A stretch of 64,000 nt of DNA, taken from NCBI GenBank assembly GCA_015178975.1, contig WHVD01000029.1, positions 434,001 to 498,000 on the forward strand. The letters run 5' to 3'. This DNA is from Hysterangium stoloniferum. Lineage: Eukaryota; Basidiomycota; Agaricomycetes; Hysterangiales; Hysterangiaceae. A program made the position numbers and the translations under genes. The notes below the pieces were generated by a model, which saw only the letters and a program-made list of their open reading frames with translations, was not told the origin of the DNA and did no database searches. The first letter of the stretch is position 1, and every line of letters begins with the position of its first letter. This document shows positions 1-64,000 of the stretch, one piece after another.

Positions 1-513
1 TGTGTTTTGATGTTTTTTGTGTTTTGATGTTTTTTGTGTTTTGATGTTTTTTGTGTTTTGATGTTTTTTGTGTTTTGATGTTTTTTGTGTTTTGATGTTT
101 TTTGTGTTTTGATGTTTTTTGTGTTTTGATGTTTTTTGTGTTTTGATGTTTTTTGTGTTTTGATGTTTTTTGTGTTTTGATGTTTTTTGTGTTTTGATGT
201 TTTTTGTGTTTTGATGTTTTTTGTGTTTTGATGTTTTTTGTGTTTTGATGTTTTTGTGTTTTGTGTTTTTGTTTTGATGTTTTTTGTGTTTTGATGTTTT
301 TGTGTTTTGATGTTTTTGTGTTTTGATGTTTTGTTTTGATGTTTTTTGTGTTTTGATGTTTTTTGTGTTTTGATGTTTTTTGTGTTTTGATGTTTTTGTG
401 TTTTGATGTTTTTTGTGTTTTGATGTTTTTTGTGTTTTGATGTTTTTTGTGTTTGATGTTTTTTGTGTTTTGATGTTTTTTGTGTTTTGATGTTTTTTGT
501 TTTGATGTTTTTT
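1..513. repeat. 18-bp minisatellite
   Basis: The unit TGTGTTTTGATGTTTTTT is repeated head to tail about 28 times. Occasional one- or two-base shortenings are clustered at about 245-345. On the minus strand it is a run of CAAAACA-type units directly after the degraded chromodomain of the neighbouring Gypsy pol, so it lies in or just past the 3' end of that element. The array runs off the left edge of the window, so its full size is unknown. It has no unique spacers and is not a CRISPR array. Confidence 0.95.
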
Positions 514-3500
514 TCGATTTCGTCGATTAAGTGTTGAAATAAGTGTTGAAAGATAGTTGTTGAAATTTTCAATGTTGTGGAAGATTTGGATATTTTTGAT
601 GAAATTCTTTGATAAGGTCGAAAGCATGTTCGAGATCTTGAGATCCTAACCACAAAGTTTCTTCATCTATTCCTTTGTAACATAACAAAGCAACTAAATA
701 TTGTAATGAATCTTTATATCTTTTATTGAATTTTGAATCCAAAATTTCTCAAATTTCATATTCAGGTTCTTCTTCAACATAAATTGGTAGAGGAGGAGGT
801 TGTTTTCAATTTGGGAAAGTATTGGGATAAAATGGTTCTAACATTGAAATGTGAAAGACAGGGTGGATTCCTTTGAGATGATTGGGAAGTTTTAATGTGT
901 ATGGATGAGATCCTGGTTGAGCAATGAGTTCGAATGGGCCTAATAATTTTTCCAATAATTTTTTCGATGGTTGAGTCGTTCAAATAAAGTCGGATCGTAC
1001 AAAGACTTGTGAATGGATCGGGAAGTTGAATGATTCTTTTCGATGTATGTCGGAATATTTTTGATAATGTATTTGTGCTTTCTGGATATTTGTTTATGTA
1101 GAGCTTCGAGATCTGTTGTATAATCGTGAGTTAGAGTGGAAGCTAGATCTTTTTCAGGGTGAATTTCTAACAACAGATGATAACCTTTATTAGCAAAAAA
1201 TGGTGTTTTACCAGTTGTTTCGGAAGGTGCATTGTTGTAAGCGAATTCGGCTAAAGGAAGTAATTTGGCCCAATTGTCTTGTTGATAATTGGAATATATT
1301 CGTAAATATTGTTCGAGAGTTTGATTGACTCATTCAGTTTGTCCATCGCCTCCAGGATGGTATCCCAAAGTGAAATGTAATTTCATGTTGAGTGCTGTTC
1401 CGAGAGATCAAAAGAAATGTGACACAAATTCAGATCCTCAATCGGAAGTTACATGACTTGGGACTCTATGTTTTGAAAAGACATGTAGTATGAAAAGTCA
1501 AGTGAGTTTGGGAGTGTTGATTGTAGTATGAGTTGGAATAAATATTGCTTGTTTTGAAAGTCGATCGACGATTATGAGTATTGAGTCATAACCATTCAAG
1601 GTCGGTAATTGTTTGATAAAATCCATTGAGATTGAATGCCATGGTTGAAGAGGGATTGGAAGTTGCTTAAGTAATCCAATAGGTTGATGTTGTGGAGTTT
1701 TCAGTTTTGTACATGTTACACATGATTGAATAAAATCTTGAATATCTTGTTGGAGTTGTGGCCAAAAGAAATCTTGATATATTGTTCGATATGTTTTTGT
1801 TTGACCAAAATGGCCTGTGGTAATATGATCATGTCTTGATTGAAGAATTCAAAGTCAAAGATTTTGATAATCAGGGACATAAATTCAGTTTCGGAAACAT
1901 AAAAAGTCTTGTTCGTTCTTTTGCCAATCTTCTTCGGTACTGTCAGAAATCTGTCAAATTTTGTCAAGAGTAAATTGATCTTCTTTTTGAGCTTTGAATA
2001 TATTTTTCCATAGTTGTTCCGTATCCATAATAAGAGTAGCTTTTCTGGTTATTGGAAGATAATATGTTGCACATAAGGAAGCTTGAACTTGTTCATTTGT
2101 AAATACCGGTTGAAGATTAGTCGGATTCTTTTTCAAGTAGTCAGGTTCATTCAGATAAATGTCACTTCTTCTTGAAAGAACATCTGTTTTCAAATTTAGT
2201 TTTCCCGGTCAAAATTGAATAATTAAATTGAAAGTCAATAAATATCCTGCCCATCGAGCTTGTTGTTGGGACAAAATTCAGGTTGTCGCAAAATATTTGA
2301 GATTCTTGTGATCCGTTAAAACTTCAATTGGTTCTTTTGTTCCTTCAAAATAATGTCACCAAATTTTGAAAGATTTGAATATTGCCAATAATTTTTTATC
2401 ATAAGTGTTGTAATTAATTTTGGAAGTCAAAAGGGTTCTTGAATGATAAGCAACTGGATGAATTTCATTATTGGGGGTTTGCATAGAAAATATTGAAGCT
2501 ATAGCATGATCAGAAGCATCAGTTTCGAGTATATGTAGGTTTATAATTTGGATTCCAATGAATTAAAATTGGAGCTGTAGTAAATTCTTTTTTCAAATAG
2601 TTAAATGCATGTCAACATTTTACATGTCAACATTTTTCATCAAAATGCCATTGAACCTTTTTTTGATTAAGTCGAGTCAATGGTAAAATAATTTCAGAAT
2701 AACTTGGAATAAATCTTTGATAGAAATTTTTGAATCCTAAAAATGATTGAATGTCGTGGACTTTTTGTGGTTCGGGCCAATCTTGAATAACTTTGATTTT
2801 TCCTTCATCCATATACACGCCTTGAGGAGAAATAACATATCCTAGAAATTCAACACTGGTTTTGTGAAATTCACATTTTTCAGGTTTTGCAAATAATCGA
2901 TTTTGTCACAGCCATTGAAGAACTTCTCGAACATGTCGTAAATGTTCTTTGAGATTGTTGGAAAATATTAGTATGTCATTGAGATAAATAATTACCCAAA
3001 TATCAAGTAAATCTGAAAATATTTCATTCATTAATTGTTGAAAAGTTGCCGGAGCATTGCATAGTCCAAAAGGCATAACCAAATATTTAAAAGATCCATA
3101 TCGAGTCTGAAAGGCTGTTTTCCATTCATCACCTGGAGCAATCCTAACTAGATTATAGGCACCTTGAAGATCGATTTTTGTAAAATATTTCGCCATTCGA
3201 AGTTGATCCAAAAGATCAGGAATTAAAGGAAGTGGATATCGGTTTTTTCGAGTAATTTTATTAAGTCCTCGATAATTGATGCAAAGTCATAGGCTTCCAT
3301 CTTTTTTCTTAATGAATAAAATTGGTGCACCGGCAGGAGATTGGAATGATTGAATACACTTCTTCAAAAGGTTTTCTTGGAGATATCCTCGTAGCACTTG
3401 AAGTTCTGTCTCAGATAACGAATAGATTGGTCCCATTGGTGGAGTAGTTCCTTCTTCTAATGGGATAGCGTGATCATAACTTCAATGTTAAGGTAAAGCT

Positions 3501-4303
3501 TCAGCTTCTTTTTTGTCAAAGACATCTGAAAAATCAGAATATTCAGTCAGAACATTTAGTATGTCAAATGAAGTTGAAGTCGTAGTTTTTGCACCAGAGG
3601 CCTTACAAGTCTTGAAAGATTTGTCATGAATAAAAACTACAAAGGTTTGAGAATCTTTTGCTTTCACAGCTTGTAAGAATGTCTTTTGATTGACTATATT
3701 GATATTCGGATTAATAGTCTCGGGTTTCAATTCTTCATGAATTTTCTCAGATGTAGATGAATGACTCACTGAGGTCAAAGCATGCTTCTCTTCCAATACC
3801 ATTTCGATTGACAATTGAATCAGATTCAGATTTGTCGAAGGTGTCGAAGTAGGTTCAAATGATATACAGCCAGATCGCCAGTCAATCGCAGGATTGTATT
3901 GCTTCAGCCAGTTGAGTCCTAATACCACTTGACAAGACGAGTCGAGATTGGTTAAAAAGAATTGTAATTCTTGAGTTTGCCCAGATGGAAAGTAAACTTG
4001 TAATATAGTTGTATATGTAATTTGTCCTGATGTCGGAACTGATCCGTCGATTAATTTCAATGATAATGAATTTTTCAATTGGTCGAAAAGTAGATTATTT
4101 TGTCAAGAAAATGTTTTGTCCATAAAAATGTGACTAGATCCTGAATCAATTAATGCTTTCATTTTCAGAATTTTCTTCAATTTAAGTTCAATAATTAAAG
4201 AATCAGAAATTGTTACTGCTCGTAATATTACATAGGAGTCTTTTTCGGCATGATCGAGTTTTCTTTGATACTCTTCACATGCCTGAAGAGTATCCCTTTT
4301 CAA
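514..4303 (-). pseudogene. pol: Gypsy pol remnant (PR-RT-RH-IN-chromo)
   Basis: Reading down from 4303, the protease motif ALIDSGSSHIF lies near 4130-4160. RT follows at about 3450-2630 with [29 protein letters not shown] and [15 protein letters not shown]. The catalytic YxDD box reads YLND, so the first aspartate is lost by a G-to-A change at a CpG. RNase H is at about 2560-2200. Integrase is at about 1830-1200, with a CVTC zinc half-site, SMDFIKQLP, VTSD and QVNQTLEQYLR-type blocks. The chromodomain-like tail (EILDSKFNKRYKDSLQYLV) is at 760-590. Stops at 1408, 1438, 1849 and 1855 each replace an arginine present in the second Gypsy element. There is a frameshift near 2525 and a 16-bp local duplication near 2610-2640. 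Confidence 0.88.
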
Positions 4304-4311
4304 TTTTCTGA

Positions 4312-5553
4312 TTTAACATTCGATGTTTGATTCAACTAGTCAGATTGAGTTGTCAAATCTTGAACTTCAACGATTTGTCCTTTTGCAATTTGACGAGTTT
4401 TTCTTTTCAGGCAATCCCTCGCTGAATGGCCTTTTTCTCCACATAATATATATAATCCTTCTTTGAATCTTCTGTCTCATTCGGCAGGAAGTAATCATCC
4501 ATCAGGTCCTAAAATTGTCGAAGATGGTTTTGCTTGAGTCGAAGGCCTAAATGTTCTTGAAGTTGAAGTTGTCGGTTTTGCAGTTGAAGATGTTTGTGAT
4601 GTCGAAGGATAAGTCGAAGGCATCATCAGTTGTCTTCTTTCAAATCTTTGCGGAGTTGAACTTGATTCTGTTTCACATTGTCATTCATTTTCTCGCATCC
4701 AATAGTGAGAATCAAGTCGAAGGGCTGCCATTTGCAATTCAGCAAAACTTTCGGGCTGAACTTGAAGCTTCACTATTTCATCCTTAATTTGATTTGGAAG
4801 TCCTTTATAAAATCATCATCATAAAGTGAATTTGTCATATCGAGTTTGAGCAGCGAGACTTGTAAATTGAATTGAACACTTTGCAACATGATGATGAGCT
4901 TTCATTCAAAGATTGCAAAGTTTTTCTTTGGCTTCTCCTTCTGCATCGATTTCTCCAAACTGAGCATATAATTCATCTAGAAAATTGTGATAATTTACAA
5001 GAAAAGATGGAGGTGGAATCGGAGGATTTAATAGAAAAGGTTGCCACCACTCTTGAGCTGTTTTCTGGAAATACAAAGTTACCATCATAATTTTTGAATG
5101 ATTGGATTCAAATAATTTTGGTTGAGATTAAAAAACCATTTCGCATTGAGCGATAAAATTCTTTAACATCAAAGGTTCTTCTCTGGTAAACTCTTTGGGC
5201 TTATTCACTGTGATTTCAGGCTCCTTCGAAGACATCTGGTCCTTCAATACTTTTCCGAGCACATCTCCAAAATGTCGTAACATTGTTTTATCGTCAGATG
5301 TAACAGCTTTGGAGGGTGGAGACTTGGGCAAAGGCATTAAAGGACTGGATTTTTCTTGAATTGGCAAGATGGGCTCTTCTCAAATCTCTTCAGGTTCTCA
5401 AATTGAAGATATTGCAGCTCTTCGAGTTTTGGTTAATGGAGAAACTGGAATTTGCAATGGCCAAATAACTCTTGGTGAAGGAATGGGGGCTACGGATTGA
5501 AGTGCTGTAGAACTCGATGCTTTGGTAGTCTCGGATCATGTCCTGGGCTTCAT
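4312..5553 (-). pseudogene. gag: Gypsy gag remnant
   Basis: The first ATG is at 5553, 25 bases inside the LTR end. The product is a nucleocapsid-type Gag. A proline/serine-rich N-terminus is followed by the core with EFTREEPLMLKNFIAQCE and AQEWWQPFL, and a nucleic-acid binding end with CGEKGHSARDC at about 4400-4450. The first cysteine of the CCHC knuckle is lost (tyrosine in its place). Stops include three consecutive TGA codons at 4813-4821 where the related Gag has basic residues before FYKGLP, plus others at arginine positions. The blocks align with the Gag at 21072-22301 in the same order. Confidence 0.8.
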
Positions 5554-5577
5554 CAACAGTTGATAGTTGAAATATAC

Positions 5578-5981
5578 TGTCACGAATTGATTATTCTTCA
5601 ATAAAGTTGAATAATATTCTACTGATTGAACTCAAAAGCCTTGTTTGACAAAGTATATATTTTCCCTGTCAATGAAATAAGAGGCTATTACTAGTCACGA
5701 GAACTCACAGAAGTATTTGTTGAAGAAGTTACGACAAGTTAGATTATTAATATCACTAATTTACAGATATTTCAACTGACTTCCCTCACTCCTTTCATGA
5801 CCCTTTTATGCTTTTCTTTGTATTGTTATGACTATATTATGAACTAATAATGAAATCATTCATGACATTGAAATGAGACATGTCGAAAGAGATTCAATGT
5901 TATTGAATAATGTTCAGGTTTGTTGAGTCGAATTCAATGGATCGAAGAGTTGTTAAATATTACCTTTGAATGGTTGTGACA
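5578..5981 (-). repeat. 5' LTR of the first Gypsy element
   Basis: The block begins TGTCACGAATTG and ends TTGTGACA on the plus strand, so it has the TG...CA ends of an LTR when read on either strand. It sits directly upstream of the gag start at 5553. The following internal sequence (minus strand) begins GTATATTTCAAC, which has the same GTATAT start as the internal end of the second Gypsy element. No matching 3' LTR is inside the window, so the boundary rests on the TG/CA ends and position only. Confidence 0.6.
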
Positions 5982-5986
5982 ATACC

Positions 5987-6375
5987 CCAGGAATCTCATG
6001 AATCACTTCAGTGTGGGCACCCATATAGTCTGTATATCAAGATCTGTGTATGTACACTATAAATCTCAAGAATTACCTTTATGTGAATACCCCTATAATC
6101 TGCATACCAATTGCTGTGTGTCTACCCTAAAAATCTCAAGAATCACATCTCATCCATTTTCTGCATAGCATGTAGGATGTATTTACCCCAGGAATCTTAA
6201 GAATCACCTCAGTGTGGGTACCCTATAGTCTGTATATCATGATTTGTGTATGTACACCCAGAATCTTAAGAATCACCTCTGTGTGAATACTGCTATAATC
6301 TGCATATTACATGCTATGTATCTATCCTAAGAATCTCAGGAATCACAGATGTGTGAGCTCCCTATATACTGACCC
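5987..6375. repeat. Diverged ~68-bp tandem repeat, six units
   Basis: Six units start near 5987, 6057, 6125, 6186, 6255 and 6325. Each contains a core like AATCTCAAGAATCACCTC followed by GTGTGGGTACCC, CTATAGTCTGTATATCA and TGTGTATGTA. Alternate units resemble each other more than adjacent ones (GTGTGGG versus GTGTGAATAC), suggesting a two-unit higher-order period. The array directly abuts the LTR end at 5981. No coding potential is seen. Confidence 0.75.
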
Positions 6376-6386
6376 ATTTCCGTCAG

Positions 6387-7129
6387 TTATTGCTGTTTCC
6401 ATAATTCATGGTGGAGTCCAAAACCTTCATTTTTTGCCATCATTTTGAAGTAAGAAGTTGTAAAGGGCATATCTCCTCAAATACTGCAATTTAAATCAAG
6501 TGTATTATATGAAATTTGATCTAATGTATTTTCTCTTATTTCCTATGGTGCCAGATTGTCACAAAATGTATGCTGCTGGTGCTGCTGGTATTGTTACCTC
6601 ACATAAGTTAGTCAACTTTCCAAGAAATCTAGCGGTTTAAGTAAATGGTGACCTTTTCATTCCCAATTATAACACTATATTGAGACTCTTTATGGTTGGA
6701 ATAAGTAATCTGTGTGCTCAATGTCATGTAAAAATGGTTTTGCTTTAAATGTAGAGCATCTATCCCAAAAAGAAATTGCTTTAGAGGCTAAAACACATAT
6801 ATCTATAGCAAATCCCTCCATGAGAATCTTTATATGTATAATGAAATCACTCTGGTATATTCTCACAAACAATTGACCATTAAATACCATATAAAAGGAG
6901 TCTTATAACACTTACTCATTAAGTTGTAATGCATTTTATCTGTTGAGATAGTGGAAATTTTGGCTCCATAGTTTTCAAGAAAGACAAAAATACATCAATT
7001 TTTATATACAACACTTGACCTGAATCACAATATTTGAGGAGATATACCCTTTACAACTTCTCACTTCAAAATGGCAGCAAAAAATGAAGGTTTTGGACTC
7101 TGCCATGAATTATGCAAACAGCAATAATA
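6387..7129. mobile_element. TIR element (~740 bp, non-autonomous)
   Basis: The left end (6387-6500) and right end (7015-7129) are inverted copies of each other over about 110 bases. Both contain GAGTCCAAAACCTTCATTTT and AGTTGTAAAGGG when read inwards, and both start TTATTGCTGTTT or TATTGCTGTTT. The middle is AT-rich and has no credible ORF, so this is a MITE-like, non-autonomous DNA transposon. The superfamily is not recognised, and a target duplication is not clear. It sits at the edge of the decayed copy beginning at 7130. Confidence 0.7.
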
Positions 7130-7134
7130 CACAG

Positions 7135-7263
7135 AATCTTAAGATGCCTTATTGACATGTGGTGGCCTTGGGCAACTATTTTGACAGCATAAATGACTCC
7201 AAGAAGGAGAATAATGACATTGGCCAAAGGACCAATGTTGTGAGCCATAGCTTTGATGACCAT
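7135..7263 (-). pseudogene. Relic exon 1 of the membrane/repeat gene
   Basis: From the ATG at 7263, read on the minus strand, the translation (MVIKAMAHNIGPLANVIIL, then LLGVIYAVKIV) is a close relative of exon 1 of the gene at 45831. The single hydrophobic segment is preserved. The downstream exons are missing, because the sequence changes to the TIR element at 7129, and the exon-intron border is not preserved. This is a third independent copy of the family. Confidence 0.65.
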
Positions 7264-7720
7264 GGTGTTGATTTTGGAGGGTTGTAAAATTTCAGTAGTT
7301 GGGGTTGAGAGCAAGGTTGAGCTGTGACTGGACTATGATCTCCAACAAATCAATAAATTGATCTTCCCGGGCATCCAATGTGGCATTGGTCAATTGAGTC
7401 ACCACATAATTTGCTGTCCAACCAAGCGGTAATGGGTGGATGGCCAACTATATCAGAATACCTGACAGGCTGGGTAATGGGGCGGCTTTGTGACAAAGAT
7501 TTGGCGATTACTTTTCCTCCATCAGACAGACATCATTTCAGGGTGTGCCACTGCTAAATTGGAGCTTTGAATGACAGGATGACATTCTGTGACAGATTTT
7601 GACACATTCCCTGTTTCAGGAGGGTGCTAGAATGGCAGTGTAGTCAAAAAGAAGAAATTTAGTACGATTTATATACAATGATAAAGTTACCAGACAAACA
7701 GGTGATAATTACGCGTGGCA

Positions 7721-8681
7721 TCACCTGTTCTAATATACAGTATATATATTTAATACATTTGTATACCACATCGCATAATGTAGATAATAGCAGTTGGGAG
7801 CAGATACCCTAATGGTAGGTGGTTAGGTATGTAGGTAATAGGGCGAGTAGGTGTGGGTATGCGGGTCAATTGTAGAGTGGGGGGAGGGTGAGAGGGCAGA
7901 GGAAAAAGAAGAGAAAAGAAAAAGGGAAGAACCGGGGGGGCTTGTTGGAGTCTGCGAGCCATAGAAGCTGCAAGACTCTGGTGTTGTCTCAGATGTTTGA
8001 TTCTGAGATTGAATTAGGTATTTAGGTATATAAAGGTCATGTAGGGAATGTTATACAATAATGTGCTTTGCCCTTATACATTAAGCTCCCAAAATATCTA
8101 ACAGGGCTACGTCTTGCCAAAGGCGTTAGAGGCATCAATGAATTTTCCTAGAGCGGTGAGCCCTTTATGGGTTCTGAGGATGGCGGAGGGGGACAGGTCC
8201 TGAGAGGCGTTGATTAGGAGGTGGCGGTGTTCCTCATATAGAGGGCACCCGGTCAAGATGTGGAGGGGGGACTGGATGGCCGCTGTGCCACAGGGGCAGG
8301 ATGAGGGTAGGTCAGGGACAAATCGGCGGTAGTACTCACCAAAGAAACCATGGCCGACGATGGCCTGGATGATGCAAGTGTGGATATGGCGGGGCCCTCC
8401 ATATTCCTTCGGGAACTTCGACAGTGGCAAGGTGGGGGGTTTGTGGAGGGCCATGGCGGCAAGGTTGGTGTGGGGGAGGTGGAGCCAATCCTTGCATCAG
8501 TGCTTGAGAGCGCGAGCTTTCGCACGCTCCAGGGCCCAAGAGGTAGTGGAATGGAGGAGAGGGGGGTGGAAGTTGACCGCCTCTTTTGCAAGGGTGTCAG
8601 CCTCCTCATTGCCATGGAAGCCGTGGTGCCCAGGGATCCAAGAGAGGGAGACGCGGCGGGAAGGGTTCACATGTTCTAATA
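7721..8681 (-). mobile_element. 5'-truncated LINE insertion
   Basis: The insertion is bounded by a 15-base direct duplication: TCACCTGTTCTAATA at 7721-7735 and TCACATGTTCTAATA at 8667-8681, differing at one base. Between them is the last part of a LINE ORF2 on the minus strand (RNase H plus a cysteine-containing C-terminus) and about 370 bases of 3' sequence. Outside the duplication the sequence resumes the decayed arm copy (TAACTTACTAATTCAGATCC just right, matching about 15445). Loss of the 5' part with intact flanks is the usual outcome of target-primed reverse transcription. Confidence 0.85.
8107..8666 (-). pseudogene. LINE ORF2 C-terminus: RNase H and Cys motif
   Basis: Read from 8666 down, the translation contains SWIPGHHGFHGNEEADTLA, the HxGxxGNExAD block of RNase HI. 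The C-terminal part has GGPRHIHTCIIQAIVGHGFF, EYYRRFVPDLPSSCPCG and SPLHILTGCPLYEEHRHLL, a Cys/His end typical of fungal LINEs that carry RNase H. It ends at a TAG at 8107-8109. A TGA near 8496 breaks the frame after ALKH. The endonuclease and RT parts are absent, so it is non-functional. Confidence 0.85.
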
Positions 8682-9189
8682 CAAGCCAATCCCTATTTCC
8701 CGAGGTTTCAACGAGCGGGTAACTTACTAATTCAGATCCTACTTGAGGGTACCCCTTTCCTTAGTCCAGCTGACAACCGTATTTTGCGAGACTTATCGAT
8801 TGTTCTATCTATTGGGAACTCGCGCAGACCACAGTAGATATTAGAGTATAACTTGGCTTGTATCTATGAGTGAACTACTGGGGATTATATATGTCTACAG
8901 GGAAGAAGGTTCTGGAAGGGATAACAGAGGTATTACTACAGCTATGTTAAGTATATTCCAAGATATTCTATAATATTCTAGGTATGTCAGGACAGTTCGC
9001 TATTTGAATACCGCCATCTCACGGCCATGGACGATCGTATCGTGTGTATACCAGGAAGGAAATCATCACCCCAATATGCTTGTATGTTACGAATAATGCA
9101 CACTTCAAACACAAGAAACGGAGGATTAACCCTTTAACGTTCGACAGACTGGTGTCACTAAAGGAACCATAGCGTTCCTGAAGTCAACA

Positions 9190-11085
9190 GAATAAATATC
9201 ACTACCTTCATCCTATTCACAGGTGTGAGTGAAATTAAATACCAGAATTTTGGTATCAGCCAATGGTACTTTGTTGCAATACTATTGGGTTGTCCCCGAT
9301 CCTAGCCCTTCCTAACCAGCTTCCAGAGCTGGAAAACGACAACGCATCGATGCCGACTAAACGGAAAAAGCTCCGTACTCCTCGCAAGGACCACATGCCC
9401 TCAAGAGCGTGGGCTTGCAAAGAGCTCTAATCGCAATAGCGTTGGCAAGATTCCAAACATCTGTCCACCAACTTCCGACGCACAACCAACTACATTACAA
9501 TTTTTATTTATTTCACTAGAACGATAGAATTCTTCTTATAAAACAGTTTCGCAGCAGGTTCATTGCATTTCCGCCAATAATTGATAGAAATTCTATTTTA
9601 CGAGCAGTGACCTGGATACCAGAGCAATTAACAGCAGAGTAAAGTTGCAGCATAGCGAAACACAGAACAAAACAACCAGAACAAAACAAGAAACAAAACA
9701 GACTACAAAACAAAACAATGGAATTGATCGGAGAAAAAAAATCAACAAGAAATTAAAGTTATCAACACAAAGAAACCTTGGGGAGGCTCGGTTGGTTCAC
9801 CTCGTGAACTTCAAGAACGTCGCTGGATTTGAAAGTCTATCTGTTAGTAGTTTCGTGTCGTCTAACGAGAGGTCAGATTAAAATATGAAAACTTTTACCG
9901 TGAACGGAAACTCACCGAACTCTCAGTCGGACTCGTAGGCAGGCTGCACTCTTAAGGAGACATAGAGTGCGGTGAGAGGCCTTATACGAGTCCAACCTCT
10001 CAAGACCATATGGGACGACTAGAGGAGTGCTTGCGACAGACAACAAAACCGTTCCTTGGGCGCCGCTTGAGATGGGATGAGGTGAGTATGAGAGAGTAAT
10101 TGTACTGGAGCGAGAGGAACTCACAGTTACATCGATGCAGGGTCGCCGTTTGCCGGATTGACCCGTACTAGCTGATACACACCAAGGTAGGACGCTAACA
10201 AATTAGTAAAAAATCCGTTAAAATTTCAGAACATAAGCGTACGAGGCAATATTTGGACATACAAAAGTCGATAAATGAATAAAAAGTCAAAACCTAGACA
10301 ATTTGCCGCGAAAGCCCAAAGTCGGCGCCAAGGGAAGACTGTAAAATCCAAGTCAGTAGCCAGTCTTGATGTCCTGCGTCAAAAGTGTGGGAGTAGAATG
10401 GGATCAGTACTGAAATTATGCAATACATAGGACAATAAAACCCACCGGGTATGGTTTGAATGCTTTCTGCAGGTGCTCCATCCAGCCTCGAATCCGCTCG
10501 GTAGGCCTCAACGCCAATATTTGCCAAAGGTGGATGCCGAAACTGTCCTACCTGGTTACAGGACTGAAAAAAAAAAAAAGTGTTAGAAGGAATGAAAGCA
10601 AATGTGAGAATTGTGCACACCCAACCAGTCGGGAATTGGCAGTAATCCCTTGCACGGATGCCCCATTGCACCCAAGCCGCTGAAAGACGAAGAAAGAAAG
10701 AACACATTCGTTAGAGTAGACTCCACTATCTTAAGACAAAGGACATACGTTTAGTCATCCAGCGTGCAGCACGTCCTCATAGCGATGTCCCAAAGGCTTG
10801 CACAGCAAGCCCGTGGTCTAGGAGACTCCGAAGACACAATACTCACAAAACAGACACAGCTACATGACAGCGAATAGGTAAACTGAGGCAGGAAGGTGAA
10901 CAACGGCGCACCTTGTTCTCAAAGACAAGAGCCAGAACCAGCCGAGCCGATAACCCAAGGAAAGTAAATAGGAGGGCAGAAACAATAAAAGAAGAAGGAA
11001 AGAAAAAACGGAAACGGAAACGACAATTAAAATGAAAACAAAAATGAAAACAAAAATGAAAATGAAAACTACTGCGCTAGTTTGA
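9190..11085 (-). other. Unassigned segment downstream of membrane/repeat gene
   Basis: This is the mirror copy of 48975-50902. It contains AT-rich simple sequence (AAAACAAAAATGAAAA near 11030-11070; AACAAAAC-type runs at 9660-9720) and exon-like minus-strand pieces at 10294-10680 whose ends look like GT-AG junctions. I see no complete ORF and no recognised domain. The same exon-like pieces recur at 49385-49780 and, decayed, at 52370-52700, so the segment travels with the membrane/repeat gene. Confidence 0.5.
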
Positions 11086-11097
11086 CCTCTGCTTGCC

Positions 11098-14000
11098 TTA
11101 GCTCCGCCTCCCCCCTTTCCGCCTCTTCATGGAATGCGATGTGGCCCGGGGGTCGGCTTGTTCCTTGTTGGTACGCTGGTTTCCCGGGGCCCATATGGAG
11201 GCCTCCAATCCCTCACCAGAGGCAGCTGTGTCTATGGATGACCTCGGTTTGGCGGTGGCGGCAAGCTCCCCCTTGGTCTGCTTCTTCATTGAATGAAATG
11301 CAGACCAGAGGTCATCAATTTCTTCCTGTGTGTCAAACTCCACAGCCTGGTTTCCCGGGCCCACATCGAGGCCTCCGATCCCTCACCAGAGGCAGCTGTG
11401 TCTATGGATGACCTCGGTTTGGCGGTGGCGGCAAGCTCCCCCTTGGTCTGCTTCTTCATTGAATGAAATGCAGACCAGAGGTCATCAATTTCTTCCTGTG
11501 TGTCAAACTCCACAGCCTGGTTTCCCGGGGCCCACATCGAGGCCTCCGATCCCTCGCCACCAGAGGCAGTTATATCTGTGGGTGGAATGTGGTCGGCGGT
11601 GGTGGCGGTGGCGGATGGGGTGGGGTCTGCTGCAGTAGCGATGGCAGCGGATCGGGTGTGGTCTGCTGCAGTGGTGGTGTCGGTGGTGGCGGATGGGGTT
11701 GGGTCTGCTGCATTGTCGGTGGTGGCGGGTGGAGTGGGGTCTGCTGCAGTGTGGGTGGTGGCGGGTGGAGTGGGGTCTGCTTCAGTGGCGGCGGGAGTGG
11801 ATAGCAAAGGTGCGGCGTTGGAAGAGGCGCTCATGTCCCGGGACATCTCCACATAATTGAAAACGTCGTTGTTGTCCTGATTGATGTTCTCAGGGGCGGC
11901 CTGCTGCACTCCGCCGAATGTATTGATGCTGTTTGCTGTGGGGTCGGCTGCAATAGCCGTGGTAGCGGATGGGTGGGTCTGCTGCGCTGTGGTGGTGGCG
12001 GGTGGAGTGGAGTCTACTTCAGTGGTGGCGGGAGTGGATAGCAAAGGTGCAGCGTTGGAAGAGGCGCTCATGTCCCGGGACATCTCCACATAATTGAAAA
12101 CGTCGTCGTTGTCCTGATTGATGTTCTCAGGGGCAGCCTGCTGCACTCCGCCGAATGTATTGACGTTGTCCGCTGTGGGGTCTGCTACAGTGGTGGCGGT
12201 GGCGGATGGGGTGGGTTCTGCTGCAGTCTTGGTGGTGGCATCTGCAGTGGCGGTGGTGGCGGATGGAGTGGCGTCTGCTACAGTGGCAGCGGCAGTGGAT
12301 ATAGTAGGTTTGGCGTTGGAAGAGGCGCTCATGCGGCGGGTCATCTCTTCATTGAAAAAATCGTCCTTGTCCTCATTGGTGCTCTCAGGGGCACCCTGCT
12401 GTGCTCCGCTCACTGTGTTGATGCTGTTGGTTGTGGCGTGAATGCACACGCGGCGAACAGCGATAGGACTGCACATCATGAGGATGGGGACAAGGGGGGA
12501 TGACATGAGGTCATCTGCAAGAGAATATGACCGGTACGCTGAGACCGTGCAGATACATCCCAAAACAAATTTCGGCAACTTAAACACAATTGTCGCTGCA
12601 ATTTTGAGCAACCAAAGCAATATCATTCTTGCGGCCCGTGCCACAAAGCACAACGGTTGATGGCAAACGTTCCAAATGGGTCTGCGGAGATACGCTACCA
12701 TAAGTGCTGTAACTACAACACATGCGAACGTTGCTGTCATCCTGAATGTGCAGCTTGTCAATGACCGGGACTAAATGAGGGAATGGGGATATACCTTGAA
12801 GTAACCATGGGCAAAGCCTCTGCCTCAAGAGAGCGCCCAACACCGGAGAACAAACTGATGACCTGATCTATAATATCTGCGGGCATTGGACTCTGAGCCA
12901 GCACGTATTGGATGGCAGGCAAAATCTTCCAAAGAGAACCCCTGACAGGGGCAAGGCTATGGACATGGTTAGATTACGGGATGGGTTGTTAAATAAACAG
13001 ATGACTGGCTCACCTTTGATGATAGCAGGTATGTAGCATCAGCTGTGAGGAGAGAATGCACACGTGGCGAACGGCGATAGGGTTGTGCATCATGAGGATG
13101 GGGACAAGGGGGGATGACATGAGGTCATCTGCAAGAGAATATGGCCGGTACGCTGAGACCGTGCAGATACATCCCAAAACAAACTTCAGCAACTTGAACA
13201 CAATTGTCGCTGCCATTTTGAGCAACCAAAACAACACCATTCTTGCAGCTCGTGCCACAAGGCACAACGCTTGATGGCAAACGTTCCAAATGGCTCTGCG
13301 GAGATACACTACCATAAGTGGTGTAACTACGACACATGCGAATGTCGCTGTGATCCTGAATGTGCAGCTTATCAATGACCGGGACGTAAATGAGGGAATG
13401 GGGATATACCTTGAAGTAACCATGGGGCAAGCCTCTGCCTCAAGGGAGTGTTCAACACCGGAGAACAAACTGATGACCTGATCTATAACATCTGCGGGCA
13501 TCGGACTCTGAGCCAGCATGTATGGGATGGCAGGCAACATCTTCCAGAGAGAACCTTTGACAGGGGCAAGGCTATGGACATGGTTAGATTACAGGATGGG
13601 CTGTTAAATAAACAGATGACTGGCTCACCTTTGATGATAGCAGGAACGTAACATCAGCTGTGAGGAGACACTGACAGGCAACAAGTTGACAAAAATGTTG
13701 GCGTGATATGGCTCAATCTTCGCTCCTGTCATAACCTTGAAAAGCGCCATGAATTTTGAGGAAGAAGACACATCCGCTACAGGTGCAGGAAGCAGCGATG
13801 GACCGAAGATCCTTTCCGCCACAAAGCTGAGAAACTTCAGAATGCTCCACTGATGGAGTGGGAACCAAGAAACCACAAGTAACATGTGAAGGCAATATTC
13901 GCACATATTAACGTAGGAGGCAATGGAAACAGCGAGAGCGTGTGTTGCAAAGCGACGGAGGTGGGCAATGAGTTCAGCAGGTTGAGGGTAATGGGAAAGT

Positions 14001-14164
14001 CGCGGAATACTATACGGGGGACATTAAGGTTATGTGTGGAGACGAGGAAAATGAACTTACAATGTGCCGTGGACAAGTATTTTGACCGTATAAATGACTC
14101 CCAGAAGGAGAATAACAACATTGGCCAAAGGACCAATGTTGCGAGCCATAGCTTTGATGACCAT
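11098..14164 (-). pseudogene. Membrane/repeat protein, left copy (frameshifted)
   Basis: This is the counterpart of the gene at 45831. Exons on the minus strand are 14164-14061, 14009-13629, 13571-13410, 13367-13014, 12956-12795 and 12753 onward, with the same phases as the right copy. Unlike the right copy, exon 6 keeps a full second hydrophobic module (ACVVVTALMVAYL, then WLLKIAATIVFKLPKFVLGC). It has two, not three, of the 79-residue Thr/Ala-rich repeats. Near 11358 one G is missing from a run (GGG instead of GGGG). This shifts the frame inside the 57-residue repeat region: the original frame closes at 11286, and the C-terminal end is found in another frame down to 11098. The frameshift affects only the tail. 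No domain is recognised. Confidence 0.7.
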
Positions 14165-15892
14165 GGCGTTGATTGTGGAAGGTTGTAAAATTTTAGTCGT
14201 TGAGGTTGAGAGCAAGGTTGAGTTGCGAATGGATTATGATCTCCGACAAATCAATAAGTCGATCTTCCCGGGCGTCTAATGTGGCGTTGGTCAATTGAGT
14301 CACCGCATAGTTTGCTGTCAAGGATCCACGAATGGGAATTGGTATTAAGCCTGGCGGATGTCCGACGGAGCGTTGACGGGTGGACAACCAACCATAGGAG
14401 AATACCTGACAAGTTGTATAGAAGATCGCCGTTTGCTTTGTACCCGTACTCCCTCTCACTGTTAATTGTCTTCCTGATGTGACACATTCATAAATAACGG
14501 GTCTATTCCAGTCAGGTTCACGCGATTAAGGGAGGGGTGAGCTTGCATTTCCAAAGTCACGCCTTCGCTACATTTTCGCATGCACGGAAAACCCCACGTC
14601 GTGCTTGAGACCCTAGCGAGATGAATAGGGAGATTGAGAATCGCGTTTCCAATGAACGCTATTACAGAAAAAGTACCAACATGCCCTCTTCGTGCCTATC
14701 TCGTGTAACCCCAAGTCATCCCTTGGTTTGACGGTATACAATCAGATCATCCATTACATCCATGTGCTTCAGACTGGAAACCAAAGTGGCGAATTCCTTG
14801 TCTGAAACCACAGAGGGTCCCACTCTGAGGTGATATTCCAAAAGTATGTAACGAAAATTCTTTATATGGCAAAACGTTGTTGAAATTGTTGAAAGTCTGA
14901 GGCAAAGGAGCAGCGGAGTCAACGGTAAGATTATGGAGGGCGATAAGGGGCAACGTTGTGTGGCTGGGCGACAATAGGGCCATAGCTTACTAACTAATCG
15001 GTACCCACCTCTAGAGTGGCATTTTAAGGGACCTATCCAGCATTCCTCCAGCGTCACAAAAAACACCGACATCACTCATCGGCCAACCCGTCCCGAATCC
15101 CGAATTTAACACAGCAACTCAACACAACAGCCGCAACGGTATCGCAAGCAGAGATTGCGCTCCACTCCTGTCACATCTGCATAAATAATATTGTAAAGTA
15201 ATAGGTTGTATGGCTATCCGATACAAACGGGGTGACTTTGTTGACACACAGTTGGCGATTAATTTCCCTCCATCGGACAGACATCATTTGAGGTGTGCTA
15301 CCTTTGAACGACAGCAGACATTCTGTGACAGAATTTGAAACACACCCTGTTTCAGGCGACCAGGAAGGATGATAGACAAACATCAGACGCGTTCCATCAC
15401 GTGATTATGCAAGCCAATGGCTATTTCCCGAGCACAAGCGGGTAACTTACTAATTCAGATCCTACCTGCCGAACAGTCCAACTTCAGCCTTATGAAATTA
15501 TATCCTTGTGTAGACGGTCCACTTATTCATTATCTTTACTGAGAAGGACTAGTACATGTAAGGAATGTCGAGTCTGGTGTTGACCCTGATCGAGCCATTC
15601 TTCATGAAACTCAATTCTTCGCTCGATGTGGCTTTCCATAGCCTCCCATTGATTCTATAGGCGTAATCACTCGATTGCACTTGGCCTTCTTATGTAAGCC
15701 CATCTCATAACCCGCTGAACACCTCCCTACTGCGCCAGGGCGAGGCGCACTAGTCCCTGTACAGGCCAGTTCGCTATTTGAAATTTGGCGAAGATCGATC
15801 CCTCGAAGTGCGATGCTGGTGTGGGAAGATGACTAGTACTATAAAGTGCTTGCTAGTGGTTAGTGTTTTGATACCTTCGACATCGAAATACC
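14165..15892. other. Divergent intergenic region, left arm
   Basis: This 1.7-kb region separates two divergent genes and must hold both promoters. No canonical TATA-type box was identified with confidence. Several short minus-strand ORFs are conserved with the right arm, for example the exon-like stretch FATLVSSLKHMDVMDDLIV at about 14720-14800 and MALLSPSHTTLPLIALHNL at about 14980. They may be parts of a further spliced gene or upstream exons, but no start-to-stop model could be built. Confidence 0.4.
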
Positions 15893-18581
15893 GTGGGTAT
15901 CACCTTGTCAAAGAACGCTATTGGCTCCGATCCTTCCCTGGTTGGCACTCGAAGCGATCCAAAGGACTCTTATCGAGCACCATCCCAGTGGAAGACTTAC
16001 GACTATGTGATTGTAGGAGGTGGTCAGTTGTTGGGCATAGAAATAATTTATCCCGCTCATTCGTTTGTTAAGGAACTGCTGGATGCGTTTTGGCATCACG
16101 TTTATCAGAAAATCCAAATGCGACGGTACTTCTTGTGGAGGCAGGACAGAGGTGAACTTTGCGTTTAATGCCTGAAAATGACAAACATAAATAATATCTG
16201 ACCTGCACACAGTCACAAACGAACATTCTTTACGAAATTTCCTGTGGGGTTTGCTAAATTGCTGAAAACAAAGGCTGATTGGGAATATTATTCAGCGTGC
16301 GTTCGTTAGCGTGCGTCACAATAAGTCACCCCGTCTAATATGGAAGTAACAGTCCGCAAGAAAATCTGAATAATCGTCAAGTTTATATGCCCCGAGGAAA
16401 GATACTTGGAGGAACCAGGTATGTCTTGCGTTATGCGTTACGACCTTCACGCTGTGAATATAGACCATATTAACCATCATCAAGTTCGCTCAACGCGTGT
16501 ATTTACCACCGTTGCTCCCCCCAAGGTTGTACTGCATAATTCATTCATTTACCAACGTTTTACCCCGCATCGTCTGAGATTACTTTACAGATTTTAATTC
16601 GTGGGCTGCAAATGGTGCAGAAGGTTGGAGTTATGATGAACTTCATCCGTGGGTGTCGTGTATATCACTGATGCCAAACTCTGACAGATTATATGATTGT
16701 AGCTATTTCATGAAGTCTGAAGGATATGCCGCCAGCGCCTCAAAACCCGACGTAAAGCTGAAAGATCATGGTTTTAATGGCCCTTGGAAAACAAGCGAAC
16801 CGGATGTCGCCGTATGGTTTTAGATATTTTGGTCTGATTGCAAGTTGTTATCTGATTCCAGAATTATATAGCCTCTGCACCATGTTATTATGGAAGCCTG
16901 CGCAGTATTAAGCATTCCGTGGAGCCCGTAAGCAGTAATAGCAGAACTCAGACTCGAGATTATATTTTTTTTGTACAGAGACTTGAACACGCCAAATGGA
17001 ACCCTGGGTGCCAGCTCTTTCACCGCTTTCATTGATACAAAAGGCCGTCGTACGTCGCCCTATAATTTCTTTCCCAAGCCGTTGTATTAAAAATTTTTTT
17101 AGGAAGCTCTTCTGCAACTGCATATCTTACTCCTGATGTCCTCTCAAGACGGAATCTCACGATCATAGTAAAGTCACGTGTCGACAAGATATTATTCGAC
17201 ACCAATACCTCCATCTCACGGCGTCGGGCCATCGGGGTTGAATTCTCCCAGGCCCGTAACTCGCCTCGGTACCGTGTTCATGCTAGGAAGGAAATCATCA
17301 TCTGTGCTGGGGCTTTCAATACCCCACAAGTCTTGCTTTTATCTGGGATCGGGCCGGCTGCAGACTTAGAGGAAAAGGGAATTGAAGTGATCAAGGATCT
17401 CCCTGCCGTTGGCCAGAATCTCTTTGACGTCAGTCTTCTTTCAAGCGTTCTTCTTTTAAACGGACTCATTCTGATACATCATGACCAGCATCAATCGTGT
17501 GGAGCGTTATGTGTACGGACCAAGGCAGCATTTAGCTGGGATTACCTCGCAAAGCCCTTACCCGGAGTGTTTGCATTGGTTCAATGGCTTTTAAAACATA
17601 AAGGCCCATTGACAAGCTTACCCTGCCAGGGAGGGGCGTTCTTCAGGTCCGATAATCCATCGTATGTACAAGTTCACAACCGCGATTTTTTGCACATGTG
17701 ACATTGTGATCATACTTTTCACATCTAACAGTAGGATATCTTTTGAATCCAACAAGAACGAGGGTGATCAAGACATCCAGATCGCTGATTTGACTTCGGG
17801 TCTCAAGTCACCAGATATCGAATTCATGTGGTGTATGACTCTCCCCGAGTTACATTCCCACAACTGGCACACTGACGTCATTCTAGTTTCAGTTTTAGTG
17901 GTCAACAACGGATTGTCAGCGGCTCCAGCAAACGTGCAGGGCATGACAATCGTGAGGTTTCATTAGCAGACTTGATATTAAACTTCATCTTGTACACAGA
18001 GCGCACTTGCGCTGAAACCCGAGAGTGCAGGTCGGGCTTTTTTGAAAACAACCAGTGTCTGGGATAAGCCCATAATCCACTCGAAGTAGGTCCGAGGGTT
18101 TTAGTGTCCCTTGTCACCTTGACGTTTAAATCTCTGCAGCTTCTTCTCGTCAGAGAACGACATGAAGCTCATCATACGTGCTACACGGCTTCTCCTGAAA
18201 CTAATCAAGACTGAGCCTCTTGCCTCCATTGTGGAATCGACACCTCTACCTGGCAAATCTTACGACTTTTTATGGCCAGGGAATGTTTCTGACCCTGACG
18301 AAGTGAATATGCCATAATATTATCAAACATACCATCTCATCATTTTAGATTACCGATGAACAGCTACGTGAATGGATCTGTAAAAATACATCCCCGGCCT
18401 ACCATCCAGTACGTCGTCTATGTCCAAAAGCTAACTTATTTATTATTGCGCTCAATCATTTCTTCTCCCATAGACATCCTCCGCCAGAATGGGAATATCC
18501 GAAAAATCCAGTGTTATTGATTCGAAGCTGTGCGTTCACGGTGTTGATGGGTTACGCGTTGTGGACGCGTCCGCCTTCCCA
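15893..18581 (+). pseudogene. GMC oxidoreductase, left copy (no ATG, truncated)
   Basis: This is a flavin-dependent glucose-methanol-choline oxidoreductase gene with many introns. Readable exons are 15893-16022 (YDYVIVGGG, start of the FAD-binding fold), 16073-16151 (CVLASRLSENPNATVLLVEA), 16213-16296, 16353-16418, 16485-16525, 16591-16648, 16703-16811, 16872-16927, 16979-17049, 17103-~17428 (GAFNTPQVLLLSGIGPA) and further exons to 18581 (SPAYHPTSSARMG, VHGVDGLRVVDASAFP). The right copy starts with ATG; here the same position is GTG. The gene is cut in the last exon by Copia sequence, removing the second active-site histidine block (SGHPCA). Both defects point to a non-functional copy. Confidence 0.85.
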
Positions 18582-19467
18582 CACACACTCGTCGGAAAAC
18601 AATGCTACGAAATTGTCTTGTCAAATGCATTGCATGTACCTGTATTCTGCCTCACCTTATTATCAGTGAGTCAACTGGCCCATGCAGGTCTCAGTACCAT
18701 TTTTCTGGCCCAAACTCAAACATGGAAAATACAAAAACACTGGAGGATCATCATGATGGGCATGCACAAAGGAGGTTTGTATCATACCCAAACCCACCAT
18801 CCAAAGGTGATCAAGTCTGCACATACTACTGTGAACATAAACATCATGCATAGGTGAATGGGACATATTGCCATTGACCATCTGAAATGCATGGTAAATG
18901 AAGGACAAATTCAGGGTGTAGAGTCCCTCACTGGGACTCCAGTTTTCTGCAAACCTTGCACATTGGGGCTGTTCAAGTGCCAACCAGAAAAGTAATCTAC
19001 AAAACTGCTGCAGATTGTTCACTCTGACATTGGAGGTCCTATCAGCCCACTTTCACAAGAAGGTTTCAAGTATTGGATGGTGATAACTGATGATTTCACC
19101 CATTTTCCATGGATATATTTCATGAGACAGAAGAGTAAAAGCTCCCAAATCTACAAGTAATGGAAAAGTGATGTTCAGGCATTATTCCAAACAGAAATAC
19201 AGGAGGAAATATTCACACCACTCTGTGCAGCCTGGTTCCAAAGTGACATTGGTGGAGAGTACACAGGGAAACCATTCAGAGACCAACTGTGAGCTGCTGG
19301 TGTTTTCCATGAAATTTCCAGTCCACACACTCCAGAACAAAATGGAATTACTGAAAGAATGAATCAGACATTGGCTACCCTTGCAAATACCATGCTGGAG
19401 GATTCAAAGTTACCCAAATCATTCTGGGCTGATGCTATGGCTACAGCAGCTCATATTACTGGCCATA
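18582..19467 (+). pseudogene. pol: Ty1/Copia front part: pre-integrase and integrase
   Basis: The translation runs from a gag-pre-integrase region (LSNALHVPVFCLTLLSVSQL, then MGHIAIDHL) into a Copia integrase core. It shows HSDIGGPISP, DDFTHFPWIYFMRQKS, FQSDIGGEYTGK and SSPHTPEQNGITERMNQTLA. The sequence stops at AAHITGH, exactly where the terminal repeat of another element begins (19468). The Copia frame resumes on the opposite strand at 32144 (SLTTALKGKTPYEL). Stops are mostly TGA at arginine positions, with two TAA. The 5' end is missing, because the GMC sequence joins directly at 18581/18582. Confidence 0.88.
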
Positions 19468-19613
19468 GGAGGGTGTTTATAATTACTATAATCTCAAATA
19501 TTTACTAATAAAAGTCTTATTTTTACAAAACTCTATCTTTAAATAGTGATATCTATTCTGAAACAATTATATCATCAAAAAACAACCATCAGAAATAGTT
19601 CTCCATATTACCA
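19468..19613 (+). repeat. Terminal-repeat fragment (GGAGGGTG end)
   Basis: This block begins GGAGGGTGTTTATAATTAC immediately after Copia sequence. It is the reverse complement of 32680-32819, with about one substitution and one indel. It is one end of the 675-bp repeat 32145-32819. The rest of this copy is found at 37926-38447, so the repeat was cut by a rearrangement near 19613. The preceding Copia bases ATA are repeated at the other Copia junction (32142-32144), consistent with a 3-bp target duplication. Confidence 0.8.
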
Positions 19614-19918
19614 TCTTCCAGCTCTCATTTGGCATTACTTGGATGACTTTTTGCAGCTTTTCAAACCCCATACCCCACTTCCTCTTATCCATTCAGCTCT
19701 TGAATGGAGTCATGGCTTAGAAAATGCCTTGCTCTCCATTTCCAAGATCTAAGATTGAGGGACCATCAACATGCCTTGAATACTTAGGCATTGAACTTGA
19801 TTCCATGGCTATGGAAGCTCATCTACCTGCAGGTAAACTGACATACAGTATCTGTCAAACCTTCTCTTCCATCAATTGCAGCCTCACTGATCTCAGTCCA
19901 AATGTTGATAGAACTTGA
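19614..19918 (+). pseudogene. DIRS/tyrosine-recombinase-type RT fragment
   Basis: The fragment encodes LPALIWHYLDDFLQLFKP, with an intact YLDD catalytic box. After a frameshift near 19740 it encodes EGPSTCLEYLGIELDSMAM. The combination of HYLDDF with GP-TCL-FLGIELD is typical of reverse transcriptases of DIRS-like, tyrosine-recombinase retroelements of fungi. Neither the rest of the RT nor a recombinase is visible nearby. The fragment begins at the rearrangement breakpoint. Confidence 0.65.
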
Positions 19919-20325
19919 GTATATTCATCTATGAACAGAGACAGCAGTACACAATAGCAACAGTAGGTAAAACAATGATGAAAAAACTACTATGCATGTT
20001 TATCCTAATTATCTAAGGAAGCAGATACTGAATATTAAAGGTCTGTTGTGGTAAGCCTCACCAGGCTTACACCTCTCCCCACTTTGAAAAATACAGCATC
20101 CCCAACAGCCAAGTTTGCAGATGGTAGGACCATTATGGCAGATGAGTTGCAATTCAGAGAATCACAATGGGTGATGAAGATGATACCAGAATGAACTGAA
20201 AAATAAAGTCAAGGGAATTCCATGCTGCTTGCTGTTAATTGTCCAATCCCAATTCTGAATCTGTATCCCTCATCCCTAACACTGGGACTAGAACACCTAA
20301 TGGCCATTGAACCAGAGTGGGTGGG
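19919..20325. other. Gene-free flank of the Gypsy insertion
   Basis: No ORF or repeat of note is seen. The last five bases, GTGGG at 20321-20325, are the left copy of the target duplication of the Gypsy element; the right copy is 27944-27948. Confidence 0.6.
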
Positions 20326-21037
20326 TGTTACGACCCGTTCCCGGATGTTTCAATATCTGACTTCCGATCTCTGACTTCCGACTTCCGATCTCTGACTTCC
20401 GACTTCCGATCTCTGACTTCCGACTTCCGATCTCTGACTTCCGACTTCCGATCTCTGACTTCCGACTTCCGATCTCTGACTTCCGACTTCCGATCTCTGA
20501 CTTCCGACTTCCGATCTCTGACTTCCGACTTCCGATCTCCGACTACGGAACATCATAGTTACCATATCATCCACATTCTTCCCTTGTTCCGCATTTGGTA
20601 ATTTGTCCATTGACAAGTATTCACTCGTTTGTTTGTTGTATTCCCGTTTCGGAATATTGTCTCCCTAATATGTCTTATTGTACTTCCGTTTTAAGAACAC
20701 TTCCATTTCCGTCTTATTATGGTCTTAGTTTGTAGTACAATAACGAGTAGACTTATATTAGTTTCCGCGAATTTGTACTTTACTTTAGATCTGATATCGA
20801 CTTAGTTTCTTATTCCTCCTTCCGTCTTTCTGTACGCTCGATATTCGGAACTCTTCAGAACTCTGAATATCCATATCTTCCGTCATAAGTTTTACTTCTG
20901 AAATTAAGGACATTGAGCGTTTGCGTAGAGGTGCAGCACATAAGCTGAAGCCGACGTCCTGACCCTATCCACGAGTTTCCAACTTCCTGGTGACTTTCCG
21001 ATAGTTCCGGAATAAGTTCCCGACATGGCACTTAACA
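20326..21037 (+). repeat. 5' LTR, enlarged by a 21-bp VNTR
   Basis: The LTR begins TGTTACGACCC and ends CTTAACA. It is 712 bp against 544 bp for the 3' LTR. The extra 168 bp equals exactly eight units of 21 bp inserted at 20358-20540. Apart from this, the LTRs differ almost only by transitions at CpG sites. Confidence 0.93.
20356..20541. repeat. 21-bp tandem repeat within the 5' LTR
   Basis: The unit TGACTTCCGACTTCCGATCTC is present eight times more often than in the 3' LTR, which has only one partial unit (CGACTTCCGATCTC). The unit itself contains two CGACTT/CCGATC-type sub-repeats, giving a template for slippage. Open frames across it on both strands are an artefact of a 21-bp (multiple of three) period. 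Confidence 0.93.
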
Positions 21038-21071
21038 GTATATCAGATCTCAACTCTGCGACTCGCTCATC

Positions 21072-22301
21072 ATGGGTCCCAAACACAAAGCTGCCGAAGG
21101 ACCATCCCAACTTCAATCCCCGTTGTAACTTTACACCACCCAACCCGAAACCCCATTTCAGCCGACAACATCAGCTTCAGTCGAAGAAGTTACCGAGGAG
21201 GTTACCGAGGTAACAAAGGACACCAATGTTCCCCACACTTCCGACAACGAAGCAGAAGATCAGCCGGAGACATCGAAAAAGAAATCTTCCGACGAACTAA
21301 CTGAAATGTTGTTTATCAACTCCATTGTGAAATTCACTGACTACTTGAAATCCGCTGAGGATAGTAAAGAATCATCCCGCACTGGAGTCAAAGAACCCGA
21401 ACCATTTACCGGCAAGGATCCGAAAAAATTGAAGAATTTCCTTCTCCAATGCCGTTTCAGTTTCCGTGATTGACCCAATGCATTTAAATCCGACAGTCAA
21501 AAAGTCAATTTTGCGCTCTCATATCTCAAGGATACCGCTCAGGATTGGTTCGAACCCGGACTATCCGGAATATCTGACGAGACACCCGTATGGCTCGACG
21601 ACTGGGACGCTTTTGTGGAAGAACTGGAAACCAATTTCGGACCTTACGATCAATCTGGCGAAGCGGAAAATGAATTAATGACGCTCAAGATGAAGGCCAA
21701 TCAACGAGTTTCCGATTATCTCGTCAAGTTCAATACCCTCGCCACAAGATGTGGATGGGACGATTCTGCCCTCAGGCACCATTTCTATATGGGACTTCCG
21801 TCATGCCTTAAAGACGAAATCTGCAAAGATGGAAAGCCGAAAACTCTCCAACTCATGCAGATTAAAGCTCAAACATCCGATGCCCGTTATTGGGAACGAA
21901 AAGCCGAGGTTTCTTGAGAGAACCCGATGGAATGTTCTCAGAACAACAAGGCGTTGACTAGCAAGTCTTCCGGCAACAACTCAGGCAATAACACCGGCAA
22001 CTCTGGCACTAATACTGGCAAATCAAACTCCAACAAGAAGAAAGACAAGAAATCCAACAAGGAAAAACAGTCAACTTCCGACAAACCCGACATTTCCCAT
22101 TTGTTGGGTACCGACGGTAAACTCACCCCAAAGGAGAAACAACGATGTATGGACAACGACCTCTGCCTTTTCTGTGGGAAAGGCGGACACAAGGTTTCCG
22201 ACTGTACCGTTAAATCTAACTCTTCCAAGGCTCGGGCGGCAACTTCCACTACGACTACAACGTCCAAGGAAAAACCCACCATGGAGCTGAAAAAAGAGTA
22301 A
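21072..22301 (+). pseudogene. gag: Gypsy gag
   Basis: From the ATG at 21072, the N-terminus is acidic and threonine-rich (VEEVTEEVTEVTKD). It is followed by the Gag core (KEPEPFTGKDPKKLKNFLL, AQDWFEPGLSG, ALRHHFYMGLP), an Asn/Ser/Gly/Lys-rich linker and a CCHC knuckle CLFCGKGGHKVSDC at about 22165-22205. Stops interrupt it at 21125 (TAA), 21471 (TGA for arginine in FRDRPN by comparison) and 21915 (TGA). The TAA at 22299 closes the frame before the protease, so gag and pol may normally be in separate or recoded frames. Confidence 0.85.
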
Positions 22302-22419
22302 GCAACCCTCCGGAATCTGCACGGACAGAGGGTTGCGTTGACTCTCTCCATGTTTCCGAGGTTATCCGTCTCAACGCGTCTGCTCTCTCAATCCCGATTC
22401 ATTATTTGTAAAACTCATT

Positions 22420-25400
22420 TCTGACTTTCTTGGAAATTTAGTGTTCTGAGCTCTGATAGATTCCGGCTCCACACACTGTTTTGTAGATACCACCTTTGCC
22501 ACGAAACATAATCTGAAACTCCATTCTGTTCCCGCAATTTCCTTGCGTCTGTTTGACGGCACTAGCAATACGGCAATTACTCAAGCCTGTGACATGTGTA
22601 TCCGGTTCCCTTGTGGAACATCCCAGATAGTTACTTTTTTCATAACACAGTTAGACTCTAGCTGTTCGGTAGTTCTTGGATACAACTGGCTCACCCGATA
22701 TAATCCGTTGATTGACTGGGTATTGGGCAGTATTAATTTCCATATTCCCGACACTTCGGTTCCTCCTGCAGCATCTCTTCCGGCCAACGCCTTTTCGGCA
22801 TCTACGGCACCTCCGGCTTCTATCAAAACTTCCGAGCCTCCAAAAATCTCTCTCATCAACACTTCAGCATTTGTTAGGGCGAGTAAACTGGACGGTTCGC
22901 AATGTTTTTCAATCAGCTTAAAAGTTGATAAAGCATCTGGACGTTTTGTGACTCCAGAATTATCCGAGCTAAAAGCCGACCTGGAAGGAGTTCCCGAAAA
23001 ATACCATGATTTCGCAGACATTTTCAGTAAGCAAAAAGCTGACAGGCTTGCACCACATAGGCTCTACGACTTAAAAATCGATATTGAGCCCGGTTCAAAC
23101 CCTCCGTTAGGACCTATTTACCCATTATCCCAATCGGAACTTTCGTCTATTCGAGAGTTCCTGGATGAACATTTGTCGATAGGTTTTATCCGTCCCTCAA
23201 AGTCTCTGTATGGAGCACCCGTCCTTTTCGTCCAAAAGAAGGATGGTTCTCTTCGACTCTGTGTCGATTTCAGAGGATTAAATTCCATCACACGGAAAGA
23301 CAAGTATCCACTTCCACTCATTACCAATTTACTCGACGCCCCACAGAAAGCTCGGATTTACACCAAAATAGACCTCAAACACGCCTATCATTTGGTCCGA
23401 ATTGCCGAGGGCGATGAATGGAAAACTGCTTTTCGGACTCGCTATGGATCCTTTGAATGGTTGGTTATGCCGTTCGGCCTTACCAACGCCCCTTCCGCTT
23501 TCAACGTTTTGTTAATGATATATTTTCCGACGTGCTCAACGTATGTGTTATAGTCTATTTGGACGACATTTTGGTATTTTCCGAGGATCCCGCTCTTCAC
23601 GATGAACAGGTTCGTGAAGTCTTCCGAAGACTCCGTAAAAATGGTCTCTTCGCCAACGGTAAAAAATGCTACTTTGACATGGATTCTATTGAATACTTAG
23701 GTTTCATTATCGGACCTGATGGTCTTCGTATGGATGAAACCAAGGTTCAAGTTGTCCGTGACTGGCCCGAACCATGGAAAGTCAAGGATATTCAGTCATT
23801 TTTAGGTTTTGCCAACTTTTACCGTCATTTTATTCGGAACTACTCGGATATTACAGTACCGCTCACTCATCTTACCCGTAAAACTCAACCATGGGTCTTT
23901 GATGACAAATGCCGCTCCGCTTTCCAGACTTTAAAAAATGCTTTCACTTCTGCCCCAATCCTTTCCCATTGGAAACCTGATGTTCCGATTATTGTGGAAA
24001 CCGATGCTTCCGATTATGCAATTGCCACGATTCTTTCCATTCAAGATTCCGACGGTGAAATTCATCTGGTTGCATTTCTTTCTCGGACACTGAAAGTGTC
24101 CGAACTCAACTACAACGTTCATGATAAGGAACTTTTGGCAATTTTTGAAGCTTTTAAACATTGGCGCCATTATCTCGAAGGTTCCTCAACTCCTGTTGAC
24201 GTTGTTACCAATCACAAAAATCTCGAATATTTTTCTACCACTAAACTTTTAACCCACCGGCAGGCCCGTTGGTCTGAATTCCTTTCCGCTTTCAACATGA
24301 TTATCCATTTCTGACCCGGATGTCTTGGTGGAAAACCAGATGCCATGACTCGACGATGGGATGTCTATCCTAAAGAGGGGGAAAGTAACTATGCCGTTGT
24401 TAATCCGCATAACTTAAAACCAGTTTTTACAACGCAACAACTTTCTGCATCTATCCGAGCAACTTCCCTTTACTATCCAATTATGCATAGCATCATGATT
24501 ATGGACATTGAGCAATTACATCAAGATATCCTTTCCGCACTCACTTCCGACCCGGCTCTCAAGCCACACCTAGAAGTTCCTGACAATCTGAACCAACCCC
24601 GATGGTCACAAGACTCTCAAGGTTTTATCCATCTCGATGGACATATCTACGTTCCAGATTCCAACAATCTCCGACTCCGCGTACTTCAGTATAAACACGA
24701 TCATCCAATCTCCGGACATTACGGCATTAACAATACTCTTGGTTTAATCCGTAGAGAATACACTTGGCCTAACCTCCGAGATTTCGTAACCCAGTTCTGT
24801 AAGTCATGCACCACCTGCTTACGCTCCAAAACCCAGAGGCATAAGCCGTACGGCCTTCTCAAGCAACTCCCGATACCAGAAAAACCCTGGAATTTAATTT
24901 CCATGGATTTTATCGAACAACTCCCGACTTCCGAAGGCTTTACATCCATTCTAGTTATTGTGGATCGATTCTCGAAACAAGGCATTTTCATACCCACTCA
25001 TGATACAATCACGTCCTTACAATTAGCGGAACTTTTCATTATTCACGTATTTTCCAAACACGGAGTTCCGTCTCACGTAACTTCCGATCGAGGCTCCAAG
25101 TTTGTCTCCCACTTCTTCCAGGCTCTCGGAAAAGCCCTCGACATGAAATTACACTTCACCTCGGGATATCACCCGGAAGGTGATGGACAAATGGAACACG
25201 TTAATCAAACACTGGAACAATATCTCCACATCTATTGTAATTATCAACAGGACAACTGGAAATCCCTTCTTCCGATCGTGGAATTCGCCTACAATAACTC
25301 TCCGAATGCAACTACCGGCGTATCTCCTTTCTTCGCCAACAAAGGCTATAATCTGAATCTCACTGTACATTCCGAACGAGATTTGGCTTCTGTCTGTGCT

Positions 25401-25985
25401 CAAGAATTTATTACCGATCTCGACAAATTACATTAAGAACTTCGGAAAGCTATTTCTTCCGCACAGGAATATTATCAACGTTCTGCAGACAAAAACAGGA
25501 TCCCGCCTCCTAATTTTAAAATTGGTGATCAGGTTTTTGTAAAAGCTCAATTCTTCCGTACTACCCGACCTTCTAAAAAACTCACTGAGAAATTCTTAGG
25601 ACCTTTTGAAATTATAACACAAGCCGGTTCACTCTCATGGACTCTCCGACTTCCCGACAGTATGCGAGCAGTCCACCCCGTTTTCCACATTTCCATGTTA
25701 GAACCTTGTGTTCCTAACTCAATCCCGGAACATATTCAACCTCTGTCCCCTCCGGTCATCATTGATGGAGAACCTGAATTTGAAGTTTCCGAAATTTTGG
25801 ATTCTAAAATCGACAATCGCCGACGTACTTGTAAATTGCTCTATTTAGTCAAATGGGCAGGTTATGAAGGTACCGACAAGGAAACTTCATGGATATTGGC
25901 CACGGAACTAGGACACGCTATGGAAATTGTCACTGATTTCCACACGGCTTACCCAAGTAAACCCGGACCTTTATCATCACTCTAA
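22420..25985 (+). pseudogene. pol: Gypsy pol (PR-RT-RH-IN-chromodomain)
   Basis: The protease has [13 protein letters not shown] near 22450, just after a TGA. RT spans about 23030-23720 with [44 protein letters not shown] and an intact YLDD box at about 23555. RNase H is at about 23900-24300 (ETDASDYAI, ELNYNVHDKELLAI). Integrase is at about 24650-25400, with an HH-CC zinc site ending in CKSCTTC, then SMDFIEQLP, VTSDRGSKFVS and VNQTLEQYL. The chromodomain (FEVSEILDSKIDNRRR, YLVKWAGYEG) is at about 25770-25950. Defects are TGA 22447, a one-base deletion near 23500 after NAPSAF, TGA 24312 and TAA 25434. The frame is otherwise open over long stretches. Confidence 0.92.
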
Positions 25986-26084
25986 CCCTTTTCTGTTTTC
26001 TTTCTGTTCAGTTTCCGACACTCTCGACACTTCCGATATCACACTTGTTTTAGGTTTTGCAAGTCAAAAAAAATATTATTAGGA

Positions 26085-27215
26085 CTATTTTAAAGTCTCT
26101 GACACCCCAAATCCTCCCATATCATCCGCAATTTCCACACTTTCCACCATATCCTGCACCTCTTCATCCTCACTCTCCGATTCTTCCAGTCCATTTCCCG
26201 ATGCCCACCTTTTTTCGACACATTCCACCAACGGATCATTAGGCTCTTCCCGTGCCTTATCGGAAAACCTCTCAGATACTGCAATAACACCAATGCTAAC
26301 CATTATCTTCTCCAGGAAATCATTTTGCCTCCGGAAATTCCGGACCAATGAACGGAAACCCTTCTCCTGGATATCATTGTGGCGATCCATTGTGTCCTGC
26401 ATTTTCATGACTTCCGTCCCGATAAAAACCAACACGCCGACGGTTTCCTTGAGGAGCTCAATGCCAGTGTTATCCATTTTCAGTGTTTCAGTTTCCGTAG
26501 CTTTGGCCACTCCTGAACTTTCCGCGTCGTTAGTTTTTGGAATCTCCTCACCCTTTGGAACCCTTTTTGAGGCAAGGGTGCACGGAAGTTTGAGAACCAC
26601 ACAGGGATAACAAGTCCCACCCCATTTTACCTTCTGTTTCCAACATGTCATATTCCGTACGGAACATCAATAACACGGAGTTTCATGGACGATTTCCATC
26701 CGTTCTGGAGCCTTGACCTTTTATTTCTGTTTCGGAAGATTAGTCAATTACTGATCTTATGCAGATGCACTTACTTTAGGACTCGAAGGCCCAGCTTCTC
26801 CCTCTACCTCCACCTCCACGGCTTTTCGCTGTACGCAAAAGTTATCAGTTGGAACCATGGAAATTTATGAAATTGGACTTACCTTTCCTTCCCTTACCTA
26901 TTTACTTTTTTCCGCTGCCTCAGTCTCTCGCTGTAACTTCTCCGCTTCTTCCTTCTGTTTCTGAACCTTCGCCGTTTCCCAGATCCACGCTTCCTTCTCT
27001 GCTTTTGCCCGCTCCAATTCCCGCTTTTCCGCCTCTTCCACATCTTTCAACTCCTGCATCAACGCTTTTTCCTCCTCCTCCTGTCGTTGTTTCAACTCCT
27101 CCATTTTTTGGCATTTTTGTTGAAGTTCTGCGACCTTCAACATTTTTTGAAGTACGGATAATTCAGTATCTGAGTCTTCCGGGGTAGTGATGAATAACGG
27201 CCGACGAATCGACAT
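26085..27215 (-). CDS. Antisense spliced gene inside the Gypsy 3' region
   Basis: Between pol and the 3' LTR, the opposite strand carries a gene-like sequence. From the ATG at 27215, about 100 residues form a Glu/Lys/Gln-rich coiled coil (MLKVAELQQKCQKMEELKQR). Then come two typical introns, each GTAAGT...CAG, about 53 and 48 bp at about 26882-26830 and 26774-26727, around a short acidic exon (VEVEVEGEAGPSSPK). The last part (26651-26085) starts MTCWKQKVKWGGTCYPCVV, has a cysteine cluster, and ends in an acidic ESESEDEEVQDMV tail. An in-frame TAG just before the first intron suggests the copy is damaged. Similar coiled-coil plus Cys-cluster hypothetical proteins occur in Agaricomycetes; no function is claimed. 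Confidence 0.5.
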
Positions 27216-27399
27216 ACAAGTCGTGGATAAAGAAACAAAAATGTTAATTTGAATATCTGGAGGTTTTTATACTCAGAACATCAGCCGAAACTCTCACCTC
27301 CATATTTGCGTAAATTCCACGACACATAACAATCAGCCATCGCTTCAATCACTCAGTACCTAATCGCCTCTATGGGATTTCGGCCTAACAGGGGGGTAC

Positions 27400-27943
27400 T
27401 GTTACGACCCATTCCCGGATGTTTCAATATCCGACTTCCGATCTCCGACTACGGAACATCATAGTTACCGTATCATCTGCATTCTTCCCTTGTTCCACAT
27501 TTGGTAATTTGTCCATTGACAAGTATTCACTCGTTTGTTTGTTGTATTCCCATTTCAGAATATTGTCTCCCTAATATGTCTTATTGTATTTCCATTTTAA
27601 GAACACTTCCGTTTCCGTCTTATTATGGTCTTAGTTTGTAGTACAATAACGAGTAGACTTATATTAGTTTCCGCGAATTTGTACTTTACTTTAGATCTGA
27701 TATCGACTTAGTTTCTTATTCCTCCTTCCGTCTTTCTGTACGCTCGATATTCGGAACTCTTTGGAACTCTGAATATCCATATCTTCCGTCGTAAGTTTTA
27801 CTTCTGAAATTAAGGACATTGAGCATTTGCGTAGAGGCGCAGCACATAAGCTGAAGCCAATGTCCTGACCCTATCCACAAGTTTCCGACTTCCCGGTGAC
27901 TTTCCGATAGTTCCGGAATAAGTTCCCGACATGGCACTTAACA
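27400..27943 (+). repeat. 3' LTR of the Gypsy chromovirus
   Basis: It begins TGTTACGACCC after the G-rich tract and ends CTTAACA, followed by GTGGG, the target duplication. Compared with the 5' LTR I count about 19 CpG sites changed to TpG or CpA in one or the other copy and only one or two other substitutions. Confidence 0.93.
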
Positions 27944-27948
27944 GTGGG

Positions 27949-28687
27949 ATAATCATATGCACCATAAGGTGACTCTTGCAAAATTGCCACTGTAGCTGTG
28001 GTTGCAGTAGTAGTTGGAACAGGTGTAGAGGTGGTGCTCATAATGGTTAATGGACTAAAATCCTGGCCAGGATGAGCACCAATGGTGGGGTTGCCTGGGC
28101 AGGTGTGATGTTGATGAGGGACCCAACCCAGGTCTGTTGGTTTGCCACAACAATTCCAACACCCTCAAATGGCTGTAAGCACAGCCTTCTCCTCCCTCAT
28201 GATTGGAAGGAATTTAGGAGGAGTGATGATACTGGCAGGGCTGGTGGCATTGCCAGTCGATGATGTGAGAAGTGGAATGCCGGTGGAGCTAGTATAATTG
28301 ATGTGAGCCAAAGAACAGCCTGAGCAAGCTGCATTGTCAGCAACAAGGCTGTCCCACTGTGATCCCATAAGGGCAATCAGTTCATCAGGCATCTGAGATG
28401 AATTGTCAATGTCGAAGGCCTGGAGTGCATGCATACAAAGGTATAGGAGGGAGTGAGAGTGAAAAATAATATGATGTTTGTAAATGGCTGTAGATATTGT
28501 CACAGAAGGAAGGGTGCCAAGACACTGGGAAAGGTCCATTGCAAATGTGCAAAAATTGCACTTGCCTTGAGAACAGGAATAAAACTGTTCCAACACATCC
28601 ATCTTCCAATTGACCGGCATGAAACAATCTTTTACCTTCTTGATGAATGACTCCCAGGAAGGCATAAATAAAGCATATATTAGCCAA
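27949..28687 (-). pseudogene. Retroelement Gag-like protein fragment
   Basis: The minus-strand frame 28665-28165 reads SWESFIKKVKDCFMPVNWK, VLEQFYSCSQGK and ALMGSQWDSLVADNAACSG. The pattern W-F--KV-D-F-P-NWK followed by an aromatic-rich block resembles the Gag-like proteins encoded in Agaricomycete retroelements. It may be the partner of the DIRS-type RT fragment at 19614, because the Gypsy element lies between the two pieces, but their orientations differ. The start is uncertain, because an overlapping frame reads into it from 28687. Confidence 0.5.
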
Positions 28688-29829
28688 ATAGTGTTTTATT
28701 TTATATCTAATCTTTTGACCTGTTTATAAATATTTTTACTGTTTGATAAATAGTATAAAATGTATATAAACTAGCTAGAATCGAAGTCGAATCTAGTTTC
28801 TGAATCAGTGAATTGTTATTCATATTTTAGTACTTGTTTTCACAGAAAAAGAACAGCTTGCAAAAGCAGCTCTCAAAACCTTCTTTGCGAAGTAGGGTGC
28901 ATATATTCAAGTAAACTCTTGACTTCGGGGGTTCTAAGTCTATTCAGGCTGCCACTGATTAATATCAAATACTTAAATTATTTTACCTTGCAGTGAATTG
29001 AGTATTTGCACATGATAGAGCATTGGACTCCTTTTTCAGAAGATAGTATTAAAATAAGGCTAATACATCACAACTGCCTATATACATACTGTCTAAGGCA
29101 AAGAATCATCATGGGCTTGGACTGACATTATTCTGCCCATTCCTTATCCTAGTTGTATTTTGGATTTGGGCTTTTTGGATTTACACCTGAGTCCTTTACA
29201 TATATCCTCTAACAAAAAACCTGATTTATGTACCATTATATATATTTAAAATCTGTCCATCTTAGATTTTCACAGATACTAGTGCTCCAAAGTAACAAAT
29301 TCTCACAACTCTTATAGAAGTGTAGAGTAACTGGAAAGAAAAAAAATCACAAATAGCAATGGATAGAAAGGCTAATCAGAGTCTCAACAAGGAATATAAT
29401 GTGGTTTGGGTAGGAATTGCAGAAGTTGACTGCCAGAGGCTCAAAAGACTTCAAACTCCAACATAGCAATGTGCTGCACACTGCTGTGAGGGGTGTCACA
29501 AAAAGTGGGCAATTGCTGCGAACAGACATTTTGGTTTCAAACTAAAACAGAGTCATATTTTGAAAGGTAACACTCAAAATATCATGTTAAATGTGACAAA
29601 ATTTGAACTGAGCTAGAACAGAAAAAAGGCAGCAGATTCCCAAGACTCAGTTGCTGCCTAATGAGGCTGTAGGGAAACAACTGAGGTTGTACTCCATAGC
29701 TTTGCATATATATATATACGTGTGGGTGAGAAATGTGCTCATATGATAAAAGGAAAAAAATGTAAGTGGGTGGTCCAGTCTGACATGTAATCTGGTAGTG
29801 TTGCCACACTCAGGGCATGAAAATTACCA
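28688..29829. other. AT-rich gene-free stretch
   Basis: The sequence is AT-rich with no ORF above noise and no recognised repeat family. A short TATATATATATACG run lies near 29705. Confidence 0.5.
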
Positions 29830-32144
29830 GTTTTTGTCACTCCCACTCAAGTGTACTTGTAATCCCATAGCTGTCATAAATTTCCAGTGTTGTTCATGGG
29901 ACAAGGGTTTCATCAGAATGTCAGCCACCATGTCTGCAGTGCATACATAGCTCACTATGGCTTCTCCTTTGGCCACCAAATCATCACGTACATGATGATA
30001 TTTTCGCTGAATGTGTTTTGTGTGGGCTTAGAATTGTGAGTCCTTAAAAAGAATAATAGCACCTGGTTATTGCAGTGTACCTCAGTAGGTTGACTTTGTG
30101 GATACCCCTTCAAAAACTTTTATAGCCATTGCAAGTGCTGGCCTGCCACACTGAGCCCAATGTATTCAGATTCAGTGCTTGACAGTGCTACCATCAACTG
30201 GTGTTTGCTGGCCCAAGAAATGGCCCCCCTGTTCATGATAAAAACATAGCCTGATGTAGATCAGGATGTTTCAGTATCGCCAGACCAGTCGGCATCCATG
30301 TAACTGTGAAAGTCCATATCAAGTGATATATCTAATCCATCATATGTCAGTTGGAGTTCTGTAGTGGCTCTTAGGTATCAAAGCACCCTCTTACCAGCCT
30401 CCCAATGGCATGCCTTTGGTGCTGCACTGAAGTGGCTCAGTAATCCAACTGAGTATGCGAAACCAAGCATGGCATACATGAGTGACCCAATTATAGTTGG
30501 GTAAGATACTCACCATCCTTCAATGGTCATTTCGAGTATGGTGAGATTGTTTTTATTTGAATTTGGAGTTTCAGAAGTTAAATTAGAATTTCATGCCAGT
30601 GGTGTCCACACTGGCTTGCAGTTCTTTATGCCTGTGCATTTGAGGACCATGTGCATGTACTGTGACTGTGACAAAGCTATTGTTCATGTTGATCTGTTTT
30701 GCTGAATTTCTAGCCCAAGTATGAATTTTGCTTCCCCTAAGTCCTTCATCTTGAAGGTTGAGGAAAGTGATGTTTTAATGGAATCCATGAACGACTGTGA
30801 ACTTGCTGCCAAAATCATGTCAGCTACATACACGACTAAGAAACATACTTGATCTCCCTTGTGGTAAACATACAAGCATGTTTCTGCATCTAGCCTGGTA
30901 AAACCAAGTTCCCCAAGTTTTCAGTCAAGGGTCTTGTGCCAGGAACTGGCCTGCTTCAAACCATACAGTGAATGCTTTAGTCTCCAACAGTATCCAGGTT
31001 CAATTTCTACTCCTTCAGGAGGAAGTACAGTTCCTCTTCCAGTTCACCATTTAAGTATGCTGTGGTGACATCCATTTGATCTAGTTCCAAGTTATACTTT
31101 GCTGCCAAGGCTAGTATGATTTGGATTGACTCTAGGTTTGCCACTGGAGCAAAAACTTCTTGATAATTGATGCCTTCACATTGCATGAAACCCCAAGCTA
31201 CAATCCAAACTTTGTACCACATTGCATTTCCAGATTCATCAAATTTTATTCGAAAAACTGGTTTTGATGTTATTGGCATGACCCCCTTAGGTATTGGAAC
31301 GATCTTGTATACCTGGTTCGAATTTAGTGACATCAGTTCCTCTTCCAACACAGACTTCCACAGTTCCTTATCAGGGCATTTGAGAGTCTCTTTCAAGGTG
31401 TTTGGTAGGTCATTATTTGACAGATTTGTATTGGTAAGTCCAGCAAAAAGGGTATCATCTTCTAGGAGGTCCTCCAGTGTGGACTGCTTTTGTGCAGCTT
31501 CTTTGTCCAAGGTCCATTGATAGTTCTTGCAGGCTTTCACTGACATGAACTATGTTGTATTTCTGGTGCTGCTTGGATCATAGGATTGGAATGCTCATCC
31601 TGTGACTTTCCTACAGGTGTTTGTGGCCCTGACATTTGCAATTGGGGCTCAACCACTTGATTGCCTATGGGGATGTGCACTGGTACAACTGTTGCCATTG
31701 GATGTGGTAGGTGTTGCAGTTGTCCTCCCACTGTCTCAAGGTCAGGTGTTTCTACTTGTTCAGACTCATTTTCATCCTCCTCAAGGGAACTTTGAAACTG
31801 TGGGTCCCCTTCCTTAATCAAGTCCTCCCACTGATGTGCAGATGTATTGGAGATCCAGGGTGCAATATCAGAGTCTGTAGGTGATCCATCTTCATCAAAG
31901 ATGACATGCCTGCTTGATATTACAGTGTGTCGCTTTAGGTTCAACAACTTGTATACCTTTTGGCCATAGGTGCAACCCAGGAGGATACATTTGCTTGCAT
32001 GGGGGCAAAACCTTCCCCCATGTTGGTCTTTTGGTGCATGTGTGTATGCCAGGCATCCAAAATGTCGAAAAAATATAGCATCCACTTGACATATGAACAA
32101 CAACTCATATGGGGTCTTTCCTTTTAATGCAGTTGTCAGACTAT
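29830..32144 (-). pseudogene. pol: Ty1/Copia back part: IN end, RT, RNase H
   Basis: Read from 32144 down: the end of integrase (SLTTALKGKTPYEL, FFRHFGCLAYTHAPKD), a linker, RT (WKSVLEEELMSLNSNQVYKI, NYQEVFAPVANLESI, QMDVTTAYLNGELEEELYF) and RNase H (YMDADWSGDTETS, STSGYVFIMNRGAISWASK, STESEYIGLSVAGQ) ending near 29880. The catalytic box reads YVADM, so the first aspartate of YVDD is lost. Stops at the RT/RNase H arginines are TGA. This is the missing second half of the Copia copy at 18582-19467, on the other strand. No LTR was identified. Confidence 0.88.
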
Positions 32145-32819
32145 GGAGGATATCTGAAAACTATTAAGTATACCAAATTCTAATATACTCTAAAGGTCAT
32201 TTAAACATCTGGGATGTGATTCAAACATAATTTGGTTTTTAAAACTTTCAAAAAGTTTTAAACTCTCTCATACATTACAAACTAATGAATCTTTCTGGAC
32301 ACGACTAGACAATAAAAAAAATTAGTAGTTTGAAACACTAATACTTTTAAAAAATAGATACCTTTAAATAGTCCATTCCATGCATATGTATATCATTGGC
32401 ACCTCTAAATACATATGTATTACTTCAGAATAGATCTGTCAATCTAAACAGATTTCTACTTGATTCAACATACCCAGAATATATAGGAGGTTTTACTTAA
32501 TAAAGACAACTGTGGTATGAAAAATTTCCAATAATATTTTACATATTTTACATGGAAATAACTTCATTACAACTTATAAAAAACAAAAAACAAATAAAAG
32601 TATTAGTAGGCATCTGTAAAAGGAAGGAAATTATATACAATGGAATTTGTTAAATAACTATGGGTTGTATAAGATGTAATATGGAGAACTATTTCTGATG
32701 GTTGTTTTTTGATGATATAATTGTTTCAGAATAGATATCACTATTTAAAGATGGAGTTTTGTAAAAATAAGACTTTTATTAGTAAATATTTGAGATTATA
32801 GTAATTATAAACACCCTCC
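32145..32819. repeat. Complete long terminal direct repeat
   Basis: This 675-bp block starts GGAGGATATCTGAAAAC and ends ATAAACACCCTCC, so its two ends form a short imperfect inverted repeat (GGAGG...CCTCC). 32145-32667 is repeated in the same orientation at 37926-38447 (about 98 percent by eye), and 32680-32819 is repeated inverted at 19468-19613. It has no ORF. On its left it abuts Copia sequence (TCTGACTAT in plus orientation). It is either a long terminal direct repeat of the gene-carrying element or a MITE present twice. Confidence 0.85.
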
Positions 32820-32856
32820 TTAATGAAGGTCTTGATTTGCAAATTGAAAAAATGTA

Positions 32857-34396
32857 ATGAGAGTACTTCTATTGTGGTCTTCCATGGCAAATGAGGCACT
32901 CAAAGAATGTATTGATATTATAAAAGAGTTCAGTATACCTGATGTTCTGGATACTAAATACCACAATCCTTTAGAAGCCATTAGACTATCTTTTGAATCT
33001 GCTAATACTTCACATATTTTCTGTGATAATATAATTCTATGGTCTATTGGAGGAGACTTTAGAAATAATATATATGGAAAATGTAAAGTATATTTCTCAC
33101 TTTCCTTTAAGATCAAGTTATTGCACTCAGATACTCTCAAAAATAATGATATTGCACCTACAAATACTCCTTACTTTTCTTATAAAATTTCATTATCTGA
33201 GGTACCTATCAAAAACATAATAAAATTCCTAAGAGAAACCATTTGTGATGAAATTATATTACATGATATATGTAGATATCTCCCAAGATATCTCCTATGT
33301 TACTACTAGAAAAGATGTTCTTAAGCATATATTAAATATTGGAATAAGAAAAGATGATATTATAGATGATAGAAAAAAGGTTGGAGATAATTGTATATCC
33401 TTTTATAATGAAGATCACTCATGTAAGATCAAAGTATATAACAAATTTGTACAAATGCTAGAAAGCTGTGATGTGATGACTACTTTAGGATCTAGAATCC
33501 ACAATTTATATGTTGATCCTACTGAGTCAATGTCACAATCACTAGAAAGATTAAAGGATGTGGGAATGACAAGGATTGAAGTTAAGTTTTATGGTGACAA
33601 AGTATTTTCAAAATCATGGTATATACACAACTTTATTAATATTAGAAATAATTTTAATGGATGTAGATTCTATAGAAGTTCCTTTGAAGAGCAGTGGAGA
33701 GCACTTGTAGATAGCATCTATTCCAAATCAACAATAATGGTTTACTTAAAAGATAGAAAGTTTTTTGTATATTGCCATTGGTGGAATTCTTTAACAGGAA
33801 AGATCCAAGGAGGCTTCCAAAAGAATGTAAATAAGGAAGATATAATTCAATTAGTTTCTAACTATAGTTTTAATGGAAATACTACCAAACTTGTTAGGGT
33901 TGATGATGGGATAACCATGGTAGAGGAATACAAAAGGTCACAAAAGGGGATTACACTTATACCTGGTCCTAAAGGAGGACTCTATCCTAGGATTGAGAGT
34001 TCATTTTCACCAAGTGATATAGGACTTGTGGATTACAAAGGAGTAAAGCTTGGTTGGGTAGATACTCGTATAACTAAAAAATCAGCTCCCCTTGTCCCAC
34101 TTCATAAAATTAGTAAGAATTTAGAAGAGGTGAGTGATTTGAGGGTATCTAGTTATAAGGCAGGATACTCAATTCTTAAAGAAAATTCAAAATATCAAGT
34201 TATATCAAAGGGTCAACTTTTATATAGGGGAAAGAATTGCACTGTTATAGAAGTCTTAGATAAAAATTCAGAAGTACTAAAGGTAAGGTGTGGAGAATCC
34301 TTACAAAATGCTGTAAAGGATATGAAAGATAAGACTTATATAAGAACTGGTAGAATAGTAAAAAGACATGGACAGAAAGATATACATATAAAATGA
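32857..34396 (+). CDS. ~510-aa element protein, YNK motif (frameshift)
   Basis: Two overlapping frames, 32857-33309 and 33245-34396, read as one protein if two bases (TA) are added in the ATATAT run at about 33268-33273. The first frame then continues ILHDI straight into YVDISQDISYVTTRKDVLK. The second frame has CKIKVYNKFVQMLES, then LGSRIHNLYVDPTESMSQSL and MTRIEVKFYG, followed by a C-terminal domain with GKNCTVIEVL. A tyrosine in a R/K-x-YNK-x-x-E context and a preceding DIS-DI-Y block recall rolling-circle replication initiators, but no HUH motif is visible. The similarity is an impression, not a search result. The frameshift may be a real mutation or a recoding site. The first ATG may be further downstream, at 32881. 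Confidence 0.55.
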
Positions 34397-34427
34397 AAAA
34401 AGTTCAGTCTACTACTTCTGTACCAGA

Positions 34428-34739
34428 ATGGATCTCCTTGAGACCAATATCACTAACCTCAATGGACAACATATAAATAATATATGTGAGATAGTAGTCT
34501 TATCATTGTCACTAGATCTTAAAATGAAAAAGATCCTTGTAGCAGTTGTAGAACTTAATATCAAACTTGTCAAGAAAGGTTCTTCAAAACTTAATGAGGA
34601 ATCTTGTGGTAGTGATGTTATATTCTTCCTTCTTAATATTGGAAAAGATCTAGAACATAAATTATTTTCCAAGGTAAATATAGATGATGAGGTAGTGGAG
34701 AAATTAGTTGAATATGTAAGAATAACTGAAGATCCCTAA
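34428..34739 (+). CDS. 103-aa element protein, unknown
   Basis: A small open frame starts 31 bases after the preceding stop on the same strand and ends 24 bases before the left arm of the hairpin. It is Leu/Ile/Lys-rich (LSLSLDLKMKKILVAVVELN) with no recognised motif. The tight spacing and shared strand suggest that it belongs to the element. An antisense frame over the same region is a shadow. Confidence 0.45.
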   Translation: MDLLETNITNLNGQHINNICEIVVLSLSLDLKMKKILVAVVELNIKLVKKGSSKLNEESCGSDVIFFLLNIGKDLEHKLFSKVNIDDEVVEKLVEYVRITEDP

Positions 34740-34762
34740 AATATTACTACAATATTTAAACC

Positions 34763-35468
34763 TATTTCCCATAAATCCTATTTTTAAAAGAAATTTCAAC
34801 TAACCTATTTCCCATAAATCCTCCTTTTTAAAAGTAATCCAAAAATCCTTTAAAATCCCATAATAAAGATTAAAAATTAATAAAGGGTAGCGGTGACATA
34901 TGCTTAGGGGCCCAGCCCCCAGTTAATCTTAATAGTTCTTTTACCCCAATAAATTATCCAAATTTCAGTTGTCTTCTTACTGTAATTATTCAGAAGGGCT
35001 GTAGCTATTACCATCCAACCTTTTCTATTTTCAGGATTTACCAATGTTTCAACTATCTTAGATCTTCAACAACAATAATATCTATTTAGCAAGTTAGAGA
35101 CTATATTTCTTTTAGTAAGCTAGGAACTGTATTTGAATTATTAATAGAATTTCTGAAAAGGGGGATATAGTTGAAACATTGGTAAATCCTGAAAATAGAA
35201 AAGGTTGGATGGTAATAGCTACAGCCCTTCTGAATAATTACAGTAAGAAGACAACTGAAATTTGGATAATTTATTGGGGTAAAAGAACTATTAAGATTAA
35301 CTGGGGGCTGGGCCCCTAAGCATATGTCACCGCTACTACCCTTTATTAATTTTTAATCTTTATTATGGGATTTTAAAGGATTTTTGGATTACTTTTAAAA
35401 AGGAGGATTTATGGGAAATACAGTAGGTTAGTTGAAATTTCTTTTAAAAATAGGATTTATGGGAAATA
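34763..35468. repeat. Large hairpin: ~300-bp inverted repeat
   Basis: Arms 34763-35056 and 35167-35468 are inverted copies with few differences around a 110-bp loop. Each arm contains TATTTCCCATAAATCC twice at its outer end and GGGGCCCAGCCCC in the middle. The hairpin fills the space between two convergent gene sets: the plus ORF stops at 34739 and the minus ORF stops at 35468-35470. It could be a foldback MITE, a bidirectional terminator or a replication structure; the sequence alone does not decide. Confidence 0.92.
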
Positions 35469-35469
35469 A

Positions 35470-35808
35470 TTAGGGTTCTATTAAATAAATTTTAGGATCC
35501 CCAGTTATTCCAAGATCTCTTTTTATTTCTTCAAATCTAGGTGGAAATTTTGATAAGACCTCTTGAACATTTATTTCTTCTTTATGATATAAAGTTTCAT
35601 AAAGACATAGAATAAAGACATCAGTTTCACCTTTAGGTCTATCCTCTTGTTTTTCAAGTCTGAAATTTAGTACAGGACAACCACTTCTCCTTATCAAATT
35701 TTTGATGGATCCTGTGTATCCATCCTCAGTACTTATGCCATGTCTTCTACACTGTTCTAAGATCTTTCCTTCCCTAACTTTATATCCTAGTACTTTGGGG
35801 AAGTTCAT
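35470..35808 (-). CDS. 112-aa element protein, unknown
   Basis: The open frame MNFPKVLGYKVREGKILEQ...YLIEP is followed by a stop that touches the right arm of the hairpin. It lies 26 bases downstream of the stop of the PD-(D/E)XK-like ORF on the same strand. Open sequence in this frame extends upstream without an ATG into the end of that ORF, so the two may be joined by a small intron or frameshift. No domain is recognised. Confidence 0.5.
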   Translation of the reverse strand: MNFPKVLGYKVREGKILEQCRRHGISTEDGYTGSIKNLIRRSGCPVLNFRLEKQEDRPKGETDVFILCLYETLYHKEEINVQEVLSKFPPRFEEIKRDLGITGDPKIYLIEP

Positions 35809-35834
35809 ATTACCTAATCTCTCTCTATATATCT

Positions 35835-36458
35835 TTAAAAGTTCATTTTGGAATAATATTCTTTCATCTCTTTTACAAGAAGGTCAAAAGACTTCTTATC
35901 CATGATATCAAGTATTTTAGATTTATATGCTATTTCAAATACTTCTTCCTCTTCTTCATCACTAGGAATATAGCTTTTATTACCCCAAGAATTTTTAGGC
36001 TTGTGACTATTTGAAGTATTTTTTCTTATAAACTTGTACCATTTCCAGGTTCTACCAGAGGAAGCTACTCCAAAGATTCCTTTATAGCTTTTATCTAGGA
36101 AGATTATTCTTATATATTCTTTAAGTTGGTCACAGGCTACCTCTAATTCTTTCATCAATGTAACTTTATCAGTTCTCTTATTTTCTACTATCAGGTACTT
36201 ACGTTCATGTATTTTGTCTTGTAAATCTTTTTTATAATGAGTTACAACAAAATCTGGTATCATAATCTTAGATATATCTACTTCATCCCTATCTACTGTA
36301 TCATATTGTATGGTTAATTGTGGAGTAATTACAAATTGTGCTTGAAATAATATTCCTAATATAATACTCCATGGTGCATACCAGAAGCATTCTAGATTAC
36401 TTGGATTGATAGAAGCACTTTCAGCAGCACCCACAGATATCTTTAAGATTTGCTCCAT
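35835..36458 (-). CDS. PD-(D/E)XK nuclease-like protein
   Basis: The 207-aa frame contains IMIPDFVVTHYKKDLQDK (about residues 66-83), with KYLIVENKRTDK about eight residues later. An aspartate after hydrophobic-Pro and a V-E-x-K about 25 residues on form the core of the PD-(D/E)XK nuclease fold (D...ExK). A later ACDQLKEYIRIIF helix and FGVASSGRTWKWYKF strand match the usual order in restriction-like nucleases of fungal and transposon origin. Later come an acidic patch (DEEEEEVFE) and a lysine-rich C-terminus. It is divergent from the transposase gene, with about 98 bases between starts, so they may share a promoter. Function is inferred from the motif only. Confidence 0.6.
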   Translation of the reverse strand: MEQILKISVGAAESASINPSNLECFWYAPWSIILGILFQAQFVITPQLTIQYDTVDRDEVDISKIMIPDFVVTHYKKDLQDKIHERKYLIVENKRTDKVTLMKELEVACDQLKEYIRIIFLDKSYKGIFGVASSGRTWKWYKFIRKNTSNSHKPKNSWGNKSYIPSDEEEEEVFEIAYKSKILDIMDKKSFDLLVKEMKEYYSKMNF

Positions 36459-36556
36459 TAGGATTCATACATATAACTAATATACAGGAATTTTCAATAT
36501 TCTCTATTAAATTGAATATTTCTAAATCATTATAGCATTGTATACTAATCATATCA

Positions 36557-37912
36557 ATGTCTCCTCTAAATGAGGAGTTTAATAAGTTAATGGACCAACA
36601 ATGGAAGTTCCTTTATAAGGAATGGCCTCAGATCAAGCCATCCAAGTATCACAGGTCTGATATCAAACCTATTGATAAAATTAGTCACATTAAGGATCTT
36701 GTTCTTCAGAGACTTGGTATTATTCCAGTCTTTTTCTTCCTTGTTGTGGTCTTTGCCACCCAAGATTATCCTGGACCCTATAGAAATATGGAGAAAGGAC
36801 TTTTAATACTATATCAACTACTGCAAGGTTATTCCTTAAATCAAATGTCAGTCTTTATACCTAAAAGTAGTTATTATGATATTTTTAGAAAATTCTATGA
36901 AAGACAAGGTAATGATCTTGATAAAAGGATCTCAACTATGCTCATTTCTATGTTCTCAACTATTGATATATGTATTCATTCTGCACAGAAAAATCCTCCA
37001 TTGTTTAGACATGTAACATTAATGATAGATGGTCATGATACTAGAGCAGGTGTTATTGGTGAGAAGAGTGAAGATATGTATTCATATAAACTCAAGAAAT
37101 CTGGACTTCGGACACAAGTTTGTATTGATATAAATGGCATGGTTCTATTCACATCAAAGTCAGCACCCTGTAAAGATAATTCAGATGGAGTCATGTTTGT
37201 AAAGATGAAATTGGAAAAGTATATAGACAAACTAGATTGTATTGCTTTAGATGGGGGATATCCCTTACACCTTACAAAGATAACAAGTAATACAGAATTA
37301 GATATGATTAACTTCTGTATACCTATACGTAAATCAAAAGGTATAGAATTGTCAAAGGAAGAGAGTACCTTTAACAAAATGTTTGGTAGCTTCAGGTCTA
37401 AGATTGAAGCTACTTTTGGAGAGCTAGCTACCACATTTAAGAAGCTCAGTAATGAAGGAGGTGTTAGAGTTTCTGATGATGGGGTATTCACAACCCAGTT
37501 AAAGCTTGGATGTCTCTTATTAAATGTGAAGAAGTTTGTAATTTTAGGTGGTATTCAACCTCAACCTCATCACTCTTCATGGTTATCTTCAGAGTTTGAC
37601 TACTGGAAAGATGAAAATATTGAAACATATGAAAATCTCCCATCATTGACAGATAGTGGAAGCAATGCTCAGGAAATGCTCAAGCTTCAAAGAAATTTTC
37701 TGAGTATGGAGTTAGGTGATGATGAAGATATGGATGAGACAGATGAGGCATATGAAATTGAGGAAATAATAAACCATAGAGGAAAAGGAAAGTTCAGAGA
37801 GTACCTTGTAAAATGGAAGGGATATGAAGATGTAACTTGGCAAGGAGTGAGGAGTTTTGATACCACAGAGTGTATAGATGAATACTGGAAAAAGAAAGGA
37901 GAAGAAATTTGA
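36557..37912 (+). CDS. DDE_Tnp_4-type transposase with chromodomain
   Basis: The intact 451-aa frame appears to be an IS5/PIF-Harbinger-like DDE transposase. It shows LMIDGHDTRAG near residue 156 (first Asp), CIALDGGYP near 228 (second Asp, in the LxDGGY context) and FGSFRSKIEATFGELATTFK near 275 (catalytic Glu helix). The last ~60 residues, YEIEEIINHRGKGKFREYLV, then KWKGYEDVTW, are a chromodomain (the xYLVKWKGY-W core). A chromodomain could steer integration to marked chromatin, as in chromoviruses. The stop lies 14 bases before the repeat at 37926. The start ATG at 36557 leaves an ordinary N-terminus; no intron is needed. Confidence 0.85.
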   Translation: MSPLNEEFNKLMDQQWKFLYKEWPQIKPSKYHRSDIKPIDKISHIKDLVLQRLGIIPVFFFLVVVFATQDYPGPYRNMEKGLLILYQLLQGYSLNQMSVFIPKSSYYDIFRKFYERQGNDLDKRISTMLISMFSTIDICIHSAQKNPPLFRHVTLMIDGHDTRAGVIGEKSEDMYSYKLKKSGLRTQVCIDINGMVLFTSKSAPCKDNSDGVMFVKMKLEKYIDKLDCIALDGGYPLHLTKITSNTELDMINFCIPIRKSKGIELSKEESTFNKMFGSFRSKIEATFGELATTFKKLSNEGGVRVSDDGVFTTQLKLGCLLLNVKKFVILGGIQPQPHHSSWLSSEFDYWKDENIETYENLPSLTDSGSNAQEMLKLQRNFLSMELGDDEDMDETDEAYEIEEIINHRGKGKFREYLVKWKGYEDVTWQGVRSFDTTECIDEYWKKKGEEI

Positions 37913-37925
37913 TAAACTTCCAGTA

Positions 37926-38447
37926 GGAGGATATCTGAAAACTATTAAGTATACCAAATTCTAATATACTCTAAAGGTCATTGAAACATCTGGGATGTGA
38001 TTCAAACATAATTTGGTTTTTAAAACTTTCAAAAAGTTTTAAACTCTCTCATACATTACAAACTAATGAATCTTTCTGGACACGACTAGACAATAAAAAA
38101 AATTAGTAGTTTGAAACACTAATACTTTTAAAAAATAGATACCTTTAAATAGTTATTCCATGCATATGTATATCATTGGCACCTCTAAATACATATGTAT
38201 TACTTCAGAATAGATCTGTCAATCTAAACAGATTTCTACTTGATTCAACATACCCAGAATATATAGGAGGTTTTACTTAATAAAGACAACTGTGGTATGA
38301 AAAATTTCCAATAATATTTTACATATTTTACATGGAAATAACTTCATTACAACTTTTAAAAAACAAAATACTAATAAAAGTATTAGGAGGCATCTGTAAA
38401 AGGAAGGAAATTATATACAATGGAATTTGTTAAATAACTATGGGTTG
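37926..38447. repeat. Long terminal direct repeat, truncated copy
   Basis: This is the same sequence and orientation as 32145-32667, starting GGAGGATATCTGAAAAC and ending ACTATGGGTTG. It lacks the last ~150 bases. Those bases are found at 19468-19613, inverted. The cut point in this copy and the cut point at 19613 fall within about 10 bases of each other in the repeat. Confidence 0.85.
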
Positions 38448-41324
38448 ATATGTTGTGAACATGGTGTTGCATACAGCACATCCTTAGAGGTTCTTGACCC
38501 TGGAAGTACTGCTACTGCTGGTGACAATAATGCAACATCTGAATTGCCACAACCAAAATTAAACAACAACCCCTCAACCCACACCAAGTCAGCCAGGATG
38601 GTCAAATGGACATGACCAGTCAATTAAATTGTAGGAGGATTCACTGGCCATAATATTCCACCCAGTGGGGGGGAATGCATAATTTGCTGATGGCTTATTC
38701 TCCTCAAACAGGAGTAAGGTCTGGAGTGGCTTCACACTGGTCTAGTCTTTTCATCAGGAAAGTGGGAAGATCAGGAAGTCTCCCATCTATGTATATTGTC
38801 TAGAGCCATCTAGGAGAGCTAGCTAGCTCAGCCAGTGTAAGGCTGTTGGTATCAGCCTCATTCAGTTGGTAGCAGACAGGACAAAAGTATCATGTTTTTG
38901 GTGGTGCTTATGTTTTTAGACTGATGCATGTGTAGCTAATATATAGAATGCAGAACTATTGAATGATCATGTCAGTGGAAATTGAGAAGAGGAACGAGGG
39001 TACTAGATTGTGGTGGTCAAGAAAAGAGGAGAAGAGAATTGAGATCTTGATCTGGGTCAACCAGGAGGAGGACCACTAGGAGAGTGAGCTCTTTATTGAG
39101 TCCAATCATGGGTTGGGACTTGATCAGGAGAATAATGGGAGGACAGCCAGGGTGGCCAGTGGTCAGCACTGTGGCTCTGCATGCATACAAAGATGGCCAG
39201 GATTACAGCTAGACACACTACTTTCACAAGATCCCTATTTACTAGTCAGTATAAAAGCTTACTATAGATCTAATAATGGGTGTAGACATTCCCAAATCCC
39301 TGATATTAGCAGCCCTGATGTCTATAGCTATGCCAGATATACATGCAACCTCTGCCAGTACAGGACAATGTGAGTTGAAAAAAGACTGCCTCATATTGTT
39401 TGATAAATGAATTTTGAATGTGCCACATTTGTGAGACTGGTTTCAGGTGTGGAGATTACATGCATGGGTAATCATGGTGCTGAATAGAAAGGTGGGAGAC
39501 ATTAGTAGGTTGTGAGTTCCTGAAAGAACTCAGACAAATATCTATTTTATCCATTTTGGTGGGCAGCTGCTATGACCAGAGCAATAATTGCATATACTGG
39601 AGCACAATAGTGTCCCTGCCATACACCCCAACCTCCCTACAAATACTTTCCATCCCATTCTCTCACTTTCTATCCTTTGTATGGTGCTCTGTGCCAGAAG
39701 TAATAGTTGTCCTATTGATAGTAGTGGTGGTTTCTCTGGGTGTATTCATCTGTGTGGAGTTGTGTATGCTGGTGGGTACAACACCTGGAGCTGAGTGGTA
39801 AGATATTGCCTCATTACCAGCTAGATGCATTTCATAGGGAGAAAAGCCACTGTGTGCACCTGCATTGATAACAGGATCTGGGGCTGTATAGTTGGTATTG
39901 GCAGTAATGCTATTTTTCTGTAAATACTCATTGATTTAATTATACAAAGTTTTTGATCATGGAAACACTGTATAAAAAGAGGCATACTGTGTTTTGTATG
40001 TGTGTTGTTCTCCCATGAAATGGTGTAATTTCCAGTAATTATTTAAATTTTGATTTGCCACTGTCAATTAATACCTTGAAAAGATATAAGTATTGCATGG
40101 CAACAATCTAGTTGCTAATAACCACTTAGCAGTTTCCTGGGATGCTCTCTGTGGGATTCTACAGGGCCACTGTGTGACACAGTGGCAGTGCCAATTGATA
40201 CTCAGGTTCCAAGAAAAAAAGGACACAATTATTGAAATGAATTACTCTTATTTGTGGACAAAATCCGAGTCAACTCTACCATTTACCACAGTCGCAAGGG
40301 ACTTCCATTACGTCCGCCTGCACCATCCTAGTTAACTCCCCAACATATGAACTATTTTTAGGAAAACTGGTAATGAAACCGGGCATGAGATCACTGTCTA
40401 TCTTATATATTTCATTGGATTTTCTAGTATCATCATGAAGTTATCTGTTCTCAAAATGTACTGGTAATCGGTCCGAGTAGATAGAAGCAGATGGGAGTAA
40501 TTGACAGACGACAGTAGGATGGTTCGAAAGAATGGAATCAAGGAAAACATGGTGGAGTACCCACCCCCATCATGTGGTGGGTCGGAATGAATGCTCAGAT
40601 CCTTTTCTACCGTCACTATCGTGTACTGCCGTCTCTGTTCTTAGATGAATATACTCGAGTCCTACCAACGTTGGACTGAGACTCAGTGAGGCTGCAATTG
40701 ACGGCAGCCTTACAGTGAGAGATGAGATGGTACTGGATGTACATTCAAGTTGATAACAACTTTTCTTGGGGTCCTACTACTTTTTGACTATGGTAGCGGA
40801 CCTGACGTGCTAGTAAATGTTCGGGGACCGAATTTCACTGCAAGATCCCACCGTCATTAGCAAAACTAGGTATGATATATTTTATGACGACAAAGAAGTT
40901 TCAGAATGGGCAAAACTTTTTTAAGGCTTAGCGACCATTTCAACTTCTGTTTGGCTACGTAGGTTCAACCAAAATGAGGTCCCTGGGAGTAACACACCGG
41001 TGAGACTTATACAACTTCAGCCAACAAACCATGTAACAAGTTGGACATGGCGGGCAAAAGATACAAGAATAACCAAGATGGGGGGCACATCATACTCAAT
41101 AGTAAACTCCTGGGCTTGATAAGATACAGTGTAGATAAGCATCATGTTAAACAACATATCGATCGTAGCGTTCAGATACAACAAGGAGCACAAGAACTTA
41201 ACAAAATTGAACATTACCATCATCCTCAGCCGCCCTTAACTAGAACTATATAGGCCCAAGAAGTGTTAACGTCAGTAATCATCTCAATCACCCCAACGTG
41301 TCAGTCCGAGGCATACCAATCACC
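38448..41324. other. No gene recognised
   Basis: 38448-40230 is low in coding signal and resembles decayed retroelement sequence, with no motif I can name. 40230-41324 has a more host-like composition and leads into the 3' end of the GMC gene. All ORFs are short and overlap on several frames. Confidence 0.45.
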
Positions 41325-44105
41325 TCACGCCTCTGCTGCCGCTTTAATCAAATCTGCGGCCTTCTCGGCCATGGCGATTACCACGGCACATGGGTGTCCC
41401 GATACTTGCGTTGGGAAGGCGGACGCGTCCACAACGCGTAACCCATCAACACCGTGAACGCACAGCTTCGAATCAATAACACTGGATTTTTCGGATATTC
41501 CCATTCTGGCGGAGGATGTCTATGGGAGAAGAAATGATTGAGCGCAATAATAAATAAGTTAGCTTTTGGACATAGACGACGTACTGGATGGTAGGCCGGG
41601 GATGTATTTTTACAGATCCATTCACGTAGCTGTTCATCGGTAATCTAAAATGATGAGATGGTATGTTTGATAATATTATGGCATATTCACTTCGTCAGGG
41701 TCAGAAACATTCCCTGGCCATAAAAAGTTGTAAGATTTGCCAGGTAGAGGTGTCGATTCCACAATGGAGGCAAGAGGCTCAGTCTTGATTAGTTTCAGGA
41801 GAAGCCGTGTAGCACAGATGATGAGCTTCATGTCGTTCTCTGACGAGAAGAAGCTGCAGAGATTTAAACGTCAAGGTGACAAGGGACACTGAAACCCTCG
41901 GACCTACTTCGAGTGGATTATGGGCTTATCCCAGACACTGGTTGTTTTCAAAAAAACCCGACCTACACTCTCGGGTTTCAGCGCAAGTGCGCTCTGTGTA
42001 CAAGATGAAGTTTAATATCAAGTCTGTTAAGGAAACCTTACGATTGTCATGCCCTGCATATTTGCTGGAGCCGCTGAAAATCCGTTGTTGACCACTAAAA
42101 CTGGAACTAGAATGACGTCAGTGTGCCAGTTTTGGGAATGTAACTCGGGGAGAGTCATACACCACATGAATTCGATATCTGGTGACTTGAGACCCGAAGT
42201 CAAATCAGCGATTTGGATGTCTTGATCACCCTCGTTCTTGTTGGATTCAAAAGATATCCTATTATTAGATGAGAAAAGTATGATCACAATGTCAGCAAAA
42301 AATCGCGGTTGTGAACTTGTACATACGATGGATTATCGGACCTGAGGAACGCCCCTCCCTGGCAGGGTAAGCTTGTCAATGGGCCTTTATGTTTTAAAAG
42401 CCATTGAACCAATGCAAACACTCCGGGTAAGGGCTTTGCGAGGTAATCCCAGCTAAATGCTGCCTTGGTCCGTACACATAACGCTCCACACGATTGATGC
42501 TGGTCATGATGTATCAGAATGAGTCCGTTTAAGATTCAAAGGAAGAACGCTTGAAAGAAGACTGACGTCAAAGAGATTCTGGCCAACGGCAGGGAGATCC
42601 TTGATCACTTCAATTCCCTTTTCCTCTAAGTCTGCAGCCGGCCCGATCCCAGATAAAAGCAAGACTTGTGGGGTATTGAAAGCCCCAGCACAGATGATGA
42701 TTTCCTTCCTAGCATGAACACGGTACCGAGGCGAGTTGCGGGCCTGGGAGAATTCAACCCCGATGGCCCGAGGCCGTGAGATGGAGGTATTGGTGTCGAA
42801 TAATATCTTGTCGACACGTGACTTTACTATGATCGTGAGATTCCGTCTTGAGAGGACATCAGGAGTAAGATATGCAGTTGCAGAAGAGCTTCCTAAAAAG
42901 ATTTTTAATACAACAGCTTGGGAAAGAAATTATAGGGCGACGTACGACGGCCTTTTGTATCAATGAAAGCGGTGAAAGAGCTGGCACCCAGGGTTCCATT
43001 TGGCGTGTTCAAGTCTCTGTACAAAAAAAATATAATCTCGAGTCTGAGTTCTGCTATTACTGCTTACGGGCTCCACGGAATGCCTAATACTGCGCAGGCT
43101 TCCATAATAACATGGTGTAGAGGCTATATAATTCTGGAATCAGATAACAACTTGCAATCAGACCAAAATATCTAAAACCATACGGCGACATCCGGTTCGC
43201 TTGTTTTCCAAGGGCCATTAAAACCATGATCTTTCAGCTTTACGTCGGGTTTTGAGGCGCTGGCGGCATATCCTTCAGACTTCATGAAATAGCTACAATC
43301 ACATAATCTGTCAGAGTTTGGCATCAATGATATACACGACACGCACGGATGAAGTTCATCATAACTCCAACCTTCTGCACCATTTGCAGCCCACGAATTA
43401 AAATCTGTAAAGTAATCTCAGACGATGCGGGGTAAAACGTTGGTAAATGAATGAATTATGCAGTACAACCTTGGGGGGAGCAACGGTGGTAAATACACGC
43501 GTTGAGCGAACTTGATGATGGTTAATATGGTCTATATTCACAGCGTGAAGGTCGTAACGCATAACGCAAGACATACCTGGTTCCTCCAAGTATCTTTCCT
43601 CGGGGCATATAAACTTGACGATTATTCAGATTTTCTTGCGGACTGTTACTTCCATATTAGACGGGGTGACTTATTGTGACGCACGCTAACGAACGCACGC
43701 TGAATAATATTCCCAATCAGCCTTTGTTTTCAGCAATTTAGCAAACCCCATAGGAAATTTCGTAAAGAATGTTCGTTTGTGACTGTGTGCAGGTCAGATA
43801 TTATTTATGTTTGTCATTTTCAGGCATTAAACGCAAAGTTCACCTCTGTCCTGCCTCCACAAGAAGTACCGTCGCATTTGGGTTTTCGGATAAACGTGAT
43901 GCCAAAACGCATCCAGCAGTTCCTTAACAAACGAATGAGCGGGATAAATTATTTCTATGCCCAACAACAACTGACCACCTCCTACAATCACATAGTCGTA
44001 AGTCTTCCACTGGGATGGTGCTCGATAAGAGTCCTTTGGATCGCTTCGAGTGCCAACCAGGGAAGGATCAGAGCCAATAGCGTTCTTTGACAAGGTGATA
44101 CCCAT
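41325..44105 (-). CDS. GMC oxidoreductase, right copy
   Basis: This FAD-dependent oxidoreductase (aryl-alcohol oxidase/choline dehydrogenase family) starts with ATG at 44105 and ends with TGA at 41325-41327. It is split by about a dozen or more introns, mostly 50-65 bp. Conserved blocks in order are YDYVIVGGG|TAGCVLASRLSE, ADWEYYSA, GKILGGTSS, PDLNTPNGTLGASSFTAF, GAFNTPQVLLLSGIGPA, SPAYHPTSSARMG (first active-site His) and VDASAFPTQVSGHPCAVVIA (second His). The first intron splits the Gly-rich FAD motif. The likely role is extracellular or secondary-metabolite alcohol oxidation; the substrate is unknown and no obvious signal peptide is present. It is divergent from the membrane/repeat gene. 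I did not verify every exon in this copy, so a frame lesion cannot be excluded. Confidence 0.82.
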
Positions 44106-45830
44106 GGTATTTCGATGTCGAAGGTATCAAAACACTAACCACTAGCAAGCACTTTATAGTCAGTACTAATCATCTTCCCACACCAGCATCGCACTTCGAG
44201 GGATCGATCTTCGCCAAATTTCAAATAGCGAACTGGCCTGTACAGGGACTAGTGCGCCTCGCCCTGGCGCAGTAGGGAGGTGTTCAGCGGGTTATGAGAT
44301 GGGCTTACATAAGAAGGCCAAGTGCAATCGAGTGATTACGCCTATAGAATCAATGGGAGGCTATGGAAAGCCACATCGAGCGAAGAATTGAGTTTCATGA
44401 AGAATGGCTCGATCAGGGTCAACACCAGACTCAACATTCCTTACTACTAGTCCTTCTTAGTAAAAGATAATGAATAAATGGACCGTCTACACAAGGATAT
44501 GATTTCATAAGGCTGAAGTTGGACTGTTCGGCAGGTAGGATCTGAATTAGTAAGTTACCCGCTTGTGCTCGGGAAATAGTCATTGGCTTGCATAATCACG
44601 TGATGGAACGCGTCTGATGTTTGTCTATCATCCTTCCTGGTCGCCTGAAACAGGGTGTGTTTCAAATTCTGTCACAGAATGTCTGCCGTCGTTCAAAGGT
44701 AGCACACCTCAAATGATGTCTGTCCGATGGAGGGAAATTAATCGCCAACTGTGTGTCAACAAAGTCACCCCGTTTGTATCGGATAGCCATACATCCTATT
44801 ACTTTACAATATTATTTATGCATATGTGACAGGAGTGGAGCGCAATCTCTGCTTGCGATACCGTTGCGGCTGTTGTGGTCAGTTGCTGTGTTAAATTCGG
44901 GATTCGGGACGGGTTGACCGATGAGTGATGTCTTTTGTGACGCTGGAGGAATGCTGGATAGGTCTCTTAAAGTGCCAGCCTCTGAGGTGGGTACCAATTA
45001 GTTAGTAAGCTATGGCCCTATTATCACCCAGCCACACAACGTTGTCCCTTATCGCCCTCCATAATCTTACCGTTGACTCCGCTGCTCCTTTACCTCAGAC
45101 TTTCAACAATTTCAACAACGTTTTGCCATATAAAGAATTTTCGTTATATACTTTTGGAATATCGCCTCGGAGTGGGACCCTCTGTAATTTCAGACGAGGA
45201 ATTCGCCACTTTGGTTTCCAGTCTGAAGCATATGGATGTAATGGATGATCTGATTGTATACCGTCAAACCAAGGGATGACTTGGGGTCACACAAGATAGG
45301 CACGAAGAGGGCATGTCGGCACTTTTTCTGTAATAGCGTTCATTGGAAACGCGATTCTCAATCTCCCTGTTGCTCTCGCTAGAGTCTCAAGCACGACGTG
45401 GGGCTGTCCGTGCATGCGAAAATGTAGCGAAGGCGTGACTTTGGAAATGCAAGCTCACCCCTCCCTTAATCGCGTGAACCTGACTGGAATAGACCCGTTA
45501 TTTATGAATGTGTCACATCAGGAAGACAATTAACAGTGAGAGGGAGTACGGGTACAAAGCAAACGGCGATCTTCTATACAACTTGTCAGGTATTCTCATA
45601 TGGTTGGTTGTCCACCCGTCAACGCTCCGTCGGACATCCGCCAGGCTTAATACCAATTCCCATTCGTGGATCCTTGACAGCAAACTATGCGGTGACTCAA
45701 TTGACCAACGCCACATTAGACGCCCGGGAAGATCGACTTATTGATTTGTCGGAGATCGTAGTCCACTCGCAACTCAACCTTGCTCTCAACCTCAACGACT
45801 AAAATTTTACAACATTCCAAAATCAACGCC
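44106..45830. promoter_or_regulatory. Divergent intergenic region, right arm
   Basis: This 1.7-kb region lies between the divergent GMC and membrane/repeat genes, so both promoters should lie here. It is conserved with 14165-15892. Plus-strand exon-like pieces (44617-44829, 45012-45280, 45508-45802) keep reading in several frames and include the segment FATLVSSLKHMDVMDDLIV. The region may therefore contain unmodelled exons rather than pure promoter. No specific factor site is claimed. Confidence 0.35.
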
Positions 45831-48800
45831 ATGGTCATCAAAGCTATGGCTCGCAACATTGGTTCTTTGGCCAATGTTGTTATTCTCCTTCTGGGAGTCA
45901 TTTATACGGTCAAAATACTTGTCCATGGCACATTGTAAGTTCATTTCCTCGTCTCCACACATAACCTTAATGTCCCCCGTATAGTATTCCGCGACTTTCC
46001 CATTACCCTCAACCTGCTGAACTCATTGCCCACCTCCGTCGCTTTGCAACACACGCTCTCGCTGTTTCCATTGCCTCCTACGTTAATATGTGCGAATATT
46101 GCCTTCACATGTTACTTGTGGTTTCTTGGTTCCCACTCCATCAGTGGAGCATTCTGAAGTTTCTCAGCTTTGTGGCGGAAAAGATCTTCGGTCCATCGCT
46201 GCTTCCTGCGCCTGTAGCGGATGTGTCTTCTTCCTCAAAATTCATGGCGCTTTTCAAGGTTATGATAGGAGCGAAGATTGAGCCATATCACGCCAACATT
46301 TTTGTCAACTTGTTGCCTGTCAGTGTCTCCTCACAGCTGATGTTACGTTCCTGCTATCATCAAAGGTGAGCCAGTCATCTGTTTATTTAACAGCCCATCC
46401 TGTAATCTAACCATGTCCATAGCCTTGCCCCTGTCAAAGGTTCTCTCTGGAAGATGTTGCCTGCCATCCCATACATGCTGGCTCAGAGTCCGATGCCCGC
46501 AGATGTTATAGATCAGGTCATCAGTTTGTTCTCCGGTGTTGAACACTCCCTTGAGGCAGAGGCTTGCCCCATGGTTACTTCAAGGTATATCCCCATTCCC
46601 TCATTTACGTCCCGGTCATTGATCAGCTGCACACTCAGGATCACAGCAACATTCGCATGTGTCGTAGTTACACCACTTATGGTAGTGTATCTCCGCAGAG
46701 TCATTTGGAACGTTTGCCATCGAGCGTTGTGCCTTGTGGCACGAGCCGCAAGAATGGTGTTGTTTTGGTCGCTCAAAATGACAGCCACAATTGTGTTCAA
46801 GTTGCTGAAGTTTGTTTTGGGATGTATCTGCACGGTCTCAGCGTACCGGTCATATTCTCTTGCAGACGACCTCATGTCATCCCCCCTTGTCCCCATCCTC
46901 ATGATGCACAACCCTATCGCCGTTCGCCGCGTGTGCATTCTCTCCTCACAGCTGATGCTACATACCTGCTATCATCAAAGGTGAGCCAGTCAACTGTTTA
47001 TTTAACAACCCATCCCGTAATCTAACCATGTCCATAGCCTTGCCCCTGTCAGGGGTTCTCTCTGGAAGATTTTGCCTGCCATCCAATGCGTGCTGGCTCA
47101 GAGTCCGATACCCGCAGATGTTATAGATCAGGTCATCAGTTTGTTCTCCAGTGTTGGGCGCTCCCTTGAGGCAGAGGCTTACCCTATGGTTACTTCAAGG
47201 TATATCCCCATTCCCTCATTTAGTCCCGGTCATTGACAAGCTGCACATTCAGGTTGACAGCAACGTTCGCATGTGTCGTAGTTACAGCACTTATGGTAGT
47301 GTATCTCCGCAGACCCATTTGGAACGTTTGCCGCGTGTGCATTCACGCCACAACCAACAGCATCAACACAGTGAGCGGAGCACAGCAGGGCGCCCCTGAG
47401 AGCATCAATGAGGACAAGGACGATTTTTTCAATGAAGAGATGACCCGCCGCATGAGCGCCTCTTCCAACGCCAAACCTACTATATCCACTGCCGCTGCCA
47501 CTGAAGCAGACGCCACTCCATCCGCCACCACCGCCACTGCAGATGCCACCACCAAGACTGCAGCAGAACCCACCCCATCCGCCACCACCAAGACTGCAGC
47601 AGAACCCACCCCATCCGCCACCGCCACCACTGTAGCAGACCCCACAGCGGACAGCGTCAATACATTCGGCGGAGTGCAGCAGGCCGCCCCTGAGAACATC
47701 AATCAGGACAACGACGACGTTTTCAATTATGTGGAGATGTCCCGGGACATGAGCGCCTCTTCCAACGCCGCACCTTTGCTATCCACTCCCGCCGCCACTG
47801 AAGCAGACTCCACTCCACCCGCCACCACCACAGCGCAGCAGACCCACCCATCCGCTACCACGGCTATTGCAGCCGACCCCACAGCAAACAGCGTCAATAC
47901 ATTCGGCGGAGCACAGCAGGTCGCCCCTGAGAACATCAATCAGGACAACGACGACGTTTTCAATTATGTGGAGATGTCCCGGGACATGAGCGCCTCTTCC
48001 AACGCCGCACCTTTGCTATCCACTCCCGCCGCCACTGAAGCAGACTCCACTCCACCCGCCACCACCACAGCGCAGCAGACCCACCCATCCGCTACCACGG
48101 CTATTGCAGCCGACCCCACAGCAAACAGCGTCAATACATTCGGCGGAGCGCAGCAGGTCGCCCCTGAGAACATCAATCAGGACAACGACGATGTTTTCAA
48201 TTATGTGGAGATGTCCCGGGACATGAGCGCCTCTTCCAACGCCGCACCTTTGCTATCCACTCCCGCCGCCACTGAAGCAGACCCCACTCCACCCGCCACC
48301 ACCCACACTGCAGCAGACCCCACTCCACGCGCCACCACCGACAATGCAGCAGACCCAACCCCATCCGCCACCACCGACACCACCACTGCAGCAGACCACA
48401 CCCGATCCGCTGCCATCGCTACTGCAGCAGACCCCAACCCATCCGACACCGCCGCCACCGCCGACCACATTCCACCCACAGATATAACTGCCTCTGGTGG
48501 CGAGGGATTGGAGGCCTCGATGTGGGCCCCGGGAAACCAGGCTGTGGAGTTTGACACACAGGAAGAAATTGATGACCTCTGGTCTGCATTTCATTCAATG
48601 AAGAAGCAGACCAAGAGGGAGCTTGCCGCCACCGCCAAACCGAGGTCATCCATAGACACAGCTGCCTCTGGTGAGGGATCGGAGGCCTCGATGTGGGCCC
48701 CGGGAAACCAGGCTGTGGAGTTTGATACCCAGGAAGAAATCGATGACCTCTGGTCTGCATTTCATTCAATGAAGAAGCAGACCAAGGGGGAGCTTGCCCC

Positions 48801-48960
48801 CACCGCCAAACCGAGGTCATCCATAGACACAGCTGCCTCTGGTGAGGGATTGGAGGCCTCGATATGGGCCCCGGGAAACCAGCGTACCAACAAGGAACAA
48901 GCCGACCCCCGGGCCACATCGCATTCCATGAAGAGGCGGAAAGGGGGGAGGCGGAGCTAA
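45831..48960 (+). CDS. 960-aa membrane protein with Thr/Ala-rich repeats
   Basis: Six exons join in one frame: 45831-45934, 45985-46365, 46423-46584, 46627-46980, 47038-47199 and 47241-48960, with GT-AG introns of 41-57 bp, all in phase 2. Hydrophobic, probably membrane-spanning segments include NVVILLLGVIYTVKIL (exon 1), CLHMLLVVSWFPLHQW (exon 2) and ATFACVVVTPLMVVYL and IVFKLLKFVLGCICTV (exon 4). Exons 5-6 repeat exons 3-4, so a two-exon module has been duplicated. The rest is extramembrane. Three exact 237-bp (79-aa) units start at 47644, 47881 and 48118 (core ENINQDNDDVFNYVEMSRDM). Three 171-bp (57-aa) units follow (core FDTQEEIDDLWSAFHSMKKQ), the last truncated. The tail is basic. No family is recognised. 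Extra 5' exons are possible. Confidence 0.7.
47644..48354 (+). repeat. Three 237-bp coding tandem units
   Basis: Units start at 47644, 47881 and 48118, exactly 237 bp apart, and encode 79 residues each (NTFGG.QQ.APENINQDNDD, then a Thr/Ala/Pro-rich half). The left arm has only two units. Antisense open frames of 70 aa repeat with the same period and are shadows. Confidence 0.9.
48488..48958 (+). repeat. Three 171-bp coding tandem units
   Basis: The unit encodes ASGEG.EASMWAPGNQAVEF, followed by DTQEEIDDLWSAFHSMKKQ and a Lys/Ala/Thr-rich joint. WAPGNQ occurs at about 48524, 48695 and 48866. The third unit is cut after WAPGNQ and passes into the basic end of the protein. Confidence 0.85.
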
Positions 48961-50902
48961 GGCAAGCAGATGTCAAACTAGCGCAGTAGTTTTCATTTTT
49001 GTTTTCATTTTTGTTTTTGTTTTCATTTTCATTTTTGTTTTCATTTTCATTGTCGTTTCCATTTCCATTTTTTTTCCTTTTTCTTTTATTGTTTCTGCCC
49101 TCCTATTTACTTTCCTTGGGTTATCGGCTCGGCTGGTTCTGGCTCTTGTCTTTGAGAACAAGGTGCGCCGTTCTTCACCTTCCTGTCTCAGTTTACCTAT
49201 TTGCTGTCATGTAGCTGTGTCTGTTTTGTGAGTATTGTGTCTTCGGAGTCTCCTAGACCACAGGCTTGCTGTGCAAGCCTTTGGGACATCGCTATGAGGA
49301 CGTGCTGCACGCTGGATGACTAAATGTATGTCCTTTGTCTTAAGATAGCGGAGTCTACTCTAACGAATGTGTTCTTTCTTTCTTCGTCTTTCAGCGGCTT
49401 GGGTGCAATGGGGCATCCGTGCAAGAGATTACTGCCAATTCCCGACTGGTTGGGTGTGCACAATTCTCACATTTGTTTTCATTCCTTCTAACGCATTTTT
49501 TTTTTCAGTCCTGTAACCAGGTAGGACAGTTTCGGCATCCACCTTTGGCAAATATTGGCGTTGAGGCCTACCGAGCGGATTCGAGGCTGGATGGAGCACC
49601 TGCAGAAAGCATTCAAACCATACCCGGTGGGTTTCATTATCCTATGTATTGTATAATTTCAGTACTGATCCCATTCTACTCCCACACTTTTGACGCAGGA
49701 TGTCAAGACTGGCTACTGACTTGGATTTTACAGTCTTCCCTTGGTGCCGACTTCGGGCTTTCGCGCCAAATTGTCTAGGTTTTGACTTTTTATTCATTTA
49801 TCGACTTTTGTATGTCCAAATATTGCCTCGTATGCTTATCTTCTGAAATTTTAACGGATTTTTTACTAATTTGTTAGCGTCCTACCTTGGTGTGTATCAG
49901 CTAGTACGGGTCAATCCGGCAAACGGCGACCCTGCATCGATGTAACTGTGAGTTCCTCTCGCTCCAGTACAATTATTTTCTCATACTCACCTCATCCCAT
50001 CTCAAGCGGCGCCCAAGGAACGGTTTTGTTGTCTGTCGGAAGCACTCCTCTAGTCGTCCCATATGGTCTTGAGAGGTTGGACTCGTATAAGGCCTCTCAC
50101 CACACTCTATGTCTCCTTAAGAGTGCAGCCTGCCTACGAGTCCGACTGAGAGTTCGGTGAGTTTCCGTTCACGGTAAAAGTTTTCATATTTTAATCTGAC
50201 CTCTCGTTAGACGACACGAAACTACTAACAGACAGACTTTCAAATCCAGCGACGTTCTTGAAGTTCACGAGGTGAACCAACCGAGCCCCCCCAAGGTTTC
50301 TTTGTGTTGATAACTTTAATTTCTTGTTGATTTTTTTTTTCCGATCAATTTCATTGTTTTGTTTTGTAGTCTGTTTTGTTTCTTGTTTTGTTCTGGTTGT
50401 TTTGTTCTGTGTTTCGCTATGCTGCAACTTTGCTCTGCTGTTAATTGCTCTGGTATCCAGGTCACTGCTCGTAAAATAAAATTTCTATCAATTATTGGCG
50501 AAAACGCAATCAACCTGCTGCGAAACTGTTTTATAGGAAGAATTCTATCGTTCTGGTGAAATGAAATAGAAATTGTAACGTAGTTGGTTGTGCATTAGTC
50601 ACGTCGGAAGTTGGTGGACAGATGTTTGGAATCTTACCAACGCCATTGCCATTGGAGCTCTTTGCAAGCCCGCGCTCTTGAGGGCGTGCGGTCCTTGCGA
50701 GGGGTACGGAGCTTTTGCCATTTAGTCGGCATCGATACGTTGTAGTTTTCCAGCTCTGGACGCTGGTTGGGAAGGCTAGAATTGGGGACAAACCTAGTCT
50801 GGTATTGCAACAGAGAGCATTGGCTGACACCAAAATTCCAGTATTTAATTTCACTCACACCTGTGAATAGAATGAAGGTAGTAATATTTATTCTGTTGTC
50901 GG
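48961..50902. other. Unassigned spliced-looking segment
   Basis: The segment starts with TTTTCATTTTTG-type simple sequence (48990-49080). From 49385, exon-like pieces are framed by introns such as GTTGGGTGTG...TTTTTTTCAG and GTGGGTTTCA...TTTGACGCAG. The intervening exon reads QVGQFRHPPLANIGVEAYRA in one frame. The product ends in a stop near 49776. A second piece, PHPISSGAQGTVLLSVGS, is at about 49985-50160. No known domain. Decayed copies at 52370-53480 show the same pieces, so a gene may lie here, but I cannot complete a model. Confidence 0.4.
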
Positions 50903-53480
50903 AGATCATAGTCCACTCGCAACCTCATCCTTGCTCTCAACCCCAACTACCGAAATTTTACAACCCTCCGAAATCATCGCCATGGTCATGAAAGCTATGG
51001 CTCACAACATTGGACCTTGGGCCAATGTTGCCATTCTCCTTCTTGGAGTTTTTTGTGCGGTGAAAATACTTGCAAAAGGCACATTGTAGGTTCATCTCCC
51101 TCGCCTCCACATGTAGCCTTAATGTCCCCCCGTATAGTATTCTGCGACTTTCCCATTACCCTCAAGCTGCTGAACTCATTGCCCATCTCCGTTGCTTTGC
51201 GACACACACTCTCGCTGTTTCCCTCGCCTCTTACATTAAGATGTGCGGATATGTTCTTCACAAGTTACTTGTTATTTCTTGGTGCCCACTCCATCAGTGG
51301 AGCCTCCTGTAGTTTTTCAGCTTTGTGACGAAGAAGCTCTTCAGTTCATCGCTCCCTCCTGCTCCCGTAGCGGATGTTTCCTCTTCCTCAAAACTCATGG
51401 CACTTTTCAAAATTGTGATAGAAGGGAAGATTGACCCATACTACGCGAATTTTATTGTCTACTTGTTGCCTGTCAATGTCTCCTCACAGGTGGTGCTACG
51501 TACCTGCTATCGCCAAAGGTGAACCAGTCATCTGTTTATTTAGCAACACATCCGGTTATCTAACCATGTCCATAGCCTCGCCCCTGTCAGGGGCTCTCTC
51601 TGGGGGATGTTGGCTCAGAGTCCGATGCCCGCAGATGTTATAGATCAGGTCATCCGTTTGTTCTCCGGTGTTGAACACTCTTGAGGCTTACCCCATGGTT
51701 ACTTCAAGGTATATCCCCCATTCCCTCATTTATGTCCCGGTCATTGACAAGCTGCACATTTAGGATCACAGCGACGTTCCAATATGTTGTAGTTACACCA
51801 CTCATTGTGGTGTTTCTCCACAGACATATTTGGAATGTTTGCCATCAAGCGTTGTGCGTTGTAGCACGAGCCGTGGGAATGATGTTGTTTTGGTTGCTTA
51901 ACATCGCAGCCACCATTGGGTATAAGTTGCTGAAATCTGTTTTGGGATGTATCTGCACGGTCTCTGCGCGCCGGTCATATTCTCTTGCAGACAACCTCAT
52001 GTCATCCCCCCTCCTTGTCCCGTCCTCATGATCCGCAATCCTATCACTGTTCGCCGCGCGCGCATTCAAGCCACAGTCAACAGCGCCGACACACTCAGGG
52101 GATCACAACCGGTGGCCCCTGCAGACACTCATCTTCTTGAGAACATCCACGAGGACAACAATGATGTATTCAATTATGAAGAGATGTCCCGCCATATGAT
52201 TCAGAGCGCCTCTTCATGTGGTTCCATTGATGGTCCGCAGGTTGATCCAGAGTCTAGAACGGGTCAGATTAACATTACATCTCCCACCACTGCTGAACTG
52301 ATTCCATCCCTGAACTGATTCCATCCCTGAACCGATTCCATCCACTGCCACCGTTGAACCAATTCCATCCACACCGGTTGGGCATGCACGATTCTCACAA
52401 TTGTTTTTTATTTCTTCTAACGCAATTTTTTTTTTTTTCAGTACAGCAGCCAAGGTAGGACGGTTTCCGCATCTACCGTCGGCAAATAGGCGACATTGGC
52501 GTTGAGCGGACTCGAGGCTGGATGGAGGCCTGCAGGAACAATTCAAAACGATACTCGGCGGGTTCTTATAGTCGCATCTATCGCGCAATTTGGGTACTGA
52601 CCCCATTATACTCCCACAGTTTTGACACAGGACGTCAAGATTGGCCACTGGCTTCAATTTTTGTAGTCTTCCCTTGGTGCTGCAAATTGTCTAGTTTCTT
52701 TTCTTTATCTATTTTGGATTTTATTCATTTATCGACCGTTGTCAGTGCAAATATAGGCTCGTATGCCTATCTCCTCACATTTTAACGTATTTTTTATTAA
52801 TTCGTTAGTGTCCTACCTGGTACGGGTCAATCCGGCAAACGGCGACCCTGCATCGATGTCTCTCGCTCCAGTAAAACTATGCTCGCATACTTATCTCATC
52901 GGATCTCAAGCGGCCCCAAGGAATGGTTTTGTTTTCCACGGGAAGCACTCCTCTAGTCGTCCCATATGCCATTGAGAGGTTGGACTCGTACAAGGCTTCT
53001 CGCCGCACTCTACACTCTATGTCTCTCTAAGAGTGTAGCCTGCCTACGAGTCCGACTGAGATTTCGCCAAGTCTCCGTTCATGGTAAAATTTTTGATACT
53101 GTAATCTGACCTCCCCTTTAGACGACACTGGAGCTACTAACAGATAGACTTCAAATCAGGAAACGTTCTTGAAGTTAACGGGGTGAACCAACTGAGCCCC
53201 AAGGTTTTTTTATGATGATGACTTTACTTTCTTGATTATTTTTCCGATCAATTTTATTGTTTTGTTTTGTTGAGTCTGTTCTGTTTTATTTGTTTTCTTC
53301 TGCTTGTTTGTTCTGTTTGCTTCGTTATGCTTGCAACATTGCTCTGCTATCAAGGTCACTTGCTCGTACAATAAAATTCTTATCAGTTATTGGCGAAAAT
53401 TGCCAATCAACCTGCTGTGAAACTGTTTATAGGAATAGTTCTATTGTTCTAATGAAATAAATAGAAATTGTAACATAATT
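50903..53480. repeat. Older decayed copy of the arm unit
   Basis: The stretch repeats, in direct orientation to the right arm, the segment 45750-50580 with many substitutions and deletions. 50903-52317 covers the membrane/repeat gene, and 52370-53480 covers the downstream segment (match to 49430-50580). The 79-aa and 57-aa repeat arrays are almost absent. Together with 7130-9075 it shows that the unit was duplicated before the large inverted repeat formed. Confidence 0.8.
50982..52317 (+). pseudogene. Relic copy of the membrane/repeat gene
   Basis: Exon 1 starts with ATG at 50982 (MVMKAMAHNIGPWANVAILL), with its splice site changed to GTAGGT. In exon 2 a TAG replaces an AAG lysine codon near 51310 in the WSLL*FFS context, whereas the intact gene has WSILKFLS. 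Later exons are recognisable (IEGKIDPYYANFIVYLLPVN, IFQYVVVTPLIVVFL). The C-terminal repeat region is reduced to one short acidic stretch (ENIHEDNNDVFNYEEMSRHM), which preserves the core of the 79-aa unit and so may reflect the pre-expansion state. Confidence 0.72.
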
Positions 53481-53756
53481 GGTTGTGCAGGAGTCACGTC
53501 GAAGGGGGGGGTTTTCAGCTTCATCACCGGATTACGTTCTACACATCATAGTGTGCTTTCATTTCATTGTTTTCGTTTGCGGCGTTCTGTGCTGTGCTTA
53601 CAATTAGGGGTTCAACATGTAAATCACATGTGGAATAACAGTTCTTGAAATTTCTTTGCCCCTCCACAAATCTATCAGACTGACACAATGGCATAACTAG
53701 GGCTACTGCGTTTTCTCCTATTATCACCTACATACTTGACGTATTGCGTCGGCAAT

Positions 53757-54430
53757 TCACTTGTTTAAAGGAATCGCCTCAATAGATTGCACAAAGGTGC
53801 TGTTACCACAATCATGACAAGCGAAAGACATCAAGTTTTCGGTGACAACAAGCTTCTTGTCGGCGTTCGCAGCTTCCCATAATTGGTTTAAAATTTTGAC
53901 GCAGTATTTGTCTGATCAGACGCGATCTTCTGAGGCTGCGGAGTGAAGACATGATGTGCTGCGGGGAATGTCAATTGATAATTGGAAACACGAGCAATTG
54001 AAATAGTATTGACCTTGTAACGTCACGCGACCCGCCTTGACGGATTCTGGCAATTGGGTATCCCACCACTATGAGAAGACTATTTCAAACATATCAATTC
54101 AATCTAAAGAGAGATAGATTTACCTCTTTAGCGTTGCCGATGACTGCTGGAAGGTCTTGAATTACCAGTGAAGATCGGGGTGGACAGGTGCGAGAGGTAG
54201 AGAAACCGTTCCAAGACCAAAAGAAAATTCAACGATTTGCTACCTTGCCCCAGCGCCACTATTAAGCGTCTGAACTCAGAACACCGGAGCCGAGTATCGA
54301 GATTTTTTTCCGCAGTTCTTTTTCCTGAATAAGCATCACGCAGACTCAAATTCTCCGGGACATTTTCCGGAATGAATTTGTCCTTGACAATGTATTGACG
54401 AGAGGCTTCGATTCTTTGGAGTTAGAGCGG
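53757..54430 (-). pseudogene. COMT-like O-methyltransferase relic
   Basis: Read on the minus strand, pieces of a SAM-dependent O-methyltransferase appear in order. GLGTVSLPLAPVHPDLHW lies near 54185-54230 (end of the SAM-binding glycine loop and next helix). After a one-base shift comes VIQDLPAVIGNAKE. After an intron (GTAAAT...AAATAG) comes DTQLPESVKAGRVTLQ. After another intron comes HHVFTPQPQKIAS, like the HDFFTPQP motif. Then, after a frame change and loss of the LLR-LHDW block, comes KYCVKILNQLWEAANADKKL, VVTENLMSFACHD and a stop at 53757-53759. At least two frameshifts and one deletion mean a pseudogene. An upstream exon-like stretch (SRQYIVKDKFIPENVPENLS) near 54340-54420 may be its N-terminal part. 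Confidence 0.6.
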
Positions 54431-56571
54431 CCAATACAAGTGCTTGTCATTGCTCTAGTGGGCTGGGGTGGTCTTGCATCATGGTACCGCATGCCCTCGA
54501 TGACTTCCTTAGGGGAGACATAGATAAAATGAAATGAACTTCAGTGATCCAAGGATGCCAAATTGTATTGTTAGTGCAAGGGCTACTGTTAAAATATGCA
54601 TATTATTATTCCGTAACACAAGTATCCTGATAATTACGGCACAACCTTAAATAGTACGTAAACCTTGTTCAGATATATTTATTAATCATATCAAACGGTT
54701 TTCTATAACCCCCTTTTTCTCCATCAATATCAAATGTGTTTTCATCGTAAGTTTGACAGAACCGCCTCCTTTGTACGAACCTAATGAGCACGATCATTCA
54801 GCCGCAGGGTGGGAACACATTACTTACATCATATCAATATGCCTGAAGATTCAAACCCTTACAGCTATTTAGAACGTATTTCTCCCCAATTAGTGTATGG
54901 GCCCATGATAGAAGCAGCGTGTAGAAAGGCTCGATGCCAGTGTACTCTAGTGGATTTGATAGAATCATGTGCTCAATTCTTACATTTCCTAAAGGACCCA
55001 CGATCTTGATCCTCCAGGCTGGCCCGGTCTTCCGTGGGGCTGTGCCGTCATTTAAAAATTTACAGAAAGTTAGAATCAAGTACGGTTTACTGCTTTCTAA
55101 TTCCTTCCCATCCCATCAGGCGGGAAATAGCCTCAGTCTCTTGAAAGATGTCAGAACACTAATGAGCGATGAGCTCGATATTTCCTCAATACATATATGA
55201 TATATCTCGATAAACACTGATGCACCACAAAATTCTCAAATTCCTGTTGAGGTAAATAACAACCGTATGTTGTCCATGAGATGAGTGGTGCTGGGATTGC
55301 AGGCTTCTCTTCTGCATTCTTTCTGACCCAGGTGTTGAAATACGTCTCTCTGTCACGAGTAGCAGAAGACCCTCACAGGGAGCTGTATTAGTATGTACCT
55401 ATGTGTATAAACCCACTAATAATATACTCAGAAAGTCTTTTACCTCGTATTTAATGTTTGGACCTCCGAGAAAAAATCAGCCCCACATGACATTTACACT
55501 CATTATCAGCTTTGTCACAGATTGCACGGGAAGGCTACACTTGTACCAGCTTTTCACTAGTCTTGCATACAATTGTAGATGTTCCCTTCAATACGTGCTA
55601 TATGAACATTCACTCTTTTCAGACTTTATATATCATATTATGAACAAAGAGGTGTGCAAGTTGTGAGGGAGCTGATTCTTTTACAGAGGTCCGAATTTAA
55701 ATGAGATGTAATAAGTCATTCTGAGTAGTGTTGAATTTTTGGTTGTTCGGAGGTTATTCCATTCGATGGACTTGTGAGCCTAGTATCTTTACAGTAGCTT
55801 AGTAATCTTGCTCATGTCCACCCTATACTGGCGTATACCGCCCCCACCCCCTCTGCGTCAACGTATAGGAGTAGCTTTTACCATATATATACAGTAGGTG
55901 CCATCGTTTATTTCCCTCTCTTTATAGAGTTATAGGGCAATTTGTTTTAGGAACCAAAACCTTTTGTTTTTGAACTCCACACTATCGACCCAGAGCAGCT
56001 GTAAAGGATCTAAGAAAGAGTATCACTGTAATATCGATTCGTTATCTGAACCTTGTGCTAGTTCTCACCGCTAATCAATACGGAAATATCACCTTTATGG
56101 ACAGAAAATTCAATGCATCCCATGCCAATCGCCTTTATTGACAGGACATTGAACGTATCGCCTCGTGCCTGCTATAGCTTTGCACTGCAGATGATGCACT
56201 GCAGATGAGCCAGTGCTGATCCTTCTTTCTTCTGTATTAATTATATGCCGGTGGCTGAACTTCATTTCTGTGGGCAACTTCTGGGATCGGAAACTTCCGG
56301 TGGCTCTACACACTAGGTCAAACGCTGGCGGTGTACATTATAGTGTTAGGGGAAGAACCAACGAGGGTTATAAACTGTTAGCATATATAGGGGTCAAATT
56401 TGTCTCCCCAGTTAGTAGGTGGGACTACGCCACACCTTAGTCTATTGCTCCAAAACTAAGTGGGGAGACGAAGTGTTGCTAAAGTTCACAGCAGTGCGTG
56501 CTTTCTTTACTCCACTCATTCACCATAACCACATTTCCTTCTATCTTGCTAGTCGGCATCCGTAGGAGACA
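54431..56571. other. No gene recognised
   Basis: There are only short ORFs without motifs. It includes the upstream region of the F-box-like gene; a TATATATA-type stretch near 55885 is not obviously its promoter. Confidence 0.4.
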
Positions 56572-58118
56572 ATGCAAGCCGCTGTCGATCTTCCAAGTGA
56601 GGTATGGATCCACATCGCCAGTCGTGGTCTAGGAAAAAAGGACATTTCAAGCTTAACACGTACCAACCGGCATATTCGTTCATCACTCATATCCTCAGTG
56701 TTCATGACGTTGGAATTTGAAGGCATCAAACCCATTCTCCAATCTATTGAATATGAAATGCCTGCAAGAGTATATATCGCTTGCCTCCAAAGAACCCAGA
56801 GACGTATCCAATATTTATTGGAATCACCACATTTGACTCTCCATACTCGCCATATTCATATTCGTAACTGGGCCCATTTCCCCATCTCAATTACTCAGGA
56901 AACAGTAGTATCTCCTAGTGGATCAGAATTGAAGTTTGGCGACGTGCTTCTTATATGGAAGTCGACCTACACCGCATTGAGATCCCTCGTCGCTTCCTTT
57001 CCAAAACTGAGGACCCTCACTTTCATCGAGAGCGACCTGCCCGTGCCACATGACGACTGGTTGGTTCATTCTGACCGTTCACTACTATCGTATGACCCAT
57101 GCAGTCATGCGAGCCCTTGGAACAGCCATAGTCTCACCGCATTACAGATAGACCTTTCGAAGGACGAAGGATATCGATTCCACCTTCCTCAAGATTTCAT
57201 TCCCAGTTTCCAGTTTGAACGCCGTTTCGAAAAGGAACACGCGTACTTCCTAGACATATCACAACAGAATGCTATAAGAATCCAAGCCGCTGTCGCAGAT
57301 CTCCGGTTTTGGACGACTTTATCATCTTTGTCCCTGGAGCCATTCTACTCCGTTCGACACTTGATCATCCGTGATATGACAAATAGGCGTACAGATAAAA
57401 GCATTATGACAGTGCAGCATATATTGGCCAACTGTCTGGATATCCAAACGCTAGAATTGGCCGAGAGTATTACTCCTATAGTTCTCTCATCCACTGCATT
57501 ACCCAAACTAAAGTGCATCACTGCGCATTACAGTTCATTGGTCGAGATCCTGCGCCATCAATGCGTGGAAACCGTCCGAATCGCCACTATACGGCTCTAC
57601 ATTCTTGATTCGTCCAATCTTCACAAGTGGGGACATGCTGATATGGTGACACGTCTGGACATTAGCAGGCAGTTCTACTTATCGCAGGTCGACTTGGAGA
57701 GTATATCCGCTGCATTCCATAATTTGACACATTTGATGATCAGGAGTTTGAAAAGCGTTAGGAAGCTCTTACCTACGCGCGGTTCTGAAAATAAGGGTAC
57801 CCCTCAAGAGGTATGTCCACAGATTTCATGCCTGTATGCACAGACTCACGAGCTAGTGTCGATTCGATTCGATAGATCCTCGCCACTGTACTGGAATCTG
57901 TTTCCATTCTCCCGAAATTGCAGATATTACATATGTTCGAATTGTGGGACAAAACAGAAGACACTGTTCCGACTCTAAGATCTCGAGGACACAGCTGTCT
58001 GGAAGAGATACAGATATCATACCGTTACAAGTGGACTTGGGTGTCCTCAACGGGTTGGTGTTCAAATCCAATGGACCCCTTGGAAATTGATGCAAGTATC
58101 CATAATAATGGCCACTGA
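56572..58118 (+). CDS. F-box/LRR-type protein, two exons
   Basis: The model is join(56572..57810, 57876..58118), 493 aa. The N-terminal MQAAVDLPSEVWIHIASRGL, then DISSLTRTNRHIRSSL, is an F-box-like start (LP-E-W-I followed by L-TNR), as in the large Agaricomycete F-box families. The remainder has leucine-rich stretches (FPKLRTLTFIESDLP, LDIQTLELAES, LPKLKCITAHYSSL, FHNLTHLMIRSLKSV). The single frame runs on to 57978, but the intron GTATGT...GATAG (57811-57875, 65 bp, phase 0) restores another repeat, SILPKLQILHMFELWD, and a natural end at 58116-58118. The expected role is substrate recognition in an SCF ubiquitin ligase, inferred from family only. It is the one clearly intact single-copy gene here. 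Confidence 0.8.
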
Positions 58119-61100
58119 CAAGGGAGCTCTTCGTTAATGTCCTTTCGTCTTATAGAGAAAGCCAGAAGTAGATGAAGCTATTTCTTCGACTAGGAGGTCT
58201 AGACTATGGTGGTTAGGTTTCCCGTGGTGATTATATCTATTCGCGCGGCCATTTATCAAGGTAGCTGCTGACCGTGTGTGCCACAGAGTGGTCAAGGAGA
58301 CCTAGATCATTTGACATGTGAGGGTCTGATGCCAGCTTACCAGGGGCTGAAGTTTCATACAGCTGATGTACATTTTCCTCTCGTCGAATGCGATAATATA
58401 TGGTCCAGGTTGAAAGTATGTCTCTAAAGTCAGTTTGCGCACGCGAAAAGACGAACTGACGACGAGCAATTCGAATCTAAAGCTGGTGTTCGTACATGTC
58501 CAAAGTAGTTTCCTTTGCTTCCCACCACCCAACATAATTCGATATAGAGCATAATTTAGTGAAAATATGATTTAGAATAATTAGGACTCAGATTATTTTG
58601 TGCTTTATTCCAAGCTTGCAATTCTCGCCAACCCCGTCTGTTGACTGTCCTCGAAGAAGACGCCAAACTTCTCACAAGGGGACATGAAGTATCAAATTTT
58701 TAACATGTATCGTCTGTATATTCCTATTATGACAGGTTGCTAAAAGCATAGACAGCCTGAGGCACGATATGGGTCAGCATAGCAACTTCAACCTTGAGTC
58801 GTGTCAAACACCCAATAGTACCTGATATTTGCTAGTTCTGACCAACCACGTCGTACAAGATTCAAATGACAAATTGATTGCCCGGTAACCCTAGATCTTT
58901 GCAAAATCATTCCTCACAGTTCTTTAATGTTCAAATAAATATTTCTCTCGTGGACAGCCTTATAGATATTTGTCGGCAGGATGCCGCACTCTCATGGAAA
59001 TCGACTTGTCCCGTCAAGTTAAATAGTAAAGAGTGTTCAACTTGAGCTACATTTGCATATTTCCTTTATGTTACATATTTATATGCACATTCCATTTTTC
59101 TGGTATTTATTATCTATGTCCCCTGTTTGGTAAGTCGACAAGAATAGCCCGGAAAAGGGCGGAAAAATTTGTAGGCCATCCCGGCATGGCAACATGCTCT
59201 AGCCCTGGGTACGAATAGCAGCCGGGCGATCTTACAGAATCGTGGGCTTATAACTATACAAATGAATTTTCTTGCAATTGTCTAATTTACAACTTGTAGA
59301 AGTCAAGTCAAGGGCAAGCGGGTCGTCTATCTTAACCTGGGGAATCTGGGGTAGTACTGATAAGGCTTGGCAGCCACACCGGAGTCGCTCAGCCTGCTCG
59401 TCTAGTTCTAATTCTGAATTATGGTTGAATGTCCCGTCATAAGATGACACACATAGACAGATTTCCCATCAAATCAAAGATGATAGTTGGGCATTAGTTG
59501 GGCAGCCTTTTTGGTTCCTACGCTGTACCTACAGCGTTGGCATTACGACATATTTATAAAGTGAATATACCAAATAAAGCCCAGCCAAACTAAGTTTCAC
59601 TTAGGAAATAAAAGTATTTTTATTTACGCTAGTCTGTAACTCGATTGCAGTAAGACCAGCTGGATTCCAAGCATCGCGGGGCGCAGAGCGACTCGGAGGT
59701 AGAGTATAACCGTGGAGTCCCGGGGGAAAATGACGTGCGAAAAAGGTTAAAGTTCACGTTGGTGAGCCAATTCAAACCGCGTCCTTGATTTTACCCTGAC
59801 CCTAACAATGATAGCTGATTGATTCCACAGGATCACGGACACCCTGGTGCTACGCCATGATCCAAGAAACTACTATTTATTTGAAAATTCGTTTCTAATT
59901 CCAGTCCAGTCGAGAATCATCTTATGTCACAGCCCCGGAATCTTAACGCCAGTATTGAAGAGTGTAACTTTCACGAACTCACTCAGGCTTCCTTGGGGAG
60001 TGCTAAGGTAACAGCGGCGAACACAAGCCCGGGTCTCAAAAAATGGCTAGTAATGTAACTTGATGACCGACTGTACAAAACGAAGGCCATTAATAACAAC
60101 GCCAAAGATATGTTAAGCGTTGTCACATCTCAGCTTGCACCCTGAAAGATGCCATTCATGATTATTTTCAGGATTGATGCGGCCGATCAGAATGGAGGTT
60201 AAGCAGATATCCACTAAGCGGAATGTGGATACCCCTTGTCTGTGGGCTATGAATATTTCAACAAACGTGCTTGTATACCTTAATATTTCAGACGAGCCCT
60301 ACATAGTATCACTTAAATCAGGGTCCTTGGACTTAGGCAATCTGTGAGCAAGTAAGCAGGCGACGGATAAAGACTTGGACGCGTTAACGCCCGCTACGAT
60401 TATACTTTAGCAACTGGAGATATCAGAGTCAGCCGTTTTAATGGTTGTTTCGATGGTCGCTTTCAAATCGGGGGGGTTCTGAAGGGGATCACGAAATCCT
60501 CTTTAGCTCTTACAACCTCATGGCAAAAACTGGTGTAATACCCATTCAAAATCCTTGAAATGTCCGGGAGCCTACACTGAAGTTTATCCAAATTAATGAT
60601 AGAGATGGTCTGTCATGTATGTTCATGATTACATCTAGGGCATGCATATCATAAAGCCAAAATAAAGAACTCCCAAATTATTGACGGCCAGTAGGAACTG
60701 GAGTCGTGCTGAAACAACAACGGAAAGGGTGTTGAAACGAACTAAACGCAGAAACGGCTCACTCTAAGATCCCTTACTCGCACATTTGAACAAATATACT
60801 TCACTTAGAGAGCCTAAAAGAACGCACCTAAGGGATGCATGAGTTAGAAGTAGCACCCTCATAGCGCATTCCAGAAATCAAAGCTGAGAGTGCAGCAAGT
60901 TGCAAGGTTACGTCTTTCTTGCTGGTTACAAACTTTTCTAGAGTCTCTAATATATATTATCAGTATCTGCTAGACTAAAAACATTTCCAAATCTGGGTGA
61001 ACTAATGAAAACAGGATGGGAGACGTATAATCTATAATCAATCTAAGGACAGGCGACGAGTCTGAGGAAGGGCACAGGACGAGGATGGAGGTTGGGCGGG

Positions 61101-64000
61101 GGGGCGGGGAGGAGATGGGACAAGAGTTGGGTGCAACACAGGGCGAAAAGAACGATGAGAAATGCGAGGATTATAAAGTAGGAACAAGCCTACCCATTGT
61201 ATAACCTATCTATATAACCTATTGATTCATTAATCAATCTGGTTGAAGCACTCGGAATAAATTACAAAGTACTGAATACGGGGTACGAACACATTAGTCG
61301 TTTTGAATACCCCCCCCCAAGAAGAAATGACCAAGAGGTTTTTAGCATGTATTATTCGAACTGGACTGAGAACTTTAAGCTGCTTAAGGACCCAGCCGTG
61401 GCCATCACAAATGATAAGGGCGATTGCCTGGCAGTCAGTCAAAGCACAGACTGGACGGACACCCCGCTTCACGGAATGTGATACCCTTGTACTATGACAT
61501 AACATTGTTTGCTCCCCCTGTTTGATTTGGCTTCCCCTTCCAAATGTGATTACCAAAGTCGTCGAACAAAGGGAATCTTTGAAGGAACGTGTGGTAGATT
61601 GAATAAAGGCCCCTTAATCAGGCGGGTCTAGTGAACTCTTGTTTTACAGTAGAATTATGAACAAGTATACCTCGTTTATAATCCAGCACGCTCATGCTGA
61701 TTTATATGATTGATTTATTTCACGGTAAGTTAGATAGAAGGAGGTGTACGCCCGGCCTGAGGCTCGTAGAATATTAAAGAAGTAAAGGTTTAAAGCCGGC
61801 TTAGAGTCCGTATGTTTTCTGCCTCAGCATTATTAGTTTTTTGATAGACATCGATCTTATCAAGCACAATATAATTTAGATTTAGACCATAAATGGTAAT
61901 AATCAACGAAATGGTCCAATAGTGGATGACTGGTAGGATACTTACGCAAAAACGTTTCAGTAGCATTTACCATAACTCCCAATAACACCGATTGAATTTT
62001 GGAATGTCTGCAAACTGTCGTTAATGTTGCCTCGGCTGTGGCTAAGGTTATATATGGATCGGCTCTCAGTCATGGTTGCGGCCGCTTCCAGCTTGGCGTC
62101 GCTACCAGCCAAAGCCGACTTGCGGCAACACGACTGTACCTCAATTTACCCAAGTTCTCGTATAATATAAAAGCTCTAAAAATCAAGATGGGATCGTTAT
62201 CACGTAATCCACGTCCCTGTTTTGTATTGCACTTTCAGGGTCGCTCCACTAGAGGGGGACTTCTTCCCCGCATCAAAAAAAGCTTATTTCGGTCAGCCCT
62301 TCCAGGGCTATGCTCTCGTATCAAGCAACGCCTTAGTAGAAGATGATACAGCCACCTTCCATTACGGCCGGGGACACACCAAGAATATTATTACCATAAA
62401 GGGCTAATAACTGGTTTCCGTTCCCGATGAAAATCACTTCCCGTCGGATTGAATGGTTTCGGCGGACAAGGGGCGATTCTTTGATTATTTTTATAACTTG
62501 ATGCTTTCATAGAAAGTCTATTGATCTTAAAGTGCCGTTTGCTTATAGGACAATATAGAAACTTGGTGGCTAATCCGGGCGTTAATCTCTATAGATCGAG
62601 TGATGATCTGTACATCGACAAATTGTATCTCATCGGGAAACGCTGTTTTAGTTCTACCTCTGTGAACTAACTTCGATGAGAATCTTGCATGAAAATAGCC
62701 TTCAAATCAGGTGAGCCAACTATATCCGAGTCCCTTAGTTCAGAAGCCGTGTCGTTATGCCGTAGGTCGGCCTTGCATACTACCGTCTGTCTATCTTGTA
62801 TCTTTCCTTAACGCGTTTTTTGGGGGAGATTCATGGCGAGACAGACTCGGAAAGACTGTCGGGACCGAGCTTTGTGGCTGACAGCATTAGTGGCGTTGGT
62901 TCGATTCGGTTCAGTTCGATAGCCGATTTGGGGTTTTCTTTGCGGGTCGGATTCGATATCGTTCGCGCATGTGATAGGTCTAGGTAGGATTTCTCCCAAG
63001 ACTCTTAGTCACACTATGTAGCTCACTGACATAAATTTGTTTATTCTAAAGATAGGACTAAAGTGGGAAATTTTGGAATTCTCAAGTCACTGAAGATGGG
63101 TTCTACGAAGACCTTCCCTTTTCGGGGGCTGTATTGTATTCAAAACCTGAACGCAACTTCGGACCGGTTACACCAGATTGCTCTTTTCCAAGGGAAGCCG
63201 ACTTTAGTTTAATTCCCGGAACGTTATTGATTGGGTCGATAAACTGAACCGAGTCGAACTGGCTTGGAAAGCCGTAGTCATTAGGAGCGAATTGGGAGTC
63301 ATCACATCGAAATACCTAATTCAGACTTGTGGCACTAGATCAATATGATTGCCGTTTTATACTGCAATTAGTCGAAGGAGTATATTGATATCCCCCGGCC
63401 CCAAGACGAAAATACGTGTGTTAGGTGTTACTTCAAACGTGGCTTAGGCCAAAACAGTTAACAACTTCCACAATCAAGCCAAGAGTCCGGCAACCTCTTA
63501 GTCGACTCTTGCAATATAATATCACCCAGAGTGCGAATCAGCTTTTATTGACGTTGGTCTGTGGGTTGGGTTGCATTTGAAAGGGCAGGAGAACTTGACC
63601 GCCGGAGAACTGGTAGCAATTGTCTGGAGGTCTGTTATTTGAGATCGACATCTCGATATCTCGTTTTTAACCTAGCGCCTGACCTTATCTCCCATAAATG
63701 CTACATAGATAGTGTTGCTCAGCCAGATGTGGCTCATTTTTCTTGCCGATTTTCTTGCCGATTACACACAATTACTCAAACGCCCACGTCAATTAGACTA
63801 AAGACAAATAAACTGAGACGGCAAAGTGAATTGTGTGTACCCTCCTGGTAGTTTACATTCATATATGTCCCCACGTCCCTACTCCCTCAACCGCAAAAAA
63901 CCGCAAAAAATAAACCAGGCACCCGTTCTATTGTAAGCTGAGGACTGGCATTGTTGCTCTCTCATCCAACAGCCAGTAATTCGAACTTATTGCCAACAAC
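58119..64000. other. Gene-poor right end
   Basis: No recognisable gene in 5.9 kb. There are many short ORFs, no transposon ends and no tRNA. Low-complexity spots are GGGCGGGGGGGCGGGG near 61095-61110 and a C9 run near 61310. Short exon-like pieces, such as LSVLPQIPQVKIDDPLALDL on the minus strand near 59300-59360, lack context. Confidence 0.4.
62222..62407 (+). pseudogene. Exon-like ORF, unknown
   Basis: A 61-codon frame reads FFPASKKAYFGQPFQGYALV and FHYGRGHTKNIITIKG before a TAA. Its amino-acid texture looks like a protein rather than noise, but no family is assigned and no partner exons were found. An overlapping frame on the same strand is less plausible. Confidence 0.2.

What the first reader, a model, noticed from the sequence alone, without database searches (positions are those of the whole stretch)
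19468..38447. Candidate undescribed multi-gene DDE transposon with ~675-bp direct terminal repeats
Inverting the segment ~19,610-38,447 on paper joins 19468-19613 to 37926-38447 into a second full 675-bp repeat. This gives direct repeat, 5.1-kb gene block, direct repeat. The outer edges then sit in Copia coding sequence with a 3-bp ATA duplication. A cut-and-paste DDE element normally has inverted, not long direct, termini, and here each repeat itself has GGAGG...CCTCC ends. Cargo includes a PD-(D/E)XK-like protein, a YNK-motif protein and a chromodomain-fused transposase. It could be a new family, or a composite mobilised by two MITE-like ends.
Basis: partly seen in the sequence, partly recalled or inferred. 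Interest (0 to 1): 0.88.

Follow-up and report, generated by a model that had tools for sequence, protein, structure and literature searches.

The report
Repeat-ended transposon with rolling-circle-type protein
A jumping gene, probably of a fungus, is built like a sandwich (identical repeat, gene block, identical repeat) and carries, besides its cutting enzyme, a protein shaped like bacterial rolling-circle replication starters, which suggests a way such sandwiches could be kept intact as they spread.

Summary
Undoing an inversion (about 19,614-38,447) restores a 675-bp repeat, a 5,106-bp gene block and a second 675-bp repeat in direct orientation, with a 3-bp duplication (TAT; ATA on the other strand). 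Four paralogous sites without the insert confirm the join. Of 8 copies with both outer ends read, 7 have 3-bp duplications. Hundreds of solo repeats exist. The two repeats of a copy match each other (mean 99.4%) better than under any other of 5,040 pairings. A second family (48% transposase identity, 620-bp direct repeats, other accessory genes) is built alike. This is not chance flanking by two MITEs but a "long terminal direct repeat" (LTDR) architecture, in print for KolobokP (Kojima & Bao 2022), here with a DDE_Tnp_4/PHIS-type transposase. I propose that ORF1 replicates a one-LTDR circle and the transposase cuts at GGAGG...CCTCC ends, inserting whole elements or solo LTDRs. Anatomy and predicted fold are shown; the rolling-circle step is inferred.

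The parts
32145..32819 (+). 5' long terminal direct repeat (LTDR), 675 bp, GGAGG...CCTCC
   Evidence: 645 exact 18-mer 5' ends genome-wide (full, solo and partial repeats together), reversed control 0
37926..38447 (+). 3' LTDR, first ~522 bases, cut by the inversion breakpoint
   Evidence: 98.9% to the 5' LTDR
19468..19613 (-). 3' LTDR, last ~146 bases, displaced and inverted
   Evidence: 98.7% to 32671-32820
19614..38447 (.). inverted segment; undoing it restores LTDR-INT-LTDR
   Evidence: paralogous empty sites match the joined outer flanks
32142..32144 (+). TSD copy TAT (5' side)
19465..19467 (-). TSD copy TAT (reads ATA on +)
32857..34396 (+). ORF1, Rep_trans-fold protein (511 aa in the intact copy L040); frameshifted in this copy between 33245 and 33309
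   Evidence: ORF >=500 aa in 8 of 14 oriented loci; fold and motifs of relatives
34428..34739 (+). ORF2, 103 aa, no Pfam family
34755..35475 (.). long palindrome between ORF2 and ORF3; arms kept complementary within each copy
35470..35808 (-). ORF3, 112 aa, no Pfam family above cut-off
35835..36458 (-). ORF4, 207 aa, PD...ExK motif (IPDFV...VENKR, read by eye); fold not settled
36557..37912 (+). transposase, DDE_Tnp_4 (D158, D232, E284) with C-terminal chromodomain

Best explanation
It is an LTDR-type (composite-like) DDE transposon with a DDE_Tnp_4/PHIS-type transposase in an unnamed, probably fungal genome. Each 675-bp LTDR carries both cutting ends (GGAGG at its left, CCTCC at its right). 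The chromodomain transposase can therefore excise and insert one LTDR alone (hundreds of solo copies with 3-bp TSDs) or the outermost ends of a pair, moving the whole LTDR-INT-LTDR unit. The pair is renewed from one template, most simply through a circle or concatemer holding one LTDR per unit, from which an LTDR-INT-LTDR piece with two identical repeats is cut. ORF1, a Rep_trans-fold protein with the ordered active-site residues of rolling-circle initiators, is the natural candidate to nick and copy that circle; the maintained long palindrome downstream is a candidate origin. Shown by sequence or model: anatomy, TSDs, empty site, pairing of repeats, second family, ORF1 predicted fold and motifs, purifying selection. 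Inferred: solo transposition rather than only recombination, the circle, nicking by ORF1, the palindrome as origin, the role of ORF4.
Confidence: 0.66

Rival explanations
1. Plain cut-and-paste LTDR transposon. The two repeats stay alike by gene conversion or unequal crossover after break repair, as discussed for KolobokP; ORF1 has the fold but serves in DNA binding or strand transfer, not rolling-circle replication.
For: Family B keeps LTDRs without ORF1. Full copies are mosaics, so homologous recombination among copies is frequent. KolobokP has LTDRs with a His-Me nuclease and no Rep reported (PMC9587614, parts read).
Against: Does not explain why the catalytic Tyr/Lys/Asp/Glu set of Rep_trans is kept in all or nearly all of 68 aligned relatives.
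Confidence: 0.3
2. Chance composite: two independent MITE insertions flank a gene block that then moved as a unit.
For: Each repeat has its own inverted ends and there are hundreds of copies, many solo.
Against: The true pairing of repeats is the best of 5,040; the partner is the nearest match of C1's 5' repeat in its list and the C441 pair sits in a cluster of ten; inner junctions are constant; family B has the same plan.
Confidence: 0.03
3. Solo repeats arise only by recombination between the two LTDRs of full insertions, as solo LTRs do, and never transpose alone.
For: Solos keep TSDs, as recombination would also leave. The C441 pair and its near-identical solos form one cluster.
Against: Hundreds of repeat ends against some tens of gene-block remnants; in each family two solos match a standing pair at 100% (rounded), leaving little time for loss of so many full copies.
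Confidence: 0.2
4. ORF1 is a TBP-like DNA-binding protein of transcription, not a Rep_trans relative.
For: TBPs fill most of the best PDB rows behind the Rep_trans entries.
Against: Rep_trans proteins rank first in both PDB comparisons, inovirus proteins first and second among viral ones, and the catalytic residues are present in order. Whether TBPs carry such residues was not tested.
Confidence: 0.12

Closest known systems
KolobokP (Kojima & Bao 2022, PMC9587614; abstract, passages, section 6 and part 1 of section 13 read)
   Same: LTDR-INT-LTDR, LTDRs with their own short inverted ends, RR...YY termini, solo LTDRs with TSDs of a few bp, LTDR length (ours 675 and 620; theirs about 450 or about 660), transposase plus a nuclease (ours only by motif) in the internal region
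   Different: Ours has a DDE_Tnp_4 transposase with chromodomain, is in a probably fungal genome (KolobokP is reported from 7 animal phyla), has no His-Me nuclease found, carries a Rep_trans-fold ORF1 and a palindrome, and shows no multimers so far
PIF/Harbinger and other PHIS groups (Han et al. 2015, PMC4482050; passages read)
   Same: DDE_Tnp_4-type transposase (the link of that Pfam family to PHIS is recalled), 3-bp AT-rich TSD, G at the terminus
   Different: Long direct repeats; TSD is TWA in only 10 of 43; no Myb/SANT ORF found; several other genes
ISL2EU (as described in PMC4482050, passages)
   Same: PHIS transposase accompanied by a nuclease-type protein (YqaJ there, PD-(D/E)XK motif here)
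   Different: 3-bp not 2-bp AT TSD; ORF4 gives no YqaJ match in Pfam; LTDRs; ORF1
Rep_trans initiators (pT181 Rep, RepSTK1, MOBT; PMC4797284, PMC6499999) and archaeal Rep-Arvir (PMC13107129); passages read
   Same: Predicted fold, order and identity of metal and tyrosine residues
   Different: No detectable sequence-model match; 511 aa with an extra C-terminal part; in a eukaryotic DDE transposon rather than a plasmid, phage or ICE
Bacterial composite transposons, IS26 translocatable units (recalled, and as cited in PMC9587614)
   Same: Direct mobile repeats around genes, circle model
   Different: Here the transposase gene is in the middle, not in the repeats

Membership tests
KolobokP | internal region between two long direct repeats that carry their own inverted ends | tested here: met
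   inverted ends are short: 5 bp perfect in A, 8 bp in B
KolobokP | solo LTDRs with TSDs | tested here: met
   24 of 27, 10 of 10
KolobokP | multimers (LTDR-INT)n-LTDR | tested here: inconclusive
   none seen in the loci held; not surveyed genome-wide
KolobokP | Kolobok-type transposase | tested here: inconclusive
   best Pfam match over the catalytic part is DDE_Tnp_4, above cut-off in A and B; no Kolobok profile was run
KolobokP | His-Me finger nuclease gene | tested here: not met
   no such Pfam hit for the ORFs scanned
PIF/Harbinger | DDE_Tnp_4-type transposase | tested here: met
   E 7.5e-10, 39.1 bits vs cut-off 24.8; D158, D232, E284 conserved in 121, 121 and 119 of 121
PIF/Harbinger | TWA target site duplication | tested here: not met
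   10 of 43 TSDs found are TTA or TAA (tally)
PIF/Harbinger | second ORF with Myb/SANT | tested here: not met
   none in ORF1-ORF4 of the window or in the family B ORFs scanned
ISL2EU | 2-bp AT TSD | tested here: not met
   3-bp TSDs of varied sequence
ISL2EU | YqaJ-type nuclease | tested here: inconclusive
   motif only; no Pfam match above cut-off; model pLDDT 40.7
Rep_trans (PF02486) | fold of the catalytic domain | tested here: met
Rep_trans (PF02486) | metal ligands and Tyr/Lys/[EQ], RxE motifs in order | tested here: met
   judged from sequence order and strand positions, not by superposition
Rep_trans (PF02486) | match to the Pfam model | tested here: not met
   0 matches in own genome at E <= 0.001, control rings in B. 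subtilis; not among the 25 families shown of 51 for 68 relatives at E <= 1
Rep_trans (PF02486) | metal-dependent nicking and religation | not testable with these tools
   needs protein

The most novel reading that the evidence does not exclude
A eukaryotic DDE transposon lineage encodes a genuine Rep_trans-type rolling-circle initiator and lives as a hybrid of replicon and transposon: the initiator copies a one-LTDR circle from an origin in the long palindrome, the transposase cuts the concatemer at LTDR ends and inserts terminally redundant copies. This would be the first eukaryotic branch of the Rep_trans superfamily and a mechanism for how LTDR composites persist.
Probability: 0.35. Interest if true: 0.93.

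Novelty: new variant of a known kind. Interest (0 to 1): 0.8.

Why it matters
KolobokP was described as unlike any other DNA transposon, and its authors say that the molecular pathway behind the composite is unknown. A second transposase lineage with the same plan, a repeat length near one of the two KolobokP classes, and pairs of repeats that renew together suggests that the architecture is a recurrent, stable strategy. ORF1 links it to rolling-circle replication and would extend Rep_trans-type proteins, so far described for bacteria and distantly archaea (PMC13107129), to eukaryotes; both claims can be tested directly.

Tried and rejected
Chance composite of two MITEs: rejected by the pairing test and by family B. 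LTR retrotransposon: no reverse transcriptase among the six block ORFs scanned; the Copia-like and Gypsy-like genes lie outside the block. Palindrome as an independent MITE: 33 first-look places, mostly on contigs of gene-block copies, a few elsewhere not followed. Viral origin of ORF1: no relative confirmed in viral contigs, 30 pattern hits and 0 confirmed. PHROGs: 0 matches for five of six proteins, one weak unnamed match, E 0.024. Structure of ORF4: pLDDT 40.7, unusable. PDB sequence profile of ORF1: 0 matches. Homologue search with ORF4: 3 proteins only. Not done: residue-level superposition on RepDE, survey of multimers, naming of the host, a transposase tree.

Print searches behind the novelty statement: and, for Rep_trans, 82 and 83 (PMC open-licence library only; listings seen, then passages of seven papers and, of PMC9587614, also the abstract and two sections). 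One search finds KolobokP in one paper; in the 12 papers listed of 614 the Rep_trans term occurs 0 times.

Full report
WHAT IS THERE. The window is G000:C212:434001-498000 of a 111-Mb assembly in 554 contigs without a name. The 675-bp repeat at 32145-32819 recurs in direct orientation at 37926 but is cut after about 522 bases; most of the remaining part lies inverted at about 19468-19613. Undoing that inversion gives repeat, 5,106-bp internal block (INT), repeat, and places TAT on both outer sides. The joined outer flanks match four other places end to end, 88-93%, without an insert, one of them 6 bases shorter: these are empty sites, in a Copia-like sequence (RVT_2 in the flanking ORF).

OTHER COPIES. 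In the loci held, the order LTDR, ORF1, ORF2, palindrome, ORF3, ORF4, transposase, LTDR is repeated, both LTDRs in the same orientation. Both outer ends could be read in eight copies, the window included; seven have a 3-bp TSD (C71 AAT, C113 ATT, C441 AAT, C1 TAT, C152 AAT, C537 TTA, window TAT). C464, whose 5' part is deleted, has none. In C152 the ORF1 gene is split by about 4.4 kb. The inner junctions are constant: in the copies the 3' LTDR is preceded by GTA after the transposase gene, and complete 5' LTDRs are followed by TTA, TAT or TAA. One locus (L041) has a truncated block ended by an LTDR in the opposite orientation, and the start of contig C441 holds an inverted duplication.

SOLO REPEATS. 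An exact 18-base 5' end occurs 645 times, its reversed control 0 times; the ORF1 search met 34 first-look candidates. Of 27 repeats taken as solos, 24 have a 3-bp TSD, 2 have none and in 1 the ends were not recognised. Of ten more with near-identical repeats (7 of family A, 3 of B), all have one. Of the 43 TSDs found, 10 are TTA or TAA, so the site is mostly AT-rich but not the TWA of PIF/Harbinger.

THE TWO REPEATS OF A COPY BELONG TOGETHER. Over seven copies (five complete pairs, and C442 and the window with one partial repeat) the true 5'-3' pairing has mean identity 99.4%; all 5,040 pairings average 94.1%, and the true one is the single best. C537 and C464 were left out because a repeat is badly truncated. 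In 6 of 7 the own partner is the nearest of the seven 3' repeats; C442 is at 99.6% to both its own and C71's. C1 is telling: both its LTDRs are about 15% from the window's while the main part of its ORF1 is 98% (its 5' part 93%) and its transposase gene 97% like the window's, and in a genome search its 5' LTDR has the partner as best match, 98% against 96% for the next, among 40 scored of 1,105 candidates. C441's pair is identical, with eight further repeats at 99-100% before a drop to 98%. Less clear: C113's partner is tenth in its list, itself included, six copies scoring higher and three tying, and the window's LTDRs are at least as close to solos. So the pair is renewed from one template, and solos share that template.

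A SECOND FAMILY. A transposase 48% identical (C356) or 44% (C141) also stands between direct repeats. In C356 they are 620 bp and 99.4% alike, GGAGGATA...TATCCTCC, TSD TGG; in C141 the TSD is TAA and the 5' repeat has an insert. No match to ORF1-ORF4 was found in either stretch. C356 has a 394-aa acidic repeat protein and a 163-aa protein. The latter is 74% and 70% identical to an ORF in family A copies C537 and C441, between ORF4 and the transposase, absent from the window. An exact 21-base B end occurs 139 times. The direct-repeat plan is thus shared by two branches of the transposase and does not require ORF1.

THE TRANSPOSASE. Pfam DDE_Tnp_4 and Chromo are both above cut-off in A and B. 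D158, D232 and E284 are kept in 121, 121 and 119 of 121 sequences. 316 relatives were reported, 120 listed; the named ones are Mortierella relatives and Mucorales (placement recalled).

Carr et al. 2016 (PMC4797284, passages) give the Rep_trans site, RepDE number with RepSTK1 in brackets: metal ligands D46 (D9), D142 (D116), E214 (E196); nucleophile Y191 with K193 and E196 (Q184); R189, D146 and R212 conserved. ORF1 relatives have, in P0001 numbering, D47 (65 of 66 with a residue), D129 (66 of 68), D133 (68), K181-x-Y183-x-K185-x-x-Q188 (68 each), R228 (68) and E230 (67) (68 of the 77 aligned, nine left out), with Y183 on a strand and Q188 in the next helix, as described for the solved proteins. 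VIA-align starts its alignments at model 39 to 4cij residue 1 and model 40 to 4cwe residue 39; if ungapped there, D47 falls on D9 and on D46, the metal ligand of each. The Pfam Rep_trans model itself finds nothing in this genome, so I do not file ORF1 in that family; it is a fold relative with the active-site signature.

PALINDROME AND ORF4. Between ORF2 and ORF3 lies a long palindrome whose arms are 82-94% complementary within each of six copies, while C441's arms are only 61-70% like those of other copies and share their own changes. The unique centre lies in opposite orientation in the window relative to four others (seen by eye). The origins of Rep_trans plasmids carry palindromes, and the archaeal initiator of PMC13107129 uses a hairpin downstream of its gene; calling this palindrome an origin is inference. 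ORF4 has IPDFV...VENKR, a PD-(D/E)XK-like motif (by eye), dN/dS 0.14-0.40 in 10 pairs and three relatives, one in Hysterangium stoloniferum; its model is too poor to use.

MOSAICS. Six full copies differ by module: transposase 95-100% alike, ORF3/ORF4 in two types 65-80% apart, ORF1 81-100% (300-column windows). Recombination among copies is frequent, which a circle or gene-conversion stage would favour.

COMPARISON. KolobokP (PMC9587614; abstract, passages, section 6 and part 1 of section 13 read) has the same plan, solo LTDRs, and repeat lengths of about 450 or about 660 bp, and its authors discuss a one-LTDR circle as one possibility. Ours shares the plan, not the transposase family as far as Pfam tells, nor the nuclease. 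In the listings of nine paper searches and the passages read I saw no PHIS element with such repeats and no eukaryotic Rep_trans protein; the library holds open-licence papers only, listings were capped, and Repbase was not available.

VERDICT. Real, recurrent and, by its identical copies, recently active; a new variant of a rare known architecture, with an accessory protein that may be the first eukaryotic Rep_trans relative. The rolling-circle life cycle is a hypothesis with good structural but no biochemical support.

Noticed in passing
12662-18581 and 41412-47332; 9185-12439 and 47639-50898: Large inverted repeats (97.6% and 93.8%) surround the region that holds the element and the inversion; the inversion breakpoints lie inside, not at the repeat edges.
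   Followed up: no
18489-18857: ORF whose first 36 residues match the end of a GMC oxidoreductase (E 5.8e-10) at the edge of the large inverted repeat.
   Followed up: no
20524-21039 and 27430-27945: 516-bp direct repeat (96%) around ORFs with RVT_1, RNase H and integrase domains, probably the LTRs of a Gypsy-like retrotransposon inside the inverted segment.
   Followed up: partly
1-518: Tandem-repeat array at the window start.
   Followed up: no
G000:C441:4286-10055 (L050, L046): Inverted duplication of a family A copy with identical flanks on both sides near a contig start; genuine palindrome or assembly artefact.
   Followed up: partly
34755-35475 and copies: The centre of the long palindrome lies in opposite orientation in the window relative to four of five other copies, as if flipped between its arms.
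   Followed up: partly
35470-36458 in copies: The ORF3/ORF4 module exists in two types about 65-80% apart while the neighbouring transposase is 95-100% alike, so copies are mosaics.
   Followed up: partly
C441 and C537 copies, between ORF4 and transposase: An extra ORF of 159-167 aa, 70-74% identical to the 163-aa ORF of family B, absent from the window copy.
   Followed up: yes
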